Shown: piece by piece, positions 1 to 64,000 of the stretch
Position numbering within the stretch: the first letter of the stretch is position 1
Layout: every line of letters starts with the position of its first letter
Source of the DNA: a virus
IMG/VR virus record: IMGVR_UViG_3300042453_004282
Span: 1 to 64,000 of that record
Strand: one strand, 5' to 3'
Length of the DNA stretch: 64,000 nt
The notes under the pieces: generated by a model
Databases searched by the model: none
Seen by the model: the letters and a program-made list of their open reading frames with translations, nothing else
What the model was told of the DNA's origin: nothing
Position numbers and translations under genes: made by a program

Positions 1-1
1 C

Positions 2-526
2 TATACGGTCTTCAACGCGGCCCAGACGGAGGGCTGCGACCTCCCCACCCCCGCACCGCTCCGCACGGTGGAGCCGCTGGACGCGGCGGAGGCGATCATC
101 ACCGGGTGGCAGGACGCGCCGCGCTGGCTGACGGTGGACGGGGACAGCGCCCACTACCGCCCCAGCACCGACACGATCACCCTGCCCCCGCGTGGGCGGT
201 TCGTCTCCCCGGTGGCCTACTACGCCACCGCGTACCACGAGGCGATCCACGCCACCGGCCACAAGAGCCGACTGGCGCGTGACCTCGCCGGGTACGGCCA
301 GCAGTACGCGCAGGAGGAGCTAGTCGCTGAGGTGGGAGCCGCCTTCCTGCTGGCTGAGGTGGGGCTGGACGGGACGGAGGTGCTGGACAACAGCGCCGCC
401 TATGTGCAGGGGTGGGCCAGCCGACTGGGCAGCGACCCCAAGCGGCTGCTGGACGCCGCCAGCGCCGCGCAGAAGGCGGTGGACCACATCCTAGGGGTCC
501 GCTGGGGGGAGGAGGCGGCAGAGTGA
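2..526 (+). CDS. ardC: ArdC-family antirestriction protein, C-terminal zincin domain (5' partial)
   Basis: The frame is already open at the first base, so the start and the N-terminal ssDNA-binding domain lie outside the window. What remains is the metallopeptidase half of ArdC-type proteins. It has the zinc motif HEAIH followed by GH (nt 236-262), then an EELVAE segment with the third acidic residue, and the family-typical NSAAYVQGW stretch near the end. ArdC proteins are known from conjugative plasmids and phages, where they protect incoming DNA against host restriction. Codons end almost always in G or C, like the next five genes and unlike the phage genes after 4.2 kb. A GC-rich hairpin follows the stop. 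Family assignment is firm; the antirestriction role is inferred from the family. Confidence 0.85.
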   Translation, partial: YTVFNAAQTEGCDLPTPAPLRTVEPLDAAEAIITGWQDAPRWLTVDGDSAHYRPSTDTITLPPRGRFVSPVAYYATAYHEAIHATGHKSRLARDLAGYGQQYAQEELVAEVGAAFLLAEVGLDGTEVLDNSAAYVQGWASRLGSDPKRLLDAASAAQKAVDHILGVRWGEEAAE

Positions 527-533
527 GCCGGGA

Positions 534-559
534 GGGGCGGGGGCACAGTCCCCCGCCCC
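534..559 (+). terminator. GC hairpin after ardC, possible terminator
   Basis: A 10-bp perfect stem (GGGGCGGGGG / CCCCCGCCCC) with a 6-nt loop starts 8 nt after the ardC stop. There is no T tract after it, so it is at best a weak or factor-dependent terminator, or a 3' mRNA-protecting hairpin. The next 130 nt up to the first promoter cassette hold nothing I recognise. Confidence 0.35.
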
Positions 560-690
560 ATCCTCACAGGATCGCGCAGGAGCCACGATCCGGCGTCCGG
601 TAAGGGTAGGGGTGCGGTGAGGGGGTCCGGTCGTTCCTAGGCGATTTTAGAGGCATTTACGGGCCTTCAATTTTTTTTGAGAAATCTTCA

Positions 691-783
691 CCGGGGCACT
701 TGACTCCCCCGGAGAAGGGGTTAAGATCAAGGTATGAGGGACGCACACGGCGTCCCTCTCGCACCCTCAGCAGGAGATCCACG
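691..783 (+). promoter_or_regulatory. Promoter-leader cassette 1
   Basis: First of five copies of one cassette. An inverted repeat CCGGGG...CCCCGG (691-712) carries the -35 box in its loop. The promoter is TTGACT (700-705), a 16-bp spacer and TAAGAT (722-727). A leader hairpin follows, GAGGGACGC / GCGTCCCTC (736-758) with loop ACACG, then the ribosome site AGCAGGAGATCC just before the ATG at 784. An A/T-rich stretch at 670-690 lies upstream of the -35 box. Confidence 0.75.
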
Positions 784-1059
784 ATGACCGCCACGGCCAC
801 GCTTCACATCTCTGCGCAGAAGACCCCCGCGATCACCCCAGCGGACATTGGCCGCACCTTCATCTGGCACGGCGACTACATCATCGACACCGACGACGGC
901 ACCCCCACGACCATCACGGGGACGCTGGCGTGGGTTAGCCAGACGGACGACTGGTGCGGGATCATCCCCGACTGGACGCACAGCAGCCCGCAGGGTGCGA
1001 CCACCTACACGGTCTCCATTAGCGGTCTCCACCGAATCGTCATCCGCCGCGCCGACTGA
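784..1059 (+). CDS. Hypothetical protein, cassette gene 1 (91 aa)
   Basis: Small protein of unknown function. The start at 784 is set by the conserved leader: the ribosome site AGGAGAT lies 8-14 nt upstream, as in the sister cassettes, whereas the longer open frame from 700 would run through the promoter. The sequence is rich in Thr and Ile. Its middle (FIWHGDYIIDTDDGTP, then TITGTLAWVS) suggests a small beta-barrel or SH3-like fold with alternating hydrophobic residues, and it ends in a basic IVIRRAD. No membrane segment or signal peptide is seen. Its own strong promoter and position beside ardC suggest an early accessory, perhaps host-takeover, function; that is inference only. Confidence 0.75.
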   Translation: MTATATLHISAQKTPAITPADIGRTFIWHGDYIIDTDDGTPTTITGTLAWVSQTDDWCGIIPDWTHSSPQGATTYTVSISGLHRIVIRRAD

Positions 1060-1080
1060 GAAATTTTCAAAAAATCTTCG

Positions 1081-1171
1081 CCGGGGGCCTTGACTCCCCC
1101 GGAGAAGGGGTTAAGATCCAAGAAGATGGACGCACACGGCGTCCATCGCGACCCGCAGCAAGGAGATCCCG
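1081..1171 (+). promoter_or_regulatory. Promoter-leader cassette 2
   Basis: Second cassette copy. Inverted repeat CCGGGGG / CCCCCGG (1081-1102) with the -35 in its loop; TTGACT (1090-1095), 16-bp spacer, TAAGAT (1112-1117). The leader hairpin GATGGACGC / GCGTCCATC (1125-1147) keeps loop ACACG but has a compensated G-C to T-A change relative to copy 1. The ribosome site AAGGAGATCCCG precedes the ATG at 1172. Confidence 0.75.
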
Positions 1172-1537
1172 ATGCGCACCTTCCGCCGCCTCCATGGCCC
1201 CGCTGGCCTCACCCTCACCCTCGACTGCGCCGAGATCTACCCGGAAGACCCCGGCATGGGCACCCCCGCGCTGGTGGAGGTGGTGAGGGGGCGGACCACC
1301 GCCAGCGGCACCTTCTGGTGCGCCCTCGACACCGGGGAGGTGGACGGGACGGTGGACCTCACCCCCCATCAGCTCCTGTGGCTGAGTGAGCAGCACGACA
1401 CGGTGGAGGCCTTCATCCAGCACTGGACGGCAGAGGCTCGCCGGGAGATGGCCGAGGTGCGCGCCGAGGCTGCCGCCGAGTACGAGGCGCTGACGGCTGG
1501 CATCGACGCCGATCTTGAAGCCAACGGGGAGTGGTAA
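1172..1537 (+). CDS. Hypothetical protein, cassette gene 2 (121 aa)
   Basis: Unrecognised protein. The start at 1172 follows the conserved ribosome site of the cassette. The N-terminal half looks like a beta-rich domain (alternating hydrophobic and polar residues, TTASGTFWCALDTG). The C-terminal half, from about residue 70, is a long amphipathic helix rich in Glu, Ala and Arg (AEARREMAEVRAEAAAEYEA) and probably forms a coiled coil, which points to oligomerisation. No catalytic motif is seen. The gene is under its own promoter copy in the GC-rich block, so it is likely co-regulated with its neighbours but transcribed separately. Confidence 0.72.
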   Translation: MRTFRRLHGPAGLTLTLDCAEIYPEDPGMGTPALVEVVRGRTTASGTFWCALDTGEVDGTVDLTPHQLLWLSEQHDTVEAFIQHWTAEARREMAEVRAEAAAEYEALTAGIDADLEANGEW

Positions 1538-1545
1538 AAAAAATG

Positions 1546-1641
1546 GCCGGGGGGACTTGCGCCCCCCGGCACCCTAGGTTAGGATCCAAGGAGAGGGGCG
1601 ACACTCCGTCGCCCCTCGCGACCCCAGCAGGAGATCCCGCC
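1546..1641 (+). promoter_or_regulatory. Promoter-leader cassette 3
   Basis: Third copy, variant type. Inverted repeat GCCGGGGGG / CCCCCCGGC (1546-1570) with the -35 TTGCGC (1557-1562) starting in its loop; 17-bp spacer; TAGGAT (1580-1585). The leader hairpin has a 10-bp stem GAGGGGCGAC / GTCGCCCCTC (1593-1617) and loop ACTCC instead of ACACG. The ribosome site AGCAGGAGATCC precedes the ATG at 1642. A run of A (1536-1543) lies upstream. Confidence 0.72.
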
Positions 1642-1854
1642 ATGTCCGCACCGACCCGCGCCTTCGACGTGAAGATGCCCCGGACCTTCGCCACCGTCGC
1701 CAACGCCATCAAGGCGGTGGAGCGCACCACCTTTGAGCCGGGGCTGACCTATGTGATCGCCGTGGACGCGCAGGGCCGGTACTTCCCCTGTTTCGTCGGG
1801 GAGTCCGCCGCCCATGTGATCCACCAAGGTTTCGCCGTCATCAGCCGCCGCTGA
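1642..1854 (+). CDS. Hypothetical protein, cassette gene 3 (70 aa)
   Basis: A 70-residue protein of unknown function. The start at 1642 is fixed by the cassette ribosome site. It begins with a basic, hydrophilic stretch (SAPTRAFDVKMPRTFATV) and continues with a beta-like pattern (TYVIAVDAQGRYFPCFVG) ending in ISRR. One cysteine and one histidine only, so no obvious metal site. The short length and private promoter fit an early accessory phage or plasmid gene. No homologue is recognised by eye. Confidence 0.68.
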   Translation: MSAPTRAFDVKMPRTFATVANAIKAVERTTFEPGLTYVIAVDAQGRYFPCFVGESAAHVIHQGFAVISRR

Positions 1855-1876
1855 AAAAAAAAATCCAAAAATCTTC

Positions 1877-1969
1877 TCCGGGGGGCTTGATTCCCCCGGA
1901 GGAGTGGTTAAGATCCAAGGAGAGGGACGCACACGGCGTCCCTCCCGCACCCTCAGCAGGAGATCCACG
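1877..1969 (+). promoter_or_regulatory. Promoter-leader cassette 4
   Basis: Fourth copy. Inverted repeat TCCGGGGG / CCCCCGGA (1877-1900) around the -35 TTGATT (1887-1892); 16-bp spacer; TAAGAT (1909-1914). The leader hairpin GAGGGACGC / GCGTCCCTC (1922-1944) with loop ACACG is identical to copy 1. The ribosome site AGCAGGAGATCC precedes the ATG at 1970. Confidence 0.75.
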
Positions 1970-2503
1970 ATGACCGCTGCCGCTCTGCTCGCCCGCGCCG
2001 CCACCGGCACCCGCATGGTGTCGCTCGTGTACACCACCCGCGAGACTGGCGAGGTGGCGCGCTACCTGATCGTCCCCGGCGCTACGTTGGAGACGCTCTA
2101 CCGCAGGGACGCCGCGTGGCTGGAGCGGGCCTACCGCTTCCTCTCCCGCATCGCCCCGGAGGGGGCCGCGACGGTGGCGGTGGGGCAGGTGCTCGCCAGC
2201 CGCGCCGTGTCGCTGGAGACGCCGGGGGAGAATCCGGCGGCGACCGCCGCCCACGCCTACGACTCCGTGGCGCCGGGGCTGAAGGTCCACCGGGAGAGCG
2301 GTGAGGTCCACGTCTCCGGGGTGCTGGTGGGGAAGGTGGTCCTCACCCCCGGCACTCCCCGCAAGCCGGTGGCCCACCGCACCCCGGTGACCGCCGCGAA
2401 GGCCCGGCTCCGCTACATGGTCCCCAGCGCCAAGTGGCGCCAGTTCCGGCTGGCCGACATGGGCCGGGTGGCGGCAGAGGGGGAGGTGCTGGTGCTGGGC
2501 TGA
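1970..2503 (+). CDS. Hypothetical protein, cassette gene 4 (177 aa)
   Basis: Unrecognised 177-aa protein; the start at 1970 is set by the cassette. The N-terminal part reads as a beta hairpin followed by helices (SLVYTTRETGEVARYLI, then TLETLYRRDAAWLERAYRFL). The middle is Ala/Pro rich, and the C-terminal half is basic (RKPVAHRTPVTAAKARLRYM, KWRQFRLADMG), which could suit nucleic-acid binding. No cysteine pairs or catalytic signature are seen. It stands alone under its own promoter copy. The function is unknown, and the DNA-binding suggestion rests only on charge. Confidence 0.72.
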   Translation: MTAAALLARAATGTRMVSLVYTTRETGEVARYLIVPGATLETLYRRDAAWLERAYRFLSRIAPEGAATVAVGQVLASRAVSLETPGENPAATAAHAYDSVAPGLKVHRESGEVHVSGVLVGKVVLTPGTPRKPVAHRTPVTAAKARLRYMVPSAKWRQFRLADMGRVAAEGEVLVLG

Positions 2504-2512
2504 AAGAAAAAC

Positions 2513-2606
2513 GCCGGGGGGCCTTGCGCCCCCCGGCACCCTAGGTTAGGATCCAAGAAGAGGGGCGCACACGGCGCCCCTCGCAAACGCACCACCGGAG
2601 GCTCAG
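2513..2606 (+). promoter_or_regulatory. Promoter-leader cassette 5
   Basis: Fifth copy, variant type like copy 3. Inverted repeat GCCGGGGGG / CCCCCCGGC (2513-2537); -35 TTGCGC (2524-2529); 17-bp spacer; TAGGAT (2547-2552). The leader hairpin GAGGGGCGC / GCGCCCCTC (2560-2582) with loop ACACG has a compensated A-T to G-C change relative to copy 1. Its ribosome site (CACCGGAGGCTC) differs from the other four copies. Confidence 0.73.
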
Positions 2607-3452
2607 ATGTCCCGCACCGACCTGCACCGCCCCAGCGTCATGATCCCCGCCGACTACGACCTCCTCACGGTCTACTGGTCCGCACGGTACACCCTCGACG
2701 GCGAGTGCATCGACGAGGGGTACGGGATCGACGAGGCGTCGGCCATCATGGCGGACGCCGTCGCCAGCGGCCAGCCGGTCTACGGGTCCATCGGCCGCTG
2801 CGGCTCCTGCGGGGCGCGCTACATCACCGGGGCGCTGTACGAGCACCGCCCCACCGGGGAGCTTCTCAACGTGGGCCACGACTGCGCCGACAAAATGTAC
2901 CTGACCGCCGACTGGACGGCGTCGGAGCTTGCGGCGAAGCGGGCGGCGGACCGCCGCGCTGCTAGCCTCAACCGGCTGCGCCGTGCGGCCGAGGCGGCGG
3001 CGTTTCTCGCGCAGCGTGAGGGGCTGGAAGACGCCCTCACCGCCACCTACACCGGGGGGCGGCAGCACCACATCCTCCGCGATCTCAGCGCCAAGCTCGC
3101 GCAATGGGGGAGCCTGTCGGAGGCGCAGACGGCGCTGGCCTACCGGCTTGCGGAGGAGGTTCGGGAGGCGAACAGCCGCCCCGTTGAGGTGCTGGTGAGC
3201 GCGCCGACTGGCCGGGTGACCATCCGTGGCCGGGTGGTGGGGCTCCGTGCGGTAGAGTCCATGTACGGGGTCACCCTGAAGGCGACCGTGCGGGTGCCGG
3301 TGGACGGGGTGGAGGGCGGCGTGTGGTACTGCTGGCTCACCGTCCCCGGTGGCGCTAGCTGGACGCGGGGGGACACGGTGGCGGTGAAGGCGACCGTGGA
3401 GCGCAGCGACCGGGAGGGCTGGGGCTTCGGCAAGCGCCCCGCCGTCGCCTAG
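2607..3452 (+). CDS. Zinc-ribbon and OB-fold-like phage protein, function unknown (281 aa)
   Basis: Three parts are visible. Residues about 1-55 have no clear motif. At about 60-100 there is a metal-binding-like segment, CGSCGARY followed by GELLNVGHDCADKM; this Cys-x2-Cys plus GHDC arrangement recurs in many phage proteins. A helical, Ala/Arg-rich middle follows (about 105-190), then a C-terminal beta domain (about 195-281) with a GRVTIRGRVVG strand and a GDTVAVKATVERSDRE...GFGKRP tail that resembles OB-fold-like nucleic-acid-binding ends of such proteins. The start is placed 8 nt after a GGAGG site. It is the last cassette gene and is followed directly by a strong terminator. Family resemblance is from memory; the function is not known. 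Confidence 0.72.
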   Translation: MSRTDLHRPSVMIPADYDLLTVYWSARYTLDGECIDEGYGIDEASAIMADAVASGQPVYGSIGRCGSCGARYITGALYEHRPTGELLNVGHDCADKMYLTADWTASELAAKRAADRRAASLNRLRRAAEAAAFLAQREGLEDALTATYTGGRQHHILRDLSAKLAQWGSLSEAQTALAYRLAEEVREANSRPVEVLVSAPTGRVTIRGRVVGLRAVESMYGVTLKATVRVPVDGVEGGVWYCWLTVPGGASWTRGDTVAVKATVERSDREGWGFGKRPAVA

Positions 3453-3458
3453 CCGGGA

Positions 3459-3496
3459 GGGGGGAGGCCAAAGCACCGGCCTCCCCCCTTTTTTTT
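3459..3496 (+). terminator. Strong intrinsic terminator ending the GC-rich gene block
   Basis: An 11-bp perfect stem GGGGGGAGGCC / GGCCTCCCCCC with an 8-nt loop is followed by eight T. It lies 7 nt after the stop of the preceding gene and closes the cassette block. Confidence 0.93.
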
Positions 3497-3518
3497 GTTC
3501 CTGTCTTTTCCGCCGGGT

Positions 3519-3610
3519 GGAACGCGGACGGGGAACGCGGAGGGAAAGCGCGGATGAAAAGCGCGGACGAATGCGCGCAGGAGCCCGCAGGAGCCCGCAG
3601 GAGCGACGAA
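3519..3610. repeat. Short GC-rich direct repeats (origin-flanking region)
   Basis: Two small arrays. Four degenerate copies of GAA(A)GCGCGGA/GAACGCGGA begin near 3519, 3533, 3545 and 3559 (12-14 bp apart). Then three copies of GCAGGAGCCC/GCAGGAGCG follow at 10-bp steps (about 3577-3605). No convincing gene crosses them. They precede the iterons and DnaA boxes and may belong to the same control region. Confidence 0.55.
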
Positions 3611-3723
3611 CGCACCCCCGAAAGGGGGACAACCCCACAACGGGGGGCGAGTCGTTTATAGGGCATTTTAGAGGGATCTGGAAGGGGTGCCGGGATTGTG
3701 ACGCTCAGGGTGGGGGGGATTCG

Positions 3724-3824
3724 TTGCAGGAATCGTGCCACCGTCGCCGCCTTGCAAGGATCATGCCAGCGCCGAGGCTATGCAAGGACCGTGCCACGAG
3801 GCCCTCTGTGCAAGGATCGTGCCA
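3724..3824 (+). repeat. Four 17-bp iterons at exact 28-bp period
   Basis: Copies of TTGCAAGGATCGTGCCA start at 3724, 3752, 3780 and 3808, each 28 bp from the next, with 1-3 differences between copies and unrelated 11-bp spacers. Evenly phased direct repeats next to DnaA boxes are the classic layout of iteron-controlled replication origins bound by a Rep protein. No Rep gene is seen in the window. Protein-coding explanations in either strand are unconvincing. Confidence 0.7.
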
Positions 3825-3832
3825 GACTTTTG

Positions 3833-3958
3833 TGTGGATAACTCTGTGGATAACTCTGTGGATAACTCTGTGGATAACTCTGTGGAAATGTGGATAACTC
3901 TGTGGATAACTCTGTGGAAAACTCGGTGAGAAACGACTATCAAAATGTGGAAATGTGG
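3833..3958. repeat. DnaA-box array (tandem 12-mers TGTGGATAACTC)
   Basis: TGTGGATAA, the exact complement of the E. coli-type DnaA box TTATCCACA, occurs six times: four abutting 12-bp units at 3833-3880, and two more at 3889 and 3901. Near-match TGTGGAAA units lie at 3881, 3913, 3945 and 3951. All six have the same orientation. The array follows the iterons directly and is followed by runs of A and T (about 4050-4220), which could serve as an unwinding region. Together with the iterons it looks like a theta-type replication origin or a DnaA-binding sink. Confidence 0.75.
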
Positions 3959-4221
3959 AAAACTGGGACTCCGGACATCCGCCAGAAGGCGCGGTTAACC
4001 CCCCCACCCCCAATATATGTGGCACGGGGGAATCTTACCGTAGGTCACTGAGGCGCATGGAATTTTTTTTCCGGGGCGAAAAAGGGGCAGGATAGGAAAA
4101 AATCACGATGGAACTCTGAGGATGTTACTGGGCATACCGGGAGAAAAATTTTTTCCGGGGAAAAATCTCCCTATAGGGTCGTCACCTAAATAGTGAGAAC
4201 CCTTTTTTTTTTCTTAATACT
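3959..4221. other. Non-coding junction region, A/T runs
   Basis: No gene is seen here. It holds poly-C (4000-4010), several A or T runs (4051-4058, 4146-4152, 4201-4210), two short GC inverted repeats around TTTTTTCCGGGG, and a weak late-promoter-like CCTAAATAG (about 4186-4194) before the 849-aa gene. The base composition changes from the GC-rich block on the left to the phage-like region on the right across this stretch. Confidence 0.5.
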
Positions 4222-6771
4222 ATGGCCAAATCAGCCTCCACGGATCTGGAACTCATCCAATGTATTGCCTTTGCGGTGAAGGCGTGTAAACAGAAATCGT
4301 TCACGGTGCCCACGACGGTATTTCCCAAGATTGAACGAGTGCGGGGGATGGCCGTTATTGAAGCGCAATTACAGGATAGGAACACGCCCTTTCTCACCTT
4401 CGGGGGGATTACGGTGGCGAAGGAACCGAATGCCGTGGCGGGGATGGGGGCGTCTGAGGCGGATGTGAGCGCCGCGATCACCGCCTCCCGGAATCGGTTC
4501 AAAACCGCAGCCGAGAAGTATGTGGCGCGACCGATTGCGGGGAGACAACCCACGGAGACGGATATTCGAAACGTGTTGGTCTTGGATCCGCAAGCGTATT
4601 TCTATGATTTGGTGAATAACTACGCGGTGGATCTGTCGGATACGTCCTTGCCGAAGCAGCAGGGGGGGTTGGTGTTTTTCTTGGACAAGGACTTGTCCGT
4701 ACAGGTGACGATTCCCCATGGGTTTCCCGTGACCGAGAAACTCTTGCAGATCCTGCCGAAGCGGTATCTGCTCTTGAAAGAGTTGCGTGGCGAGGAGTCC
4801 GCAGAAGTGGCGGCGCTGACCAAACTGGAGACGGCTTACAAAAAACTGGTGAAGGCCGAGGAGCGGCTGGAAGAGGCATTAGCCCCACTCCGGAGCATGG
4901 GGAGAAAGCCGACAAAGGGGCAAACGGACAAGGAAGCAAAGTTGGAGGAGGTGCAGCAACAGATTAAGGAGAATCGACAAGCGGCCACGCCGAAAATGGG
5001 GTACATTCGCATCGTCTCCGGGACGCAGGGGCGGGCAAAGGATTACAGCGCCCTTGTACCCCATCTGCGGCAGAATTTTCCATGGACGCGCATGCTGGGA
5101 AGTTATGCGAAGTACAGTCTCTTTCTGACGAAGGGGGGAGACAAGATGACGATCCCGGCGACGATCCTCAAGACATGGAACACCGGGAAGCTGTTGAAGC
5201 GCGTGGTGGATCTGGAAAATCCGGCAAAGGACTATGTGATCTATGATCAGTCGAGTCCGTTCACGGAGACCGTGAAAAATGAAGCCCTCGCGCACATCTT
5301 GGACAAAATGCAACTCAATGGATTGAACGAGGAACTCTTGTCCCCGGTGGACTTGTTTATCGTCAATCGTCGGATGGAACGCGCCATCATGGACGAGATC
5401 CAGAAGAAAATCACGAACAACGCGGATGTCCTACTGGATTATGTAAACGACACCCCGCAGCAGCCGACGACCTATAAAACCATTCTTCAGCGACATTTTG
5501 ACGCGGACGATCTGGTCGGGGTTTCGTTGAAATTGCCAGAAAAGGTTGGATCGGATCCCTTCATGAAAGTGATGGGGGAATATCGCGGGACGGTCTCACA
5601 GGATTTGGCGAAAAAAACGGATCCGTTCACGCGCTTTTTGATGCACCTGATTCCGTCGAAGATGGATGCGATGATTGACGATTTGATCACGATTCAATTC
5701 GACAAGTTTGACATTAAACCCCAGAAAAAATCATGGTCCTACCCGGTCATCTTTAACTATGATACCATGAAGAAATATGGGTTGCAGAATATGCCCTTCA
5801 AATTGGAATTCTTCTTGATGACATGGGACAAGGCCGGGTTCAACGGCCAATGGGCAAAAAACAACCCGGTGCCGACACCGGGAAACTGGACCGGTGGGTA
5901 TGGGATGACGGCGGCAAACTTCCTCTTTTCCATGTATACCGCCTATGACCCGATTGTGAAGGACTTAGCCGCCATCCGGAAAAAGGCGATGGACGAGACG
6001 CTCCAGATGCTCCTCCGTACCGGGCAAGTGTCACCCGCGACGATGAAGATCCCCACCATACAAGCCGCCCAGCGAGAAGCCGAGCGTCTCTTGTCCGCGC
6101 CCCGTATTATTGGTCGATTTAAGGGGGACGATTCCCCCCCGATCCTGCGTTTCACCCGGTTGGTGGAAGACGCGCAGTTGCGGGACATGGTGACGCGCAT
6201 CGCGGCGCTGGAAGCCGAGGAAGCCATGCTAGAGCGGGAACCCGCAAAAAACCCCGTGACCACCCGGCGCAAGAGTGAAGTGAAAACCTTGCTCAAAGAC
6301 CTGAGAGCCCAGAGAAATAAATCACAAACGAATCGCGGATCTGAAAGCAATACGGATCGCATCTATACGCTCTATCAGGTCCGTGTCATTGAACGCCTCT
6401 TGAGCGAATTGGATACCAGTAAGGCGGGGAAATGGACGGAATTTTTGCGTCAAGAAAATCAACCGCCTCGAAAGGACGGCCCTTTTGCGCGGAAGAGCGT
6501 CTTGGAATATATTGACGCACATTATATCGCGGTCCAGTTTTCATGGTTCCTGCTTCGGGGAGGACGGTCCCAACATCTGGCCCTGAAGAAGAAGTTATTC
6601 TTGTCCGTATTCGGTCTCATCACGAAATCTGGGTATAAGTCCTTTGAGACCTTCACCGATGCGGCGGGAAATCTCCAGACGAAAGACATTCTCCGGGTCG
6701 CGGTCATCACCCCGGATCAAAAACGCGCCTATGCGACCTTCAGTAACGCCCCGTATGTGATGTTCTCATAG
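4222..6771 (+). CDS. Large protein of unknown function (849 aa)
   Basis: Unrecognised. It is mostly hydrophilic, with no signal peptide or clear membrane segment. Charged heptad-like helices suggest coiled coils at about residues 185-253 and again around 650-695. The middle region has a compact aromatic-rich block (KKSWSYPVIFNYDTMKKYG, then KLEFFLMTWDKAGFNGQW). Codon use matches the phage genes to the right, not the GC-rich block to the left. It stands alone between the origin-like region and a strong promoter at 6,776, with only a weak late-promoter-like sequence upstream. The size and coiled coils would suit a virion or scaffold protein, but no domain supports that; treat it as an orphan. 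Confidence 0.8.
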   Translation: MAKSASTDLELIQCIAFAVKACKQKSFTVPTTVFPKIERVRGMAVIEAQLQDRNTPFLTFGGITVAKEPNAVAGMGASEADVSAAITASRNRFKTAAEKYVARPIAGRQPTETDIRNVLVLDPQAYFYDLVNNYAVDLSDTSLPKQQGGLVFFLDKDLSVQVTIPHGFPVTEKLLQILPKRYLLLKELRGEESAEVAALTKLETAYKKLVKAEERLEEALAPLRSMGRKPTKGQTDKEAKLEEVQQQIKENRQAATPKMGYIRIVSGTQGRAKDYSALVPHLRQNFPWTRMLGSYAKYSLFLTKGGDKMTIPATILKTWNTGKLLKRVVDLENPAKDYVIYDQSSPFTETVKNEALAHILDKMQLNGLNEELLSPVDLFIVNRRMERAIMDEIQKKITNNADVLLDYVNDTPQQPTTYKTILQRHFDADDLVGVSLKLPEKVGSDPFMKVMGEYRGTVSQDLAKKTDPFTRFLMHLIPSKMDAMIDDLITIQFDKFDIKPQKKSWSYPVIFNYDTMKKYGLQNMPFKLEFFLMTWDKAGFNGQWAKNNPVPTPGNWTGGYGMTAANFLFSMYTAYDPIVKDLAAIRKKAMDETLQMLLRTGQVSPATMKIPTIQAAQREAERLLSAPRIIGRFKGDDSPPILRFTRLVEDAQLRDMVTRIAALEAEEAMLEREPAKNPVTTRRKSEVKTLLKDLRAQRNKSQTNRGSESNTDRIYTLYQVRVIERLLSELDTSKAGKWTEFLRQENQPPRKDGPFARKSVLEYIDAHYIAVQFSWFLLRGGRSQHLALKKKLFLSVFGLITKSGYKSFETFTDAAGNLQTKDILRVAVITPDQKRAYATFSNAPYVMFS

Positions 6772-6775
6772 CCCC

Positions 6776-6804
6776 TTGACACGCGGCATGGTGGCGTCTA
6801 TATT
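6776..6804 (+). promoter_or_regulatory. sigma70-type promoter before the purA-like gene
   Basis: TTGACA (6776-6781), 17-bp spacer, TATATT (6799-6804); near-consensus. It lies just after the stop of the 849-aa gene and 32 nt before the next ATG, so it should drive the nucleotide and repair gene cluster as an early or host-polymerase promoter. Confidence 0.8.
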
Positions 6805-6836
6805 CGAGGGGATCTTTTATCTGAGGGGTGTTTGGT

Positions 6837-7895
6837 ATGGTGAAGGCAGTTGATATTGTGGTGGATTTGCAAGCCGGGGATACGGGAAAAGGAAAAGTCA
6901 CCCACCATCTCCTCAACACCGCGACGGAGCCGTATACCGCCGTCTGTCGTTTCAATGGAGGAGGAAATGCAGGACACACGATCTATCATCACGGAAAGAA
7001 ATATGTTACCCACCAAGTGCCATCAGGTATATTTTTTGGGGTTCCTTGTGTTCTTGGCCTTGGGTGTGTGGTAAATCCCCAAGCACTGGCGGATGAAGTT
7101 CGTGCGTTGCGGGAAGACGGCTTCACCGCTCCCGTGTATGTGGATCGACGTGCCCATGTAACCCGTGCCACCCACGTGGAGACCGACCGAAAGGATAGCG
7201 CGCATCTCGGGACAACGGGGCAAGGAGTCGGTCCCACGATGATGGACAAATACGGACGCACCGGGTTGCGTATGGAGCAGTGGGGGCTAGATGCCTCCGT
7301 GTTTCGCCAACTTGATATTTCCGTGATTGATACTTTTGAGATGTTTCACACGGAATTCACGCCACACACCGTGCTATGTGAAGGGGCACAAGGCTTTCAG
7401 TTGGATGTGGATTGGGGAGATTACCCCTATGTAACCAGTTCCCATTGCACCAGCGGGGCGGTCGCCCTCAACGGCTTTCCTCCGTCCCGATGGAGAAAGG
7501 TGTATGGCGTGATGAAGCCGTATGAAACCTATTCGGGATTCAAGTTGTTCAACGCCCGCGTGGATATGGAAACTACCTATGCCGCACTACAGACACTGGG
7601 GGGAGAAATCGGCGCGACGACGGGACGGCGGCGGCAAGTGCGCAGTTTGCATTTAGATGATGTCATTCGTGCCATTTATGTGAATGATGTAACCGATGTG
7701 ATCATCAACAAGATTGATATCATGGAGGCCGCACACACGGCTGGATATACGAAGGTATACCAGTACAAGCATAATTTCCTGTGGTGGGCCTATGAGACTC
7801 GACAGGATTTTGTGGATGCGGTGACGCGAACCCTTCGGTTGGAGTGTCCCTATCTGCGCACGATCACATGGTCAGATTCCCCCCATGCGGTATAG
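6837..7895 (+). CDS. purA: Adenylosuccinate synthetase family protein (PurA, possibly PurZ-like)
   Basis: PurA joins IMP and aspartate using GTP to make adenylosuccinate; PurZ does the same with dGMP in phages that carry diaminopurine DNA. Visible motifs are the P-loop GDTGKGK with the PurA-type Asp, NAGHT with the catalytic His, TTGQGVGP (PurA usually has TTGRGIGP), CEGAQG, YPYVTSS, GATTGRRR and the guanine-recognition motif NKID. The segment after GATTGRRR (QVRSLHLD) departs from bacterial PurA (RTGWLD). At 352 aa it is about 80 residues shorter than bacterial PurA, in the size range of archaeal PurA and phage PurZ. ATG 6837 is chosen because GAGGGG lies 8 nt upstream; GTG 6828 lies within that site. 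The gene overlaps the next by 11 nt. The family is certain; the substrate is open. Confidence 0.85.
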   Translation: MVKAVDIVVDLQAGDTGKGKVTHHLLNTATEPYTAVCRFNGGGNAGHTIYHHGKKYVTHQVPSGIFFGVPCVLGLGCVVNPQALADEVRALREDGFTAPVYVDRRAHVTRATHVETDRKDSAHLGTTGQGVGPTMMDKYGRTGLRMEQWGLDASVFRQLDISVIDTFEMFHTEFTPHTVLCEGAQGFQLDVDWGDYPYVTSSHCTSGAVALNGFPPSRWRKVYGVMKPYETYSGFKLFNARVDMETTYAALQTLGGEIGATTGRRRQVRSLHLDDVIRAIYVNDVTDVIINKIDIMEAAHTAGYTKVYQYKHNFLWWAYETRQDFVDAVTRTLRLECPYLRTITWSDSPHAV

Positions 7896-8130
7896 AACTC
7901 CTCGGCGCGTTCTCGCTCGACTCCGCAGTCGGTATCGACGATATGAAGAGCCGCTGCTCAAGTCGGTGGTGTTTCAATACTTCTCAACGATTGCCACTGG
8001 ACTGTTGGTGGTAGCGGTGACCGGACAGTTTACCGATGGGTTCACCTTACTCTCTCTTGATTTTTTTGGGAAGATGATCTTATACTTTTTGTTTGAACTT
8101 GGATGGACTAGCCTTCGGAGACGACTATGA
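7885..8130 (+). CDS. Small membrane protein, DUF2061-like (81 aa)
   Basis: A basic, Arg-rich N-terminus (about 1-22) is followed by two hydrophobic stretches, about residues 34-48 (STIATGLLVVAVTG) and 58-72 (FFGKMILYFLFELGW). The pattern of a Lys-Ser turn, a TG-containing first segment and a final K...Y/F...E.GW segment resembles the DUF2061 family of two-helix membrane proteins found in phages and bacteria. It probably sits in the host inner membrane. Its ATG lies 11 nt inside the end of the PurA-family gene and its TGA overlaps the next ATG (ATGA), so the three are translationally coupled. The function is unknown. Confidence 0.7.
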   Translation: MRYRTPRRVLARLRSRYRRYEEPLLKSVVFQYFSTIATGLLVVAVTGQFTDGFTLLSLDFFGKMILYFLFELGWTSLRRRL

Positions 8131-8387
8131 ATGGAAAAGGAGATAGCCCGCGTCCCATGAGTGTTCCGGCTGAAACCTTTGAGACGAACTGGGAACATAC
8201 CTTCGGCAAGGTACAACGCCTCAAGACAGAAATTCTGGAGGACCGCTATCGGCATGCCAGTCAATCCCCAGATTTTCTCACGCAATACCCCGGCTTGACA
8301 GGAACGTGGGAGGTGGATAAGTTACGGTGGGAAATTATTCAGACACGGCGCGGTCTGGACATCGCCCGAGTTCGCGCTAACACTTAA
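8127..8387 (+). CDS. Conserved small phage protein, GKGDxPRP type (86 aa)
   Basis: It starts at an ATGA overlap with the membrane-protein gene. The N-terminus MNGKGDSPRP is a motif seen in small proteins of many phages, usually followed as here by an NWE..FGK segment (residues about 22-29). The rest is helical and charged, with a second acidic and aromatic part (TWEVDKLRWEIIQTRRG). No cysteine or membrane segment is seen. The function of this family is not known to me. It is co-transcribed with the PurA-family and DUF2061-like genes. Confidence 0.7.
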   Translation: MNGKGDSPRPMSVPAETFETNWEHTFGKVQRLKTEILEDRYRHASQSPDFLTQYPGLTGTWEVDKLRWEIIQTRRGLDIARVRANT

Positions 8388-8399
8388 CAGGAGATACCT

Positions 8400-8492
8400 A
8401 TCCCTCATCCCGGAAAAAACAGACCCCGCAAGGGACGCCGAAAGATTGGTAGCAAGAAGCGCCGCATGCGGCGTGAGCGGCGGAAGCGGTAA
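8400..8492 (+). CDS. Possible 30-aa highly basic peptide with a non-standard AUC start
   Basis: Directly after the stop at 8385-8387 lies a good ribosome site (GGAG, 8390-8393). Six nucleotides further on, an open frame of 30 codons ends at 8492. It has no ATG, GTG or TTG near the ribosome site; the codon at the right distance is ATC. The peptide would be almost all Arg, Lys and Gly (PHPGKNRPRKGRRKIGSKKR and on), so it could bind nucleic acid. The frame is the same as the preceding gene, so stop-codon readthrough would append it as a basic tail. It may also be chance. Confidence 0.35.
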   Translation: MPHPGKNRPRKGRRKIGSKKRRMRRERRKR

Positions 8493-8507
8493 GACCGTCA
8501 AGTCCTC

Positions 8508-8560
8508 TTGACAGAAAGTGAGTGATATGCTATACTCTTGGCATATCACTCACTTTTTTT
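8508..8560 (+). promoter_or_regulatory. Combined terminator and consensus promoter before uvsE
   Basis: A 13-bp perfect inverted repeat GTGAGTGATATGC / GCATATCACTCAC (8518-8553) with a 10-nt loop is followed by seven T, a textbook terminator for the upstream operon. The same DNA holds a near-perfect sigma70 promoter: TTGACA (8508-8513), 17-bp spacer, TATACT (8531-8536), with the -10 box in the loop. Transcripts from this promoter would begin inside the right arm, so they would not form the hairpin. Confidence 0.85.
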
Positions 8561-8568
8561 CTTATCCC

Positions 8569-9522
8569 ATGCCTACCCAATTCGGCTACTGCTGCATTAA
8601 CCTCACCCTAAGCTCGCACGGCATTACCACCAGCCGCACGATGCGCAAAGCAAGTTTTGAAAAGCTGGGGATTGTCCATGCATCACGGCTGGCGCTGGAG
8701 AATGTGCAGAACCTCGCACAGATTCTTCAGTGGAATGCCGACCACGACATTCATGTGTTTCGCATGGGGTCTGGATTCTTTCCATGGTCCAGTGAATATG
8801 ACATTCGTCAACTCCCGGATTTCCCTCATATCTCCGACCTCTTGGCACAGGCTGGTGCCTTTGCACGGGAAACCTCGCAGCGCCTGACCTTTCACCCCGA
8901 TCATTTCGTGAAGCTCGCTTCGCTGAATGACATTGTGGCGATGAACAGTGTGCAGGAGATAAATCATCACGATGAGATCTTCACCTTGCTGGGGTTTCCT
9001 CCGTCGCATGTGAATTGCATCAACATCCATGTGGGGCAAAATTTCTCCCTTGACACCGTCGAGCGATTCATTGCACGATTTCATCTGCTAAGTCCAACGG
9101 CACAGCAGCGTCTGGTTGTAGAGAACGACGACAAAGCCAACGCCTTTTCGGTGCGGCAGTTGTATACATATCTCTATCAGCGGATTCACACCCCCATCAC
9201 CTTTGATTACTTCCATCATGAGTTCCATCCTGATGGTCTCACCTCACAGGAAGCCGCGCATCTTGCCGCGCAGACATGGGATGTGCGCCCACTGTTTCAC
9301 TACAGCGAGTCAAAGAATCTCCACGAAAACATCAACGGCAATCCTCGCGCACACTCTGACTACATCCGCACTCATATCGACGCCTATGGTCTAGACATTG
9401 ATGTGGATCTAGAGTGCAAGGCCAAGGAACTGGCACTCTTGTCGTACCGCAAGGAACATGGCCTCTCACCAACGAGTCTTCTCCATGATACTTCCTCTTC
9501 TCTTTCTGTTGGCGCAATCTAG
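8569..9522 (+). CDS. uvsE: UV DNA damage endonuclease (UvsE/UVDE family)
   Basis: UVDE enzymes nick DNA next to UV photoproducts and start excision repair; they have a TIM-barrel fold with a metal cluster. Family motifs are all present in order: GYCCINLTL near the N-terminus, RMGSGFFPWSS, HPDHFVKLAS, INIHVG, VVENDD, DYFHHEFHPDG, LFHYSESK, AHSDYI and VDLECKAKE, covering the metal-binding His, Glu and Asp residues. The start at 8569 (MPTQFGYCC) gives the usual length of about 317 aa; earlier starts would lie in the promoter. The gene is driven by the consensus promoter just upstream. The 3' end overlaps the start of the amidase gene. A role in repairing sunlight damage to phage DNA fits a surface-water phage. 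Confidence 0.92.
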   Translation: MPTQFGYCCINLTLSSHGITTSRTMRKASFEKLGIVHASRLALENVQNLAQILQWNADHDIHVFRMGSGFFPWSSEYDIRQLPDFPHISDLLAQAGAFARETSQRLTFHPDHFVKLASLNDIVAMNSVQEINHHDEIFTLLGFPPSHVNCINIHVGQNFSLDTVERFIARFHLLSPTAQQRLVVENDDKANAFSVRQLYTYLYQRIHTPITFDYFHHEFHPDGLTSQEAAHLAAQTWDVRPLFHYSESKNLHENINGNPRAHSDYIRTHIDAYGLDIDVDLECKAKELALLSYRKEHGLSPTSLLHDTSSSLSVGAI

Positions 9523-10042
9523 CCTTGGCCCCGCAGATAGCACCCTGAAGATTGTTCAGCGACTGCTTCCGGTGCAAACACGACAACGAGACACTACCCG
9601 GAACGACATCGTCATTCATAACGATGGGATGAATCTGTCGGCAACAACCGTACATTCTGCATTGAGACATTCACGCCTCTCCTATCATTTTTTTGTGGAT
9701 AGAAGCGGTCGCGTGTTTCAATTCATGTCACTGGATCGTGTGGCAGAACATGCTGGGAGATCCAAACATCTGAATACCAAGCAGTGGAATGACTTCAGCA
9801 TAGGCATCTGTCTGCAAGGATCAAACTTCGTCGGCTACACCAAGGCGCAGTACGCGAGCTTGAACAAATTGATCCGCAACCTTACTCTGCGGTATAAACA
9901 CCTCGGCCCCATTCATGTGGTAGGGCACAACGAGGTGGCCTATCCGAAAGGACGAAAGTCAGACCCCGGAAAACACTTTGACTGGAAACAACTCCATTAT
10001 GGCATACGCACCGTACCACAAGCGGCTCGACGCCGACATTAA
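9485..10042 (+). CDS. N-acetylmuramoyl-L-alanine amidase (Amidase_2), with N-terminal hydrophobic segment
   Basis: It cleaves the amide bond between MurNAc and the stem peptide of peptidoglycan. Motifs are the zinc His in VIHND, the YHFFVDRSGRVFQF core, AEHAGRS, IGICLQG, and near the C-terminus HNEVAYPKGRKSDPGKHFDW with the second zinc His and catalytic Lys region. From ATG 9485 the protein begins MILPLLFLLAQSS, a likely signal peptide or signal-arrest segment, so export by the host Sec system is plausible. An upstream ATG at 9458 is closer to an AAGGA but would add a basic leader. It overlaps uvsE by 38 nt and guaC by 44 nt. It is a candidate endolysin, one of four predicted peptidoglycan enzymes in the window. 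Confidence 0.85.
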   Translation: MILPLLFLLAQSSLGPADSTLKIVQRLLPVQTRQRDTTRNDIVIHNDGMNLSATTVHSALRHSRLSYHFFVDRSGRVFQFMSLDRVAEHAGRSKHLNTKQWNDFSIGICLQGSNFVGYTKAQYASLNKLIRNLTLRYKHLGPIHVVGHNEVAYPKGRKSDPGKHFDWKQLHYGIRTVPQAARRRH

Positions 10043-11087
10043 GCTGGATTTTGATGATGTATTGATGGTTCCACAACCAACCGATATTACATCGCGCAGT
10101 GAAGTGAATCTCGTGGCAAATATTTCCGGCGTCACAAAGAAGACGATTACGGGAGTGCCAATTATTGCGGCCAACATGGATGGAGTGGGAACATTCAGCA
10201 TGAATGCCGCACTCGCCAAGCATCGTATCTTCACGGCGATCACGAAGCATACCACGGTGAACGAGTGGAAAACGATGTTAGAAGCCTATTATCATGATGT
10301 GGATCCTATGCTCAATCCTCTACGCTATGCCTGTGTCAGTATTGGCATGGGTGAAGACAACGTGGCATATCTTCGTGAGATTGACATGGCGATGTATGAT
10401 TATGAAATCACCTCGCCGCTAAAAGTCGTGATTGATGTGGCAAACGGACATATGAAAAAGTTTGCTGCATTTGTGCAGCGCGTCAGAGATGCCTTTCCAC
10501 ATGCCTTCATTATGGCTGGAACGGTGGCCACACCAGACGCCACGGAACAATTGCTTCTTCATGGCGCAGATTTAGTGCGCGTTGGCATCGGAACTGGCGC
10601 CGTATGCACCACTCGTCGTGTCTCTGGTGTTGGGTATCCTCAATTTTCCGCTGTGATGGAGTGCGCGGAGGTTGCTGATGCGCATGGCGGGGGTATTATC
10701 TCGGATGGAGGGTGTGTGCATCCCGGAGATTTTGCAAAAGCGTTGGGTGCAGGGGCAAAAATGGTGATGGCTGGAAGTATTTTTGCCGGTCACACCCAAT
10801 CCGAACAGGAAGTTGATGGCGGATGTGTCACATTTTATGGTATGAGTTCACACGCGGCGCAAGAAAAGCACGGAGAAGTACGAAATTATCGGTCTTCCGA
10901 GGGACGAGTAGTTAAAATTCCGTATAAAGGCGATGTAAACCTGACGGTTTTGGACATTTTGGGAGGAATTCGGTCTGCTTGTGCGTATGTCGGGGCAAGA
11001 AACCTGCAAGATATCGACAAATATGCAAGATTTGTGCGGGTAAACCATCAACTGAACCAAAGTTTGGACGCATACACGATTTCTTGA
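9999..11087 (+). CDS. guaC: GMP reductase (NADPH), GuaC
   Basis: GuaC converts GMP to IMP, releasing ammonia. The sequence follows the GuaC rather than the GuaB pattern: LDFDDVLMVPQ near the start, PIIAANMDGVGTF, VIDVANGH, GIGTGAVCTTR with the catalytic Cys, GVGYPQFSAVMECA, SDGGCVHPGDFAKALGAGA, FYGMSS, YRSSEGR and the DILGGIRSACAYVGA end. There is no CBS-domain insert. ATG 9999 gives 362 aa; an in-frame TTG 21 nt earlier is less likely. It overlaps the amidase gene by 44 nt, a tight arrangement. Paired with the PurA-family enzyme it would route guanine nucleotides through IMP towards adenine nucleotides. Confidence 0.93.
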   Translation: MAYAPYHKRLDADIKLDFDDVLMVPQPTDITSRSEVNLVANISGVTKKTITGVPIIAANMDGVGTFSMNAALAKHRIFTAITKHTTVNEWKTMLEAYYHDVDPMLNPLRYACVSIGMGEDNVAYLREIDMAMYDYEITSPLKVVIDVANGHMKKFAAFVQRVRDAFPHAFIMAGTVATPDATEQLLLHGADLVRVGIGTGAVCTTRRVSGVGYPQFSAVMECAEVADAHGGGIISDGGCVHPGDFAKALGAGAKMVMAGSIFAGHTQSEQEVDGGCVTFYGMSSHAAQEKHGEVRNYRSSEGRVVKIPYKGDVNLTVLDILGGIRSACAYVGARNLQDIDKYARFVRVNHQLNQSLDAYTIS

Positions 11088-11093
11088 TAAATA
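11086..11093 (+). promoter_or_regulatory. T4-type late promoter (GATAAATA)
   Basis: GATAAATA lies 19 nt before the ATG at 11113, overlapping the end of guaC. It is one mismatch from the T4 late -10 sequence TATAAATA. Confidence 0.5.
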
Positions 11094-11112
11094 GACGCTG
11101 AAACCGGAGCCT

Positions 11113-11310
11113 ATGATGAAAGAATTTCACACCCCCTACGATCATACACTAGACGAATACACGAAAAATCAGATCAAATACGCCTTTGATGATGTATTTG
11201 ACGAGATTGACGACATTCGTGAGCGCCTGAAGAACGATCCTCACTCAGAACTGATCATTGAGTGGGTTCGATATGCCATCTCTAACGTCTTGAAAGACTA
11301 CACGGAATAA
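11113..11310 (+). CDS. Hypothetical protein (65 aa)
   Basis: Small, acidic, mainly helical protein (FDDVFDEIDDIRERLKND, then IIEWVRYAISNVLKDY). No known motif. The start is ATG 11113 or 11116; GGAG (11105-11108) precedes both. A late-promoter-like GATAAATA stands 19 nt upstream, and the FmdB-like gene follows after 6 nt, so the two are likely co-transcribed. The function is unknown. Confidence 0.65.
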   Translation: MMKEFHTPYDHTLDEYTKNQIKYAFDDVFDEIDDIRERLKNDPHSELIIEWVRYAISNVLKDYTE

Positions 11311-11316
11311 ATAATC

Positions 11317-11583
11317 ATGCCTACATATGAGTATGTGTGCGATGCGTGTGACCATTATTTCACCCGGTTCACCAGTATTAGCAACATGAACCTCGCAGAG
11401 GAGGAACCCTGTCCAAACTGTGACATGATTAAGGTAAAAAAGGTTATGTTAACTGCCCCCGCAATAGGTGATGCAGTACGCTTGAGAATTCGGCGTCCAG
11501 ACAACGGTTTCAAAGAGGTTCTCCAAAAAGTTCATGAGTCTACCCCCGGATCGACCATCAACAGGAACAGTAGTTTCATTTAA
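11317..11583 (+). CDS. FmdB-family zinc-ribbon protein (88 aa)
   Basis: The N-terminus has the hallmark MPTYEYVCDACDHYF and then CPNCDM at about residue 32, giving a C-x2-C...C-x2-C zinc ribbon of the FmdB type. The C-terminal half is a basic segment (RLRIRRPDNGFKEVLQKV) with no recognised domain. FmdB-like ribbons occur singly in many phages and bacteria; their role is not settled, and a link to transcription has been proposed. It is followed by a strong terminator, so it ends this transcription unit. Confidence 0.8.
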   Translation: MPTYEYVCDACDHYFTRFTSISNMNLAEEEPCPNCDMIKVKKVMLTAPAIGDAVRLRIRRPDNGFKEVLQKVHESTPGSTINRNSSFI

Positions 11584-11602
11584 CTTTCGTCGTGTGTCCT
11601 CA

Positions 11603-11641
11603 CCCCAACACGGTATTTTTGCCGTGTTGGGGTATTTTTTT
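11603..11641 (+). terminator. Intrinsic terminator after the zinc-ribbon gene
   Basis: An 11-bp perfect stem CCCCAACACGG / CCGTGTTGGGG with an 8-nt loop is followed by TATTTTTTT. It starts 20 nt after the stop at 11583 and lies just before the phoH start. Confidence 0.9.
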
Positions 11642-11663
11642 ACCCTCAACCCACGAGAGACGT

Positions 11664-12431
11664 ATGCCACGCAGAAAACAGCGCCTCAAACTCGTTCCAC
11701 AAGAACACCTCATGCAGCGAGTCGAAGAACAAGAATCCAAGCACAAAGTGCGGCTTGCCGATTTGAAGCCGGTGTCCCCCTTAACAGAAAATCAAGAGAC
11801 CCTGTTTAATCTGTATACTCGCGGCACCGTCGCGATGTTGTTGCACGGTGTGGCTGGCACAGGAAAAACCTATATTGCGCTGTACAATGCCTTTCATGAA
11901 ATTTTGGAAAAATTGACGCCATACAAGAAAATTGTCCTAGTACGATCAGCCGTTGCCACACGGGATATTGGACATCTTCCCGGTGATGAAAAAGAAAAGG
12001 CTGAAGTATATTTGCAGCCCTACAAGGAAATTGTAAAGGAGCTTTTTCCTCGGTTCGGAGATACCGCATACACAAAATTGAAGGAACAAGGACTGATTGA
12101 ATTCATGATCACTTCATATGTACGAGGTATAACATTTGAAAACGCCATTGTGATTGTCGATGAATGCCAGAACATGAATGATCAGGAATTGAACAGTGTG
12201 ATGACTCGGGTGGGAAACAACACCAAAATTCTGTTCTGTGGTGATTTTCGTCAAACCGATCTCCAAAAACGGCACGATGTTTCTGGGCTGAAGAAGTTCA
12301 TGGGCATTATTGATCACATGCCCAGCTTCAGACATGTAGAGTTCATGGTGGACGACATCGTGCGAAGCCAACTCGTCAAAGAGTATATCGTCGCACGAAT
12401 ACAATATGAGGATATTGTATTGTCCGCTTGA
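11664..12431 (+). CDS. phoH: PhoH-like P-loop ATPase
   Basis: A PhoH-family ATPase of 255 aa. Walker A is GVAGTGKT (about residue 70), preceded by LTENQETLFNLY; Walker B is IVIVDECQNM. The region IVLVRSAVATRDIGHLPGD and the RVGNNTKILFCGDFRQTDL motif, containing the family's sensor-like GD, match PhoH proteins common in marine T4-like phages. ATG 11664 is used; the longer frame would cross the terminator. A basic tail (RRKQRLK) starts the protein. Its role in phages is unclear; RNA metabolism or helicase activity has been proposed. The next gene begins 31 nt later under its own promoter. Confidence 0.92.
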   Translation: MPRRKQRLKLVPQEHLMQRVEEQESKHKVRLADLKPVSPLTENQETLFNLYTRGTVAMLLHGVAGTGKTYIALYNAFHEILEKLTPYKKIVLVRSAVATRDIGHLPGDEKEKAEVYLQPYKEIVKELFPRFGDTAYTKLKEQGLIEFMITSYVRGITFENAIVIVDECQNMNDQELNSVMTRVGNNTKILFCGDFRQTDLQKRHDVSGLKKFMGIIDHMPSFRHVEFMVDDIVRSQLVKEYIVARIQYEDIVLSA

Positions 12432-12456
12432 CAGAGTGAGTATGGGGAGTTAAGTT
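12428..12456 (+). promoter_or_regulatory. sigma70-type promoter before the exonuclease gene
   Basis: TTGACA (12428-12433), 17-bp spacer, TAAGTT (12451-12456), overlapping the phoH stop. The next ATG (12463) lies only 7 nt after the -10 box, so a transcript from here would be nearly leaderless for that gene. Confidence 0.65.
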
Positions 12457-12462
12457 TCGTGT

Positions 12463-13146
12463 ATGAAAAGATTCACCCATATCCCTCTACAAGTCGAACT
12501 CCCTGAGCTTGAAGCCGTCACCACGGATAGTGGACGGGTATACCACTTACCAAACGGTAAGGTATACCCGTCTGCAACGACGGTACTCTCCTTGCATACC
12601 AAAGCTGGCATCGACAGGTGGCGTGAAAGAGTCGGGGAAGAAGAAGCCACGACCCTCTCTCGTCGTGCGGCATCCCGTGGCACGATGCTCCATAATAATG
12701 TGGAGCGGTATTTGAAGAACGACGACCAGTTGACCTTCAAGAGTGTATTTCCTCTTTTCAAAACCAACGAAGAGGAACTATTTACCGCTATTCGCCCAGA
12801 GCTTGACAAGATTGACAACATTCGCGCACTGGAAAACACGCTATATTCCCATCATTTGCGGATGGCGGGGCGGGTAGATTGCATTGCGGAATATAACAAG
12901 AAATTGTCGATCATCGACTTCAAGTCCTCTTCATCAGAGAAAGATATTGATCACATCCAACATTACTTCATGCAAGGGGCAGCCTATGCCATCATGTTTG
13001 AAGAATTGACGCAGATTCCAATCGCGAATATTGTGATCATGATTGCCGTAGAAGACGGGTTTGTGCAGGTTATGAAGGGAAAACGAGATGATTATGTGAA
13101 CAACCTGTTGTTTTATCGGGATTTGTACGAATATAAGCATAAATAG
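12463..13146 (+). CDS. PD-(D/E)XK exonuclease, RecB/Cas4/MGME1-like
   Basis: A 227-aa nuclease of the PD-(D/E)XK superfamily. The N-terminal half has YPSATTVLSLHTKAGIDRWRER, typical of the RecB-like phage nucleases. The core is GRVDCIAEYNKKLSIIDFKSS (about residues 132-152), giving the catalytic Asp and the D-x-K pair; a following QHYFMQGAAYA segment supplies the motif with Gln and Tyr. It lacks the four Cys of iron-sulfur Cas4 proteins. It sits between phoH and the gp33-gp59-gp32 group, so it probably processes DNA ends in recombination-dependent replication. The -10 box of its promoter is so close that its message may be leaderless. Confidence 0.85.
   Translation: MKRFTHIPLQVELPELEAVTTDSGRVYHLPNGKVYPSATTVLSLHTKAGIDRWRERVGEEEATTLSRRAASRGTMLHNNVERYLKNDDQLTFKSVFPLFKTNEEELFTAIRPELDKIDNIRALENTLYSHHLRMAGRVDCIAEYNKKLSIIDFKSSSSEKDIDHIQHYFMQGAAYAIMFEELTQIPIANIVIMIAVEDGFVQVMKGKRDDYVNNLLFYRDLYEYKHK
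13138..13145 (+). promoter_or_regulatory. T4-type late promoter (CATAAATA)
   Basis: CATAAATA ends 27 nt before the ATG of the SleB-type hydrolase (13173) and overlaps the stop of the exonuclease. Late expression fits a lysis gene. Confidence 0.6.
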
Positions 13147-13172
13147 ACCTACACCTTAACCTAGGACTTCCT

Positions 13173-13694
13173 ATGACTGTTAAGACCCTATCTATTGTGC
13201 TGTGCTTTGGGGTATTTTCTCTTGCGACCCCTCTACACACCCCAGTAGCACCTCAACCAGACACCGCCTCTCTCGTGGAGAAGTTGAAGGCGAGAGAACA
13301 GCAGAAGGAGCTTGAGTGTCTGGCAAAAAACATCTTCTACGAAGCTGCACAAGAGTCGTATGAGGGAAAGCTGGCCGTTGGCACCGTCACAATGAATCGC
13401 GTAAAAAGTGCCGCCTTTCCAAAGACCGTGTGCAGTGTCGTATATCAACGAGGTTCCCGTGGATGTCAGTTTTCATGGACCTGTGCTGCCAAGCGAGCGA
13501 AAATGAATGCCGCACTCTACGCCGAATCTCTGCGGGTGGCCGAACAGATCATGGTGGAGGGAATCCTACTGAAGAGCATCAAAAACGCCCTGTACTTTCA
13601 CAACACTTCCATCCGACCGAATTGGACGTTTGCCACGCCAATTAAACAGATCGGAAATCACATCTTTTACGCCCCCAAGAGGAAGGATGCCTAA
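13173..13694 (+). CDS. Cell wall hydrolase, SleB/Hydrolase_2 type, with signal peptide
   Basis: Residues 1-20 (MTVKTLSIVLCFGVFSLATP) form a clear signal peptide. The mature part carries the SleB/CwlJ-type Hydrolase_2 pattern: CLAKNIFYEAAQESYEGKLAVGTVTMNRV with the catalytic Glu in FYEA, then FPKTVCSVVYQRG and CQFSWTC. These enzymes cut peptidoglycan glycan strands. At 173 aa it is a compact single-domain enzyme. The late-promoter-like CATAAATA upstream supports late, lysis-time expression. Its last codons overlap the start of gp33 by 8 nt. With a signal peptide it would be a Sec-exported endolysin; how it is divided in labour from the amidase at 9485 is not clear. Confidence 0.88.
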   Translation: MTVKTLSIVLCFGVFSLATPLHTPVAPQPDTASLVEKLKAREQQKELECLAKNIFYEAAQESYEGKLAVGTVTMNRVKSAAFPKTVCSVVYQRGSRGCQFSWTCAAKRAKMNAALYAESLRVAEQIMVEGILLKSIKNALYFHNTSIRPNWTFATPIKQIGNHIFYAPKRKDA

Positions 13695-13929
13695 AAAGAA
13701 GGACATAACAGTACACGAGTTACTCACCCGGAAGTTCAAAAACTCCGACGAGTTTTCCACATTCATCAAAAATTCCGCAGAACGGAAGAAGATCACAATT
13801 ATGGAAGAACTCTTGGAGTATTGCGAGATGAACCAGATTGATCCCAGTATCTGCGGGGCTCTCATCAATGCTGAATTGATGAGTTTGTTAACCGAAGAGG
13901 CTCGCAAGATGAATTTGCTCAAGGGGTAG
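13687..13929 (+). CDS. gp33: Late-transcription co-activator gp33-like (80 aa)
   Basis: T4 gp33 bridges RNA polymerase and the gp45 clamp and allows late transcription. This 80-aa protein matches the T4 gp33 C-terminal pattern: a helix EELLEYCEMNQID, then SICGALINAELMSLLTEEARKMNLLKG, compared with the T4 run of helix, Ile/Pro turn and DENLL end. It is shorter than T4 gp33 (112 aa). The start at 13687 lies within the end of the preceding gene behind AGAGGAAGG. Gene order gp33-gp59-gp32 is the T4 order, which strengthens the call. Its presence agrees with the TATAAATA promoters in the window. Confidence 0.72.
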   Translation: MPKKKDITVHELLTRKFKNSDEFSTFIKNSAERKKITIMEELLEYCEMNQIDPSICGALINAELMSLLTEEARKMNLLKG

Positions 13930-13930
13930 T

Positions 13931-14512
13931 ATGACCACCATCGAAGCGTATCAAATTTATTTGGCAGTACGTCTTCATTTCACAAACAAAAAGTACGACA
14001 TCACCCACACGAAAGGACGAGTGCGTGTCGTTCCGGGGCAGCTTGAAAACAAACCTCGCATGAAGTACAGTCTGGAAAAGATGTCCGTGCGGTTTCCCCG
14101 TAAGAAGTTCATCAACTTTCTCGTCGCGAGTTTTGCAAGGGGAGAAAACCCGCTGTTTTCACCGAATGCGGAAACAAACTATCAACAGTTTGTGAAGTAC
14201 ATGGAGGGGATGTCATACTTTTATGAACGGGATCTGCGCCAGCTTCAAACCTCCTGTGACTGCACCGAGGTAGAGGCATTGTGGAGTGGAGAGAACCACC
14301 CCGTCATCCTCAAAGAATATCTTGGTGGGCGTATCCATTTAGAGACATTGATCATTTTGGATCGGCTCTTTAAGTTCTCCACCATATTGAATGAGCGTCT
14401 ATCCGGTGACGCCGTGTGGGAACCGCTGTATGAAGTCATGTATAAATACTTGCTGTTCATTAAATTTGACGAGGACAAAGTCAGGATGATTACGCGAAAG
14501 GTGTTTGCATGA
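13931..14512 (+). CDS. gp59: Replicative helicase loader gp59-like
   Basis: T4 gp59 loads gp41 helicase on gp32-coated forks. This 193-aa protein (T4 gp59: 217) has the matching start, AYQIYLAVRLHFTNKKYDIT, a GRVRVVPG segment, KKFINFLVASFARGENPLF in the position of the T4 ISNLVANQDAW region, the YFYERDLRQL helix, and a C-terminal helical domain (LEEYL..RIHLETLIILDRLF-like). Start ATG follows the gp33 stop by 1 nt. It overlaps the small acidic gene by 4 nt. Position between gp33 and gp32 is as in T4. Confidence 0.85.
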   Translation: MTTIEAYQIYLAVRLHFTNKKYDITHTKGRVRVVPGQLENKPRMKYSLEKMSVRFPRKKFINFLVASFARGENPLFSPNAETNYQQFVKYMEGMSYFYERDLRQLQTSCDCTEVEALWSGENHPVILKEYLGGRIHLETLIILDRLFKFSTILNERLSGDAVWEPLYEVMYKYLLFIKFDEDKVRMITRKVFA

Positions 14513-14703
14513 GAAAGAATGTCAGATGGGACGATGATGATCACTTTGGAAACAATCGGCCTGTCGAAAAAGACTTGTTCGAAAAGTACAAGAATCGTAT
14601 CTATGATTATGACGAGGAAGAAGATTTTCTAGACGACGAATACGATGTATGGGATGAGTGGTACGAAGAACCGCTAGATGATGTATCCGAAGAATACAAC
14701 TAA
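14509..14703 (+). CDS. Very acidic small protein between gp59 and gp32 (64 aa)
   Basis: Of 64 residues about 27 are Asp or Glu, with many Tyr and Trp (DYDEEEDFLDDEYDVWDEWY). No family is recognised. It starts at an ATGA overlap with gp59 and ends 24 nt before gp32, so it is expressed with the replication core. The charge and aromatic spacing resemble DNA-mimic or ssDNA-binding-protein-tail-like peptides, so it might compete for gp32 partners or for DNA-binding host proteins. That role is speculation from composition alone. Confidence 0.65.
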   Translation: MRKNVRWDDDDHFGNNRPVEKDLFEKYKNRIYDYDEEEDFLDDEYDVWDEWYEEPLDDVSEEYN

Positions 14704-14727
14704 TACACACTACACAAGGAGCACACA

Positions 14728-15630
14728 ATGACATCGCGATTCTCAGATTTACGCAACAACAGCACGAACTTCGATTCCCTGCGCAAGCAGGTAGAAGACA
14801 TGTCAAAGACTACCTACGAGAAGGACGACACCAGATTCTGGCAGCCCACCGTAGACAAGGCGGGGAACGGATATGCGGTGATTCGCTTCCTTCCGCCACC
14901 GAAGGGTGAGACTCTCGCATGGGCGCGGGTATGGAACCATGGGTTTCAGGGTCCGTCTGGGCGCTGGTACATCGAAAACAGCCTCACCACGATTAACCAG
15001 TCTGACCCGGTCAGTGAACTGAATTCAGAGCTTTGGAATTCTGGCATTGAGTCAAACAAGGACATTGCTCGTGCTCAGAAGCGCCGCCTGAACTACATCT
15101 CCAACATTATGGTGATCAAGGATCAGGCCAATCCGGAAAACAACGGCAAGGTCTTCCTCTTCAAGTATGGGAAGAAGATCTTCGACAAGATTAAGCAAGC
15201 GATGAACCCGGAATTTGATGTTGACGAGCCGATCAATCCGTTTGACTTCTGGAATGGTGCAAACTTCCGCATGAAGATCCGAAAGGTTGAAGGCTACCGG
15301 AACTATGATTTGTCTGTCTTTGAATCACCCTCACCGATTGCAGACAACGATGAGATCATGGAAGAGATCTGGAACCAGCAGCACTCACTTGCTACCTTCA
15401 CCGATCCAAAGAACTTCAAGACATATGAGGAGTTGAAGGCCAAGCTGGATCAGGTACTTCGCGGAGCAAAGCGTCCGGTTACTGCCGATTCCATTGACGA
15501 GGATGATGCGGTAGACGCTCCGTCAATGAAGTCATCCCCGGAACAGAAGAAGCCCACGGCTTCAAGTTCCTTTGAAGAGGAAGATGATGATGACGCCGTG
15601 AGCTACTTCGAGAAGCTCTCTCGCGAATAA
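14728..15630 (+). CDS. gp32: Single-stranded DNA-binding protein gp32-like
   Basis: It coats ssDNA in replication and recombination. Length (300 aa) equals T4 gp32 (301). The OB-fold part shows YAVIRFLPPPKGE, WNHGFQGPSGRWYIE, RRLNYISNIMVIKDQANPENNGKVFLFKYGKKIFDKI and NPFDFWNGANFRMKIRKVEGYRNYD, all matching T4. The T4 zinc ligands are gone: after WYIE there is no cysteine (NSLTTINQSDPVSELNSELW), although the His in WNHGF remains. The C-terminal tail is acidic (EEEDDDDAVSYFEKLSRE), the protein-interaction tail of this family. A ribosome site AAGGAGCAC precedes the ATG. It ends at a bidirectional terminator. Confidence 0.93.
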   Translation: MTSRFSDLRNNSTNFDSLRKQVEDMSKTTYEKDDTRFWQPTVDKAGNGYAVIRFLPPPKGETLAWARVWNHGFQGPSGRWYIENSLTTINQSDPVSELNSELWNSGIESNKDIARAQKRRLNYISNIMVIKDQANPENNGKVFLFKYGKKIFDKIKQAMNPEFDVDEPINPFDFWNGANFRMKIRKVEGYRNYDLSVFESPSPIADNDEIMEEIWNQQHSLATFTDPKNFKTYEELKAKLDQVLRGAKRPVTADSIDEDDAVDAPSMKSSPEQKKPTASSSFEEEDDDDAVSYFEKLSRE

Positions 15631-15638
15631 TGCGCAAG

Positions 15639-15668
15639 AAAACGGGGAAGATTTCTCTTCCCCGTTTT
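15639..15668. terminator. Bidirectional terminator between gp32 and the minus-strand operon
   Basis: A 13-bp stem AAAACGGGGAAGA / TCTTCCCCGTTTT with loop TTTC, with A-rich and T-rich flanks on both sides, ends both the plus transcript of gp32 and the minus transcript of the YkuD-like gene. Confidence 0.92.
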
Positions 15669-16262
15669 TTATTTGATGTCAGTGGATTCTATTAAGGTGT
15701 AGGTGAAACTGTTGCTCACGGCTTCCGCCTTCTTCATGATTTGCATGAACTGTTCAAAGTGCCTGATATTGGAAAACACTTGACACCCAGCACTCCACCC
15801 GTCAACCTGCACGGACACGCCGTTTGGTGATGAACGGTGAATGTTGATGCCGTACATTCCCTCATCAATGGTCTTCTCATCATAAGTCGTGTCCATGTTT
15901 GCATCACGATACACCTTAACTGGCGTATTCTGCACGAGCGCCGTGTATTTTCCTTGATGTAGGCCAATTCGATGCGACCGGCGATATTGACCGGGGACAA
16001 GACGCGCCACGCCTCTAGGATTCAATAGTTTTCGCGTCATATAAGTTGTACCCGGATCTGTCGTGCATGGCCAAATATGAAAATTCCACACGCCAGAAAC
16101 CTTATAGGACAGGGTCATCCAATCATCAAACTGATTAGTGAGTCGCTTTCCAGTGGCTGAATTTCTTACACCTACGATGTTTACGTCATAGTCCTTGTTG
16201 CTATCGAACCATACGTATGCTTTTGCCTTAACAGCAGCTTCAATTTGTTGTCTAGTAAACAT
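15669..16262 (-). CDS. YkuD-like (L,D-transpeptidase fold) enzyme, putative
   Basis: A 197-aa protein at the end of the minus-strand hub operon. Its key segment is GINIHRSSPNGVSVQVDGWSAGCQVF (about residues 138-163), shown here in parts: a His in INIH and, about 18 residues on, the SAGC motif. The His plus S-x-G-C pair is the catalytic signature of L,D-transpeptidase (YkuD) folds, here probably used to cut or remodel peptidoglycan. An upstream HRIGLHQGKYTALVQ strand and YRDANMDTTYDE segment fit the beta-rich fold. No signal peptide is seen. Location with baseplate genes suggests a virion-carried cell-wall enzyme. It starts 3 nt after the stop of the QLDLF protein gene. The fold call is moderate; the function is inferred. 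Confidence 0.6.
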   Translation of the reverse strand: MFTRQQIEAAVKAKAYVWFDSNKDYDVNIVGVRNSATGKRLTNQFDDWMTLSYKVSGVWNFHIWPCTTDPGTTYMTRKLLNPRGVARLVPGQYRRSHRIGLHQGKYTALVQNTPVKVYRDANMDTTYDEKTIDEGMYGINIHRSSPNGVSVQVDGWSAGCQVFSNIRHFEQFMQIMKKAEAVSNSFTYTLIESTDIK

Positions 16263-16264
16263 GG

Positions 16265-18178
16265 TTATATCCTCGCGACACGTTTGTCTTGGAATCGTAC
16301 AAAACTGTTTTCTGCACTACGAATGCTTGAATGGGGTACGGCTGTGGGTTGCATCATTTGAGGCCGCGTCTGTGGTACGGGAAGATTTGCTACTAACGAC
16401 GGAGACGCTGGCGGCGGCACAGGCGGCATCGTTTCGCGTTCTGCACTAGTCTCCAGTGCATCTGCGACTGACATATCTCTGGCCATCAATCCTGCATCAA
16501 TTGCAACACTCGCCGCCGTACCAAACCCCGGAAGGGTTGATGCTGCCCCAGAAGCAATCTCTGCGGTCGCTCCTAGCATGTCTCCTGCGAGCATACGTTC
16601 GACGCCAAGGCCCAAACCAACTGCGGCCCCAACGATTGGTAGCTTTTTCAACGCGGCCTTTCCTAATCCTTTTGCCGCAACTTTAGCGCCTCCCTTGGCA
16701 GCGGCCCCCTTGCCAAAGAGATCAAGTTGATCGGTTGCTTTTTTGCCAGCACCTCTACCTCCTACTGACGCCTTTCCGGGGCCACGTTTGCGTTTTCCAC
16801 CTTTCCCCGACGCCGAAGTGCCACCGAATAAATCTAGTTGCGATGAAGAGCTTTCCTCTTCTCGCTTCTCCGTATCCTTCGTGATTACTTCCGTCAAGGC
16901 TTCAATTTTTTGTGCCACCTCAGTTTGTGCCTTTGTGTTGTCTTTCAGTGCAGCCTCTACTGGCGCCGCTTCGCCGCCAGAAAACATATCAGTCTGTTCT
17001 GGGGACGCTTGAAAGCTTCCATACTTTTTCTGTCTGGGGGATCGCTTTCTTTTCTTGGACGGAGTCACTGGGTTGCCAAAAAGATCCACATCCCCTTCCG
17101 TTGCTGGCTGATCGGTGAAAAGATCCAACTGCGGGACGGCTGGAGAGGCCACAGAGGCTGCCGAGGCGGCTGGAGAGGCCACAGAGGCTGCCGAGGCGGC
17201 TGAGGCGGCTGGAGAGGTCGTAGAGGCTGCTGCCGGTGAGGCGGCAGCCGTCATTATCTTCGGCGGGTTGAACAGGCTATACTGCGCCGGGTCTCCTGCC
17301 GCCGGAATCGGCTTGGGAGCAAGGGTTTGCCCCTTGAATAGGTCAAGTTGCTCAAAAGTCGGCTGCGCAGCCGGTGGGGCGGCTGGTTCTGGTTTCTTGA
17401 ACAGATTTTTGATGATCCCGCCAATTGACATGCTTGTCTTTTTCTTTTCCACCAATTCGTCCAAGGATTTTCCTTCTGGGGACACGCGACCAAACATGGC
17501 GTCTGCTACACCACGCACTCCACCCGAGGCCACACCCTTGGCGGTGCGCTTGACCATCCCCCCGAAAGATTCCCCTTCTTCTTGCTTCCAGCGCACCCCC
17601 GGAAATACTAGGCGCAAATCTGACATCACATCCTTTTTCAAATTACCAAGCAACACTTCCTTCGCAGACCTATCTGGCTTCGTATTCGGCCCAGTGTCCA
17701 TCTGGCGCGCTTCTTTGATAACAGTCTCTCGAATCTCCTTTTCCTTTTCAAGCTTTTCAATATCCTTTTCTAGCTTGTCAATGGTCTTCTGCTTGACTTC
17801 TTTTTCAAGTTTGAAGTCAGCTTTCGTTGTTTCGATTTCTGTCTTATACCGTTCGATTTCCTGTTGAAGCGCCTCACCTTCGACTTCATTCTTTGCTACC
17901 AACTCAGCCAGCAGATTACGAATTTCCCTGCGCTCTTTCTCCGTTGACCGGTCGCTCTCTGCAATTTTTTGCAGGGTGGTCAGCATCTTCTGGAAAATGA
18001 ACTTCTGGTCGTCATCAATCGTTAATTGCCCATCCACACTGACGGTATCCAACGCAGAAGAAATTTTTCCTGCCATAGCTTTGCTATAGTCAAGATTCTT
18101 CATGCTGTTGAGTTCAGCAGAATTTCCGGAAATTGCCTGTTGAATGCCTAACGCAATATCGTCTTTGGTGGGATTCAT
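16265..18178 (-). CDS. Virion/baseplate-operon protein with four QLDLF motifs (637 aa)
   Basis: Layout: N-terminal region; a long charged coiled coil (about residues 70-160); an Ala/Pro/Ser-rich low-complexity linker (about 262-500) carrying seven short motifs; and a Gly/Ala-rich hydrophobic C-terminal part (about 508-570, KKLPIVGAAVGLGLGVERML and on). The motifs are QLDLF at 277, 350, 447 and 484, plus variants QYSLF (299), DVDLF (363) and QTDMF (395). QL[S/D]LF is the known bacterial beta-clamp-binding consensus. The hydrophobic end resembles segments of tail or hub proteins in T4-like aquatic phages and could enter a membrane. It lies between the 46-aa gene and the YkuD-like gene, in the gp54-gp26 operon. 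I regard it as a virion or tail-assembly protein of unknown role. Confidence 0.75.
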   Translation of the reverse strand: MNPTKDDIALGIQQAISGNSAELNSMKNLDYSKAMAGKISSALDTVSVDGQLTIDDDQKFIFQKMLTTLQKIAESDRSTEKERREIRNLLAELVAKNEVEGEALQQEIERYKTEIETTKADFKLEKEVKQKTIDKLEKDIEKLEKEKEIRETVIKEARQMDTGPNTKPDRSAKEVLLGNLKKDVMSDLRLVFPGVRWKQEEGESFGGMVKRTAKGVASGGVRGVADAMFGRVSPEGKSLDELVEKKKTSMSIGGIIKNLFKKPEPAAPPAAQPTFEQLDLFKGQTLAPKPIPAAGDPAQYSLFNPPKIMTAAASPAAASTTSPAASAASAASVASPAASAASVASPAVPQLDLFTDQPATEGDVDLFGNPVTPSKKRKRSPRQKKYGSFQASPEQTDMFSGGEAAPVEAALKDNTKAQTEVAQKIEALTEVITKDTEKREEESSSSQLDLFGGTSASGKGGKRKRGPGKASVGGRGAGKKATDQLDLFGKGAAAKGGAKVAAKGLGKAALKKLPIVGAAVGLGLGVERMLAGDMLGATAEIASGAASTLPGFGTAASVAIDAGLMARDMSVADALETSAERETMPPVPPPASPSLVANLPVPQTRPQMMQPTAVPHSSIRSAENSFVRFQDKRVARI

Positions 18179-18184
18179 GGTCGA

Positions 18185-18325
18185 TTACTTTTGGGTTTTC
18201 TTTTCAATGTAACGCATTAACAGCCCTACATACACATCTCTTTCCCATGGCATCATGTGTTCCAATTCATTCAAGGAGTATTTGTGTTCTTGCATGAGGA
18301 TGAAATTGACACGATAGTATTGCAT
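18185..18325 (-). CDS. Small hub-operon protein (46 aa)
   Basis: A short gene in the gap between gp26 and the QLDLF protein. It encodes MQYYRVNFILMQEHKYSLNE followed by LEHMMPWERDVYVGLLMRYI and a basic tail. The ELEHMMPWERDVYV-type segment is typical of small proteins next to baseplate hub genes in T4-like phages. The first ATG codon is 20 nt after the gp26 stop and the gene ends 6 nt before the next start, so it fills the gap exactly. It may help hub assembly, by analogy with the small hub chaperones in T4. The identity of the T4 counterpart is not certain. Confidence 0.72.
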   Translation of the reverse strand: MQYYRVNFILMQEHKYSLNELEHMMPWERDVYVGLLMRYIEKKTQK

Positions 18326-18345
18326 GAGGGAATCATGGGAAAGAG

Positions 18346-19047
18346 TTAGACGAAAAAATTGGCGATGTCTTCCAAGGTGAGAGTGTTACTCGTTGAGCAC
18401 TTCGCGCACTCATAGTTGATGCGGTGTGTAATCTTTGGCATTGTCACGAAAAACTCTCTCAGTTTCTCAAACTGCTCAGAGGTGAGCGTATCAATGAACT
18501 GCACAAAGTCTTCCACAGGCGTACTCTGGTCGTCAAATACCTCATCTTGGGAATACACCGTGTGAATGCATTCAGCCACGACCCGATAGATCTCTTCAAT
18601 TGACGCGGTGCGCGTGGACAGCAGTCCCAAATGCTTCAGCTTCGGGTATTTCATGTCCACCCGCAAGGTGTCGCTCAGGTCAATCGTAGCGCGATGCGCA
18701 GGATTTTGGTCAATGACGACATTATTCACATTCAAGGTACTCGGTGTTGCGTGTTTACAATTCCCACAGACCAAGGTGAACTCCATCTCTTCGCTGACAG
18801 ACTTCCCTCGAATTTGCAAAAAGATGTACTGTACATCCACCATCGAATGTGATTCACACGACACCACATTCGAAGTACACGCTCGCACGGAGGTGTCAAT
18901 CGCATGTATAATGTCAGCCGGGTCGTCACTTTCTGCGGCCATTAACAACACTTTTTCTTCTTTCATGATAAAGGGACGGAACTGCACTTGCTGCTTGCTG
19001 ACCGGAAGGGTGACCGAGAAGGTCGGCAGGGTGTTTAGATTGTGCAT
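18346..19047 (-). CDS. gp26: Baseplate hub protein gp26-like (T4 baseplate family)
   Basis: A 233-aa protein; T4 gp26 is 208 aa. The start LPTFSVTLPVSKQQVQFRPFIMKEEKVLLMA is the recognisable gp26 pattern (TLPVSGK, then YRPFLVREEK in the family). It adds two Cys pairs, CGNC (about 94) and CAKC (about 216), which may hold a zinc; similar pairs occur in relatives. In T4-like phages gp26 takes part in assembly of the central baseplate hub. It is preceded by the tube-initiator gene (32-nt gap) and followed by the 46-aa gene on the same minus-strand transcript. Confidence 0.82.
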   Translation of the reverse strand: MHNLNTLPTFSVTLPVSKQQVQFRPFIMKEEKVLLMAAESDDPADIIHAIDTSVRACTSNVVSCESHSMVDVQYIFLQIRGKSVSEEMEFTLVCGNCKHATPSTLNVNNVVIDQNPAHRATIDLSDTLRVDMKYPKLKHLGLLSTRTASIEEIYRVVAECIHTVYSQDEVFDDQSTPVEDFVQFIDTLTSEQFEKLREFFVTMPKITHRINYECAKCSTSNTLTLEDIANFFV

Positions 19048-19079
19048 GATATATTCACTCTTGGGTTAATTTGATTCAT

Positions 19080-19694
19080 TTATGGCGTGAAAAAACTTGT
19101 GTCTGCTAATGGCGTGGCGGTTGGCAACAGTACTACTGGGGCTGTCACCGGAACCTCTTTCTTGACCCACCGCTTGAAGGCAAAGTCTACGGTCATGCGA
19201 ATGATTCCGATGGATCCATAAGCAACAGGCGTGAGGGAGATAGTCTTTGGAAATGCTTCTTCCAAGACCACTCCATACAGTTCTTTCTCGGAAAAGTCTC
19301 CTGTTGCGGAATCTGCTACTTCTGCGATGGATATGACTTCTATTCGGCCAATGATGTCTTTATACTGGGCCACTTCGCGATTTTCTGTGATAATCTTCGA
19401 CATCCACGCATCAAAATACCGGCGAGCCAACCATGTGTTATCTATCAAGAAGGTGAAGGTTGAACTCTCACCCATGTAATTAACCGTTGCGGGGCGTTGG
19501 ATATTGAGGTTATTCAACCGGATGGATCGCGTTCCTAACATAAGACCCGGAATGCTGGCGTCTTCGCAGAGTAGGGAAAGATCTCGCTCCATGTCAGTCC
19601 CAATATTAGGACCAAAAATGTTGACCTGATACTTTTCCCGTCTCGCCAGACCGTTCTGTCGCACTAACGATAGGAAGTCTTGGATGTTTGGCAT
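19080..19694 (-). CDS. gp54: Tail-tube-fold protein, probably baseplate tail tube initiator gp54-like
   Basis: 204 aa with the tube-protein pattern: NGLARREKYQVNIFGP at the start, LCEDASIPGLMLGT, TFTFLIDNTWLARRYFDAWM, and near the end EEAFPKTISLTPV...IIRMTVDFAFKRW. This pattern is shared by tail tube protein gp19 and tube initiator gp54. Location beside gp26, gp4 and gp48 favours gp54, while the length (T4 gp54 320 aa, gp19 163 aa) leaves gp19 possible. The last 30 residues are Pro/Thr/Val rich. It starts 5 nt after the stop of the gp2-like gene. Function in either case: nucleation or building of the inner tail tube. Confidence 0.7.
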   Translation of the reverse strand: MPNIQDFLSLVRQNGLARREKYQVNIFGPNIGTDMERDLSLLCEDASIPGLMLGTRSIRLNNLNIQRPATVNYMGESSTFTFLIDNTWLARRYFDAWMSKIITENREVAQYKDIIGRIEVISIAEVADSATGDFSEKELYGVVLEEAFPKTISLTPVAYGSIGIIRMTVDFAFKRWVKKEVPVTAPVVLLPTATPLADTSFFTP

Positions 19695-19699
19695 GAGGG

Positions 19700-20338
19700 T
19701 TATGAAATTTTTGAGATGGAATCGTTCCAGACTGTGCGCTTATCCGCCTTCATGAAGGTTTCAATTGGCAACATGGTGGCCATTTTCCAATCCGTGGGAT
19801 TGATTTTCAACAAACTGGTTCGTATGTGGTTACCAAGATACTGCTTAATGCAAGGCTTCACCTCGGGGAATCGTACCGTATTCGACAAAAGCTCCCACGA
19901 CAGGCGAAACCGGGTGCTCTCCGTGATGGAATTGTCATTCGTATACCGCAACAACTGATTGAACAACTTTTCGCGCAAGATTGGTGGTAGATAGTGCAAA
20001 TTGAGACCCAAAAAGCCATTTTTGAGGATGTCAAACGGCAGTACCAGCGGGAACATGTCGTAGAACGGCAAGGTAGCCTTCAGCTTGGGGTCGTACATGA
20101 ACAAGTACATGTCCCCCCACCGAACACCTCCCCGGTATTCACCAATGCTTGAGTTGGCGATAGACATGGGTGGAACCGTGCTCAAGCTCAACTTCTTGAT
20201 CTGGTTCGTATACCACATGTACGAATCTCTTACGCCTTTTTTCTGGGAAATGGCGATCTGGGTGCGCAAGGCATCCAGTTTTTTGTCAACTCCCTTCAAG
20301 ATTGGTGCAGGTTTCTGCTGATTTGTATCTTTTTTCAT
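19700..20338 (-). CDS. gp2: Probable DNA end protector gp2-like protein
   Basis: A 212-aa protein whose centre reads GDMYLFMYDPKLKATLPFYD, then FPLVLPFDI and GFLGLNLHYLPPILREKL. This pattern (a strand with YDPK, LP-YD, a GLN-HYL segment) recurs in a T4-like family often annotated as DNA end protector gp2, which caps DNA ends against host RecBCD after injection. Gene order supports it: in T4, genes 2, 4 and 53 are neighbours and here the gene stands next to gp4. T4 gp2 is longer (about 270 aa). A minus-strand late-promoter-like CATAAATA lies 112 nt upstream (20457-20450). Call from family memory and context, moderate. Confidence 0.55.
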   Translation of the reverse strand: MKKDTNQQKPAPILKGVDKKLDALRTQIAISQKKGVRDSYMWYTNQIKKLSLSTVPPMSIANSSIGEYRGGVRWGDMYLFMYDPKLKATLPFYDMFPLVLPFDILKNGFLGLNLHYLPPILREKLFNQLLRYTNDNSITESTRFRLSWELLSNTVRFPEVKPCIKQYLGNHIRTSLLKINPTDWKMATMLPIETFMKADKRTVWNDSISKIS

Positions 20339-20365
20339 GTTTTTTTGGTTTTTTTCATTTTACCC

Positions 20366-20393
20366 CTTGACAAAACTGTTTTTCGGGCTAAAT
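20366..20393 (+). promoter_or_regulatory. Possible plus-strand sigma70 promoter facing the inverted repeat
   Basis: TTGACA at about 20367-20372, a 16-bp spacer and TAAATT at about 20389-20394, reading away from the gp2-like gene into a stretch without plus-strand genes. It may be chance in an AT-rich gap, or make a short antisense or non-coding RNA that would include the long hairpin at 20496-20598. Confidence 0.35.
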
Positions 20394-20449
20394 TTATGCT
20401 GTCGTTGTGGTTCAATGAATAATTGGATCTAGTGAAATCATGATAATGC

Positions 20450-20457
20450 TATTTATG
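20450..20457 (-). promoter_or_regulatory. T4-type late promoter, minus strand (CATAAATA)
   Basis: TATTTATG on the plus strand reads CATAAATA on the minus strand, 112 nt before the gp2-like start at 20338. A second, weaker CATAAATT reads at about 20398-20391. Confidence 0.45.
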
Positions 20458-20495
20458 CTACTTGTTAAAAAGACAAGACACGAGCGAACGAAGTG

Positions 20496-20598
20496 AGCGA
20501 GCCGGAACGAGCGAAGCGAGTGACGACAGAAGACACATGAACAGATAGATCCTGTTCCGTCTCAGATTCGTCACTCGCTTCGCTCGTTCCGGCTCGCT
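20496..20598. repeat. Long inverted repeat, GAGCGAAGCGAG type
   Basis: Two perfect 31-bp arms (20496-20526 and 20568-20598) flank a 41-nt centre, with imperfect extension outward to about 20481 and 20606. Arms consist of shorter repeats of GAGCGAAGCGAG and its complement, so each arm also folds on itself. It lies between gp4 and the gp2-like gene, both on the minus strand. The rest of the 276-nt gap has no gene. It could be a terminator or processing hairpin, or a REP-like mobile palindrome. Confidence 0.8.
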
Positions 20599-20614
20599 TC
20601 GCTCGCAGCACTGT

Positions 20615-21067
20615 TTACATGTTACTGAGATCGCGTTCAGTAATGATCATGAATTCCCATCCCATGCGCTTTGCCGCCTGTTTGGCCGCGTCCCATTTCG
20701 CATTATTGACGGACCATTGCACGACCTCGGCAATGAAATTTTGAGATTTCCTCTTCGGCACAACGGGTTCCTGAGTGAACCGAAATGGCTTGATCTCAAT
20801 CAGATACTTCTTCACTTCCCCATCCTTATTTTTGATCTTGATGTAGAAATCAACAAAATAGCGATGGGGTTTGTTGTCTTTGGGGCTGATATAGGGGACA
20901 ACCACTTCTTCGGATCCCCATTCAAGCACATTCGTATTGAGGTCGCACCATTTCATGAAGCGCAATTCCACAGAACTGCGATACCGGATGTCGCTTAAGT
21001 TGCCACGGTATTTTGCAGGATTGGCCGGTACATAGCGGCCCGTGTAGGTGTGTTTTGTATACGGCAT
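20615..21067 (-). CDS. gp4: Head completion protein gp4-like
   Basis: A 150-aa protein, the same length as T4 gp4 (gp50/65). The motifs RYRSSVELRFMKWCDLNTNV, LEWGSEEVVVPYISP, YFVDFYIKI and KYLIEIKP are those of the family; the Glu, Asp and E-x-K residues look like a PD-(D/E)XK-type nuclease core. Head completion proteins act after DNA packaging to prepare the head for tail joining. A minus-strand GATAAATA stands 22 nt upstream of its start, back to back with the gp48 promoter on the plus strand. Confidence 0.9.
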   Translation of the reverse strand: MPYTKHTYTGRYVPANPAKYRGNLSDIRYRSSVELRFMKWCDLNTNVLEWGSEEVVVPYISPKDNKPHRYFVDFYIKIKNKDGEVKKYLIEIKPFRFTQEPVVPKRKSQNFIAEVVQWSVNNAKWDAAKQAAKRMGWEFMIITERDLSNM

Positions 21068-21088
21068 AGAGGGGTCTGAGGAATCTAC

Positions 21089-21096
21089 TATTTATC
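21089..21096 (-). promoter_or_regulatory. T4-type late promoter, minus strand (GATAAATA)
   Basis: TATTTATC on the plus strand reads GATAAATA on the minus strand, 21 nt before the gp4 start at 21067. It forms a divergent pair with the plus-strand promoter at 21113, as expected where two late operons start back to back. Confidence 0.65.
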
Positions 21097-21112
21097 TCGT
21101 TCAAAGATGCCA

Positions 21113-21120
21113 TATAAATA
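21113..21120 (+). promoter_or_regulatory. T4-type late promoter (TATAAATA)
   Basis: Perfect TATAAATA, 27 nt before the gp48 ATG. Start of the long plus-strand baseplate operon. Confidence 0.8.
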
Positions 21121-21147
21121 CAGGTACACCATTTTGCGGACCACGAC

Positions 21148-22356
21148 ATGCCCTTTCAGAATACTCCGATTTCGAATATTCCGCAGCCTCGTTCATTCTT
21201 GGAAGACTCCAATCGAATTGTCCCGAGACTTCCCGACCTGAATTCCCAGATGGGGCAGAGTTCTGTCACCCCGGAAACTGCCGCCTTCTTAAACAACAGA
21301 ACCTCCACATTACAGATGCTTCGGTATCCAACTGGTGTTGGTGTTCAGGAAGAATATCCACACTGGTTGAAGATTGAGACCCATGTTCGCGCCTCAAATG
21401 AATTGCTCCTGTCGAAGTACAACACGAACAAAACTTTTGAAGCCCCTGAAGCGAAACAACAGAGATTGGATCCAAATGCTGCCAACTTACGCATCTCCAC
21501 AGTTCTAGGGGCTGGTGTAGGTGGTGCCGCAGGGAATTTTGTTGGGAAAAAGATCATAGACGGGTTGGCAAGCCGTGCCGCACAACTGGGCAGCGCCGCA
21601 CTGTCAACAATTGGAAAAACGGCGATTGGTGGTGCGACGACGATTGGTGGCGCGATTATTGGCGGTGGGACTGGATTGGTGGCGGGGGCGTTATCTGGCC
21701 CAAATGGATATAAGACCTTAACCTCAGTGATTGGCTTGGCGCTTCAGGATCCCATTTCGGCGTCATACGCGAGCACATGGCAATCACAGGAGATTGGAGA
21801 ATTTTTGGCCACTGGGGAAATCAGTCCCATGTCCATCGCACGTGAAACTATTCGCAATACCTATGGTCTTCGCGGCGCAGTTCCAAACGCGGCGGGAATC
21901 GAAGGCAATGCTGTCTTGGGGGCGCAAGAATTGGCATCTGGTAAGGTACGCAACCCATATAAGGAGCAGTTGTTCAAGGGGTCTGAGTTCCGAACCTTTA
22001 CATTCAAATTCACGCTGCTTCCGGAAAGCATTGCAGAAGCGGAAGTGATTTTGCAGATCATCAAACAACTGCGGTCCACGATGTTGCCTAGCTTGGATCC
22101 GAGTGGGTTTTATTTGACCTATCCTGCGGAGTATACACTCACATACATGTACATGAATACCCAGAATACAAAGGTCAACGGTATTGGTACATGCGTCTTG
22201 ACAGATCTAAGCACACGATATGGTGGCCGTGACTTCGTCACCTTTATTCCACCATCCGCCGACATGCGTGGCACACCAGCCGAATACGCTTTGTCCATGA
22301 CATTCCGGGAAATTGTACCGATCACGGCGAATCAGGTATTGGAGGCAAATCTCTAA
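21148..22356 (+). CDS. gp48: Baseplate tail tube cap gp48-like
   Basis: A 402-aa protein. The diagnostic part is NPYKEQLFKGSEFRTFTFKF, then LLPESIAEAEVILQIIKQLRSTMLP (about residues 270-315), shared by gp48 of T4-like phages; the C-terminal FREIVPIT ends the domain. The middle (about 115-195) is a glycine-rich, mildly hydrophobic stretch (TAIGGATTIGGAIIGGGTG) that T4 gp48 lacks. The protein caps the baseplate-proximal end of the tube where the gp54 initiator binds. It is the first gene after a perfect late promoter, and its stop overlaps the ATG of gp53. Confidence 0.85.
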   Translation: MPFQNTPISNIPQPRSFLEDSNRIVPRLPDLNSQMGQSSVTPETAAFLNNRTSTLQMLRYPTGVGVQEEYPHWLKIETHVRASNELLLSKYNTNKTFEAPEAKQQRLDPNAANLRISTVLGAGVGGAAGNFVGKKIIDGLASRAAQLGSAALSTIGKTAIGGATTIGGAIIGGGTGLVAGALSGPNGYKTLTSVIGLALQDPISASYASTWQSQEIGEFLATGEISPMSIARETIRNTYGLRGAVPNAAGIEGNAVLGAQELASGKVRNPYKEQLFKGSEFRTFTFKFTLLPESIAEAEVILQIIKQLRSTMLPSLDPSGFYLTYPAEYTLTYMYMNTQNTKVNGIGTCVLTDLSTRYGGRDFVTFIPPSADMRGTPAEYALSMTFREIVPITANQVLEANL

Positions 22357-23363
22357 TGTTCTCTCAGTTCCCGATTCTCATCGCGCCGATTGATCATATT
22401 ACAACCGTGACCGCCCCTCTGCGCGGAACCCTCACGGCAACAAAAGACTCTCGACAGATCACGACCACGGGAAACTTCATTGTTGAAGCTCCCGTGGGAT
22501 CCAAGTTATTGGTGACGGTTGATGGGGTGACAACCGTTGTCGGCTATGTCGGCACGATTATTTCTTCAGGGGTGGCATTACTCGAAGAGCCATCAGCAGT
22601 GACACTGTCTGGATCCACCGCCACAGTACATCAGTACAAGTCTGGTGTGGTACGAGGCAAGAACAACTATCTCTTTCCAGAGAAAGCCCAGCCGATCCTT
22701 ATTGCAGATTTTTTTCGTCGGGTTCGTGTGACGGAACGATATGTGCGTGATGCTTCCGTATTGTTGCCCTATGAAGTACTGGAGAATGAGACACCAGAAA
22801 TAGTCTCCACGAAATTCTATGGTACGCCGTTGTATCATTGGACGATCTTGCTGGCGAATGATATTTTGGATCCTCGCACTGAATGGCCATTGTCAGAAGT
22901 GCAACTCATACAAAAGATCTATGACCAATATTCTGTGCCGGTAGATGGCACAGCGACGATTGATGGGATAAGTGGTTTGATGACTGGCGTCGGCACCACA
23001 TGGACGGCGGACTTCTCTCCGCTCAATCAAGTGATTGTCACAGACAAATACAAGGTATTGGGCACGGTTATCTCGGTGGGATCAAACACCTCGGCACAAT
23101 TAAGCTATCCACCGGGGTTTTCCTACACGGGAGACATTCGTCGGTGTGATTTGACTCAAGTGCATGAGTATCGAAATGTGGAGACTGGTTATGTTGAAGA
23201 CTATGATGTCGAAAAGCTCGCACAAGGAATCATCTCGCCAATCACTATTCAAGAGTATGAAATCGAACAGAATGAAGCAAAGCGCCATCTGAAGATCATT
23301 CGACCAGACTTCATCACAGACTTTGCTCGTCAATTCTTTACCGCCCTCACTAGTGCAATCTAA
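22356..23363 (+). CDS. gp53: Baseplate wedge protein gp53-like with two inserted beta domains
   Basis: The gp53 core is clear at residues about 113-195: ADFFRRVRVTERY, YEVLENETPEIVSTKFYGTP, YHWTILLANDILDPRTEWPLS. T4 gp53 is 196 aa; this one is 335 because two similar small beta domains flank the core, at about 22-86 and 198-258. Both carry a GxG(T)TxW/F...VGTVIS...pattern found again in the gp8-like and giant proteins further on. The C-terminus has YEIEQNEAKRHLKIIRPDF, also family-typical. gp53 links wedges around the hub. The TAATG overlap with the next gene shows translational coupling. Confidence 0.85.
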   Translation: MFSQFPILIAPIDHITTVTAPLRGTLTATKDSRQITTTGNFIVEAPVGSKLLVTVDGVTTVVGYVGTIISSGVALLEEPSAVTLSGSTATVHQYKSGVVRGKNNYLFPEKAQPILIADFFRRVRVTERYVRDASVLLPYEVLENETPEIVSTKFYGTPLYHWTILLANDILDPRTEWPLSEVQLIQKIYDQYSVPVDGTATIDGISGLMTGVGTTWTADFSPLNQVIVTDKYKVLGTVISVGSNTSAQLSYPPGFSYTGDIRRCDLTQVHEYRNVETGYVEDYDVEKLAQGIISPITIQEYEIEQNEAKRHLKIIRPDFITDFARQFFTALTSAI

Positions 23364-24754
23364 TGGCTGAATATTTGAATCCCGGTGCGGTTGCACTGGA
23401 AGACTGCATATTATTGACAGACAAAGGAGAAGAACTGGATATCAAGACATACATTGTGCAGATATCCATCTTTGAGGACATTTTCTCAAACGTCCTATCC
23501 GCAGAAATGCTGATGGCGGATAACAACAATCTTGTGGGCACCGTACCGATCATTGGACGAGAAATTGTCACGCTCCGTTACCGAGTACCGGGATTTGTGG
23601 CGAGTATGCACCGATCCTTCTTTGTGTACAAGGTGGAGAATCGCAACCCAACATCAGGCGACCGTCAGCAGATGTACGTCTTACATTTGATGGCAATTGA
23701 AGGGGTGTTGGACAATGTGACCTATGTATCTCGTAAGTACACGGGATACACCGATCAAATTGCAGAAAACATCTTCAATGAATACTTGGCATGCCCTCGC
23801 ATATGGAACAAGACCTATCCGTTTCCATCCGGCATGTCTACTGGCAACACGTTTTTGACGCCCGAATGGAAGCAACGAGTTCCTGCGGAAAACATGAACA
23901 CCCTGAACATCGTCGGTGATCGCCCATTCAAGTCGCGCACGACTTGGGTGGTGCCTATGTGGACGCCCATGAAGGCGATGAATTGGTTGGCAACGAGATC
24001 TATCGACGGATCCACGAACGGTCCGAATGTGCTGTTCTGGGAAACAACACAGGGCTTTTATTTCTCCAGTATCGATTCGCTCTTCGAAGCACAGAACATT
24101 CCTGCGAATCGAAAGACGTATTACTATGGGTTGGACGAGGCGGCTATTCAACAAATCATGGCGGAAAAGAACTTAGGCTCAACCGCGCTCACGGGATATG
24201 AAAAGGTTGACGCGGTGACTATTCCGGTGTTTTCAGACTTCATCAAGTCGCAAGATTACGGTCACTTGGCGTCAAACATGCATGTGTTGGATATTGCCAC
24301 GAAGCACTACCGAGAATATGTGTATGATTATGCCAGCAACTTTGAAACATTCAAGCGCCTAGAGGGAGTTCGACCAACCTTCAATGCAAACCAGACGAGA
24401 AGTGTGTATTCTTACCGCACCTTTCGGCCCAGCCACGCTCGTTTGTTCAATGACTATGAGCCCCCTAAATACGAGCAATGGGTGGCTCAACGAACCAGCC
24501 TCATGTACGACTACAGCAATCTCCGTGTGGAGATTAGTACATTTGGCCGCTGTGATGTTCAAGCCGGTGAAGTGATTAATTTCTACTACCCAAAGATGGC
24601 TGAAAAAGGGAAAGGTTCCACCATCACCGATGTCATTGACCCCTATCTCTCTGGCGCGTACTTGGTCGCTGCGGTTCGCCATATCATCACCGAGACGAAA
24701 TATACAATGCGACTTGAGTTAATCAAGGAATCCTTCTCATCAAGTTTGGTATAG
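23363..24754 (+). CDS. gp27: Baseplate hub protein gp27-like
   Basis: 463 aa. In T4 three gp27 copies form a torus that holds gp5. The N-terminus (ISIFEDIFSNVLSAEMLMAD, then LVGTVPIIGREIVTLRYRVP, and YVLHLMAIEG) is the gp27/tube-hub domain pattern of T4-like aquatic phages. The C-terminal part has VEISTFGRCDVQAGEVINFYYPK and LSGAYLVAAVRHIIT, typical of the gp27/gpD-like hub fold. It lies between gp53 and the gp5-like OB protein, the expected place. It is longer than T4 gp27 (391 aa). Confidence 0.83.
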   Translation: MAEYLNPGAVALEDCILLTDKGEELDIKTYIVQISIFEDIFSNVLSAEMLMADNNNLVGTVPIIGREIVTLRYRVPGFVASMHRSFFVYKVENRNPTSGDRQQMYVLHLMAIEGVLDNVTYVSRKYTGYTDQIAENIFNEYLACPRIWNKTYPFPSGMSTGNTFLTPEWKQRVPAENMNTLNIVGDRPFKSRTTWVVPMWTPMKAMNWLATRSIDGSTNGPNVLFWETTQGFYFSSIDSLFEAQNIPANRKTYYYGLDEAAIQQIMAEKNLGSTALTGYEKVDAVTIPVFSDFIKSQDYGHLASNMHVLDIATKHYREYVYDYASNFETFKRLEGVRPTFNANQTRSVYSYRTFRPSHARLFNDYEPPKYEQWVAQRTSLMYDYSNLRVEISTFGRCDVQAGEVINFYYPKMAEKGKGSTITDVIDPYLSGAYLVAAVRHIITETKYTMRLELIKESFSSSLV

Positions 24755-24757
24755 CAT

Positions 24758-25240
24758 ATGATGAACAATCTGTATGGACATAGTGGGTTTTACTGGTTTA
24801 TGGGCGTGGTGGAAGACAGAAACGATCCCCTGAAAATGGGAAGATGTCGTGTACGAATCGCCGCCTATCACACCTCAGACAAAACGGTACTTCCTACGGC
24901 AGATTTGCCGTGGGCGATGCCCTTGCTGCCGATCACTTCGGCATCTGTGTCTGGTGTAGGCCATTCTCCGATTGGTCCCGTGGAAGGCACATGGGTGTTG
25001 GGCTTCTTCATAGACGGAGAAGATGCGCAGATTCCCATCATGCTTGGAACCTTCCCCGGACGCGCAGAACCAATCAATCTCACCTCGTTGGTTTCTCAGT
25101 TGGCGTCTGCGCTAACGGCGCCGCTTATTTTGCCGGATACTGGCCTTTCGGCAACAGCAGTGCCAACGATCAACGCCGTCGAAACATTTGAAGCGAAGCA
25201 GCAGAGCCGTCTACAAGCTGATGTGACACAGGAGCCCTAA
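24758..25240 (+). CDS. gp5: gp5-like OB-fold hub protein (N-terminal domain of gp5 as a separate gene)
   Basis: 160 aa. It contains FYWFMGVVEDRNDPLKMGRCRVRI, ADLPWAMPLLPITSASVSG and GTWVLGFFIDGEDAQIPIMLG, the OB-fold domain found at the start of T4 gp5 and VgrG-type spikes. After residue 110 there is only a low-complexity tail, so lysozyme and beta-helix parts are missing from this gene. They are supplied, in altered form, by the next gene, which overlaps it (TAATG). In T4 these parts form one polypeptide that is later cleaved; here they are separate genes. It sits on the gp27-like hub. Confidence 0.82.
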   Translation: MMNNLYGHSGFYWFMGVVEDRNDPLKMGRCRVRIAAYHTSDKTVLPTADLPWAMPLLPITSASVSGVGHSPIGPVEGTWVLGFFIDGEDAQIPIMLGTFPGRAEPINLTSLVSQLASALTAPLILPDTGLSATAVPTINAVETFEAKQQSRLQADVTQEP

Positions 25241-28161
25241 TGTCTGACAATCGATTCATTATCAATGAGGTTCGTCGAAACCTGCCGGGTGTGCCGATTG
25301 AGAGCTTGCAAACACTCATCGACTCATCAAGCACACTCAAATCATTGGTAGACAGTGGGTTCACGGGATACTTGACCCCTGTGCAAATTCGGCAAATCGT
25401 GACGGAAGTTCAGAGTGCTCAACGAAAATTTGTGGATCGGCAGACGCTCATCCAGACACTGGAGAACATCAAGAACAATAGCTTCTTTGTCACTCCGGTA
25501 GAAGCTCAACTGGCAAGTGAGACGGAGAACTACGAAGATATTCCACTGACCAACACTACGCTACTCTCTACGTTGGATGGGGATCTTTTTTATGATCCTG
25601 AAGCAGAAGCGTTTGTCTTGGCTCCTACACCCAATGTCAGGATAGAGGCTCCTGAGACGAGCCCCGAGGGGTATGTTGGGCCGTTGGATCCCACGGATGT
25701 TGACAACTTACTGTTGCTCTTGGAAGATGAAATCCGACAGGAATACGAGGCGCAGGGGGAACCCCATGCGCTGGATACGATCACGGAGTCTGGTAGAATC
25801 GGTGTATTTGGATTGACCGTAGATGATCTTGTCGAGATTGGTGTGGTCAGTCAAAATGCCATCAACGACTGGGCTGCTATCCCTGAAGACGAACACGATG
25901 ACTATGGAGAGGAGGCGGTAAAACAGGGTCTTATCAGCCGAGAACGGTATGACACCCTGTCAGAAATAGTTCGCACGAGTTTGATGTTGTATGTGGTAAC
26001 AAATCAAAACTATTGGATCCAGAAAGCGATTGGCCCAAAGGCGTTCTTGACCTTACGTGAAATTCAACGCGCCTTGGCATTCAAGGCACAGATTAAAGAC
26101 TGGAAAGGGTTGTATCAGTTCCTTTCCGGTCAACTGAATCTGTTTGCGATGACTTTGATTGACCGGAAGTCTGTTGTTGCCGCAAATATGATTCTTCAGC
26201 GCCTCTTTGGAAAAAACGCCGTCAAGTTATATGGATATGTTGGTCTCTTGGCGAACCCCATAGGACGCAAGGCGAAGGATGTGTACAATACGGTCTATCG
26301 TGGTATCCAAACACGATTGGTGACGAAAGACATCGCGCAACTGAAGGCTGCTTTGAACAAGCTACCGACTCCTCCGGTGCCGTCAGTTCGCCCATCCAGA
26401 AAATTCAAGCTCTTCCCTAACATCAATCAACAGAAAACGAATGAAGCGTTTGTTCGAGTTCCTGACACACAGGGATTCTATGACCCAAATCGTGTGTATC
26501 CCAGAGTGCATGCGATGGGAGAAGCCGACACAAACCGCCTCGCTCGTGCAGAAAAAATCAAAGATACGATTGTTGGCACGAAAGACGAAAACCGAACGCT
26601 GGATATTCCTGTCGCACGAGGAGCGTCTCCGAAAAAGTGGAGTCAACCAAAGTCTCCCTACAATGCCAAGTACCCGCACAATCATGTCTATGAATCGGAG
26701 TCTGGGCATGTCATGGAATATGATGACACACCAGACAATGAGCGAGTGCATTTGTATCACCGCGAAGGTTCATTTCTTGAAATCGACAGAAATGGCACAT
26801 GGACTAGAAAGGTTGTAGGAGACGCCTATGAGATTTATGAGCGAAATGGATACATCTACATCGCAGGAAAGGCGAACATCACGATTGATGGAAATTGCAA
26901 TGTCTATGTGAAAAACAATGTCAATCTTCAAGTCGATGGTAATCTCGTTGCTGATGTGCATAAAAACATGACATGGAACATCGCCAAAGATCTAAAAATC
27001 ACGGCGGGTGGTGCCATTCATGTAAAGTCAAAAAAGCAAACGAACATCGAATCCACGGACGGCAGCATCAACATCAAGGCCAAAAATGCCGTTAATACCA
27101 ACGGGTCGAACGTGAATGTTCGTGCGGAAAAAACTCTCAAGCTATCTGGAGAGTTGAAGGCTTCCCTTGCTTCGCCAAAAGGGGCTGCTATGGTATTGGC
27201 TGGTCTTTCTCCCGTAGTAATCAATGGCCCCGTGTTAAGCATGCTTCCTCAACCGGGATTTGCGGCACAGATTCTTGCCTCTCAGAATGCGGCTGGAAAG
27301 GCTGATGCTTCGGAGAGTGGCGCGCCACCACGACAGAAGAATCCAGTGGAACCGGTGTTTCCTCCGCTGGTCCTCGAAAGCAGAATAGACGATTTTTCCG
27401 AAGCGTTGTCCACCTTGTCAGAAAACCCGGACGAAAACCAGAATGAGATTAATGTCCTCAAGAAGAAAGCCATTGATGAAGGGTTGTTAACCAAAGAGGA
27501 ATTTGACCGACCCCTAACCATGGGAGCGCAAGACACCTCCATTCCTCCGTCACCAACTCCACCGAAAGTGGCATCGTGTGCGGCTATTTACGGACAAACG
27601 CGCTTTTCCCCAACATACAGTCTTTCAAAAAATGTGACGCTTGGTCTATTAAAGGGCACTGATCGGCTGGCACAGCAGCACGGTCTGTCTCAACAAGACT
27701 TGGTCTGTAACCTCAAACAACTTGCAGAAAACGTGCTTGAGCCTGTTTTTTCGTCTTTTGGAAAGGATCAGGTAATTGTGACCTCGTGTTTTAGATGGCC
27801 GGGATACAATACCGGTTCATTCAAACCGGCAACGGGAATCTCCTTCCATGAACAAGGATTAGCCGTGGATTTGTGCTTTGTCAACAAGCCATTTTCTATG
27901 TACTATGATTTTGCCAAACAGATAAAGCAAACCATGAATTATGACAAACTCTTGTTGGAATATCGTCTGGGCACCGTTAACGGGGTCACCACCTATAAGC
28001 CATGGATCCATGTGCAGTGGCAACAACCCGCCATTAATTTGGCGAATGGACGAAAGGGTGGCCCACCGAGAAAAGAAGTCTACACGATGAAAAACGATGT
28101 CCGGGTGGGACCAGCAAATGCTCTGATTAACCTTCTCCCGAATGTCAATCTGAGCTACTAA
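25240..28161 (+). CDS. Tail spike-like protein: gp5-type beta-helix plus M15-type peptidase (973 aa)
   Basis: Three regions. Residues 1 to about 475: helical and mixed, unrecognised. About 478-640: HNHVYESESGHVMEYDDTP, then GSFLEIDRNGTW and a run of short strands (ITIDGNCNVYVKNNVNLQVDG and on), which is the gp5/VgrG triple-stranded beta-helix spike. About 775-973: a zinc DD-peptidase-like domain with TSCFRWPGYN, SFHEQGLAVDL (His and Asp of the SxHxxGxAxD motif, near residue 867) and WIHVQW (second His, near 921). M15-type enzymes cut stem-peptide links of peptidoglycan. So this protein appears to replace the T4 gp5 lysozyme with a peptidase at the tip region. Domain calls are good; placement in the spike is inferred. 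Confidence 0.82.
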   Translation: MSDNRFIINEVRRNLPGVPIESLQTLIDSSSTLKSLVDSGFTGYLTPVQIRQIVTEVQSAQRKFVDRQTLIQTLENIKNNSFFVTPVEAQLASETENYEDIPLTNTTLLSTLDGDLFYDPEAEAFVLAPTPNVRIEAPETSPEGYVGPLDPTDVDNLLLLLEDEIRQEYEAQGEPHALDTITESGRIGVFGLTVDDLVEIGVVSQNAINDWAAIPEDEHDDYGEEAVKQGLISRERYDTLSEIVRTSLMLYVVTNQNYWIQKAIGPKAFLTLREIQRALAFKAQIKDWKGLYQFLSGQLNLFAMTLIDRKSVVAANMILQRLFGKNAVKLYGYVGLLANPIGRKAKDVYNTVYRGIQTRLVTKDIAQLKAALNKLPTPPVPSVRPSRKFKLFPNINQQKTNEAFVRVPDTQGFYDPNRVYPRVHAMGEADTNRLARAEKIKDTIVGTKDENRTLDIPVARGASPKKWSQPKSPYNAKYPHNHVYESESGHVMEYDDTPDNERVHLYHREGSFLEIDRNGTWTRKVVGDAYEIYERNGYIYIAGKANITIDGNCNVYVKNNVNLQVDGNLVADVHKNMTWNIAKDLKITAGGAIHVKSKKQTNIESTDGSINIKAKNAVNTNGSNVNVRAEKTLKLSGELKASLASPKGAAMVLAGLSPVVINGPVLSMLPQPGFAAQILASQNAAGKADASESGAPPRQKNPVEPVFPPLVLESRIDDFSEALSTLSENPDENQNEINVLKKKAIDEGLLTKEEFDRPLTMGAQDTSIPPSPTPPKVASCAAIYGQTRFSPTYSLSKNVTLGLLKGTDRLAQQHGLSQQDLVCNLKQLAENVLEPVFSSFGKDQVIVTSCFRWPGYNTGSFKPATGISFHEQGLAVDLCFVNKPFSMYYDFAKQIKQTMNYDKLLLEYRLGTVNGVTTYKPWIHVQWQQPAINLANGRKGGPPRKEVYTMKNDVRVGPANALINLLPNVNLSY

Positions 28162-28167
28162 CCCCCA

Positions 28168-28175
28168 TATAAATA
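28168..28175 (+). promoter_or_regulatory. T4-type late promoter (TATAAATA) abutting the gp25 start
   Basis: Perfect TATAAATA ends 5 nt before the gp25 ATG (28181). T4 late transcripts begin about 6 nt after this element, so the message would start at or next to the ATG. Confidence 0.65.
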
Positions 28176-28180
28176 GAGAC

Positions 28181-28576
28181 ATGATCAATAATTCACCGAC
28201 TAAAATCTACAAAGATTTGGACCTCTCCCTTGCCTTTACCACGAACTATGATGTGGCGAAGCGAGTAGATGTAAATGCGGTCAAACAATCCATCAAAAAT
28301 CTCCTTCTTACCCGCCCCGGTGAAAGGCCATTTCAACCCGATGTAGGCAGCGAGTTGTATCGCATCTTGTTTGAGCCAATGGATGTGTTAACCTCTGAAG
28401 CCTTAAAGGGAATTATTACGACCTGTATTAGAAATTATGAGCCGCGTGTGCGCCTACAAGATGTGATGGTGATGCCTCGGTTTGATGAAAATGCGTTTGA
28501 TATCAGTTTGTATTTTTATGTGATTGGCATCTATGCGCCAGTGGTATTCAATCTAACCTTACAAAGACTACGATAA
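28181..28576 (+). CDS. gp25: Baseplate wedge protein gp25-like
   Basis: 131 aa (T4 gp25: 132). Contains the gp25/lysozyme-like family pattern: KIYKDLDLSLAF near the start, RVDVNAVKQSIKNLLLTRPGERPFQPDVGSELYRILFEP (the RPGER and FxPxxG core), and the C-terminal strand FDISLYFYVIG. Gp25 is the conserved sheath initiator and wedge connector in contractile systems. It has hardly any ribosome site; GAG lies 3-5 nt before the ATG and the late promoter lies directly upstream, so it may be translated from a leaderless message. The gp6 gene follows with a TAATG overlap. Confidence 0.92.
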   Translation: MINNSPTKIYKDLDLSLAFTTNYDVAKRVDVNAVKQSIKNLLLTRPGERPFQPDVGSELYRILFEPMDVLTSEALKGIITTCIRNYEPRVRLQDVMVMPRFDENAFDISLYFYVIGIYAPVVFNLTLQRLR

Positions 28577-30441
28577 TGGCTGATATTCGAGTAACCGAAT
28601 TAGACTTTCAACAGATCAAGGAAAATATCATCAATTATCTGAAAGCACAGGACGAGTTTTCAGACTATAATTTTACGGGATCTGGGTTGAATGTACTATT
28701 GGATATCTTGGCGTACAACACTCACTACAATGCCATCTTGGCGCATTTACAATCGAACGAAATGTTCATTGACACGGCGATTAAACGCTCGTCGGTTGTG
28801 TCGATTGCGAAGACGCTTGGGTACACGCCGCGTAGTGTGCAGTCATCAAAAGCCACGGTGAATGTGAATGTCATCTCTGCTGAAGATGGCCCGCTAACAA
28901 TTCCCAGATTCACGAAATTCTCCACGAGCGTAAATGACCAGAGTTTCACCTTCGTCACCACAGATTCACATATTGCATATAAAGAGGCCGGAGAATTTCT
29001 ATTTGAAGGTATTGAACTGATTGAAGGATCGGTGATTGAAGAGCGCACGGTCGTCGGCGTAGATACCGTGTCTGGCCCCATAAAAATCCGCAACAACAAC
29101 ATCGACCTTAACACCCTCGCGGTAACGGTGCAGACGAGCGCAACGAATCTGACGACGACCGTATTCACTCGCACCACCTCCATCGTAGATATCACCCGTG
29201 ACAGTAAGGTCTTCTGGGTTGAAGAGAGCCAAGACGGCTTTTATCAACTTCTCTTTGGGGACGACATCGTTGGTAAGAAACTGACCGTTGGAAATATCGT
29301 CACTGTGCAATATGTGGCCTCTCGTGGTGCGGAGGCGAACGGGGCGCAGTCATTTTCCTGTTCGATTCGAATCGGTGGCGCCTCCCCAGTAACTACACTC
29401 GTTTCAGCGTCTGCTGGTGGCTCTTTCCGCGAAAGCACGGAGAGCATCAAGTTCAACGCACCGCGCTTCCACACCACACAAAACCGTGCGGTTACCGTAG
29501 AAGACTACAAGTCTCTTATCCTGTCAAATTTTGACAAGGCAAAGTCTGTGGCGGTATGGGGTGGAGAACAGAATGTTCCACCAATTTACGGAAAAGTCTT
29601 CATTTCAATCGATCCAAAAGACAACTACATCATTACACAGACTGACAAAGACCATTTGTTGAATTCCGTCTTGCGACCAAGAAGCGTGTTGTCCATTTTA
29701 CATGAATTTGTGGATCCGGTGTATTTGTATGTTGGGTTGAATGTCAAGGTGAATTATGACGCCTTGATCACCCCGTTCTCAAACGCAGAAATTGAAAGTA
29801 TTGTCACCGAACAGATTCAAGACTATTTCGCCAATGAATTGTCCACCTTGGACAAGCGGTTCTATTATGCGCGGCTCTTGAACAAAATTCAAACCTCACA
29901 TAACGCAATTATTGGCACTCTCATTGATATGCGCCTTCAGCGTCGAATCGTGCCAATTCTGAATGTACACGAGCGGCTGAAATTCTATTTTACCACCTCG
30001 GTAGAACCTAATTCCTTCAAGAGCACTTATTTCACGACCATCGTCGCTGGCACTCAATATACCGCGTACATTCAGGATTTTCCAACAACCACCCCACCAG
30101 ACAAGAATGGGCGAGGTGTGCTCAAGCTGGTAAATCAGGAAAATAATCAGGTGCTTGTTGCAGATTATGGAACTATCCAGTATGCGGCTGCCGGTGAGGT
30201 GGAAATTCCAGATTTCTATGTCACGGACTTATTGTCCACTGACATCCGCTTTAATGCATTACCGCAGGAGTTGGCAAAAGACTTATCTCCCACGATCATT
30301 CGCGGAACCCCCGAAACTGCCGCTGCGGTATACCCATATCCATCCCAGAACATCATTGTTACCTTGGACGACAGTGAAAACAACCTCGGCGTCGGCACTC
30401 AGGCAGGGCTTCGAGTGACTGCAACTCCATCTGAAATCTAA
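28576..30441 (+). CDS. gp6: Baseplate wedge protein gp6-like
   Basis: 621 aa (T4 gp6: 660). N-terminal hallmark: ELDFQQIKENIINYLKAQDE, FSDYNFTGSGLNVLLDILAYNTHYNA and NEMFIDTAIKRSSVVSIAKTLGYTP. The middle has GSFRESTESIKFNAPRFHTTQNRAVTVEDYKSLI, the gpJ/gp6 core. Gp6 dimers form the continuous ring of the baseplate with gp25 and gp53. Coupled by TAATG overlaps at both ends, giving a strict gp25-gp6 order as in T4-like phages. Confidence 0.93.
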   Translation: MADIRVTELDFQQIKENIINYLKAQDEFSDYNFTGSGLNVLLDILAYNTHYNAILAHLQSNEMFIDTAIKRSSVVSIAKTLGYTPRSVQSSKATVNVNVISAEDGPLTIPRFTKFSTSVNDQSFTFVTTDSHIAYKEAGEFLFEGIELIEGSVIEERTVVGVDTVSGPIKIRNNNIDLNTLAVTVQTSATNLTTTVFTRTTSIVDITRDSKVFWVEESQDGFYQLLFGDDIVGKKLTVGNIVTVQYVASRGAEANGAQSFSCSIRIGGASPVTTLVSASAGGSFRESTESIKFNAPRFHTTQNRAVTVEDYKSLILSNFDKAKSVAVWGGEQNVPPIYGKVFISIDPKDNYIITQTDKDHLLNSVLRPRSVLSILHEFVDPVYLYVGLNVKVNYDALITPFSNAEIESIVTEQIQDYFANELSTLDKRFYYARLLNKIQTSHNAIIGTLIDMRLQRRIVPILNVHERLKFYFTTSVEPNSFKSTYFTTIVAGTQYTAYIQDFPTTTPPDKNGRGVLKLVNQENNQVLVADYGTIQYAAAGEVEIPDFYVTDLLSTDIRFNALPQELAKDLSPTIIRGTPETAAAVYPYPSQNIIVTLDDSENNLGVGTQAGLRVTATPSEI

Positions 30442-32048
30442 TGTCATCGCTCAAAAACAAACTCTACTACTTAATTGAAGGCCAGATTCCAGAATATCTT
30501 CGGAATAGTTATCCGAAGTTTGTGGATTTCTTGGTTGCGTACTATCAATTTCTAGAAGAGAACCACGAAGTCAATAACATTCTGCTCAATTCAAAAAAGA
30601 ACTCGGATATTGACTTGACGATGGATTTGTTTGTTGAGCAGTATAAGAAGCAATATGGATATGACTTTCCAGATTCTTCATTGATTGAACGGAGACGGCT
30701 GATCAAATTCTTGAATCAGTATTATGATGTCAAGGGATCAGAAAATGCGGCAGAACTGTTCTTCCGCATGATGTACAATGATGACATCACGATTCAATAT
30801 CCCGGCGATTATGTGCTCCGTCCGTCTGACAATGTATGGAGAACCAAATTCACCATCAAGGTGGATACGGATTATGATCAAATCAGTGCGAGTGCAAATG
30901 CGCTGAGACCGTATCCAATCTCCACTGACCTGTTTTCACTCGAAAACAACACGATTACGCTCCGGTTCAAGATACTCGAAAATGGGAAGTTGGTAGATCG
31001 TTCGTACACCTTTGGGTGCGTAAATGCTGCGCGCATCTCCACCAACATTCAGTACACGGAAGATGGTAGACCGATTGCATTGTATGCGTTGGAACTCGAC
31101 ATTCCACGCACCATTAGCACTCGCACTATCAACGCGCTGATGATGGCTCGCGCCTACAAAAATGTCGTATGGGTGACGGCGGAAGATGCAGCCGGGGCAC
31201 AAAAGACCTATGGCTTTTTGTCTCAACAGTTGGTCGATTATACGATCAATACCGGTGGCGAAGATTTCAAGTTGCGTGATACCTTTTTGATTGAGCGCAC
31301 GGAGGATAGCGAGTATCCCATACCCGCCGAAGTGTACAACACAGGAATTATGCGGGTGAAGGCGCTTAAAAAAATCGATGTGGAAGAGTATTTTGCACAG
31401 AACTATACCCTTGGAAAAAACTACACCGTTGCTGACACCGAAGGCGTTATTCGGTCCTTGTCGTTCCTGTCAACAGGACATCGATACGACATCAAGGACA
31501 CGTATTTTGCCGAAGACTATAATTTGGAAGGCACCTATACGATTTTCAACACATTCAGCACCATATTGGAAAATCCGCGTGAAGTAGGTTCTGATGCGCT
31601 AGTAACTCTGACCGTTGGGTATATTCATCAACATCCGGGAGCATGGGTATCCAGCGCGTCCTTTCCGTCAGATGTCAATAAGTTGCAGGATAATTACTAC
31701 TATCAGGCATATTCGTATAATATCCAGACAAAAAATACACCATTTGTCAGATGGAAAGACATTTATGAGCGAAATGCCCATCCGGCTGGGTTCAAGGTAT
31801 TTGGTGAATTGTTAACCGAAATGACCTTTAGCCTATATCCGGTAGAAATCATATCTGATATAGAATTAATCAACATCACCGAAGACGAGACATTCAAGCC
31901 TATTAGTGATGAAGTATCGGGTGCAATTTATGCGGTTGATTTCTTCATGCCATTCCCAGCCTATACATCTGGCGATCAACAGACCTTTGGTATGGTGAAG
32001 GTAATCGAAGATGCCGTCCTCGTTGAAGATTCTGTAAATTCCGTATAA
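30441..32048 (+). CDS. Baseplate/tail structural protein (535 aa)
   Basis: The N-terminal segment IPEYLRNSYPKFVDFLVAYY, then QFLEE, is the recognisable start of large baseplate-associated proteins in cyanophage-type T4 relatives. It is followed by IERRRLIKFLNQYYDVKGSENAAELFFRMMYND, a helical domain. The rest is beta-rich with no named fold. The gene follows gp6 with a TAATG overlap, the usual position of wedge components that play the gp7 role. I cannot match it to a T4 gene. Late promoter TATAAATA at its 3' end restarts transcription for the next genes. Confidence 0.72.
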   Translation: MSSLKNKLYYLIEGQIPEYLRNSYPKFVDFLVAYYQFLEENHEVNNILLNSKKNSDIDLTMDLFVEQYKKQYGYDFPDSSLIERRRLIKFLNQYYDVKGSENAAELFFRMMYNDDITIQYPGDYVLRPSDNVWRTKFTIKVDTDYDQISASANALRPYPISTDLFSLENNTITLRFKILENGKLVDRSYTFGCVNAARISTNIQYTEDGRPIALYALELDIPRTISTRTINALMMARAYKNVVWVTAEDAAGAQKTYGFLSQQLVDYTINTGGEDFKLRDTFLIERTEDSEYPIPAEVYNTGIMRVKALKKIDVEEYFAQNYTLGKNYTVADTEGVIRSLSFLSTGHRYDIKDTYFAEDYNLEGTYTIFNTFSTILENPREVGSDALVTLTVGYIHQHPGAWVSSASFPSDVNKLQDNYYYQAYSYNIQTKNTPFVRWKDIYERNAHPAGFKVFGELLTEMTFSLYPVEIISDIELINITEDETFKPISDEVSGAIYAVDFFMPFPAYTSGDQQTFGMVKVIEDAVLVEDSVNSV

Positions 32049-32051
32049 ATA
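32044..32051 (+). promoter_or_regulatory. T4-type late promoter (TATAAATA)
   Basis: Perfect TATAAATA overlapping the preceding stop, 22 nt before the next ATG (32074), which also has a strong AAGGAG site. Confidence 0.75.
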
Positions 32052-32073
32052 AATACAACCTTAAGGAGTTGCT

Positions 32074-32520
32074 ATGCAAGAGTCGCTTTTTGTTCAGGGA
32101 ACCCTCCATATTACGCTGCGAGATGAGAATGGCAATATTCTGGTCGAGCGGATCCACAAGAATCTTGTAGTGTCGCTGGGTTTGGCGCATATGGCGGCTC
32201 GCCTCGTTGGCAACACCCCAGCCGTGATGAGCCATATGGAACTTGGCACCGGGACAACGGTCGTCACATCAGGAGACACGGCATTAGCGTCCCGAATTGT
32301 GGACTCCAGAACGGCTTTAGCTGCATTTACTTCCACAGACTCAACAATCACGGCTGAGTGTGAATTTGGCCCCGGAATTGGATCCGGCCCCGTGTCGGAG
32401 GCTGGAATCTTTAACGCAGCGTCAAGCGGCACGATGCTTTGCCGCAGCGTCTTTCCTGTTATCAACAAGTCGGCGCTAGATACACTAACGATCCAGTGGT
32501 ACATTACCCTCTCTGCATAA
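32074..32520 (+). CDS. Putative baseplate or fibre-attachment protein (148 aa)
   Basis: Beta-rich small protein. It begins LHITLRDENGNILVERIHKN and has MELGTGTTVVTSGDTALASRIV, then EAGIFNAASSGTMLCRSVF and a final strand DTLTIQWYITL. The 'GTG.....D..L......EAGIFNA..G...R..F' pattern recurs in tail-fibre or baseplate accessory proteins of several phages. A good ribosome site and a perfect late promoter precede it. No enzymatic motif. Position between wedge genes suggests a wedge or fibre-adaptor role. Confidence 0.68.
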   Translation: MQESLFVQGTLHITLRDENGNILVERIHKNLVVSLGLAHMAARLVGNTPAVMSHMELGTGTTVVTSGDTALASRIVDSRTALAAFTSTDSTITAECEFGPGIGSGPVSEAGIFNAASSGTMLCRSVFPVINKSALDTLTIQWYITLSA

Positions 32521-32524
32521 TACC

Positions 32525-34645
32525 ATGAGTTTGTTTATTACCCCCAGCGTTGCTCGACATGAAATAGCGCGGTCGTTTTACCGAGATGTGATTGCGGAAA
32601 ACGACCGGTATTATGTGTTTGTCGGTAAGACTGACACATGGGGAACTGGTGACACCCCGGAAGACCCGGAGGACACGCGAGCGTACTTTGCCGACGCGCA
32701 CACCAACATGCTGCTGGCAAAGAAGGTTACGCCGGGGCCAAATGATATCGTGTACATGGTACATCGTTATGGGTGGGAATCTGGCACCGTATACACGGCA
32801 TATGGGGATGATGTCGAGCTATACGACAACTATGAGGATGTCCCCAAGAATTTCTATGTGATGACGGATGAATACAACATCTACAAGTGCCTGTTCAATA
32901 ATGATGGGGAACCCTCCACAGAAAAACCAACCAGCACGGATCCATACAACTCTGCCGTGGAAGTATTGTCTGACGGTTACATCTGGAAGTTCATGTATCA
33001 AGTTCCTGTCATGGACCGCCTTCGCTTTCTGACTTCTGAATATATTCCGGTACGGAATGTATCCGATGGAGTGAATTTCGATGTGAACGGCGTGTTGGAG
33101 AGTGTCGTCATCCAGAATGCTGGTGCTGGTTATGTAGACCCCTATGCAATCATAGAGGGCGATGGGTACAAGCCGCAGCCACTAGTTATTGATTACGCCT
33201 CGGTGGGGGAAACCTACGATTATGCGATTCAGTATGTCGGCCACTACTTTGAGACGGGCGACAAAGTGCTGTATTCAAAGGGGTCTGGCGCCGCATTTGG
33301 AGGACTGACGAACAACACGGTGTATTACATCATCAAGGTTGACGCTGACAATTTCAAAATTGCAGCATCTCGCACGAATGCAGAAAGCAATATTGCGATC
33401 CCTATCACGGCAGCATCTGGCACCAATCATCGCTTCATCTTGATTGGAGATGAAGTTGAGATTGTGACAGACGGGTTTGGTTCAATCGCACAGGTGAATA
33501 TCATCAACTCGTACCGTGGCTATAGCACGGCGAGGATCACGATGTATGATGCGGACACTGCGCCGCTCAGTGGCACGGAATATTTGGGGACCATCACCAC
33601 CACAACGAATAGTAATGTGGTGCTCGGTGTTGGGACTGCATTTACCACACAACTGGCGGAAAACCGAACCCTCGTCAACACGAACAACGAGATTATTGGA
33701 ATTGTTGCCAACATCACATCAAACACCCAACTGGAATTGATTGCCCCGGCTACCGTGGAAATTAATGCAGGAGCATATAGCTCGTTTGCTGGAAGCGGGT
33801 TTGAAGGAACCGTCCTGTTACAACCAGAAACGGCAAACTTAATCAACGAACAGGTTGTGCAGTCTGCAATTCATGGCGCGGTATTTCGGATTGACATTCT
33901 CGCGCCGGGAACGGACTATTCTTCATCTGGCACCTATATCACGCCGTATGGCGATGGGGATAGCTTGGTAGTCACCCCGGTAGTGGTCGATGGAGAAATC
34001 ACACAGGTGACGATTGATCATCCCGGAAAAAACTACAATCGGGTGCGGTTGGCGCCGTCCAGTACCATCGGAGACGATGCAGAATTCTACGCGCATGTTG
34101 GCCCTCAAGGTGGACACGGATCCAACATTGCAAGGGAATTGCTTGCAACGACGATATGCATCGCAACCACGATAAATACGGATAATGTAGACTTGTTTGT
34201 TGACAACGACTACCGACAAGTGGGATTGCTCAAAAATCCCAAGCAGTATAGTCAAATTCAAGACACAGACATTGGGTATTTTACCCAGAATACCGGAACA
34301 GCGTGTTTTGTCATTCAAGTGCCCGCCGCGCAGTACGACAGTTATGATGCGGATGATGAACTTGTGGCGTCAAATGGCGCACTCTATCGCGTAGTCACGA
34401 AGCGGTATGATATTGACGCAGACCGCTACAATATCTATCTCTCATATATTGAGGGTGACAAGGAAATGAGCACTAGTGTGCTATTGAACAACAGCACCAA
34501 TGGAGCCTTATCACTCCAAGTTCTCGGCGTCACGCGCCCAGAGTTTGACAAGCAAACAGGCACCATCATTTACCTGAAGAATTCTGAAGCTATCCCCAGA
34601 TCGGCGCAACAGATTGAAACCGTAAAACTCTTCTTACAATTCTAA
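32525..34645 (+). CDS. gp8: Baseplate wedge protein gp8-like, enlarged (706 aa)
   Basis: The N-terminal about 180 residues follow the T4 gp8 pattern: NDRYYVFVGKTDTW, a PxDP segment, KKVTPGPNDIVYMV, YGWESGTVY, FYVMTDEYNIYKCL, PSTEKPT and DGYIWKFMYQVPVMDRLRF...YIPV. T4 gp8 is 334 aa; this version carries long beta-rich insertions. One of them (nt 33572-33795, around residues 350-424) has the GVGTAF...IIGIVANITSNTQLEL pattern shared with the inserts in the gp53-like protein. Gp8 connects wedges to gp10 and gp7 in T4. The gene starts 4 nt after the previous stop. Confidence 0.78.
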   Translation: MSLFITPSVARHEIARSFYRDVIAENDRYYVFVGKTDTWGTGDTPEDPEDTRAYFADAHTNMLLAKKVTPGPNDIVYMVHRYGWESGTVYTAYGDDVELYDNYEDVPKNFYVMTDEYNIYKCLFNNDGEPSTEKPTSTDPYNSAVEVLSDGYIWKFMYQVPVMDRLRFLTSEYIPVRNVSDGVNFDVNGVLESVVIQNAGAGYVDPYAIIEGDGYKPQPLVIDYASVGETYDYAIQYVGHYFETGDKVLYSKGSGAAFGGLTNNTVYYIIKVDADNFKIAASRTNAESNIAIPITAASGTNHRFILIGDEVEIVTDGFGSIAQVNIINSYRGYSTARITMYDADTAPLSGTEYLGTITTTTNSNVVLGVGTAFTTQLAENRTLVNTNNEIIGIVANITSNTQLELIAPATVEINAGAYSSFAGSGFEGTVLLQPETANLINEQVVQSAIHGAVFRIDILAPGTDYSSSGTYITPYGDGDSLVVTPVVVDGEITQVTIDHPGKNYNRVRLAPSSTIGDDAEFYAHVGPQGGHGSNIARELLATTICIATTINTDNVDLFVDNDYRQVGLLKNPKQYSQIQDTDIGYFTQNTGTACFVIQVPAAQYDSYDADDELVASNGALYRVVTKRYDIDADRYNIYLSYIEGDKEMSTSVLLNNSTNGALSLQVLGVTRPEFDKQTGTIIYLKNSEAIPRSAQQIETVKLFLQF

Positions 34646-34650
34646 TTCTC

Positions 34651-37600
34651 ATGTCTATCAATTTACAGACTTCTCCCTACTACGACGATTTTTCCGAAGA
34701 GAAGAACTTTCACAGAATTCTCTTCAAGCCGGGATATGCCGTACAGGCGAGAGAGTTGACGCAATTACAGACAATTCTTCAAGAACAGATCAAGCGAGTT
34801 GGCAATCACATCTTCAAAGACGGATCGGTGGTCTTAGGGTGTGCTGAGACGTTTCAATTTGCGGTTCCGTATGTGAAGATTCTGCGAGAAGATCAGTTAG
34901 GTACAGTGATTGCTGATACCGCATTTCAATCGTTTGAGACGGCACTCGTTGGAGCCACGGTAACAAATGAAATTGGTGTATCCGCTACGTTGGTGTTGCT
35001 GTCTACCGATCCGAACGGTCAGCGCGTGTTGTATTTGAATTACCTCACTGCTGCGACGGATGGATCCGGTGAAACCGCGTTTTCTGCAAACGACATCCTG
35101 ACGATTGTTGATCTGAATGGCACAACGCTGACGCGGCGTTTCGTGGTGGCTGCTGGAACCACAGCCGTTGGAATCGGTTCACTCTATCGGATCGATGACG
35201 GTATTGTGTATGCACAGGGAAATTTCATCCGTCATACCGCGCAGACAAAAGTGCTGGACTATTTCAGTGGAACCCCCACTAAAAACGTAGGCTTTCGAAT
35301 TCTCGAAGAAGGGGTGACCTCGGATGACGATGTCACCTTACTAGACCCTGCTGCGGGTTCGTATAACTATGCAGCCCCCGGCGCAGATCGATACAAGCTT
35401 ACCACGCAACTCGAATCATATGCGCCAAATGTGACCCCAGACAGCGGGTTCTATCTGTTATTTGTGGTGGCTGATGGTGCCGTGAAGAGAGCATTCAATA
35501 AGCCGCAATATGCCGAACTTCAAAAGGCACTAGCACAACGCACCTTCGACGAGTCAGGCAACTATACAGTATCTGGCCTGAATGTGATGGTGCGCGAACA
35601 TCTGAAGACCGCCACGAACAACGGAAAGTACACGGCATCTCTCGGCGGAAATTCTTCCTTGCTGGTATATGGCGTTGAACCCGGTAAGGCGTATGTGGAA
35701 GGGTTTGAAGCCGATCTGAAGTCCACTGATTACCTAGAAGTCACCAAGGCCACAGACATCGCCACATTAGATGACAAGCTGATTAGCACGGCGTATGGAA
35801 ACTATGTGCTCGTCAATACGGTCTTGGGTGACTGGGATTTAACGGATGCCTGTTTGGCCGTGAATTTGAAAGCGGGGTCAAATGTGATTGCAAAGGCCAC
35901 CGTAGGTATGATTAAGTACCACAGCGGTTCTGTAGTGTCTGGCGTCTATCGCCTCTATCTACAGAATATTACGGTACAGGCGCCATATACAAGCGACGAC
36001 CTTTCCACGATTACCACCATCACGGACGAAGGAACAAATTCCTGCACGGTGTCTGGCACGTTCATGACGGAAGAGCCAACACTCGGCACTCTCATATTCC
36101 CTACGACGGCAAAGGCGGTGGTTGAATATGACACGAATTCCACGATCTACTTCTATTGGAAGAAGTGGAGTGGCAGTATCAATCCTTCCATCACGGTGTC
36201 TCTGACTGGCGCGGAAGAATGGCCACAGTCAGGCCCCCTGTCAGCGACAGACATCAAGGCAAATTTCATGGTGGTGAACAACAGCACGAACCAACCGGTA
36301 GACTTTACGACCAGTGGTTCATCGATTGTTATCACTGGCTCTTCCGCTACACTGACATTGGCGTCAGGGTCGGCGGCAAATCACACGGTGTATGGATTGG
36401 TTCGAATCAAGAACCAGAATGCGCTAAGTGTGTCCATTGAGCGTGGATGGTTGAAAGTAGATGGCACGACATTAACAGGACAAAGCGAAACGAACCTGTC
36501 GAATGGCGTCATCTACTTGGGTGTGTCAAATGCATACGATATCGAAGCCGTCTACGCCTACCCTTCATATACAGGACCGTCAGAGAATGCATTCCCAGCG
36601 ACCGAGAACTTCACGGGGTGGACGGATATTACCGCATTCTGCAACCTCGTCAACAACCAGAACGACAACTATTACGACACTTCATTCATTCGGTACACGG
36701 GTGGCTTGGACTTGACTACGCAGAAGATTGTGATCAAGTACCGGTATTTTCTGCGCTCGTCTAACAGCGGGTTCCTTAACAAAAATTCCTATGTTGGATG
36801 TTTGATTGACGCGGATCCACAGAATCCGACTACACCGCCGAGTGGCATGGAATACAAGTGGATTTACACCTATCAGCTACCCACATACAAAGTATCTGCC
36901 ACGGGCATCAGTTATGATCTCCGGGATGTGATTGACTTCAGACCATCAAAGGCGATTCGCGCTGGGTATAACGCAAACAGTTATGCCACCAGCCTCATCA
37001 TGTCAGCCACACACAACCTTGCGACCAGCTTCCAGAGTGGCATCTACCACCCAGATCCTGACCGCGAATTAACGACGACCTTCTCATACAACCTTCCGCG
37101 CATCGACAAGGTAGTCTTGACTCGGGATGGCGAATTCAAGGTATTGACCGGCATTTCTTCGTTGGAGCCACAAGCACCAAATGACGAAGCCCATGCCATG
37201 ACGCTCTGTGAAGTGCATTTGGCGCCATATCCGTCGTTGTCCACCTTTGTAGCAAAGACGACAGGGCGCGAAGATTACGCTTCGTTTGTGCGGCTTGTAG
37301 ACAACCGCAGATTCACTATGCGAGATATCGGAGATTTGGAGCAACGAATCAATCGGCTGGAATACTTCACCGCATTGTCTCTCATGGAAAATGCCGTGGC
37401 TAATTCAGCGATATTCGAAGATCCAAACGACACGACCAGTGATTTGTTGGTGAAGAAGGGCATCTTAGTGGACAACTTTGATGGCCACGCTACGGGTAAC
37501 ATCTATAACGAAGAGTATGCGGCGGCGGTGGATGTGAAGACGAAGCAGTTGCGTCCATCGTTCACCTTGCAACATGTAGAGTTTGAACACTTGAGTGGCG

Positions 37601-40371
37601 GTCATCTGTCAGGGCAGTCCGTGTTGACTGGCACTTCACACACTAGCACCACATTCATTCAAAATGCGATGGCGTCGAAGAGCCGAGTCTGCGGGAACGC
37701 AATCCTTGGCAATTACAAGAACGGAATCCTTCAGTTAGATCCACCTCAAGACATGTGGATGGATACTGAAGTACGTCCTGATGTACAAGTAAACTATCAG
37801 GGAAGCAACGATGGATGGGAGTTTAGCGAAACCCCCTTTAACATTCACTGGAATGGATGGCAGACGGTCTGGCAGGGCGTGGACATCACCACCGTCGCAA
37901 CAGTAACGATGGCGCCTACGGGAGTCAGCGAAATTCGCGGGTACAATGAATCTGCACAAGTCGTGAGCAATTTAACGCGCTCCATGATATTCTCTCAGCA
38001 ACTGCCAAACAACAACTTGCGCACCGTTGGTGTAAAGGTGTTTGACATCTCGGTGGTGCCATTTATCCGGCATCAAGTCGTGACCTTTATGGCATCGGGG
38101 CTGCAACCAAATACGATTGTAAAGGCGTATTTTGATAACGAAGAGGTGTCTGATCACTGCCGGTATTTTGTGCTGCCAACTGGAACGACAGTCAGCGACC
38201 TTCGCGAGTTGCCAACGGCTGAACTGATTTCTCAATATGAGACGGGTGCGACCCAATATGGCGACGATCTGGTAGTCAGCGCACAAGGGGAAATTGTTGG
38301 TCAATTCCTCATTCCAGAAAACACATTCAGAGCAGGTTCCAGAATTTTCAAGCTGGAAAATGCGGCGAGCACGACATTGGCAGCGGCGCAGTTTGTGGCG
38401 TCTGGCCTGTCTCAGATCAATGATGCCACGATCTCATCCACCCGCTTCTCGGATGTGCGGCAAGATTCATTGAATCTGGTGCAAAACGCGGTCATTGATC
38501 GACTGATTCTCAACAATCCTAGCACCTTTGATGCGGCTTCGTATGGTGACCCGATGGCCCAGACCTTCATCGTAGAGGGTGAAGTGGATGGCGTGATGAT
38601 CACGAAGGTTGACCTCTTTTTCAGAAAGAAGTCGTCATCAAAGAATATTACCATCCAACTGCGTGAAGTGGTAAATGGATATCCGGGGGGAAAAATTGTT
38701 CCTTTCAGCACGGTAACCCTTTCACCATCTCAAGTCGCAGTTAGCGAAATTTCGGATGTGGCCACATCCTTTGTGTTCGAGACTCCGGTCTTCTTGAAAA
38801 ACAATGTCGAGTATGCGATTGTTATCTTACCTGAAAATAATAACACGGCCTATGAAGTTTGGGTTTCCGAACTCGGGCAAAACACTCTCTTGACAGGTGA
38901 TCGCATCACTCAAAATCCGTCTGTTGGTGTGCTGTTTATTCCGAACAACAACACGGCGTGGACTGCATTGGAAGCGGAAGATCTCAAATTCACCTTGTGG
39001 AAGGGCGTATTTTCCACAGCAGAAACAACCGTCCTATTCAAGTCGGCGCCGATGGATTATTTGGCAATAGAAACGGAAAGCACACGAGCCCTAGTTCCGG
39101 GTGATGTGATGACCGTCTATTCCACAATCACCGGCACAGAGGCTCCGCTTACAGGAACTATCACAGTGTCTGGCAACAGGGTAACGGGATCATCCACGAA
39201 CTTCAATCTTGAGGTTTCGATTGGTGATCGTCTTCGTGCCGTGCAGACTGGATTTACGGCAGCGGCGTTTGCCACCACGGAAATTACTGGAACCGGCTTT
39301 TCTACTCGTCTGCGCGCCAACGATGTGTTGTTTGATGGTGATACCTTCGTTGGCGTGATTGATACGGTCAACAGCGACACTGTGTTGACGCTGAAAGACG
39401 CCGCGCCAATCAGTGGATCGCTGGTGGATCCTAAAGCACGGGTAATCGTTGGCATGGTGGCTGACATTGCAGCCACCGGAGAAGTGATCACGCTCGAAGA
39501 AAACTATCCAAACACGATGCCGTCCTCTGTTCAATATTTCAAGGATGCCTATGTTGGGCGAGGTATCGTAAAACATGTGTATGCAAATGAAGTGGCAGCA
39601 TATGTCACAGACGGAGGATTTGCCGCCGACGATACCTTCATCATTCGCCCTGCCATTTCTGGGGAAGTGTCTGATGTTGAGTACACGATTGCGGATGTGC
39701 TGAATAAGCCAGTGTCTGCGCTTGCTCCAAATTTTGGTACGCTTACCTTGGCACCAACCGCTACGGTTGATTTGCGGTATCGTATGATGGACGACAGTGG
39801 AAATCTGGCAGCTTCGTATGCGCCGATCAAAAACGGGGATACCTTGGAGTTGCATGATCCAGCCGTTGTCTATTCCTACTCAAATTTGATTAATGGCAAT
39901 ACCCACACGATGGAAATTCAGGCCAAGATTCGTAGTACCAGCCCTTCGATCAGTCCCACCATCGACCTGAGAAAGAGTGGAGTGGCTACGGTGCATAATC
40001 TGATTGGATCGGTAGAAGACGCTGCCACGGCGGTCTATATGACCAGAGCCGTTGCATTGGATGCCCCGGCAGATAATGTGCGCGTGTTCGTAGATGTGAA
40101 GCTTCCGGAAACAACCGAAATCAAGGTTTTTGCAAAGGTTCAATTAGTTGGAGACAATACGCCATTCAATGAACTGGATTGGGAGTATCAGTTGGAAGAA
40201 TTTGTGAAGCTTCCAAGAAATCGCCAGTCATTCCAAGAATATACGTATTTCCTGCCGACCAGTGAATTGGGGTTCCAGTTCTCAAAGTTTGCAATCAAGA
40301 TCGAAATGTACTCGGAAAATCCGTGTAAAGTGCCGCTTATCAAGAACTTCAGAGCGGTGGCCTTGATTTAA
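34651..40371 (+). CDS. Giant virion protein with DUF4815-type N-terminus (1,906 aa)
   Basis: The start DDFSEEKNFHRILFKPGYAV, then QARELTQLQTILQEQIKRVGNHIFKDGSVV, is the DUF4815 signature seen in the largest structural proteins of cyanophage-type T4 relatives. The body is beta-rich, with many Ser/Thr/Gly turns; a YHPDPDRELTTTFSYNLPRIDKVVLTRDG segment (about residue 795) and a helical DLEQRINRLEYFTALSLMEN segment (about 895) are landmarks. Near nt 39159-39420 it carries the recurring GSSTNF...VGVIDTVNSDTVLTL beta domain. By position it may fulfil the T4 gp10/gp9 roles of joining fibres to the wedge. Its stop overlaps the next ATG. Confidence 0.8.
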   Translation: MSINLQTSPYYDDFSEEKNFHRILFKPGYAVQARELTQLQTILQEQIKRVGNHIFKDGSVVLGCAETFQFAVPYVKILREDQLGTVIADTAFQSFETALVGATVTNEIGVSATLVLLSTDPNGQRVLYLNYLTAATDGSGETAFSANDILTIVDLNGTTLTRRFVVAAGTTAVGIGSLYRIDDGIVYAQGNFIRHTAQTKVLDYFSGTPTKNVGFRILEEGVTSDDDVTLLDPAAGSYNYAAPGADRYKLTTQLESYAPNVTPDSGFYLLFVVADGAVKRAFNKPQYAELQKALAQRTFDESGNYTVSGLNVMVREHLKTATNNGKYTASLGGNSSLLVYGVEPGKAYVEGFEADLKSTDYLEVTKATDIATLDDKLISTAYGNYVLVNTVLGDWDLTDACLAVNLKAGSNVIAKATVGMIKYHSGSVVSGVYRLYLQNITVQAPYTSDDLSTITTITDEGTNSCTVSGTFMTEEPTLGTLIFPTTAKAVVEYDTNSTIYFYWKKWSGSINPSITVSLTGAEEWPQSGPLSATDIKANFMVVNNSTNQPVDFTTSGSSIVITGSSATLTLASGSAANHTVYGLVRIKNQNALSVSIERGWLKVDGTTLTGQSETNLSNGVIYLGVSNAYDIEAVYAYPSYTGPSENAFPATENFTGWTDITAFCNLVNNQNDNYYDTSFIRYTGGLDLTTQKIVIKYRYFLRSSNSGFLNKNSYVGCLIDADPQNPTTPPSGMEYKWIYTYQLPTYKVSATGISYDLRDVIDFRPSKAIRAGYNANSYATSLIMSATHNLATSFQSGIYHPDPDRELTTTFSYNLPRIDKVVLTRDGEFKVLTGISSLEPQAPNDEAHAMTLCEVHLAPYPSLSTFVAKTTGREDYASFVRLVDNRRFTMRDIGDLEQRINRLEYFTALSLMENAVANSAIFEDPNDTTSDLLVKKGILVDNFDGHATGNIYNEEYAAAVDVKTKQLRPSFTLQHVEFEHLSGGHLSGQSVLTGTSHTSTTFIQNAMASKSRVCGNAILGNYKNGILQLDPPQDMWMDTEVRPDVQVNYQGSNDGWEFSETPFNIHWNGWQTVWQGVDITTVATVTMAPTGVSEIRGYNESAQVVSNLTRSMIFSQQLPNNNLRTVGVKVFDISVVPFIRHQVVTFMASGLQPNTIVKAYFDNEEVSDHCRYFVLPTGTTVSDLRELPTAELISQYETGATQYGDDLVVSAQGEIVGQFLIPENTFRAGSRIFKLENAASTTLAAAQFVASGLSQINDATISSTRFSDVRQDSLNLVQNAVIDRLILNNPSTFDAASYGDPMAQTFIVEGEVDGVMITKVDLFFRKKSSSKNITIQLREVVNGYPGGKIVPFSTVTLSPSQVAVSEISDVATSFVFETPVFLKNNVEYAIVILPENNNTAYEVWVSELGQNTLLTGDRITQNPSVGVLFIPNNNTAWTALEAEDLKFTLWKGVFSTAETTVLFKSAPMDYLAIETESTRALVPGDVMTVYSTITGTEAPLTGTITVSGNRVTGSSTNFNLEVSIGDRLRAVQTGFTAAAFATTEITGTGFSTRLRANDVLFDGDTFVGVIDTVNSDTVLTLKDAAPISGSLVDPKARVIVGMVADIAATGEVITLEENYPNTMPSSVQYFKDAYVGRGIVKHVYANEVAAYVTDGGFAADDTFIIRPAISGEVSDVEYTIADVLNKPVSALAPNFGTLTLAPTATVDLRYRMMDDSGNLAASYAPIKNGDTLELHDPAVVYSYSNLINGNTHTMEIQAKIRSTSPSISPTIDLRKSGVATVHNLIGSVEDAATAVYMTRAVALDAPADNVRVFVDVKLPETTEIKVFAKVQLVGDNTPFNELDWEYQLEEFVKLPRNRQSFQEYTYFLPTSELGFQFSKFAIKIEMYSENPCKVPLIKNFRAVALI

Positions 40372-40541
40372 TGAACGAATTTATTCGCGACACCGAATCG
40401 AAGGCGATTATAAATACCAATACCAAAGAGATTCATGCGAGGCGGCAATACAAGCAGCTAAAAGCTCGAATAGTCGCATTGGAACAAGAAATCGCCGCGC
40501 TGAAAACCCAAATACAAACTCTCATTTCCTCTAGAGGATAA
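40371..40541 (+). CDS. Small coiled-coil protein, RDTESKAIINT type (56 aa)
   Basis: ATG overlaps the stop of the giant protein (TAATG). It encodes MNEFIRDTESKAIINTNTKE followed by a coiled coil (KQLKARIVALEQEIAALKTQ) and ends one nucleotide before the next ATG. Proteins with an RDT..KAIINTD start and a coiled-coil end occur beside structural genes in many T4-like phages; their role is unknown. A TATAAATA (40409-40416) lies inside it and could serve the fibre gene downstream. Confidence 0.75.
   Translation: MNEFIRDTESKAIINTNTKEIHARRQYKQLKARIVALEQEIAALKTQIQTLISSRG
40409..40416 (+). promoter_or_regulatory. T4-type late promoter (TATAAATA) inside the small gene
   Basis: Perfect match, 126 nt upstream of the S74 fibre ATG. 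Might be chance inside ATT ATA AAT ACC codons, but the position before a fibre gene fits. Confidence 0.45.
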
Positions 40542-40542
40542 A

Positions 40543-41505
40543 ATGGCAACATTAACACTGCGTCAAACTTCTCCAGCCACTGGAACAAACAAAGGATCCC
40601 CACTCACAAACGCCGAAGTTGACGAAAACTTCAAAAGCCTAGATGCGGCGAAGGTGGAAAAGTCTGGCGACACGATGACGGGGCGCCTAATTTTAGCGGC
40701 TGGAACGGCGACTGTTGCCCCTTTACAGCTTCAAACAGGAACTTCGTTAACGACGGCTCTGGCTGGGAGTGTAGAATTTGACGGCACTCGGCTGTATTTT
40801 ACTCCGTCTTCTTCTCGCAAAACGATTGCGTTTTTGGATGATAATATCACTGGAAAATCAGCCGGGTGGACAACCCCCAGAACCCTGACCTTGGATGGCG
40901 ATGTCTCTGGCTCGGTCGTCATTGACGGCACCGAGGACGAGACTTTAACGGTATCGATTAACGCAAATGCAGTGCAACTCGGCGCTGATACGACTGGAAA
41001 TTATGTAGCCACCATCACCGGCACAGAAAATCAGATCACCGTCACGAACGGCAGCATGGAAGGCGGTGCGGTGACACTGCAAACACCACAGGATATCAAT
41101 ACAGACAGCGATGTCGAGTTTGGTTCCCTGTTGCTTGGATCTGCTACCTTTCCGAGTACCCCGGTGGCTGGTCAACTTCGTGCGTCTGACGACATCGTAG
41201 CATATTCTTCATCAGATGCCTCACTGAAGACGGATGTTTCCATTATCCCAGACGCCTTAGCAAAGGTCAGGGCGCTGCGCGGCGTCATGTTTACATGGGA
41301 CGCCAGCCAAGTACATTTGCATGGCCATGAAGGCCGCGACACAGGCGTAATCGCCCAAGATGTCGCAGCAGTTCTACCAGAAGTCGTGACGCAACGCGAC
41401 AACGGTGTAATGGCTGTTCGCTATGAGAAGATGATGGGTCTACTCATCGAAGCTGTCAAGGAACTCGACGCAAAATTGTCTGCTTGCACTTGCCAGTGCA
41501 AGTAA
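40543..41505 (+). CDS. Tail fibre protein with C-terminal S74 intramolecular chaperone (320 aa)
   Basis: It begins like many fibre subunits (SPLTNAEVDENFKSLDAAKV, GDTMTGRLIL). The middle is beta-rich. From about residue 224 it has the Peptidase_S74 chaperone pattern: SSDASLKTDVSII (catalytic Ser and following Lys/Asp), VRALRGVMFTWD, GVIAQDVAAVLPEVV and YEKMMGLLIEAVKEL. Such domains trimerise the fibre and then cut themselves off. The end SACTCQCK has four... rather, three Cys in a row of six residues (C-T-C-Q-C), an odd tip that may bind metal or form disulphides. It is followed 36 nt later by the Thr-rich adhesin. Confidence 0.85.
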   Translation: MATLTLRQTSPATGTNKGSPLTNAEVDENFKSLDAAKVEKSGDTMTGRLILAAGTATVAPLQLQTGTSLTTALAGSVEFDGTRLYFTPSSSRKTIAFLDDNITGKSAGWTTPRTLTLDGDVSGSVVIDGTEDETLTVSINANAVQLGADTTGNYVATITGTENQITVTNGSMEGGAVTLQTPQDINTDSDVEFGSLLLGSATFPSTPVAGQLRASDDIVAYSSSDASLKTDVSIIPDALAKVRALRGVMFTWDASQVHLHGHEGRDTGVIAQDVAAVLPEVVTQRDNGVMAVRYEKMMGLLIEAVKELDAKLSACTCQCK

Positions 41506-41540
41506 TCGCTGCATCTGCTCCCCTACTCTAGGACTCGAAT

Positions 41541-43718
41541 ATGTGTACTGAATGGTTTGCATATAATGCGCACCCAGCCGATCAAAACAGCATCCTCTAT
41601 ACGGACTGTTTTGATAATGTTGTGGTGGCATATGTCAATCCCATGGAGACGGCTACGATTTGTGCAAAATCGGGGCTCACCCCACAATGGAATTTTTCAC
41701 CATATTCTGGGTCTCAGCTATACGACACTTCCGTCAGTTGCACGGGTATCACGACAACAACTAGCACAGCAGCCCCAACCACGACAACCACGACAACGGC
41801 AGCGCCAACAGCCACATTCCGCTATAGCTTTGACACAGCAACGGCTGCATGGCCGGGTAACGGCGAGATGAATTTTGACTCGAACATCAGTTCGAGTATT
41901 ACATACACTCGCCTTGATTACCTAGATTACTATGGTAATGACATCAGTTCCTATTTGCGCACAATTCCATCAAGCGGCTCAATCACGGTACAGAGCGTAA
42001 GCAATCCTACTAACCTTGCTGCATTCAATATTACCGGGGCGTATTATGATGAACCTTCACAAACCGCCCTTGCTACGTTTATGTCGTATGTCAGTGGATT
42101 CACTGCCTTTTCAGACGGCGAGCTAGTCGATATCACATTACCAATTTCAGGGCCACCCCCGTCTACAACGACGACGACCACTGAAGCGCCGACGACAACG
42201 ACGACCACTGAAGCGCCGACTACAACAACGACTACAGGTGGACCTACAACAACGACGACGGCAGCCCCGTGCTATACCGCATCGTATATCTTGTTAGGCC
42301 CATACTCCACAATTGAAGAAGCGTGTTATCCCACCGTATTTCCTACAGTGAATTTATATGCAAGCGGAAGCTTGATTTTTGCCGATGCAAATTGCACCAC
42401 TGGGGCAGCGACTGGCTATTATTCTGGTGATGGGGACTACTATTTGGTAGAACCCGGTTCTCCATATCCATATAGTTTGATGGTTCCAACCCCGTGCGCA
42501 GCAACGACTACGACGACAACTACTGCCGCACCGACAACGACCACAACAACTACTGCTGCGCCGACAACGACCACAACAACTACTGCTGCGCCGACTACGA
42601 CCACAACAACTACTGCTGCGCCGACTACAACGACAACCACTGAAGCGCCGACTACGACGACAACTACCACTGCTGCGCCGACTACGACGACAACTACCAC
42701 TGCCGCTCCATCCGCATCTCTTCCGTTCGAAAACATTTCAATCGTGGCAGTAGTAAATCATAAAGGCCAATTGCTTGGTGGTTATTCTGCTATTCCGGGT
42801 CAATCCTATTCATTGAAGGTTATTTCTCAAGACGGAGACCCAAATGCCACACCACAAAATATCAATACACTAAGCGCGCTTCGTCCAGACACGATTGCTC
42901 CACATAGCCTTAGTGAATTTCGTGGTTACAATCATTATACATCTTCAGGAACAACGACCACAACGTCATCAACCACATCAACGACCACTACGGCAGCGCC
43001 TGTAGAGACCACAACCTCAACAACTTCAACCACATCAACGACCACTACGGCAGCGCCTGTAGAGACTACAACCTCTACTACATCAACGACCACTACGGCA
43101 GCGCCTGTAGAGACTACAACCTCTACTACATCAACGACATCGACCACAACAACGACATCTACGACTTCAACAACGTCAACGACCTCAACAACTACACTTG
43201 GTTGTGTTGAGGTGTACACCCTGTCAGGTCCATTCGGAACAAGCTCTGAAGCCTGTGCAGCATTTGATGCGGCTGATGTCACCCTATACTACTCCGGTGG
43301 AGCATATTGGACAAACAACACCTGTAGTAATGCCTTCACAGGAACCGGGTACTACTTGGTTGATGGAACCGATCCAAATGAAGTAGTAGAGTTTGTCAGT
43401 GGGTCGCTGATTAGCGGACCAACGGTATGTGGGTCCACGTCCACGACAACATCTACCACATCTACCAGCACCACGACCACGCTGACATGCGCATCAACGA
43501 ATTACTTGGGATCTAACGTCATTGCAGCGTATACCGGTGCTTGCAGCCAAACCTTGAACCTCCCGGTGTACAGCAGTTCGACTGGGTTGCAATTAGGTGA
43601 TTACATCTTCCAAGGCATTAACTGCACCTCTCCATATGACGGCGTCTTCACCGATAACTCAAATGTCATCACCGTCAGTGGCGGTCTGATCACAAATCTC
43701 ACTCCATGTGATGTATAA
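41541..43718 (+). CDS. Thr-rich modular adhesin A (725 aa)
   Basis: Globular domains joined by Thr-Pro-Ala-rich linkers (TTTTTTAAPTTTTTTEAP and TSTTSTTTTAAPVETT types), which look like mucin O-glycosylation regions. Order: N-terminal Cys-containing domain (1-72); linker; a beta domain starting TFRYSFDTATAAWPGNGEMN (nt about 41809-42151); linker; Cys module (nt 42270-42510); the longest linker (nt 42500-42708); a short domain with NHKGQLLGGYSAIPGQ; a Ser/Thr/Val linker (nt 42950-43195); Cys module CVEVYTLSGPFGTSSEAC (43201-43430); linker; Cys module (43477-43712). The same modules return in the proteins at 48655 and 54981. No signal peptide. It is likely a distal tail-fibre or head-fibre protein. 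The ATG follows a weak ribosome site. Confidence 0.75.
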   Translation: MCTEWFAYNAHPADQNSILYTDCFDNVVVAYVNPMETATICAKSGLTPQWNFSPYSGSQLYDTSVSCTGITTTTSTAAPTTTTTTTAAPTATFRYSFDTATAAWPGNGEMNFDSNISSSITYTRLDYLDYYGNDISSYLRTIPSSGSITVQSVSNPTNLAAFNITGAYYDEPSQTALATFMSYVSGFTAFSDGELVDITLPISGPPPSTTTTTTEAPTTTTTTEAPTTTTTTGGPTTTTTAAPCYTASYILLGPYSTIEEACYPTVFPTVNLYASGSLIFADANCTTGAATGYYSGDGDYYLVEPGSPYPYSLMVPTPCAATTTTTTTAAPTTTTTTTAAPTTTTTTTAAPTTTTTTTAAPTTTTTTEAPTTTTTTTAAPTTTTTTTAAPSASLPFENISIVAVVNHKGQLLGGYSAIPGQSYSLKVISQDGDPNATPQNINTLSALRPDTIAPHSLSEFRGYNHYTSSGTTTTTSSTTSTTTTAAPVETTTSTTSTTSTTTTAAPVETTTSTTSTTTTAAPVETTTSTTSTTSTTTTTSTTSTTSTTSTTTLGCVEVYTLSGPFGTSSEACAAFDAADVTLYYSGGAYWTNNTCSNAFTGTGYYLVDGTDPNEVVEFVSGSLISGPTVCGSTSTTTSTTSTSTTTTLTCASTNYLGSNVIAAYTGACSQTLNLPVYSSSTGLQLGDYIFQGINCTSPYDGVFTDNSNVITVSGGLITNLTPCDV

Positions 43719-43721
43719 ATA
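43714..43721 (+). promoter_or_regulatory. T4-type late promoter (TATAAATA) before the glycosyltransferase operon
   Basis: Perfect TATAAATA overlapping the adhesin stop, 60 nt before the first transferase ATG. It indicates that the transferase genes are expressed late, with the virion genes. Confidence 0.75.
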
Positions 43722-43781
43722 ACCTGTGGCTGATGGCATACGTTTGCCATAGATCATATCATACATTTTCGTGGAGTCATT

Positions 43782-44720
43782 ATGAGAACATTACGGTACG
43801 TATCGGCTCAACCTGCCATTGATTACTACACATGGCAGGTTGAAGTCATGATCAACAATTTCATCAAGAACGGCGTCAACCCGAATAACATCGACATCGT
43901 GTGCGCGATCAAAAACGGCGAAATTCCCGAAAAGTGGAAGAAGCTGGCCGCGCATTATAACTTCGTCCGATTCTTCTTTTACAACGACGAGCGCGTCAAC
44001 CCGATCTATATCTCGTCTGTTCGCCCCCACATCCTCAAGCAACATTTCGCCGCGCACCCAGAGTTAAAGAATGACGCGATCTTCTATCACGACTGTGACA
44101 TCATTCTAACGAAGCCGGTCTCATGGAATCATCTCCTCGACGATGATATGTGGTATTTGAGTGACACGCGCTTTTACATCGCCGCTTCGTATATCAAGAG
44201 CAAGAAATTTGGCGTCTATGAAGAGATGTGCAAGATCATCGGGATTGATGAAGCCATCCCAGAGGAAAACGAAATGCACAGCGGCGGCGCACAATATTTG
44301 ATGAAGAACATCGACGCCGCGTTCTGGGAAAAAGTGGAAGACGATTGTAACAAACTCTATCAGTTCTTCTTGGATCACCTCAAGGAACACCCGCAAACGT
44401 CAGAGTATCATCCCATTCAAAAGTGGACCGCCGACATGTGGGCCGTACTATGGAATGGATGGTATTTCAACCATACCGTGAAGGTCGTGCCGGAAATGGA
44501 ATTTGCGTGGCCTGTGCATGGTCTGGATATGTGGACCAAGTGCAATATTCTGCACAATGCTGGGGTACTAGACTCTGATGCGTCTCGTATGTTCTTCAAG
44601 GGGCATTACATCAACAAGCTGCCGTATGGCATGTCCACGGAGTCTTTTAACCAGTCGCTGTGCAGCTATAAATATGTGCAAGAGATCATGGAAACCGCTG
44701 CCAAGAGTTGCTTGACATGA
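43782..44720 (+). CDS. Putative GT-A-fold glycosyltransferase (312 aa)
   Basis: No named family is certain, but it has a Rossmann-like start (YYTWQVEVMINNFIKNGVN, IDIVCAIKNG) and, at about residue 105, DAIFYHDCDIILTKP, a D-x-D motif in the position expected of metal-dependent GT-A enzymes. The following MHSGGAQYLMKN segment and the HYINKLPYG end resemble nucleotide-sugar transferases found in phages and giant viruses. First gene of an operon of transferases behind a perfect late promoter and directly after a Thr-rich adhesin; a role in modifying virion proteins is inferred. The last codons overlap the next ATG (ATGA). Confidence 0.65.
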   Translation: MRTLRYVSAQPAIDYYTWQVEVMINNFIKNGVNPNNIDIVCAIKNGEIPEKWKKLAAHYNFVRFFFYNDERVNPIYISSVRPHILKQHFAAHPELKNDAIFYHDCDIILTKPVSWNHLLDDDMWYLSDTRFYIAASYIKSKKFGVYEEMCKIIGIDEAIPEENEMHSGGAQYLMKNIDAAFWEKVEDDCNKLYQFFLDHLKEHPQTSEYHPIQKWTADMWAVLWNGWYFNHTVKVVPEMEFAWPVHGLDMWTKCNILHNAGVLDSDASRMFFKGHYINKLPYGMSTESFNQSLCSYKYVQEIMETAAKSCLT

Positions 44721-45373
44721 AAATTTATGACTACATAGATGGAGCCTTGTACATCAATCTCAACTATCGCGTCGATAGAAAAGAGAGAGTGGAACAGCGG
44801 TGTGCTGAGTTGCAAATCCCCGTAGAGCGGTTCGACGCCATCCAGTTATCCTTGGCGACTATCGATAACCCGTATAACGACCCGGCATGGCACAAAAAAA
44901 TGGGATGCACGGAATCGCACTTCGCATGCATACGGCTTGCCCAATCGCGAGGATGGAAAAATGTATGGATCATGGAAGATGACGTAAAGTTCTCTCCATC
45001 CTTTGCTGAACAGGCGCCGCGAATTATTAATGAATTGCGTTCTTTGGAATGGGACATGTTTTTCTTTGGGGGTGAGCCAAACAGAAAAGTGATTCCCCAT
45101 TCAGATCTTTTGGTGAAAACGAATGGTGTGTATGGCGCACATTCCTACCTCGTCAATCACACCTTCTATGACAAGATCTTGTCTACCCCGACGACCAATA
45201 GATTACTGGACATCATTTACTTGAATTACAACGAACACGACAAGGTCTTTTACTTGAGCAAAGATTTGTTGTGTCTTCAAGACGGAGATTTCGAATCTGA
45301 TCTATGGGGTGGCAAGGTCAACCGAGATGATCTGTATGATAACGCTTACAACCTTTATGTGCGGGGTGTATAA
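44717..45373 (+). CDS. Glycosyltransferase family 25-like protein (218 aa)
   Basis: The GT25 (LPS/collagen-glycosyltransferase) pattern is plain: ALYINLNYRVDRKERVEQRC, ERFDAIQL, MGCTESHFACIRLAQSRGW and VWIMEDDVKFSP with the EDD metal site, then a late GAHSYLVN. Start 44717 gives an ATGA overlap with the upstream gene; an ATG 9 nt earlier is possible. GT25 members add hexoses to LPS cores in bacteria and to hydroxylysine in animal collagen. It is notable here because collagen-like and Thr-rich fibres are encoded near by. The stop overlaps the methyltransferase start (TAATG). Confidence 0.82.
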   Translation: MKIYDYIDGALYINLNYRVDRKERVEQRCAELQIPVERFDAIQLSLATIDNPYNDPAWHKKMGCTESHFACIRLAQSRGWKNVWIMEDDVKFSPSFAEQAPRIINELRSLEWDMFFFGGEPNRKVIPHSDLLVKTNGVYGAHSYLVNHTFYDKILSTPTTNRLLDIIYLNYNEHDKVFYLSKDLLCLQDGDFESDLWGGKVNRDDLYDNAYNLYVRGV

Positions 45374-45915
45374 TGGAGCACTTTTATCAAACGATTCCAA
45401 ACTGGTTTGACTATCACTCAGTCTATCGGGATGCAGTGGCAACTGCCCACCCCCACAGCTTGTTTGTCGAGATCGGCGTGTGGAAAGGTGGCAGCACAGC
45501 GTTCATGGGAGTGGAAATCGTGAACTCTGGGAAGCCGATTACTTTTCATGCAATTGACACCTTTTTAGGGTCAAAAGAACATGGCAATATAGAGAACTTC
45601 TACGAAGAAGCCAAACAGAATCTGTCTCCCCTGTTAGATCGCGGCGCTCTCACCTTGATTCAAGGACATTCCCATGAAGTAGTCCATCAGTATCCAGATG
45701 AAAGTATTGACTTCCTCTTTATTGATGGATCTCATGAGTATGAAGATGTTAAAAAGGATCTGCTACTCTGGCTCCCGAAGGTGAAGCACGGAGGAATTAT
45801 TGCAGGACATGATTATGACCCGGCATGGCTTGGTGTAGTCCAAGCCGTGAATGAAGTGATCGGTAAAGATCACATCAAAACCATCAATTCTGCCTTTGTG
45901 CATACTAAACCATGA
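45373..45915 (+). CDS. Class I SAM-dependent methyltransferase (Methyltransf_24 type, 180 aa)
   Basis: SAM motif LFVEIGVWKGGSTAFM (about residues 31-46), then FHAIDTFLGS, and IDFLFIDGSHEYEDVKKDLLLWLPKVKHGG, where the FIDGSHxYexVkxDl run is the Methyltransf_24 hallmark, with HDYDPAWLGV after it. Members of this family often methylate sugars in glycosylation clusters. It is sandwiched between two glycosyltransferases with overlapping stops and starts, which supports a sugar-methylation or glycan-capping role. No DNA-methylase motif (such as DPPY) is present. Confidence 0.8.
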   Translation: MEHFYQTIPNWFDYHSVYRDAVATAHPHSLFVEIGVWKGGSTAFMGVEIVNSGKPITFHAIDTFLGSKEHGNIENFYEEAKQNLSPLLDRGALTLIQGHSHEVVHQYPDESIDFLFIDGSHEYEDVKKDLLLWLPKVKHGGIIAGHDYDPAWLGVVQAVNEVIGKDHIKTINSAFVHTKP

Positions 45916-46709
45916 ATCTTGTAAGCTTTGTCTGCACCTCATATCGCCGGTTTACCTGTGTCGAACGAATCATCGCGCAGTTCAATGCGCAAACCTACCC
46001 GCACAAGGAATTAATCATCCTTAACACGGATATGGAGCACCCATTTTCTCTTGGCTTTGAGGACGCTAGAATTCGCGTGATCAATAACAACACGGATTAC
46101 CTGACGGGGCTTCCATATGCAAATCGTGGACAGATTTGCCGAGATGCGGTGACGCATGCGACTGGTGATTATTTCATGCTGGCCGATGACGATGACATCT
46201 ATCTCCCGTGGCACCTGCAACAGGCCGTGGACAAAATTCTCGAAGTACAAACCGATGCATGGAAGCCTGAGCGGAGTTTTTTTGCCACCCCACATAAACT
46301 GGAACTGACGATGAACACCTTGGAAGCCAGTGTCATTGTGAAGATGCCACGGATCCGAGAGATTGGTTTCCGGTCAGACTTGACCGGGTATGAAGGACTG
46401 AGTTGGTATACGAAGCTGCGGGATGAAAAGCAGCTTGATGAACACTATACCCACTATGTTCCGTCCTACTGCTTTAACTGGTCTGACCCCCATGAAATTG
46501 CAGGGCATAAGCAGAGCGGCAACATCAACAACCCAAACAATTTCGAAGAGCACAAGGTGGCTTCACAAGATTATGCCACGCGACCGCTGTCAAACACCTT
46601 TGATTTAGCGCAGCATGCAGTGTACGAGCGGTATTATGAGTATTTTCGCCAACACGCCGCAGCGTTTCCCTCTGATCTCATGGAGAAGTATGTTACCCCA
46701 TATCTCTAA
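45912..46709 (+). CDS. Glycosyltransferase family 2-like protein (265 aa)
   Basis: GT2 layout: VSFVCTSYRRFTCVERIIAQ at the N-terminus, PHKELIILNTDMEHP, CRDAVTHATGDYFMLADDDDIYLPWHL with the D-D-D-D metal motif (about residues 85-100), and a downstream acceptor region with GYEGLSWYTKLRDE. Soluble, without membrane segments, so it probably acts on soluble acceptors rather than on lipid-linked ones. ATGA overlap with the methyltransferase; overlaps the following gene by 20 nt. Third member of the late transferase operon. Confidence 0.82.
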   Translation: MNLVSFVCTSYRRFTCVERIIAQFNAQTYPHKELIILNTDMEHPFSLGFEDARIRVINNNTDYLTGLPYANRGQICRDAVTHATGDYFMLADDDDIYLPWHLQQAVDKILEVQTDAWKPERSFFATPHKLELTMNTLEASVIVKMPRIREIGFRSDLTGYEGLSWYTKLRDEKQLDEHYTHYVPSYCFNWSDPHEIAGHKQSGNINNPNNFEEHKVASQDYATRPLSNTFDLAQHAVYERYYEYFRQHAAAFPSDLMEKYVTPYL

Positions 46710-47346
46710 ACAAATACAGCAAGCGGTTCACAGTTCTTCTGTCCCGGTATTGTGCCTTGTGGTGTCGGAGGGATGCGAGCATGTCGCTCCGTTGGTCCAG
46801 ACGCAACTAGAGGAAGAATTGGCGGAAAAGAAGTATAACATCACCTATGTGCAATTCTGTGTGGCAGAAGACGAGATGCCATTTCCTCGTCTGGTCACCC
46901 CTGCGCTGTATTTTTTCCTCCCTCACAACCCAGACCCCGTATTTTATCGAACACTCATGTTCCAGCCAACCCTCCATGAAGACATCATGACAACCTTCAA
47001 GATGATGCAAGGGTTGACTTTGGATGAGGCGCGATTTTCAAAAGAGCAGATGGAAGATATTCATCGGGTAGATGCCTTTCTCGAAAAGGAAAAGGCTATA
47101 TTAGCCTCGTACCCGTCATCATTTCAAACCGCACGAAATTTGGCAGCCGAAGTATGGAAAAATGGAAAGCGCATCGCCCGTGGCCTTCCCTTGCTCGTTG
47201 ACACCCAAACCGGGTTTCATCGGCTGTCTACCTGCGAATCCTGTGACCGGTATGATATGGAGAAAAGCCGGTGTCAGGAATGTGGTTGTTTCATGAAGAC
47301 CAAAACGCAACTCGTCGCGTCAACCTGCCCCTTAAATAAGTGGTAG
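46690..47346 (+). CDS. Thioredoxin-fold plus zinc-ribbon protein 1 (218 aa)
   Basis: N-terminal part (to about residue 100) looks like a thioredoxin fold: strand VPVLCLVVSEGC, helix, strand NITYVQFCVAED, and FPRLVTPALYFFLP with the cis-Pro-like TP. Only one Cys (SEGC) sits at the active-site position, so there is no CxxC. The middle is helical. The C-terminus is a zinc-ribbon-like C-x2-C...C-x2-C-x-C pattern (CESCDRYDMEKSRCQECGCF) and ends CPLNKW. The start at 46690 replaces a longer frame running back into the upstream gene. The next gene is a clear paralogue, 4 nt away. Confidence 0.72.
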   Translation: MLPHISKQIQQAVHSSSVPVLCLVVSEGCEHVAPLVQTQLEEELAEKKYNITYVQFCVAEDEMPFPRLVTPALYFFLPHNPDPVFYRTLMFQPTLHEDIMTTFKMMQGLTLDEARFSKEQMEDIHRVDAFLEKEKAILASYPSSFQTARNLAAEVWKNGKRIARGLPLLVDTQTGFHRLSTCESCDRYDMEKSRCQECGCFMKTKTQLVASTCPLNKW

Positions 47347-47350
47347 CAAC

Positions 47351-48013
47351 ATGCGTCACATAGAACACGAGTCGTTCAAGGCAATCATCGATGCGGCTGA
47401 GACGCCAGTATTACTACTGGTTGTGTCAGAAAACTGCGAAGAAAACACCCCGGTGATGCAATATCACCTAGAAAACATGATGGCGAAGCATCCGAAAGAA
47501 CGAGCGGTATTACACTCCCTGTGTATCCCAGAGGTGGACATGCCGTTTCCTCGGCCAGCTACCCCAACCCTGTATTACTTTCTTCCAAAGAACCATACTC
47601 CGGTATTTTGGCGACATAATACCTTTTTGAGCAAGCTAGAGCAGGATTTGCAAGTTGTGTATAAGATGATGAAGGACAAAACGACATATCGCGAGGCAAA
47701 CCTTACTCCGGCAGAGTACGAAAAGTTCAAGACAATCGAAAAGTTTCTCGAAGACGAAAAGGCGGTACTCAGTTCCTACCCCGTGGATTTCCAAGAGTCT
47801 CGAAAGCTGGCGCGAGAAACATGGGAGCAAGCCAAACGCTCAGATCGAAAGTTGCCAATTCTTTCAACTATCCGCGTGGGGTATCGTCGATACGCTGAAT
47901 GTCAAAAATGTGAAAAATACGATAAATCAGTCCACCGCTGCGGGGAATGTCTCTGTTTCATGCGAATTCGCACTCATCTAGAAGCTGAAAAGTGCCCCTT
48001 GGGGAAGTGGTAG
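47351..48013 (+). CDS. Thioredoxin-fold plus zinc-ribbon protein 2 (220 aa), paralogue of the preceding gene
   Basis: Same layout and length as its neighbour: PVLLLVVSENC with a single active-site Cys, MPFPRPATPTLYYFLPKNHTP with the cis-Pro-like TP, a helical middle that shares FLEDEKAVLSSYP, and the end CQKCEKYDKSVHRCGECLCF, then CPLGKW. The C-terminal ribbon ending in CPLGKW is also known from short proteins in T4-like aquatic phages. The pair results from a tandem duplication. A monothiol thioredoxin fold with a ribbon could be a chaperone or redox sensor; the role is not known. The late promoter TATAAATA follows its stop. Confidence 0.72.
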   Translation: MRHIEHESFKAIIDAAETPVLLLVVSENCEENTPVMQYHLENMMAKHPKERAVLHSLCIPEVDMPFPRPATPTLYYFLPKNHTPVFWRHNTFLSKLEQDLQVVYKMMKDKTTYREANLTPAEYEKFKTIEKFLEDEKAVLSSYPVDFQESRKLARETWEQAKRSDRKLPILSTIRVGYRRYAECQKCEKYDKSVHRCGECLCFMRIRTHLEAEKCPLGKW

Positions 48014-48017
48014 TTTG

Positions 48018-48025
48018 TATAAATA
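48018..48025 (+). promoter_or_regulatory. T4-type late promoter (TATAAATA)
   Basis: Perfect TATAAATA, 25 nt before the ATG at 48051. Confidence 0.75.
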
Positions 48026-48050
48026 ATTGGGTCTAATCAATCCCCAATTT

Positions 48051-48386
48051 ATGCCAACCACGAAGAATATCGTAATAGATCAGGGGTCTACCTTTGATTT
48101 AGATGTGCTCATTGTAGATGCCAACAGAAACCCCGTAAACTTGACGGGTTACTCCTTTCGAGCATCTATGCGAAAGACATATTTTTCATCCACGGCAACA
48201 AATTTCACCATAACCCCGGCGGAAGACCTGACGACAGGTCTCTTCAATCTGGCTCTTACCGCAGAGCAGACCAGCGCCATCAAGGCGGGTCGATATGTCT
48301 ATGATATTGAGATCGAAGACGAAGACGGCGTAGTAACCAGAGTATTTGATGGTATTGCTACCGTTACACCAGAGGTAACCCGATAA
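48051..48386 (+). CDS. Ig/BppU-like virion protein (111 aa)
   Basis: Small beta-sandwich-like protein: IVIDQGSTFDLDVLIVDANRNPVNLTGYSFRASMRKTY, then FNLALTAEQTSAI and AGRYVYDIEIEDEDG. The pattern 'QG.TF......D....NLTGY..R...R' is typical of an N-terminal Ig-like domain of baseplate or fibre accessory proteins. The start at 48051 follows the late promoter; no strong ribosome site is seen. It overlaps the next gene (TAATG). Confidence 0.7.
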   Translation: MPTTKNIVIDQGSTFDLDVLIVDANRNPVNLTGYSFRASMRKTYFSSTATNFTITPAEDLTTGLFNLALTAEQTSAIKAGRYVYDIEIEDEDGVVTRVFDGIATVTPEVTR

Positions 48387-48601
48387 TGGCACTCATCGTA
48401 CAACAATCCGGTCAAAAAAAGATAAATACTTCCATCCGAAAGATTGATTATGAACTGATCAATTTGGAGGAGTTGAAGAATGTCGATGAAAATGTCAATG
48501 GGCTTCAGGACGGGTATACGGTTGTGTATGATGCCGCCAACCGGCGCTGGATTACCCGTAGCATCGACGGGTTGCAAGAAATCGACGGCGGATTCTATTA
48601 A
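48386..48601 (+). CDS. Small virion-associated protein (71 aa)
   Basis: Hydrophilic protein of a type that accompanies Ig-like and fibre genes in T4-like aquatic phages: LINLEELKNVDENVNGLQDGYTVVYD, then RRWITRS and the end EIDGGFY. The LQDGY.V.YD...W pattern resembles short fibre-linker modules. No enzymatic motif. Coupled to the preceding gene by a TAATG overlap. A GATAAATA (48421-48428) inside it is probably fortuitous. Confidence 0.65.
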   Translation: MALIVQQSGQKKINTSIRKIDYELINLEELKNVDENVNGLQDGYTVVYDAANRRWITRSIDGLQEIDGGFY

Positions 48602-48613
48602 GATCGCAAGTTG

Positions 48614-48621
48614 TATAAATA
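48614..48621 (+). promoter_or_regulatory. T4-type late promoter (TATAAATA)
   Basis: Perfect TATAAATA, 33 nt before adhesin B (ATG 48655). Confidence 0.75.
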
Positions 48622-48654
48622 ATTTTCAATATACCAACTTTCAGCTAGATACCT

Positions 48655-51600
48655 ATGCCAGCTACCTTCCGATATAGCTTCGATACCGCAACTGCTGCGT
48701 GGCCGGGTAACGGAGAGATGAATTTTGACTCGAACGTCAGTTCGAGTATTGCGTATGCGCGTCTGGATTATTTCGATTATTTTGGAAATGACATTCGCAC
48801 TTATCTACGCACGATTCCATCATCCGGCACAATCACCGTACAGAGCGTAAACACCCCGGCGAATATTGCTACCTTCAATATTACCGGGGCGTATTATGAC
48901 GAACCATCACAGACGGCACTCGCTCCGTTTATCTCATATGTAAGCGGGTTTACGGCCTTCTCAGATGGAGAACTAGTCGATATTACGCTGCCGATTGACG
49001 GACCAGCCACAACAACGACTACAACCACTACCGCAGCACCAACAACGACCACTACCACAGAAGCTCCGACGACTACAACAACGTCAACCAGTAGCACGAC
49101 GACCACCACCACGACCGCATCACCAGTTCTTTTTGAGGTAGATGCGTCAGATAATGCCTCGTATTCTGGCTCAGGCTCTACTTGGTTTGATATCTCTGGG
49201 GCAGACCGAGATCTTACCCTCGCGGGAACATTTTCTCACGAAATCAACGGCGGTTTCGGCCAGTTCGATCTGAATTCATCGGCCACGGCAACGTCCCCGC
49301 AGATGAATCTCTCTGGGTCTACGTCATTCACCATTTCTTCTTGGGTAAATCTAGAATCTACAAAATCTGGCGATAGAAACCTGATCAAAATTTTGGGTGC
49401 TAATGATAAGGTAGAGATAAGAGCATTTGTTCCGGACTCTTCATTCAATTCTCGCGTATACTACAGATTCAACTCAGTAGGACAAGGATATGAATCACAG
49501 AGCAGTGTAGTATCTAATGTGTATAATGAACAATGGGCACATGTAGTTTTGGTCTACAATCAATTCCCATCTGGTGTCTACACACAGGGCGCTGTTAAAG
49601 TTTATGTAAATGGAGTTTTGCTACACGATGCATCTGGGTTTCTACTTGATAAAGTTTCAATTACTGATGGATTCTTAAATGCCGGACCTAGAACAGATAT
49701 TTCAGTAATTTTCTCCGGTGCTGAATTTATCACCCGCGCTAAGATGACAAATACGTTGTTGTCTGATGCTGATGTCACTGCGTTGTACAATGCTGAAGTT
49801 GGAGACATGCCAACCATTAGTACAACCACGACCACTACGGCAGCACCAACAACGACAACAACAACCGCAGCACCAACAACAACCACGACCACCACAACTA
49901 GCAGCACAACTACGACAACAACCGCAGCACCAACAACCACAACCACACAATCACCGGGAGCAAGCATGGCAACAACAATTCAGATTAAGCGTTCCTCTGG
50001 CGTCTCAGCACCTTCAACCGGTATTCTTGCAGAAGGCGAGCTTGCCTACTCACAAGACCGCTCGAACGAAGGCGCTGGTGCGATTCTGTACATCGAATCC
50101 GTAGCGGCAGACGGCACCACCGCAGTCGTAGACAAAGTCGGTGGTAAGTACTACACGAATACCGTAGACACCTTCTTGGCGCCGAAGACCGCGTCAGTAG
50201 CGGCGGCTTTGGTACTTCACGAAGCTGGCAACAACGGCTCAAACAAGGTTTCTTTGAAGGCTCCAGCGGCGTTGGCGGCTGATATCAGCTACACGCTTCC
50301 GGCCACCATCACGGAAAACTACTTCCTGAAGACCGACGCTTCAGGTAACATGTCATGGGCTGAAGTTGTATCAAGCCTTTCAATCAGCGGCGACACTGGC
50401 TCAGACAGCATCAACACTGGCGAAACCCTTGACTTCGCTGGCACTGCGAACCAGATCGCGACAGCAGTAACCGACAACACCGTAACCTTCGCGTTGACGG
50501 ATGACGTAGTCCTCGTAGGCGACTTGACTGTCGGCGGCAACGACATCAAGATGAACGGCGGCACCACAGCGTTGACCTTCTCAGGTTCAGGTGACGTAGC
50601 CGTCGCGGGCGACCTGAAGGTTGGCGGAAACGACATCCTCGCGTCAGATGGCACCACAGCCCTTACAATGGCTGGAGCCGATGTAACTGTCGCGGGCGAC
50701 TTGCAGGTTTCAGGTAACGATGTGAAGATGGCGGGTGGAGTAACAGCCTTGACCTTCTCAGGTTCAGGTGACGTAGCGGCTGCTGGCGACCTCAAGGTTG
50801 GTGGCAACGACATCCTCGCGTCAGACAACACGGTAGCGATCACCCTCTCAGGCGCTGACGTAGCGGTTGCGGGCGACCTTAAGGTCGGTGGAAACGACAT
50901 CAAGGCGTCAGACAACACCGTAGCCATTACATTGGCTGGTGCCGATGTAACGGTTGCTGGCGACCTTCAGGTCTCAGGCAACGATGTCAAGATGGCTGGT
51001 GGCACTACGGCCTTGACCTTCTCAGGTTCAGGGGACGTAGCCGTCGCGGGTGACTTGACGGTAACAGGCAATGACATCAAGTCTTCATCAGCTACAGCGA
51101 TCACCCTCTCAGGCGCTGACGTAGCGGTTGCTGGCGACCTGAAGGTTGGCGGAAACGACATCAAGGCGTCAGATGACACCGTAGCGATCACCCTCTCAGG
51201 CGCTGACGTAGCGGTTGCGGGCGACCTGAAGGTTGGCGGCAACGACATCAAGGCGTCAGACGGCACCACCGCCATCTCACTCTCAGGCGCTGACGTAACC
51301 ATCGCGGGTAACTTGACGATCAACGGAACAACCACCACGGTCAACTCCGTAACCGTAACGGTTGACGACAACTTGATCAAGTTGGCCGACAACAACACCG
51401 CCAACTCACTCGACACGGGTGTATTTGCGAAGTATGTCGAAAGCTCAACGGACAAGTTCGCGGGTCTCTTCCGCGATGCGTCAGACAGCAACAAGTTCAA
51501 GCTCTTCGTTGGACTTGAAGTTGAGCCGACGACCACAGTTGCGACAGGTGATGCCTCATATGTTCGCGGTACACTTGAAGCCAACCTCTCAGGTGGTACG

Positions 51601-51795
51601 ATCTCCAACCTCGCGTCAGACCTCGCGGTTGCTGACGGTGGTACAGGCGCCAGCACCTTCACCGCAAACGGTGTACTGTACGGTAACGGCACCGACCCGA
51701 TTCAGGTAACTGCGGCGGGAACCAGCGGTCAGGTACTTCAGGTCAACGGCTCTGGCGTACCGGTCTTCGCCCACTTGGACGGCGGCACGTACTAA
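48655..51795 (+). CDS. Modular adhesin B: Thr-rich linkers, LamG domain and beta-repeat fibre (1,046 aa)
   Basis: Order: residues 2-118, a close copy of the TFRYSFDTATAAWPGNGEMN domain of adhesin A; Thr-rich linker (about 119-156); LamG/concanavalin-type domain (about 158-388, TWFDISGADRDLTLAG, FTISSWVNL, VYVNGVLLHDAS) likely to bind sugar; a second Thr-rich linker to about 434; a fibre domain starting MATTIQIKRSSGVSAPSTG with GELAYSQ; about nine 28-29-residue repeats (GDLKVGGNDIKASD...ITLSGADVAVA); then a tail with KLADNN, GGTGASTFTANGVLYGNGTD. From nt 49970 the codon choice changes sharply (TCA, GTA, GCG favoured). Most likely a receptor-binding fibre. A hairpin follows the stop. Confidence 0.8.
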   Translation: MPATFRYSFDTATAAWPGNGEMNFDSNVSSSIAYARLDYFDYFGNDIRTYLRTIPSSGTITVQSVNTPANIATFNITGAYYDEPSQTALAPFISYVSGFTAFSDGELVDITLPIDGPATTTTTTTTAAPTTTTTTEAPTTTTTSTSSTTTTTTTASPVLFEVDASDNASYSGSGSTWFDISGADRDLTLAGTFSHEINGGFGQFDLNSSATATSPQMNLSGSTSFTISSWVNLESTKSGDRNLIKILGANDKVEIRAFVPDSSFNSRVYYRFNSVGQGYESQSSVVSNVYNEQWAHVVLVYNQFPSGVYTQGAVKVYVNGVLLHDASGFLLDKVSITDGFLNAGPRTDISVIFSGAEFITRAKMTNTLLSDADVTALYNAEVGDMPTISTTTTTTAAPTTTTTTAAPTTTTTTTTSSTTTTTTAAPTTTTTQSPGASMATTIQIKRSSGVSAPSTGILAEGELAYSQDRSNEGAGAILYIESVAADGTTAVVDKVGGKYYTNTVDTFLAPKTASVAAALVLHEAGNNGSNKVSLKAPAALAADISYTLPATITENYFLKTDASGNMSWAEVVSSLSISGDTGSDSINTGETLDFAGTANQIATAVTDNTVTFALTDDVVLVGDLTVGGNDIKMNGGTTALTFSGSGDVAVAGDLKVGGNDILASDGTTALTMAGADVTVAGDLQVSGNDVKMAGGVTALTFSGSGDVAAAGDLKVGGNDILASDNTVAITLSGADVAVAGDLKVGGNDIKASDNTVAITLAGADVTVAGDLQVSGNDVKMAGGTTALTFSGSGDVAVAGDLTVTGNDIKSSSATAITLSGADVAVAGDLKVGGNDIKASDDTVAITLSGADVAVAGDLKVGGNDIKASDGTTAISLSGADVTIAGNLTINGTTTTVNSVTVTVDDNLIKLADNNTANSLDTGVFAKYVESSTDKFAGLFRDASDSNKFKLFVGLEVEPTTTVATGDASYVRGTLEANLSGGTISNLASDLAVADGGTGASTFTANGVLYGNGTDPIQVTAAGTSGQVLQVNGSGVPVFAHLDGGTY
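50519..51330 (+). repeat. Tandem repeats inside adhesin B (about 84-87-bp units)
   Basis: Nine to ten units beginning GGCGAC(C/T)T and encoding GD-L-x-V-x-G-N-D-(I/V), separated by Ala/Thr/Ser-rich turns. Units 2, 4, 5, 8 and 9 are nearly identical in DNA; units 3 and 6 (GDLQVSGNDVKMAGG) form a second subtype, so block duplication is likely. The protein product would be an elongated beta-helix or beta-solenoid shaft. Confidence 0.85.
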
Positions 51796-51805
51796 TCAAA
51801 CGCAC

Positions 51806-51840
51806 GGTGGGGAGTGGAGAAACATGTCTCCCTCCCCACC
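51806..51840 (+). terminator. Hairpin after adhesin B, probable terminator
   Basis: Stem GGTGGGGAGTGGAGA / TCTCCCTCCCCACC with one bulged base and loop AACATG, 10 nt after the stop. Followed only by AGTTT, so the T tract is weak. A promoter begins 4 nt later. Confidence 0.6.
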
Positions 51841-51843
51841 AGT

Positions 51844-51872
51844 TTGACAAGATTGAATACATGAGATATCTT
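51844..51872 (+). promoter_or_regulatory. sigma70-type promoter before the 85-aa gene
   Basis: TTGACA (51844-51849), 17-bp spacer, TATCTT (51867-51872), 31 nt before the ATG at 51903. It suggests that this small gene is expressed apart from the late adhesin message. Confidence 0.6.
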
Positions 51873-51902
51873 TAGTATTCACCTTTCACCTGACATCATA
51901 TC

Positions 51903-52160
51903 ATGGACCAGCAACAGTTTATCAATGAGTACATCAACACGCTCGCCAACAACTACAAGCAAGCTTGCATCGACAAGGTCATGCTTGGTACACAGGTTAC
52001 CGTACTGAATCGACAGCTTGAAGAACTGAAGGCGTCAGTGAATGCGCTGGAAACGAAGTTGAAGCAAGAGGCAGAAGCCGCGAAGCTCCCACAAGTAACC
52101 CAGCAGCCAACCGCAGGAATCTCAGTTAAGCCACCAGTTATTGTTGGCGAAGACTACTAA
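51903..52160 (+). CDS. Small coiled-coil protein (85 aa)
   Basis: Helical N-terminal part (FINEYINTLANNYKQACIDK) followed by a heptad-like coiled coil (LNRQLEELKASVNALETKLK) and a Pro/Val-rich tail (VTQQPTAGISVKPPVIVGED). No known family is evident; similar small coiled-coil proteins accompany structural genes in T4-like phages. It has its own sigma70-like promoter and a strong terminator, so it forms a single-gene unit between two adhesin or transferase blocks. Possible roles are fibre assembly chaperone or a regulator; neither has direct support. Confidence 0.7.
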   Translation: MDQQQFINEYINTLANNYKQACIDKVMLGTQVTVLNRQLEELKASVNALETKLKQEAEAAKLPQVTQQPTAGISVKPPVIVGEDY

Positions 52161-52161
52161 G

Positions 52162-52191
52162 AAAAAGGGCACCGAATCCGGTGCCCTTTTT
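52162..52191. terminator. Bidirectional terminator
   Basis: Stem AAAAAGGGCACCG / CGGTGCCCTTTTT with loop AATC, followed by TT on the plus strand and A-rich on the other side. It separates the 85-aa gene (plus) from the triple glycosyltransferase (minus), which ends at 52197. Confidence 0.93.
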
Positions 52192-52196
52192 TTATT

Positions 52197-54860
52197 TCAT
52201 AGTGTCAAGGTGTGTGTGGTTTTGTGACCACATTGCACGTGAGGATCGACCATCACTCGGAACCCATGTATCTTTGCCGTGTTACAGAAGTCCACATCTT
52301 CTGACACGGTATAGGCGTGGTCAATCGCGGAATGATATCTAAAGTGTGGATATTTCAGGATTTCAAACACCTTTCGTTTCACCAAGACGCAACCAAATCC
52401 ACACGCATCAACCTCAAACGGCTGCTGTGCTGTGATGATCTCATCGCGAGTCAAGTTTCTCATAGAGAGATCGGCATGAATATGTGGGCGGGTTCGAACA
52501 TATAGCTCAGGCTTCTTTTCTTCAGTGCGTTGCACATACACGCCACTCACAATATCGCTGTCAACGCGCAGCAAACTCTGAAGAGCATGTGCCGGAAGCA
52601 CCATGTCGCTATCAACTGAGAAGAGATAGTCATACTGCTTGGTCAGCACCCAGTGTGCTATCAGATTTCGGATTTGATCAATCTGATATCCGTAGAAGTA
52701 CTGAAAGTCCACCTGTACCCCATCTGGAATCTGTAAGTCATAGATGCTTTTGAAGGTGTCCACTTCAATGTATTTCGCAGTGGGGATTGCTAACAGAATG
52801 CGCTTAGGGGGCGAACCGGTGCGTTGAGACAGGACGAGGTTCGCCGTAGCAGTCTGCTCTGTCGCATGCACTTTATAGTCATTGATCGGATTGACATCAT
52901 TGTACCGATACCATACATCCTTCACGACATGAATTTTCTCTGGGTCTGCGCGTTCAATGGTTTCGTAGAAAATAATGGTGTCTCCCCCGGCACGAGCCCA
53001 CTTTCCATCAATCTGAAAGGTCTCAACTGGGATAGATTCAAAGAGACTTTTCTTGAATGTACGTAGGTGCGTGTATGGCATGTTCCACGGGAACAGATGC
53101 TTTCGATAGGAGCGCGTCTGTTTTACTTCAGGGGGATATTCCTGTGCAATCAATGGAATCTGGTCAGCCTCTGACCACATAGAGCCATAGGTCAGTTCTG
53201 CACCCTGTACATAAATGGCATTGAGCTTTGACAGGATTTGATTGTCAGGCATCAAGGCATCATCCCCATCTAGCATGACAATTACATTGGACGAGTTAAT
53301 CGACGCATCTTGCATGACCTTCACATAGTTGTAGACCGACCCCATGTTGTCTTGCCGATGTAGCAAAACAAACCTGTGACGAATATCACTTGGCAGTTCT
53401 GCAATCGTCTTCTGTGCAACTTCATAACTGGAGTCAGTTGAAGCGTCATCAACCAAGATGTGCGAATAGAATGGATAATCTTGTGCCGCAACCGATTGAA
53501 TGCACTGCGCAATATAGGACGCTGCATTATAGAACGGAGAGATGATTGCAAAGGTCTGCTCTGCGGGTAACTGTGGAAAATACCGATCCTCTGGATTTGT
53601 GAAACGACGACCAAATACTTGACCAACGCGATAGTTGATGTGAGAGACAGCGCGGAATTCTTCCGCAGAAAGATATGCATTCCGCACTTGGCAGAAATGC
53701 TGCTTCCATTGCAGCGCAACCGACGACCAATCAGCCACATCATGTACACGACTACACGTATGTGCTTTTTGACTGTATAGATAGGTGTCACGTGCTGCGG
53801 CTAGTACCATATCAACGAACTGCTGCGTCTGACGATGGGCGTCGATATGAGGAAAGAGTGAATTCGAAACAATCGGATAGTCGATCTTGTAACATGCGTC
53901 ATCAATCGCAGTCTCTTCAAGAGCGCCAAACCGATTCGTCAACACTGGAGTATTGTACGCCAAGGACTCCAGCGTAGAGATACCAAAGGTCTCTGGGAAC
54001 GCCGCAGGATAGATAGTGAATTTTGCCTTGGCGAGAATATCTGCCACTTGCCACTGTGGAATTACGCCAGTGAAAGTGACGCCCAGATTCTTCAAATCTG
54101 ACCGGGTGCTGAGTTCTCTCCACTGAATCTCTTGGGCGTCTGGCGGGGCCGTGCCATTACGGTAATACCCTCCAATCACCATCAGCTTTGCCAACGGAAG
54201 GGAGCCCTTCACTTTAGGCCAAATGTCATTTACCAAGGGCAATAATCCTTTGGTCACCGACGCATTATATACATACAGATTTGGATCTTTTTTCGAAATG
54301 TCAACAAAATCATGATAACGACGGATTCCATTCCTTGTCACGAAAATGTGTTTTTTGAGCACCTCGAAGTTTCTCCGAGGACCATGAGTGCAGGTAGTCA
54401 CATAACTCGTGTGGAAATCCGACAAGGTGAAGATCTTGTCAATTTTTTTCTCCACCACAAATTGTTCCAAAAGATCATCCCCTTGACAAAAGGTGTCGTG
54501 CATCCACAACACCTTATATGCAGCAGCATCTCGCATTTTGCGAATTGCAGCAGGGAGCCCGTACTGTTCCACATTATCAGCAAATGGAAAGACTGACCGG
54601 CTAGAAATCAATACATCATATGCGTCCGGAGAATGCAGGGACAGCCACTTCAAATCGCGGTAGATCACACCCGATTCTGCCACCTGTTCATAGGTAGAGG
54701 TATCAGCGCTGTTAGAATTGTACAGCGTCACGCGCATACCCAGCTTTTGAAGCTCCTGTGCCATGAAAATGGCGGCAGACTCCGAACCACCGAGTCCCTG
54801 TGTCCGAACTGTCGATTCTGTGTATGGCAGTCCTATGGTGTCCAAAATGGCAATTTGCAT
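52197..54860 (-). CDS. Three-domain glycosyltransferase (GT4 + GT2 + GT-A-like, 887 aa)
   Basis: Domain 1 (about 1-395): GT-B fold, GT4 type, with QGLGGSESAAIFMAQEL near the N-terminus, LWMHDTF, VTRNGI, and FPETFGISTLESLAYNTPVL containing the E-x7-E donor-site pattern (E290, E298). Domain 2 (about 436-660): GT2, with FAIISPFYNAASYIAQCIQS, HILVDDASTDSS and VIVMLDGDD. Domain 3 (about 687-887): GT-A-like, RILLAIPTAKYIEVDTFKS, QIDQIRNLI, YLFSVDSDMVLP with D-x-D (750-752) and SEDVDFC. No membrane segment, so it is cytosolic. It could assemble an oligosaccharide in steps on one polypeptide. It stands alone on the minus strand within the adhesin region; its own promoter is not obvious. Confidence 0.85.
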   Translation of the reverse strand: MQIAILDTIGLPYTESTVRTQGLGGSESAAIFMAQELQKLGMRVTLYNSNSADTSTYEQVAESGVIYRDLKWLSLHSPDAYDVLISSRSVFPFADNVEQYGLPAAIRKMRDAAAYKVLWMHDTFCQGDDLLEQFVVEKKIDKIFTLSDFHTSYVTTCTHGPRRNFEVLKKHIFVTRNGIRRYHDFVDISKKDPNLYVYNASVTKGLLPLVNDIWPKVKGSLPLAKLMVIGGYYRNGTAPPDAQEIQWRELSTRSDLKNLGVTFTGVIPQWQVADILAKAKFTIYPAAFPETFGISTLESLAYNTPVLTNRFGALEETAIDDACYKIDYPIVSNSLFPHIDAHRQTQQFVDMVLAAARDTYLYSQKAHTCSRVHDVADWSSVALQWKQHFCQVRNAYLSAEEFRAVSHINYRVGQVFGRRFTNPEDRYFPQLPAEQTFAIISPFYNAASYIAQCIQSVAAQDYPFYSHILVDDASTDSSYEVAQKTIAELPSDIRHRFVLLHRQDNMGSVYNYVKVMQDASINSSNVIVMLDGDDALMPDNQILSKLNAIYVQGAELTYGSMWSEADQIPLIAQEYPPEVKQTRSYRKHLFPWNMPYTHLRTFKKSLFESIPVETFQIDGKWARAGGDTIIFYETIERADPEKIHVVKDVWYRYNDVNPINDYKVHATEQTATANLVLSQRTGSPPKRILLAIPTAKYIEVDTFKSIYDLQIPDGVQVDFQYFYGYQIDQIRNLIAHWVLTKQYDYLFSVDSDMVLPAHALQSLLRVDSDIVSGVYVQRTEEKKPELYVRTRPHIHADLSMRNLTRDEIITAQQPFEVDACGFGCVLVKRKVFEILKYPHFRYHSAIDHAYTVSEDVDFCNTAKIHGFRVMVDPHVQCGHKTTHTLTL

Positions 54861-54871
54861 CTGTTCTCCTA

Positions 54872-54879
54872 TATAAATA
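54872..54879 (+). promoter_or_regulatory. T4-type late promoter (TATAAATA), first of a pair
   Basis: Perfect match. Together with the copy 30 bp downstream it precedes the fibre genes at 54981 and 55929. It lies just outside the start of the divergent minus-strand glycosyltransferase. Confidence 0.7.
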
Positions 54880-54901
54880 GACCGCTAGATCTCACTGGGT
54901 G

Positions 54902-54909
54902 TATAAATA
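54902..54909 (+). promoter_or_regulatory. T4-type late promoter (TATAAATA), second of a pair
   Basis: Perfect match followed by TATAG, 71 nt before the ATG at 54981. Confidence 0.7.
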
Positions 54910-54980
54910 TAGCATGGACACTGTCGTCTGTCAACCCAGCCGTTATATCATGAAATCTTTCCCTATATATGAGGATGCCC

Positions 54981-55916
54981 ATGGCAAGCATAAATGTGAT
55001 GAGAATAAAGAGATCTGACACCCCCGGTAAAATCCCTTTGGTTGCAGACTTGCAGCTTGGCGAACTTGCGGTAAATACCCATGAGGGACGAGCGTTTACG
55101 GTAAAGGAAATCAACGGCGTAAAGACTGTCGTAGACCTCGGTATGCCGGTTGAATATGCAACCGTTTCATCTTCTTCCATAGGCAGCGCCGTTAATTTTG
55201 ATGTAAAGTCTAACGCTACGCTATATTACTCGTCAGCCGCACAAAACACATGGACCTTGAATGTGCGCGGCTCCTCTGCGGTTTCGTTGAATGACTTTTT
55301 ATCAACAAATCAACAAATTGAGATCAGTCTCTTCACGAGAAATGGAACTACGGCGTATGGTATTACGCAATTCTTCATCGACGGGGTAGAATATTTTCCT
55401 CTGTGGGAAAATACCGATACACCTACACCAAATTCAAACTCAATTGATTGTTATATGTTCAAGATTATCAAGACTGCGGCCTCGCAATTTTTGGTGTTTG
55501 CGAAATTCTCTACACACGGGTCAAACGTCACAACCACAACGACGACCTCTACGACCTCTACGACCTCTACGACAACGACGGCTGCGCCAACCACTACCAC
55601 GACTTCTACGACGACCACAGAAGCGCCAGCAACCACCACGACCACAACAGCCGCTCCAACAACGACCACCACAGTTTCGTGTGTGTACATGTATACACTG
55701 ACTGGTCCGTTCTCTACCGCATATGAAGCGTGTGTGGCCTCTGCTGCGGCAGATGTGACGCTCTATCTCGGCAGCGGTTCCCTGTATTACACTGATAGCC
55801 AATGCACCACCTTGTTCACTGGTAATGGCTATTATCTCATCGACGGAACTTCACCGAAACAGTATATCCAGTTCAACTACGGAACTGTTTCATCTGGTCC
55901 GTCTACCTGTGCTTAA
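54981..55916 (+). CDS. Thr-rich modular fibre protein C (311 aa)
   Basis: N-terminal fibre module MRIKRSDTPGKIPLVADLQL, GELAVNTHEG, TVKEINGVKTVVDLG, a common start of fibre subunits in aquatic T4-like phages and repeated in the next gene. Then a beta domain (WTLNVRGSSAVSLNDFL, FTRNGTTAYGITQFFIDG), related to the last domain of the next protein. A Thr-rich linker (nt 55529-55675) leads to the Cys module CVYMYTLTGPFSTAYEACVA...STC, the same as in adhesin A. ATG 54981 is preferred over 54969 because GAGG lies 7-10 nt upstream of it. Confidence 0.75.
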   Translation: MASINVMRIKRSDTPGKIPLVADLQLGELAVNTHEGRAFTVKEINGVKTVVDLGMPVEYATVSSSSIGSAVNFDVKSNATLYYSSAAQNTWTLNVRGSSAVSLNDFLSTNQQIEISLFTRNGTTAYGITQFFIDGVEYFPLWENTDTPTPNSNSIDCYMFKIIKTAASQFLVFAKFSTHGSNVTTTTTTSTTSTTSTTTTAAPTTTTTSTTTTEAPATTTTTTAAPTTTTTVSCVYMYTLTGPFSTAYEACVASAAADVTLYLGSGSLYYTDSQCTTLFTGNGYYLIDGTSPKQYIQFNYGTVSSGPSTCA

Positions 55917-55928
55917 TTGAGGTTATAC

Positions 55929-58900
55929 ATGTCAACCACGACGACTACCACATCAACTACAACCACGACTACAGCAGCCCCCACTACGGATATCCGCTAC
56001 ATCACGGTGCGGATAAAGAGGTCGGCTGTCCCGAATAAAATCCCTACCGTAGATGATTTGGAACTTGGCGAGTTGGCATTAAACACATACGACGGCAAGC
56101 TCTACACATTAAAGTCAACCGGTCCAGTAAAAACCGTTGTGCATCTCAGTGAAGGTAAGACCTATACCGCTGGGGATGGTATCGAAATTGACGGCACCAC
56201 GATCAACAACACAGGCGTCACATACATTTCCGGTGGAGATAATATCTCGGTCACAGAGAACACCGGAAATGTAGTTGTCTCGTTTGACGGTGTGTTGGGA
56301 ATTGATCAAGGTGGCACTGGAGAGACTACTGCGAATGCCGCATTCAATGCGCTGGCTCCAACTCAAACTAGCCACGCTGGTAAGTTCTTGCGGACAGACG
56401 GCAGCGACACTGAATGGGAAGAAATCACGGCGACTTTCTTAACCGATACGTTGGGTTTCACTCCGGTAAATAGAGCCGGGGATACCATGCAAGGCAATTT
56501 GAACTTTGCAGAGACCCATCGTATCACAAATCTCCCGGAACCAGAATTAGGCAACCAACCTGCCACAAAAAATTACGTTGATAACGCAATCACCGGGTTA
56601 CACTGGAAGCCCTCCGTTGCGGTATTTGCAGACAGTCATGTCAATCTATCGGTTGGCCCATGGACAATTGACGGCTATACCATATCGACGAATGAGCGCA
56701 TACTGTTAACCAATCAAACCGCAGATGCTCAAAATGGTATCTGGGTGCTTAACAGTGACTCAACATTTTCTCGCCCAGTAGATGCTAATAGTTTCGAGAA
56801 GCTTAATGCGGCTGCCGTGTTTGTTCAGCACGGCACTACCTATGGCGACACGGGGTGGGTTCAGGTAACACAATTAACATCATTCGCTGGTCAAGAATGG
56901 GATCAATTTACCGGCGGCGGCAGTCTCAGTGCTGGAGAAGGTATCAGCATTATCGGAAACGTCATCTCAAACACTGGCGTACAGCGAGTAACGGCTGGTA
57001 CAGGAATATCTCTCACGGGCGAAACCGGAGAAGTTGATATTTCGCTAGATGGACCGGTCTCCATAGAAAATGGCGGTACGGGTGAGACAACAGCAAACGA
57101 TGCTATCAATGCACTTCTTCCAACGCAGACTGGGAAATCTGGTGGCATATTGACCACAGATGGTATTGATGTGCGATGGCTGCAACTCGCGTCGGAGGAG
57201 TACGCCTCGGCAAACACCTATCATGTCAGTAAGACGGGTGACGATATCACAGGGGACGGCACTACACTTCGTCCATTCAGAACAGTTCGTCGTGCAGTCG
57301 ATCTCGCAGGAATTGCGACTATTAACGATCCGATTGTCATTCGAATCGGTTCGGGGCGATACATTGAAGATGGTGATGTGTTGTTCCGTCCATGGGTATT
57401 CTTTGTTGGTGAACATCATCAAGATGTGCGCATCACGGCTGATGCGTTTGGGTTGCACGAAGATTTCGAAGGCACTGATGACCTTCGGTCTGGTGCGATA
57501 AATCTAACGCTAGATGGCCCATCACATTTTGATTTTGCTACGATTGACTCTGATGCAGGTAAGCTGTTCTTTGAGAGCGTCAATTTCAATTCAGCCTATG
57601 AAGTAACATCGAACTCCACGGTCAACCAGATTTTCGTTGAGAACGGATGGATGTTCAGCACCGTAGTGCTGCAAGGTGGAACGCACAACTTCAACGGCAC
57701 CTACTTCTTTTCAAACTGCTTCATATCACAGGCTGCAACCACAGACGGAAATTGCATATTTACGAATGTGTCGTTGCAATCCGTGTCATTGGATATCTCG
57801 GATTTTGCGCTAGGAACCATAACGGCGTTCTTCATCAGTTCTCCGATCCAAGGATCGTTATATGTTGATGGTTCATATGGTGCGGTGCATGCCACATCAA
57901 ACTCTCTTCCACCAAAAGACGATATAACCTTTATCGCATCTATTGCCAACCCTCCAGCAAGTTTAGTTCGTCTGAATGATGCATTTGGCACATTGTACGA
58001 CCCCACCACACCTCAAGATTGGTTGGATCTTGGGGCAACATTATACAACACAGTCGGAGACTTGATTTTTGATGTCAGCAGTGCGCTTGATGCGAGCGTC
58101 AAATACACTGCGCAAAACTCGGCAAATTGGACCGAAGTTGGGCACACGACACCAACTACAAATAAAGACGCGATTGATATCCTAGTTGCTGAGAACTACG
58201 AGCGTTGGAAAAATCTTCGCACCGTCACGCAAATCTCCAGCAATATCACACTTCCCGCTACTGTCACTAGCCCATCACCTAGCTATAATCCAGACGAAAG
58301 CACTTCTGTTATTCTGGCGGATGCGTCAGTCGCCTCCATCACGGTCACCCTTCCGAACGCCGCCGACTGGGAAAAGAAGTTCTACACGATCAAAAAGATT
58401 GATGATACGCCAAATCTTGTGACGCTTCAAGCAGTGTCCGGACAAAAGATTGACGGGGACACTTCCTTCATTTTGTCTGGCCAGAATAACCAAATCACCA
58501 TCATTTCAGATGGCAGTAATTGGTATGAATTGTCCTCGACGGCATCTTCTGGATACACCGGATCTCGCGGCGTTCCGGGTTATACCGGATCACAAGGAGA
58601 ACAGGGCGCGAAAGGTGACATTGGGTATACGGGGTCGCAAGGACCGGAGGGGCCACCGGGTCCACCGACTGGTTATACAGGATCGCGGGGTGAACAGGGT
58701 GCCATTGGATATACTGGTTCACAGGGTATACCCGGACCTCCAAGTGGATATACAGGATCTCAGGGCGAACAAGGACCGATGGGATTCACTGGATACACGG
58801 GGTCTCAGGGAGTAGAAGGGCCGATTGGACCACCGGGGCCGCAGGGTCCAGCCGGTGGGTATACCGGGTCTCGCGGTGAAACTGGCTACACCGGTTCTCA

Positions 58901-60449
58901 GGGAGAGCAAGGCCCTGCTGGCGGTTACACCGGTTCTCGTGGTGAGATTGGCTACACCGGCTCTCAAGGTATACCCGGAGTTGACGGTGTGTCTGCTGGA
59001 ACTACCTTCAAATACGAATATCGCAATCTTACATCATCTGCTGCTGGATTGGGTGAAGTAAATTTCAATTCAGTGAGTTTGTCATCTGCTACGGTGATCC
59101 GCCTTCACTACACCGATGCGCGATTTGTCAATAACAAGGACTTCTTCACGAATATTACGAGTGGCAGTTCTACCATTCGTGCGTATCTGATCTTCACCAA
59201 AGAAAGCGATCCTTCAACCTTCGCCATCTATTCCATTCTGGCGGCAGCAACGGATGATGTCACCAATAGCAATATCTCATACACTATCAGTTTTGTCTCT
59301 GGGTCATCGTCGATTATCTACAGCGATTCTGATCCTGTCTTGATTTCTTTTGTTCGCACTGGAGATCGCGGTGACACGGGATATGTTGGCTCCGTTGGCC
59401 CCATAGGATATACGGGGTCACGAGGAGAGTCTGGGTTGGTAGGCGGATCTACTTTTCCATATCAATATGACACTTCCGTGTTCTCTGATGCAACACCGGG
59501 AATTGTTCGTTTCACTTCAGTCAATTTTACAACCGCAGGAATCATGCGGCTCCATGATATTGATCGTGACGGGAATGACAACTACGGATTCTACACATTC
59601 ATCAGCACAATCAGCAACACAAATAAAGCGTTTGTCACACTTCTAGATCGATCTGATTCCACGAATTTTGTCATTTTCAGAGTGACAGGAATGACATATG
59701 TTGGCCCCGGAGGATATTATCAGTATGATGTTCAGTATGTCACGGGTGTCACCTCTTTCACGCAGGGGACTCTTGTTGAGGTAAATTTTGTTCCCTTTGG
59801 AGACGCTGGCGCAACAGGTTACACGGGATCTAGTGGCACGAATGGGTATACGGGGTCCAGAGGAGAAATTGGATATACTGGATCCAGTTCAACCACCCTG
59901 ACGACAACAAATGACACCACGACGGCATCGTTGTATCCAGTTATGGTGGCCGCAACGGGAAGCGGCCAATCTCCAAAAATCAATACATCAGATTTTTCGT
60001 TTGATGCGTCTACTGGAAAGCTTACCCTTAAGACGCTCAAGATAACAGGGGCATTGAACATTCAAGAAGCGTTCGAAGTGGTAAGCGTGGTGCCTTCAGG
60101 TATTTCTGAAGCCAATAGTTATTATGCCAACACACAAAGCATCGTGTATTTCACCGGAGACTCTACGGGAAATTGGACGATGAACTTCGTTGGAGACGGA
60201 AGCACCTCATTAAATTCAATCATGGAAACTGGTCAAAGTTTGACTTTGACGCTGTTAGTAACACATGGGGCTACGGGACATTATGAAACCGCTACATCCG
60301 TGGATGGCACTCCGATCACGGTAAAGTGGTTGAATGGCATATCTCCTGCTACCGCAACACCAAATACAATTTCTGCCTACACCTATTCTATCGTCAAAAC
60401 GGCGTCGAACACATTTACGGTGTTCGGTTCTATTGCTCGGTTTGGATAA
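55929..60449 (+). CDS. Long tail fibre D with collagen-like region (1,506 aa)
   Basis: Order: short Thr-rich start; fibre module IKRSAVPNKIPTVDDLELGE; gp12-like repeats with GGTGETTANAAFNALAPTQT and GDTMQGNLNF; a TWVQV-type insert; a pectate-lyase-like beta-helix from about residue 430 (GDGTTLRPFRTVRRAVDLAG); a YTIKKIDDTPNLVTLQA domain near 820-865; a collagen-like G-x-y region with GYTGSRG/GYTGSQG units (about 875-1020, nt 58551-58990); two related beta domains separated by shorter collagen-like pieces (59370-59450, 59800-59885); and a C-terminal beta domain like that in protein C. ATG 55929 is used; the upstream TTG is in-frame but less likely. Probably the long or side fibre. Confidence 0.82.
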   Translation: MSTTTTTTSTTTTTTAAPTTDIRYITVRIKRSAVPNKIPTVDDLELGELALNTYDGKLYTLKSTGPVKTVVHLSEGKTYTAGDGIEIDGTTINNTGVTYISGGDNISVTENTGNVVVSFDGVLGIDQGGTGETTANAAFNALAPTQTSHAGKFLRTDGSDTEWEEITATFLTDTLGFTPVNRAGDTMQGNLNFAETHRITNLPEPELGNQPATKNYVDNAITGLHWKPSVAVFADSHVNLSVGPWTIDGYTISTNERILLTNQTADAQNGIWVLNSDSTFSRPVDANSFEKLNAAAVFVQHGTTYGDTGWVQVTQLTSFAGQEWDQFTGGGSLSAGEGISIIGNVISNTGVQRVTAGTGISLTGETGEVDISLDGPVSIENGGTGETTANDAINALLPTQTGKSGGILTTDGIDVRWLQLASEEYASANTYHVSKTGDDITGDGTTLRPFRTVRRAVDLAGIATINDPIVIRIGSGRYIEDGDVLFRPWVFFVGEHHQDVRITADAFGLHEDFEGTDDLRSGAINLTLDGPSHFDFATIDSDAGKLFFESVNFNSAYEVTSNSTVNQIFVENGWMFSTVVLQGGTHNFNGTYFFSNCFISQAATTDGNCIFTNVSLQSVSLDISDFALGTITAFFISSPIQGSLYVDGSYGAVHATSNSLPPKDDITFIASIANPPASLVRLNDAFGTLYDPTTPQDWLDLGATLYNTVGDLIFDVSSALDASVKYTAQNSANWTEVGHTTPTTNKDAIDILVAENYERWKNLRTVTQISSNITLPATVTSPSPSYNPDESTSVILADASVASITVTLPNAADWEKKFYTIKKIDDTPNLVTLQAVSGQKIDGDTSFILSGQNNQITIISDGSNWYELSSTASSGYTGSRGVPGYTGSQGEQGAKGDIGYTGSQGPEGPPGPPTGYTGSRGEQGAIGYTGSQGIPGPPSGYTGSQGEQGPMGFTGYTGSQGVEGPIGPPGPQGPAGGYTGSRGETGYTGSQGEQGPAGGYTGSRGEIGYTGSQGIPGVDGVSAGTTFKYEYRNLTSSAAGLGEVNFNSVSLSSATVIRLHYTDARFVNNKDFFTNITSGSSTIRAYLIFTKESDPSTFAIYSILAAATDDVTNSNISYTISFVSGSSSIIYSDSDPVLISFVRTGDRGDTGYVGSVGPIGYTGSRGESGLVGGSTFPYQYDTSVFSDATPGIVRFTSVNFTTAGIMRLHDIDRDGNDNYGFYTFISTISNTNKAFVTLLDRSDSTNFVIFRVTGMTYVGPGGYYQYDVQYVTGVTSFTQGTLVEVNFVPFGDAGATGYTGSSGTNGYTGSRGEIGYTGSSSTTLTTTNDTTTASLYPVMVAATGSGQSPKINTSDFSFDASTGKLTLKTLKITGALNIQEAFEVVSVVPSGISEANSYYANTQSIVYFTGDSTGNWTMNFVGDGSTSLNSIMETGQSLTLTLLVTHGATGHYETATSVDGTPITVKWLNGISPATATPNTISAYTYSIVKTASNTFTVFGSIARFG
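58551..58990 (+). repeat. Collagen-like coding repeat region
   Basis: Gly-x-y triplets in units such as GYTGSRGEQG and GYTGSQGIPG, with only short interruptions. Encodes a probable collagen-like triple helix inside fibre D. Shorter pieces follow at about 59370-59450 and 59800-59885. Confidence 0.85.
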
Positions 60450-60450
60450 T

Positions 60451-61161
60451 ATGCCTACGCAATCTGTCTTGGGTCTTGGTGCGAGAGCGTTTCGTGGATA
60501 TGGCGCTGCAACGACCACAACCACAACCTCTACCACCACAACGACCCCGCCCACTATCCCACTTGTATATCTAGATGCCTCCATTCCGGCATCATACGGT
60601 GGGTCTGGAAGCACATGGTACGATCTTTCTGGAAATAACAATCATGTGACCCTGTACAATATGTCATACACCACCGATCTCGGTGGAGGGTTTGTGTGCA
60701 ATGGGTCCACTAGTTCCGCGTATGATTTTTCGAAGACGTTAGACTTTCCCAACAATGCGTTTTCTATTTGTACATGGGTCAAACAATATTCCACCTCGCC
60801 GTTTTATCAACGATATTTGTCTCTAGCGAACGAAAACGGAGTATTACGCTTGCAAGGTGGATCATACGAAATGTATGTCAGATCCAGTGGCACACTTCAA
60901 TTTTTGGTCGCCGGAAGTGCTCCGTTAAATACGGCACAACATGTGTGCGGCATTTGGACAGGCACGACCTTGCAAATTTATGTGAATGGCACATTGATAG
61001 GGCAAAATACCGTGGGTGGCAGCATGATAGAGAATGATTTGACCTTCTTAATATCTGCGAATTCAGAGTCAATCAACGGGGTAATATACAACATGATGGT
61101 GTACGATGTAGCCCTGTCTAGCAGCCAAGTGTCACAGTTATATACCTCCACTTCACGATAA
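60451..61161 (+). CDS. LamG-type fibre tip protein with Thr-rich linker (236 aa)
   Basis: Starts MPTQSVLGLGARAFRGYG, then a Thr/Pro linker (nt about 60510-60555) and a LamG/concanavalin-like domain: YLDASIPASYGGSGSTWYDL, SGNNNHVTL, FSICTWVKQY, LQIYVNGTLIG and MVYDVALSSSQVSQLY. It closely resembles the LamG domain of adhesin B in layout (VDASDN...GSGSTWFDISG). ATG 60451 begins 2 nt after the fibre D stop; a longer frame runs back into fibre D but is not needed. Likely a carbohydrate-binding receptor tip. Confidence 0.78.
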   Translation: MPTQSVLGLGARAFRGYGAATTTTTTSTTTTTPPTIPLVYLDASIPASYGGSGSTWYDLSGNNNHVTLYNMSYTTDLGGGFVCNGSTSSAYDFSKTLDFPNNAFSICTWVKQYSTSPFYQRYLSLANENGVLRLQGGSYEMYVRSSGTLQFLVAGSAPLNTAQHVCGIWTGTTLQIYVNGTLIGQNTVGGSMIENDLTFLISANSESINGVIYNMMVYDVALSSSQVSQLYTSTSR

Positions 61162-61164
61162 ATA
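61157..61164 (+). promoter_or_regulatory. T4-type late promoter (GATAAATA) before gp13
   Basis: GATAAATA overlapping the LamG-protein stop, 19 nt before the gp13 ATG at 61184. Starts the neck-terminase operon. Confidence 0.65.
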
Positions 61165-61183
61165 CTAGAAAAGGCATTCACCC

Positions 61184-62152
61184 ATGATTATCACCACCCG
61201 ACAAGAACTCAAAGACTATTGTCTGCGCCGCCTCGGCTTCCCAGTCATCGAAATCAATGTTGACGATGATCAGGTGGAAGACCGTATTCAGGACGCAATC
61301 GATTATTGGAATGAATACCACTTTGATGGTGTAGAGCGCATTTTTCTGAAGGAACAAATTGAAGCCTCCACCCTCAAACTGGCCACACCAACCGCCAATA
61401 CCTTCACGGTAAAGGAACGCATTGTCGGAGAAACCTCTGGGGCTCGTGCGGATGTGCATGCAGTCGCGGGGGCGGATCTATTGAAGATCAGAAAGGTCAA
61501 CGGCGTGTTCGTGGATGGAGAGACGATCACGGGAGTTGAAAGTGGAATCTCTGCCAGTTTAGCGGCTACTGATGCGTATACGATCAAGAACTGGACTAGT
61601 GGAGAGTTTGAGGTCAGTGATGCGGTTACTGGCGTCATTCGTATCTTCAATCTCGGGACAGCGGGAGGAGTGAGAACTTCAACAAACATTTTCGATGTGG
61701 TGTATCAATTCCGGCTGAACGACATGTACAACCTGTTGTCGTCTGACCTCATCTACTACAGTCAGGTCAAGACCCATCTGGAACTCTTGGACATGATGTT
61801 TTCCGGGGTCCGCACCATACGATTCAACCGCAAGCAGAACAAGATTTCTGTAGATGTGAACATGAACGATGTGTTTGTCGAAGGCGATTATGTCGTCTTT
61901 GAAGTCTATCGTGTTCTGAATCCCGCTGACTGGTCAAAGGTGTATAATGACATGTTCATCAAGCGGTACGCCACGGCGCTGATCAAACGCCAATGGGGAA
62001 GTAACATGTCGAAGTTCGATGGGATGCAACTCCCCGGCGGTGTCGTGATGAACGGCACGAAGATTTATCAGGAAGCTGTGGATGAGATCATGAAGTTGGA
62101 AGAAGAAATGCAGAGTCGCTACGAATTGCCGCCGGACTTTTTCGTAGGCTAG
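61184..62152 (+). CDS. gp13: Neck protein gp13-like
   Basis: 322 aa (T4 gp13: 309). Start LKDYCLRRLGFPVIEINVDDDQVEDRIQDAIDYWNEYH is the gp13 hallmark; later FRLNDMYNLLSSDLIYYSQVKTHLELLDMMF, RFNRKQNKISVDVN, KRYATALIKRQWGSNMSKF and GVVMNGTKIYQEA complete the match. It has an extra beta insert at about residues 65-130 (VGETSGARADVHAV, VDGETITGVESG). Gp13 and gp14 close the packaged head and hold the tail. The promoter GATAAATA is just upstream. Confidence 0.93.
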   Translation: MIITTRQELKDYCLRRLGFPVIEINVDDDQVEDRIQDAIDYWNEYHFDGVERIFLKEQIEASTLKLATPTANTFTVKERIVGETSGARADVHAVAGADLLKIRKVNGVFVDGETITGVESGISASLAATDAYTIKNWTSGEFEVSDAVTGVIRIFNLGTAGGVRTSTNIFDVVYQFRLNDMYNLLSSDLIYYSQVKTHLELLDMMFSGVRTIRFNRKQNKISVDVNMNDVFVEGDYVVFEVYRVLNPADWSKVYNDMFIKRYATALIKRQWGSNMSKFDGMQLPGGVVMNGTKIYQEAVDEIMKLEEEMQSRYELPPDFFVG

Positions 62153-62155
62153 ACC

Positions 62156-62890
62156 ATGCCCACCAATTTTTACTTTCAATCTGGCAACACCTCGGGTACG
62201 ACAAATGAGCAGCGTCTTCTAGAAGACCTCATCATTGAAAGTATCACGATCTACGGCCATGATGTGTACTACTTGCCTCGCGTCTCCCAGAAGCAAGACA
62301 ACATTCTCGGGGAGGATGTGTTAAGTCGCTTTGAAGAAGCCATTCCGATTGAAATGTACATTGCGAATGTACAAGGCTGGGAGGGAAACGGCGAACTGCT
62401 GTCCAAGTTTGGTATTCAAGTGACCCATAACGCCACCTTTGTGGTGAGTAAGCGTCGGTGGGAAGATACCGTGGGCGCCAGCGATCTGTTGCAACTCGCG
62501 TCTCGTCCTGCGGAAGGCGACCTGATTTTCTTTCCAAAGACGAACAGCATGTTTGAAATCAAGTTCGTTGAACACTTGAACCCGTTCTATCAACTGGGAA
62601 AGATCTACATCTATAGCATGCAGTGCGAGTTGTACCAGCATAGCTCCGAAGAGTTTATCACCGGAGTTGATGAGATTGACACCAGCGATGATGCCGTGTC
62701 ACAGAATATCTTCTCATTCCAGATCATGACAATGTCTGGAGGATATCTACTTGACCAAAATGGTTTCAGCCTGATCAAGGAAGAATTCTCCACAGAGCAG
62801 AATGTTCCATTCAGTGATAACCAGCGCATTGAGGCAGAGTCTCGCGACATCTTGGACTTCACGATAAAAAACCCCTTCGGTGAGTTGTAA
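62156..62890 (+). CDS. gp14: Neck protein gp14-like
   Basis: 244 aa (T4 gp14: 256). Motifs: NEQRLLEDLIIESITIYGHDVYYLPR, FEEAIPIEMYIANVQGWEGNGELLSKFGIQV, RRWEDTVG, RPAEGDLIFFPKTNSMFEIKFVEHLNPFYQLGKIYIY. This is the standard gp14 pattern. It starts 3 nt after gp13 and ends 2 nt before gp15, as a compact neck operon. Confidence 0.94.
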   Translation: MPTNFYFQSGNTSGTTNEQRLLEDLIIESITIYGHDVYYLPRVSQKQDNILGEDVLSRFEEAIPIEMYIANVQGWEGNGELLSKFGIQVTHNATFVVSKRRWEDTVGASDLLQLASRPAEGDLIFFPKTNSMFEIKFVEHLNPFYQLGKIYIYSMQCELYQHSSEEFITGVDEIDTSDDAVSQNIFSFQIMTMSGGYLLDQNGFSLIKEEFSTEQNVPFSDNQRIEAESRDILDFTIKNPFGEL

Positions 62891-62892
62891 CC

Positions 62893-63699
62893 ATGTTCAA
62901 GAAGCGTTTCTTTTATCACCAGCACATTCGAAAGGCGATCATCGCGTTTGGCGCGGTGTTTAACAACCTGCAAATTCGCAGAACCAACACAGAAGACGAA
63001 GTCACCCAAAGTCTTTTTGTGCCGCTGAGTTATGTGCCTAAGCAGAAGTTCATTGATCGCATCCGAGAGGTGCCGACAATTGACGACACCCGTCAGCCGT
63101 TTGCCATCACTCTTCCGCGCATTGGGTTTGAAATCACCGGCCTGTCCTATGATGCCTCACGGAAATTGATGGTGACGCAACCCGTGCGATCCATTGACGT
63201 AGAAGGATTCACCAAGACCGGGTATCGCGACAGCTTCATCTCAACTCCATACAACATCAATATTTCATTGAGCGTTTATGCCAAGAATCAGGATGACGGG
63301 TTGCAAATCGTTGAACAGATTCTCCCACATTTCAATCCGGATTTCAATGTCACCATCAACGAAATTCCAGAGCTTGGGGTGAAGCGAGACCTGCAAATTG
63401 TATTGGACGGCATCAACTACACGGATGATTGGGAGGGCGGTTTTGATAAGCGCCTATCAATTATCTGGGATTTGAACTTCACCATGAAGTTGAACTTCTT
63501 CGGCTATGTAAATGACTCCACGCTCATCAAGCGCACGATTCAAAATATATACGCCGATATGGAACTGAAGTCTGGCGGTGGACCAACAAACACGGAAATC
63601 GGTACTCGCATTACCACCGAAATCGATCCATTTGATGCTAACCCATTGGATCCATTTGAATATATCGTGCAGTTTGACAAAATCTACGGATTAGAATAA
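62893..63699 (+). CDS. gp15: Tail completion and sheath stabiliser gp15-like
   Basis: 268 aa (T4 gp15: 272). Begins FFYHQHIRKAIIAFGAVFNN, then VPLSYVPKQKFIDRI, ITLPRIGFEITGLSYDASRK, STPYNINISLSVYAKNQDDGLQIVEQILPHFNPDFNVTIN and RLSIIWDLNFTMKLNFFG, all family-typical. It caps the distal end of the tail so that it can join the head. The stop overlaps the gp16 start (TAATG). Confidence 0.94.
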   Translation: MFKKRFFYHQHIRKAIIAFGAVFNNLQIRRTNTEDEVTQSLFVPLSYVPKQKFIDRIREVPTIDDTRQPFAITLPRIGFEITGLSYDASRKLMVTQPVRSIDVEGFTKTGYRDSFISTPYNINISLSVYAKNQDDGLQIVEQILPHFNPDFNVTINEIPELGVKRDLQIVLDGINYTDDWEGGFDKRLSIIWDLNFTMKLNFFGYVNDSTLIKRTIQNIYADMELKSGGGPTNTEIGTRITTEIDPFDANPLDPFEYIVQFDKIYGLE

Positions 63700-64000
63700 T
63701 GAAATATACTGGGCTGGAAGAAAAATTGAATGTGGGAACGGAATTAGAAGGTGCCCCACAGAGGGCGCCTCTCGCGATTGGCTCGCCGCAAGAGGATCAT
63801 GAGTTTGCGCGTGAAACCATGCACAACCTCATCCAGAAAGGCAATGAGGCATTAGAAGGCATCTTGGCGGTGGCGCGTCACAGCGAACACCCCCGGTCCT
63901 ATGAAGTCGCGGGTCAATTGATCAAAACAGTGTCAGACGCTGCAAAAAATCTGATGGAGCTTCAGAAGATCAAGAAAGACTTGGAGACCGAAAAGAACCC
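63699..64000 (+). CDS. gp16: Small terminase subunit gp16-like (3' partial)
   Basis: The frame opens at TAATG on the gp15 stop and runs off the window end after 100 codons. It reads MKYTGLEEKLNVGTELEGAP, later EFARETMHNLIQKGNEALEG, ILAVARHSEHPRSYEVAGQL and a Lys-rich helix (KNLMELQKIKKDLETEK). The pattern 'A..SEHPR..EV...LI' with flanking helices is the T4 gp16 type. The small terminase chooses packaging sites and stimulates gp17. The gp13-14-15-16 order is the T4 order. Confidence 0.88.
   Translation, partial: MKYTGLEEKLNVGTELEGAPQRAPLAIGSPQEDHEFARETMHNLIQKGNEALEGILAVARHSEHPRSYEVAGQLIKTVSDAAKNLMELQKIKKDLETEKN

Follow-up and report, generated by a model that had tools for sequence, protein, structure and literature searches.

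Five promoter-leader cassettes with a compensated leader hairpin in front of adjacent small genes of a viral contig

The closest known counterparts of the array described here are the start-associated repeats ESAS and SAS of cluster K phages (Adephagia, TM4), which occur in multiple copies ahead of small non-structural genes, near the start codon. ESASs span 46–47 bp and combine SigA-like promoters with an inverted repeat of 15 bp (PMC11373665), and the sequence changes among cluster K ESASs give no support to RNA pairing (PMC3203893). The first-pass annotation of the present DNA had presented the inclusion of a whole promoter as a contrast to such mycobacteriophage repeats, which is wrong, because ESASs themselves contain SigA-like promoters (PMC11373665), and the Adephagia examples do as well.

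As shown in Table 1, five cassettes of one fixed design lie in front of five small adjacent genes at positions 691–2606 of the window, i.e., the whole stretch of 64,000 nucleotides that was analyzed, which belongs to a virus record of 64,227 bases. The sequence, repeat finding and a layout script all place the five promoter-leader-ribosome site units where they had been annotated. Each cassette runs from an A-rich tract through a dyad around the −35, the −10, a hairpin and a ribosome site with GGAG to the ATG; the tract, which is A- or A/T-rich, abuts the stop codon of the previous gene in units 2–5. According to the layout script, the −35 and −10 are separated by 16 nt where the latter is TAAGAT (units 1, 2, and 4) and by 17 nt where it is TAGGAT (units 3 and 5), and the TTGCGC of the latter two units (type B promoters) is a weak −35. 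The gap between the −10 and the hairpin is 7 nt, or 8 nt in unit 1, which supports the annotated start of the hairpin about 8 nt past the −10, at or near the predicted 5′ end; the gap between the hairpin and the ATG, with GGAG within it, is 24–25 nt in all five units. The combined pattern of promoter and dyad has exactly five matches in the 64 kb, where none is expected, and the high-scoring matches of the covariance model in the window are these five only.

In the repeat finding, units 1 and 4 match at 98% across 56 nt of leader, and units 3 and 5 at 92% across 65 nt of promoter. The modules are mixed among the cassettes, as the leader and promoter likenesses pair different units. The copies are related by duplication, and the five units are therefore not five independent draws. 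The five cassette proteins are not paralogues; their all-against-all comparison detected no similarity. Upstream reading frames were considered and rejected: in unit 1 such a frame overlaps the start codon of the gene, but it is not conserved in the other four units.

Table 1. Positions of the cassette elements, the genes and the terminator of the array in the window.
Feature	Position	Strand	Description
Unit 1 −35 dyad	691..712	+	CCGGGGCACTTGACTCCCCCGG, imperfect
Unit 1 promoter	700..727	+	TTGACT 700–705, 16 nt, TAAGAT 722–727
Unit 1 leader hairpin	736..758	+	GAGGGACGC-ACACG-GCGTCCCTC, 9 bp
Unit 1 gene	784..1059	+	91 aa, without family match; GGAG at 773
Unit 2 −35 dyad	1081..1102	+	CCGGGGGCCTTGACTCCCCCGG
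Unit 2 promoter	1090..1117	+	TTGACT 1090–1095, 16 nt, TAAGAT 1112–1117
Unit 2 leader hairpin	1125..1147	+	GATGGACGC-ACACG-GCGTCCATC, 9 bp, third pair T-A
Unit 2 gene	1172..1537	+	121 aa, without significant family match
Unit 3 −35 dyad	1546..1570	+	GCCGGGGGGACTTGCGCCCCCCGGC, 9 bp; terminator-like and T-tailed on the − strand
Unit 3 promoter	1557..1585	+	TTGCGC 1557–1562, 17 nt, TAGGAT 1580–1585
Unit 3 leader hairpin	1593..1617	+	GAGGGGCGAC-ACTCC-GTCGCCCCTC, 10 bp
Unit 3 gene	1642..1854	+	70 aa, without significant family match
Unit 4 −35 dyad	1877..1900	+	TCCGGGGGGCTTGATTCCCCCGGA
Unit 4 promoter	1887..1914	+	TTGATT 1887–1892, 16 nt, TAAGAT 1909–1914
Unit 4 leader hairpin	1922..1944	+	GAGGGACGC-ACACG-GCGTCCCTC, 9 bp
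Unit 4 gene	1970..2503	+	177 aa, without match in families or plasmids
Unit 5 −35 dyad	2513..2537	+	GCCGGGGGGCCTTGCGCCCCCCGGC, 9 bp
Unit 5 promoter	2524..2552	+	TTGCGC 2524–2529, 17 nt, TAGGAT 2547–2552
Unit 5 leader hairpin	2560..2582	+	GAGGGGCGC-ACACG-GCGCCCCTC, 9 bp
Unit 5 gene	2607..3452	+	281 aa, Cys-rich N-terminal part and C-terminal OB-like domain
Intrinsic terminator, array end	3455..3492	+	15 pairs, T run

The stems of the five leader hairpins are all perfect, with 9, 9, 10, 9, and 9 bp in units 1–5, and the loop is ACACG in four of them and ACTCC in unit 3, in agreement with the annotation. A perfect stem of at least 9 bp occurred in 19 of 20,000 shuffled leaders, compared with 5/5 real leaders, and the RNA-folding z-scores of the five leaders are −2.5 to −2.9. 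The predicted folds retain the hairpin, and the ribosome site stays open outside it. A search of Rfam gave sub-threshold chance matches only, with none above the gathering threshold.

In the alignment of the five copies, eight pairs are shared and 40 of the 40 cells are paired; two pairs are changed on both sides and none on one side only. As had been annotated, these are the third pair, which is G-C except for T-A in unit 2, and the sixth pair, which is A-T in units 1, 2, and 4 and G-C in units 3 and 5. In unit 3, a swapped apical pair together with one extra pair forms a third compensated event. Because the change in the sixth pair tracks the promoter type, the five copies amount to approximately three compensated events. 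By position alone, two variable positions per arm would fall opposite each other with a chance of 1 in 28, and the covariation score was reached by 13 of 500 shuffles. The covariation is thus good but non-decisive evidence for pairing, modest in weight, and it does not distinguish an RNA structure from a DNA palindrome, because a dyad-symmetric operator or the correction of a quasi-palindrome would leave the same pattern. The first-pass annotation had concluded from the compensated changes that the RNA structure is selected; all the changes are indeed compensated, whereas selection on RNA is not established by about three events with this score.

A second inverted repeat, overlooked in the first-pass annotation, surrounds the −35 in every unit. 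It is GC-rich, with the form CCGGGG(G)..TTG..CCCCCGG, and carries the −35 in its loop as the sole promoter element inside; its arms have 6–9 bp, or up to 12 with mismatches. The core letters of the dyad (CCGGGG..CCCCCGG) are invariant in 5/5 units, in contrast to those of the leader stem. Constant letters in the dyad are consistent with a DNA site, and constant pairing in the leader stem with a structure; judging from its sequence, the dyad is probably the operator of one common regulator. In the minus-strand reading, the dyads of units 3, 4, and 5 resemble T-tailed terminators, so that the dyad could also stop antisense transcription; on the plus strand, the dyad lacks a T run.

Further copies, which had been proposed as a check of the covariation, were not found in the collections searched. 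The array had no relative among phages by blastn, and blastn of positions 1–4220 against plasmids returned matches to the metallopeptidase gene and the DnaA boxes only. The dyad-promoter pattern had no match in genome contigs or viral contigs. The −10/initial-transcript pattern had 3 matches in viral contigs and 20 in genome contigs, none with a hairpin, and these were regarded as chance. The covariance model gave nothing convincing in 37 whole contigs or in the ArdC-gene and PurA-like loci. ACACG hairpins also occur in loci L005 and L251, some 25 nt upstream of a start codon but with no promoter seen, and were set aside as chance or ordinary intergenic hairpins. Integron attC sites were rejected on inspection, with no integrase seen and GTTRRRY not matched, as were N4 hairpin promoters, which have loops of 3 nt. 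The hairpin-core patterns hit 116 and 115 stretches of viral contigs, among which inspection found the unit of promoter, hairpin and ribosome site in locus L342 only. A scan for whole cassettes over 3.6 Mb of loci returned the five of the window only, the hairpin-to-start layout of L342 being outside the rules of the scan.

L342 (G038) is a viral contig of 123,873 bp, found through the 15-base hairpin core, with at least 16 copies of the promoter CCTTGACAA-N-TGACC-TAT, many of which precede single genes. At L342:7425, as in the window, the −35 lies in a dyad, CCCCTT..AAGGGG, and is followed by a 9 bp hairpin with an ACACG loop and then by a ribosome site; it was the search that picked out this 9 bp unit. 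The contig has just one further ACACG-loop hairpin with a stem of at least 5 bp (5 bp); the search had not picked it out, and it too follows a copy of the repeated promoter. Unlike the window, however, the contig has a different sequence, and most of its leaders are without a strong hairpin, a stem of at least 6 bp being present in 2 of 16 leaders, compared with 8% of random windows. No gene was found in common with the tested part of the window. Because its leaders are not enriched in hairpins and no gene is shared, L342 is a weak parallel to the cassettes of the window.

Upstream of the array lies a 5′-truncated MPTase/ArdC-type antirestriction gene, directly 3′ of which a perfect 10 bp GC hairpin without a T run is found at 534–559 (GGGGCGGGGG-CACAGT-CCCCCGCCCC); a tRNA-Arg call by ARAGORN at 413–505 (−), within the metallopeptidase coding sequence, is probably false. 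The products of units 1–4 had no significant match among protein families. The unit 5 protein has relatives in Microbacterium phages, in Microbacterium and Arthrobacter plasmids and in viral contig L120, and the viral contig with this relative shares the metallopeptidase gene with the window. The AlphaFold2 model of the unit 5 protein is of low confidence (mean pLDDT of 55.5) and best across the last 90 residues, and its top Foldseek matches are PriB and SSB, which bind ssDNA, with E about 1e-3.

The DNA from position 1 to about 4.1 kb has 65–73% GC and is plasmid- or phage-accessory-like, and the tetranucleotide distance of the first 4 kb block to the rest is 0.73, compared with 0.14–0.29 for the other 4 kb blocks. 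At 3900–4200, the composition shifts abruptly to T4-like phage DNA with about 48% GC and with ATAAATA sites resembling late promoters; this DNA begins with the late-promoter-like CTAAATAG at 4186 and contains genes for baseplate, head closure, sheath stabilizer and ssDNA-binding proteins. This sharp contrast indicates that the contig may be chimeric; the array may belong to a different replicon that was joined on during assembly, or to an island acquired recently. Four iterons with 28-bp spacing occupy 3725–3825 (−), three of which match the sigma-54 consensus TGGCAY-N4-YTTGC on the minus strand (0.26 expected in the window), the fourth being close to it. Beside the iterons, at 3833–3909, are six exact copies of the DnaA box TGTGGATAA, mostly with 12 bp spacing, and from their sequence these boxes next to the iterons look like a replication origin. 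An 849 aa protein encoded at 4222–6771 had no relative among the phages or viral contigs searched. A PurA-like gene at 6828–7895, for which the best PHROG is annotated as 2-aminooxy adenylosuccinate synthetase, and an IMP dehydrogenase/GMP reductase-like gene at 9978–11087 in the T4-like part make a modified-purine pathway possible.

We tentatively read the array as five single-gene units in which the dyad would serve as a shared operator and the hairpin would protect or insulate the 5′ end, a reading drawn from the sequence to which we give somewhat less than an even chance. Each cassette would be driven by one sigma-70-type promoter with its −35 inside the GC-rich dyad, and one shared regulator would act at the dyad operators to co-control the five genes. 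With the transcription start predicted about 7 nt after the −10, each message would begin a few nt from a stable hairpin, and unrelated small genes would gain the same dependable message start. The same geometry in 5/5 units despite unrelated proteins, the predicted folds with their free ribosome site, and the exclusively compensated stem changes argue for this 5′-hairpin reading; the approximately three compensated events (13/500 shuffles), the weak −35 of units 3 and 5, and the lack of systematic hairpins in L342 count against it.

The leader dyad could instead act at the DNA level, as a second operator spanning roughly +5 to +28, with the RNA hairpin as a by-product, as a perfect 9–10 bp palindrome with a 5 nt spacer just past the start site is in the usual position of an operator. 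One dyad is already present on the −35, and symmetric changes in the two arms would also preserve the symmetry of a dimer site. However, the half-sites differ (GAGGGACGC, GATGGACGC, and GAGGGGCGAC) with pairing retained, ACACG is an asymmetric spacer and yet recurs in 4/5 units, and cluster K ESASs, which are regarded as DNA sites, have no such compensation (PMC3203893); we consider a second operator rather unlikely. The retention of ACACG in four of the five loops would also suit the site of an RNA-binding protein for translational control or promoter-proximal antitermination, possibly encoded by the array itself, where the Cys-rich and OB-like product of the last gene has the shape of a nucleic-acid-binding protein. 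Promoter-proximal pentaloop hairpins are used by phage antiterminators (boxB). Such a protein site is nevertheless decidedly unlikely, as unit 3 differs in its loop and has a longer stem, the predicted folds leave the ribosome site unmasked, and the OB model, at the pLDDT given above, has best matches that bind ssDNA. The likeness of leaders 1 and 4 and of promoters 3 and 5 indicates young copies, and the independent changes are few, as would be expected if one unit had recently been duplicated and its palindrome perfected by template switching, with the hairpin unselected. The absence of any uncompensated pair in 40 cells and the constant geometry in front of genes that share no detectable similarity make such an origin without selection on the hairpin decidedly unlikely as well.

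A portable cassette working at two levels, with one regulator on the dyad DNA and the ACACG hairpin read as RNA by that regulator or by a further factor, is unlikely; if it were true, a mobile element or phage could plug unrelated genes into one regulon. If the 5′-hairpin reading is true, the array would be a natural standardized expression part, consisting of promoter, operator, 5′ insulating hairpin and ribosome site, employed repeatedly for unrelated genes, and a test case for whether phage start-associated repeats can act via RNA structure. With five copies on a single, possibly chimeric contig, the array carries limited weight.

Like ESASs, the cassettes pair a SigA-like promoter with an inverted repeat (PMC3203893, PMC11373665), and the unit recurs five times, each time in front of a small non-structural gene. 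The arms of the ESAS contain the promoter hexamers, whereas the dyad in the window encloses the −35 only, and none of the window dyads is a repeat with 15–17 bp arms holding a SigA-like promoter. The 13 bp SAS GGGATAGGAGCCC, which cluster K phages carry at the start codon, matched 10 times when up to 3 mismatches were allowed, compared with 11.5 expected, and never within the cassettes. In two Adephagia ESAS examples, the −35 is inside the repeat arm and no leader hairpin is present; the folding z-scores of these two leaders are +1.5 and +0.75, no better than those of shuffles, whereas the window has a perfect leader hairpin after the promoter. The cassettes of the window would work like an ESAS-type promoter repeat, without being a member of that group, and with a leader hairpin added. 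Bacterial mRNA is reportedly stabilized by 5′-terminal stem-loops, as described in 1992 by Emory and by Bouvet and Belasco (both listed in PMC3997798). As in the E. coli ompA and papA leaders, a stable stem-loop in the window would lie a few nt from the predicted 5′ end with the ribosome site free, this proximity being predicted from the position of the −10 alone (7–8 nt). The late messages of T7 carry 5′-terminal stem-loops behind T7 polymerase promoters. The ompA and papA leaders are single leaders, whereas the stem-loop of the window recurs in five cassettes, each time with a host-type promoter.

Follow-up and report, generated by a model that had tools for sequence, protein, structure and literature searches.

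The analysed window comprises 64,000 nucleotides of a 64,227-base IMG/VR virus record. By family matches it encodes T4-type baseplate, tail-sheath-stabiliser and adaptor proteins, and perfect copies of the T4-type late promoter TATAAATA were found 11 times in the whole window against 0.67 expected, exclusively on the plus strand; because of these proteins and promoters we assign the phage to the T4-like myoviruses. Its fibre region contains four late open reading frames with Thr-rich linkers, a cassette of glycosyltransferase and methyltransferase genes and a protein with three glycosyltransferase domains encoded on the opposite strand (Table 1). A sequence-only reading of this DNA had described the linkers in these four frames, and they were seen again on re-examination, as were all the open reading frame positions it had given. 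The Thr runs of the window draw on all four Thr codons (ACG 62, ACA 62, ACC 49 and ACT 38), thus selection acts on the protein and not on the DNA, and a DNA microsatellite was ruled out as the source of the runs. The G+C content of window positions 1-4000 is 67-69%, that of the remainder about 47-50%, and a tRNA-Arg lies inside the G+C-rich part (413-505, minus strand); this part could be flanking DNA of host or chimeric origin, or the junction of an integration event.

Table 1. Features of the fibre region in the window and apparently recoded poly-Thr extensions in cultured phages.
Feature	Position	Strand	Basis
Adhesin A, the likely main acceptor; modular fibre protein rich in Thr(6-8)-(Ala/Glu)-(Ala)-Pro linkers	41541-43718	+	ORF/translation
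TATAAATA, T4-type late promoter of the cassette	43714-43721	+	motif count, position
phrog_4417 glycosyltransferase, GT-A fold, DxD (D104, D106); proposed initiating poly-Thr O-glycosyltransferase	43782-44720	+	profile, predicted fold
GT25-family glycosyltransferase; putative extension	44708-45373	+	PF01755, E 4.1e-11
Methyltransf_24/TylF-like O-methyltransferase; putative capping	45373-45915	+	PF13578, E 7.7e-23; PF05711, 3.6e-6
GT2-family glycosyltransferase; putative extension	45912-46709	+	profile, E 2.7e-6
Two tandem paralogues, each with a Cys-rich (DUF6171-like) module at the C-terminus	46615-48013	+	recurrence in relatives' cassettes
Fibre C, likely acceptor; Thr-rich linkers plus a LamG-like stretch	48655-51795	+	ORF/translation
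Triple glycosyltransferase: GT4-type, GT2 and phrog_1574 GT-A	52197-54860	-	profile matches
Adhesin B, Thr-rich linkers; likely acceptor	54969-55916	+	ORF/translation
Fibre D, likely acceptor; N-terminus rich in Thr, collagen-like repeats	55917-60449	+	ORF/translation
Poly-Thr extensions of capsid/tail proteins, reached only via frameshift (CCCAAAA -1; CCC_TAA +1) or stop read-through	L183 3740-4001; L194 2740-3007; L187 3660-3935; L188 3745-3930; L189 2950-3007

The late cassette and its first enzyme

The promoter copy at 43714-43721 overlaps the final codons of adhesin A, the gene directly 5' of the phrog_4417 glycosyltransferase, and is placed 60 bases 5' of the latter. This promoter and the location between fibre genes indicate that the glycosyltransferases of the cassette are expressed with the virion genes. 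A single late operon behind a perfect promoter had been proposed, which stands for the cassette but not for the triple glycosyltransferase, given its minus-strand gene. Neighbouring cassette genes share a few bases at their junctions (44708/44720, 45373/45373 and 45912/45915). The GT25 protein scores 43.6 bits with PF01755, above the cut-off of 24, the Methyltransf_24 protein is weakly similar to mycobacteriophage O-methyltransferases, and copies of the GT2 gene at 60-81% identity hold the same position in several relatives. The six glycosyltransferase domains and the one Methyltransf_24 enzyme with overlapping frames reported previously were all matched by profiles or predicted fold, and the reported lack of membrane segments in these proteins agrees with a top 19-residue Kyte-Doolittle mean of 1.12. 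The tandem paralogues that follow share a C-terminal CxxC...CxxCxC...CP.GKW-like module; their predicted fold is a weak model (pLDDT 66), in which the N-terminal half may be thioredoxin-like.

The first protein of the cassette matched the phrog_4417 profile with an E value of 7e-68 (residues 5-305 on 2-291 of 293) and no Pfam glycosyltransferase family at E 0.01; across 25 members of phrog_4417, Pfam glycosyltransferase profiles gave sub-threshold, chance-level matches only. Both Asp residues of the DxD motif are invariant in 25 sequences of the family. The model of the enzyme (pLDDT 94.5) adopts a GT-A fold, and structure comparison returned glycogenin (3rmw, Z 15.3), LgtC and the Skp1 glycan glycosyltransferase Gat1 (both Z 14.2) and UGGT (Z 14.0). 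The resemblance of phrog_4417 to GT8/GT24-like GT-A enzymes concerns the predicted fold (Z 14-15 across some 220-240 residues) and the DxD motif; the protein differs from them in sequence (6-13% identity) and in having no Pfam glycosyltransferase family match. The GT-A fold by itself is uninformative on the acceptor. A kinship with plant Hyp/Ser arabinosyl- or galactosyltransferases, guessed from motifs, was rejected with no Pfam support and no solved-structure match by sequence. The mucin-type polypeptide GalNAc-transferases of family GT27 share the broad GT2 Pfam profile, and our check for this type found only GT25, GT2 and GT4-type profile matches in the cassette and the triple glycosyltransferase, so that a distant relation to GT27 is possible.

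Association of phrog_4417 with Thr runs

Relatives of phrog_4417 were collected at 36 loci, and 34 of these were scored by a fixed criterion for a Thr/Ser-rich upstream gene; in this and the other sets of loci, genes were called by open reading frame length, and the IMG/VR records are partial. The gene directly 5' of phrog_4417 was Thr/Ser-rich in 27 of the 34 loci, compared with 33 of 489 other genes of the same loci (Fisher 2.5e-22), and in 18 of 24 groups once near-duplicates were collapsed. In most relatives the Thr-linker gene ends about 10-40 bases before the phrog_4417 start. Four exceptions are real, as the gene 5' of phrog_4417 has no Thr run (L049, L050, L051 and L052); in the remaining ones the upstream sequence is cut short (L057), the linker gene is located farther 5' (L030) or one gene intervenes (L031). 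For a baseplate-wedge marker meant as neutral background no relatives were found, and therefore the background for Thr runs was drawn from other genes of the same loci, records with the triple glycosyltransferase and tail-less capsids.

The reverse search started from 80 viral stretches selected solely by a DNA pattern for TTTTTAAPTTTTT. The commonest family directly 3' of the Thr-linker gene was again phrog_4417 (12 of 50 scanned neighbours), its profile matched 12 of 124 neighbours against 5 of 695 other genes (p 3e-7), and it was present in 17 of the 33 pattern-selected records above 30 kb. The co-occurrence of Thr-rich genes and the first cassette enzyme in related genomes, anticipated by the sequence-only reading, is thus a strong association. 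Most contigs with the pattern had no phrog_4417 in the stretch covered. The GlcNAc-transferase family PF11397 (CAZy GT60), which includes the Skp1 peptide GlcNAc-transferase, was identified in 3 of 16 of the T-linker records above 30 kb that lack phrog_4417, and directly 3' of the Thr-linker gene in two loci (L068 and L077), a position it shares with phrog_4417. It is a different family, absent from the window, that may fill the same slot. Counting both families, a candidate peptide glycosyltransferase is encoded in about three in five T-linker records, and in the other records above 30 kb neither of the two was identified. Because of the four real exceptions and the many pattern contigs without phrog_4417, a proportion of the Thr linkers may carry no sugar or be served by another enzyme.

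The genes behind phrog_4417 vary in aquatic phages and match profiles of GT2, Gly_transf_sug (PF04488), GT6, GT7C, GT11 and GT34 glycosyltransferases and of FkbM or Methyltransf_24 methyltransferases; this reads as an unchanging starter enzyme combined with exchangeable enzymes for extension and capping. In addition, a phrog_4417 glycosyltransferase 3' of a Thr-linker gene shares its open reading frame with a radical SAM/SPASM domain (L101, 297-2309). Among the scanned neighbours of Thr-linker genes there was one match to a 2OG-Fe(II) oxygenase-type family. By eye, a 2OG-Fe(II) oxygenase-like gene lies directly 3' of the Thr-linker gene in L076 (6398-6865), whose product could hydroxylate Pro or Thr, and a sulfotransferase-like gene holds this position in L121 (10456-10965), a possible other route of linker decoration.

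Homologues of phrog_4417 at 24-38% identity were found in 74 phage records, with hosts that are nearly all Bacillota. Its usual location is within the head and tail gene region, where the preceding gene, or a capsid or tail gene nearby, ends in poly-Thr. For instance, the capsid protein of Lactobacillus phage iLp84 ends in ...PTTTTTTTSK and its tail protein in ...ETTTTTTTSK, the major structural protein near the homologue in Lactococcus phage 1706 ends in ...TTTTTTTTTTHHD, and poly-Thr is found next to the homologue in the phiFL1A tail protein and in R3.3. Near the homologue, LpeD orf68 contains 43% Thr, SAC12B has the Thr run TTVKPTTVAPTT, and gp050 and gp051 of LP65 carry TETQTQTQ, the latter being annotated as a structural protein detected by 2-D gel and MS; Chryseobacterium phage MA9V-3 combines the homologue with internal Thr linkers. 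Taken together, the pairing of tag and glycosyltransferase ranges over phages of Lactobacillus, Enterococcus, Staphylococcus, Lactococcus, Arcanobacterium and Chryseobacterium as well as aquatic T4-like phages. The likely acceptors are therefore not confined to fibres; in cultured phages they would be the C-terminal ends of the major capsid and major tail proteins. The homologue is solitary among the head and tail genes of small Gram-positive phages and is therefore expected to be the enzyme in direct contact with the protein, and as the runs occur on unrelated proteins (capsid, tail tube and fibres), Thr is the feature in common.

To compare closely related phages, the iLp84 capsid without its tail was used as the query, yielding 60 loci, of which 57 had enough downstream sequence to be scored. 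The poly-Thr tail of the capsid and the glycosyltransferase were both present in 29 loci and both missing in 28, with no mixed locus, and in most scored loci the capsids are 94-100% identical. Capsids without the glycosyltransferase end in LIPKP, those with it in LVPGKTTTTTTSHG, LVPTTTTTTTSK and similar sequences, and the distance from capsid tail to glycosyltransferase is 57 to about 570 bases. For the major tail protein, encoded about 2 kb beyond, tail and glycosyltransferase were found together in 25 loci and neither in 17; one locus (L241) has poly-Thr in the tail protein and no glycosyltransferase in its 40 kb record, and three further loci have the glycosyltransferase without scored poly-Thr in the major tail protein, two being cut by contig ends and one reading TTTTSTS. 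With the phiFL1A tail protein as the query, three loci had the glycosyltransferase and Thr runs in both genes and seven had neither. The capsid tail and the glycosyltransferase may travel as one piece in Lactobacillus phages. The glycosyltransferase state changed only about three times independently on the capsid tree, therefore these locus counts are not independent, and the evidence gains its weight from the same pattern being seen in capsid, tail and fibre genes that are unrelated to each other.

These data bear on the explanation that the Thr linkers are no more than flexible or recombination-prone spacers, that the target of the glycosyltransferase lies elsewhere in the fibre, for example in folded domains, and that their adjacency results from modular shuffling of cassettes. 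The linkers of the window do connect shuffled domains, and in L050 and L051/L052 the glycosyltransferase follows a structural-looking gene despite the lack of Thr runs. Nevertheless, near-identical capsids differ at their end by a Thr tail in step with the glycosyltransferase, and such tails are carried by proteins as unrelated as capsid, tail tube and fibres, hence we consider this explanation improbable.

In several phages the poly-Thr extension can be reached only by a change of frame or read-through. The capsid gene of Planchet and nattely stops and poly-Thr goes on in the -1 frame, and the frame overlap of Planchet contains the classical slippery sequence CCCAAAA. The tail protein of RQ1 and TPWB06 terminates at CCC TAA, beyond which a long frame encoding poly-Thr runs on in +1, and in bIL285 a Thr run lies in frame 3' of the capsid stop. 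This arrangement suggests that a fraction of the capsid or tail subunits would be tagged by recoding.

Proposed function and alternative acceptors

The location of phrog_4417 behind Thr-tagged capsid, tail and fibre genes in many unrelated phages argues that it very probably sugar-coats virions at those Thr residues. For the window we propose with good confidence that the late cassette O-glycosylates Thr runs on the phage's own virion proteins, that the GT25, GT2 and Methyltransf_24 enzymes extend or cap the glycan and that the triple glycosyltransferase is outside this system. The phrog_4417 glycosyltransferase would transfer the first sugar to Thr in the linkers of adhesin A and the three other fibre proteins. 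Further sugars would be added by the GT25 and GT2 enzymes, and the glycan or its end would be methylated by the Methyltransf_24 enzyme; the sugars may stiffen and shield the linkers between adhesin modules. The order of extension before capping, the donor sugar, the linkage to Thr and the benefit for the phage are what we infer.

The original proposal that phage enzymes glycosylate Thr-rich virion proteins is thus supported for phrog_4417 and the cassette behind it, but had to be narrowed, since the triple glycosyltransferase does not co-occur with Thr runs as had been supposed. We collected 24 loci with its relatives and searched the 13 longer records for phrog_4417. The 7-Thr pattern was absent from the whole records (0 of 24), no Thr linkers were found in the flanks of the 24 loci, and phrog_4417 was absent from the 13 longer records (0 of 13). 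The protein was therefore ruled out as a member of the Thr-glycosylation system and probably serves a separate function. It fits better with the alternative that the glycosyltransferases and the methyltransferase alter a host surface glycan (O-antigen or capsule) against superinfection and are merely located in the fibre module. GT25 and GT2 families are frequent in the synthesis of surface polysaccharides, and O-antigen conversion by phages is known. However, the cassette includes no membrane parts and is preceded by a late promoter, and phrog_4417 is found on its own next to capsid and tail genes, whose poly-Thr tails it tracks; for the cassette we therefore regard a host-surface acceptor as unlikely.

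A third potential acceptor is the phage DNA, which the glycosyltransferases would decorate at hypermodified bases. Phage glycosyltransferases that glucosylate DNA are known, and the window contains a phrog_1211 adenylosuccinate-synthetase-like (PurZ-type) gene (6828-7895), through which the phage DNA may contain 2-aminoadenine. Late expression and the association with poly-Thr argue against such a role, as does the lack of a base-hydroxymethylase partner beside the glycosyltransferases, and we give it hardly any weight compared with glycosylation of Thr runs.

Relation to known systems and wider distribution

Virion glycosylation by phage enzymes is a known kind of mechanism. In mycobacteriophages Che8, Corndog and Myrna, phage-encoded glycosyltransferases glycosylate capsid and tail-tube proteins at their C-termini (Freeman et al. 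2023, as cited in PMC12363180 and PMC12619734). Next to its head genes, Corndog encodes an O-methyltransferase, two glycosyltransferases and an N-acetylglucosaminyltransferase (PMC4351075), and this gene order closely resembles that at window positions 43782-46709. In contrast to the mycobacteriophage system, the one proposed here has poly-Thr as the acceptor and phrog_4417 as the starter, and would involve fibres in addition to capsid and tail. The capsid and tail proteins of Che8 have no poly-Thr end, hence this phage was dropped as a positive control, and the phrog_4417 profile found no match in Che8, though it matches more than half of the long pattern-selected records. In the open papers covered, which makes for a weak absence, nothing relevant was found on poly-Thr tags or phrog_4417 glycosyltransferases in phages. 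As far as we checked, novelty lies in the enzyme family and the acceptor tag, in how widely this tag occurs and in the apparent recoding.

If the proposal is right, it assigns a function to the phrog_4417 family, which is uncharacterised but present in many cultured phages, and implies that phages infecting food and gut bacteria have capsids, tail tubes and fibres coated with sugar. Such glycan coats would influence phage adsorption, stability and immune recognition, and immune effects of virion glycosylation have been reported for mycobacteriophages. The near-identical Lactobacillus phages with and without the glycosyltransferase and tail provide simple test material. Moreover, the combination of a short poly-Thr tag and a dedicated soluble enzyme might provide a tool to decorate proteins in bacteria.

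In a broader sense, we find it reasonably likely that the poly-Thr tag and the phrog_4417 glycosyltransferase form a unit across very different lineages and hosts, that a programmed frameshift sets the number of tagged subunits in some of them, and that relatives in Sphingobacteriia may glycosylate ribosomal peptides. These cellular relatives (L267-L298) have in many cases a longer C-terminal part, and a small GG-leader peptide gene lies within about 6 kb of the cellular phrog_4417 gene in about 14 of 34 loci.
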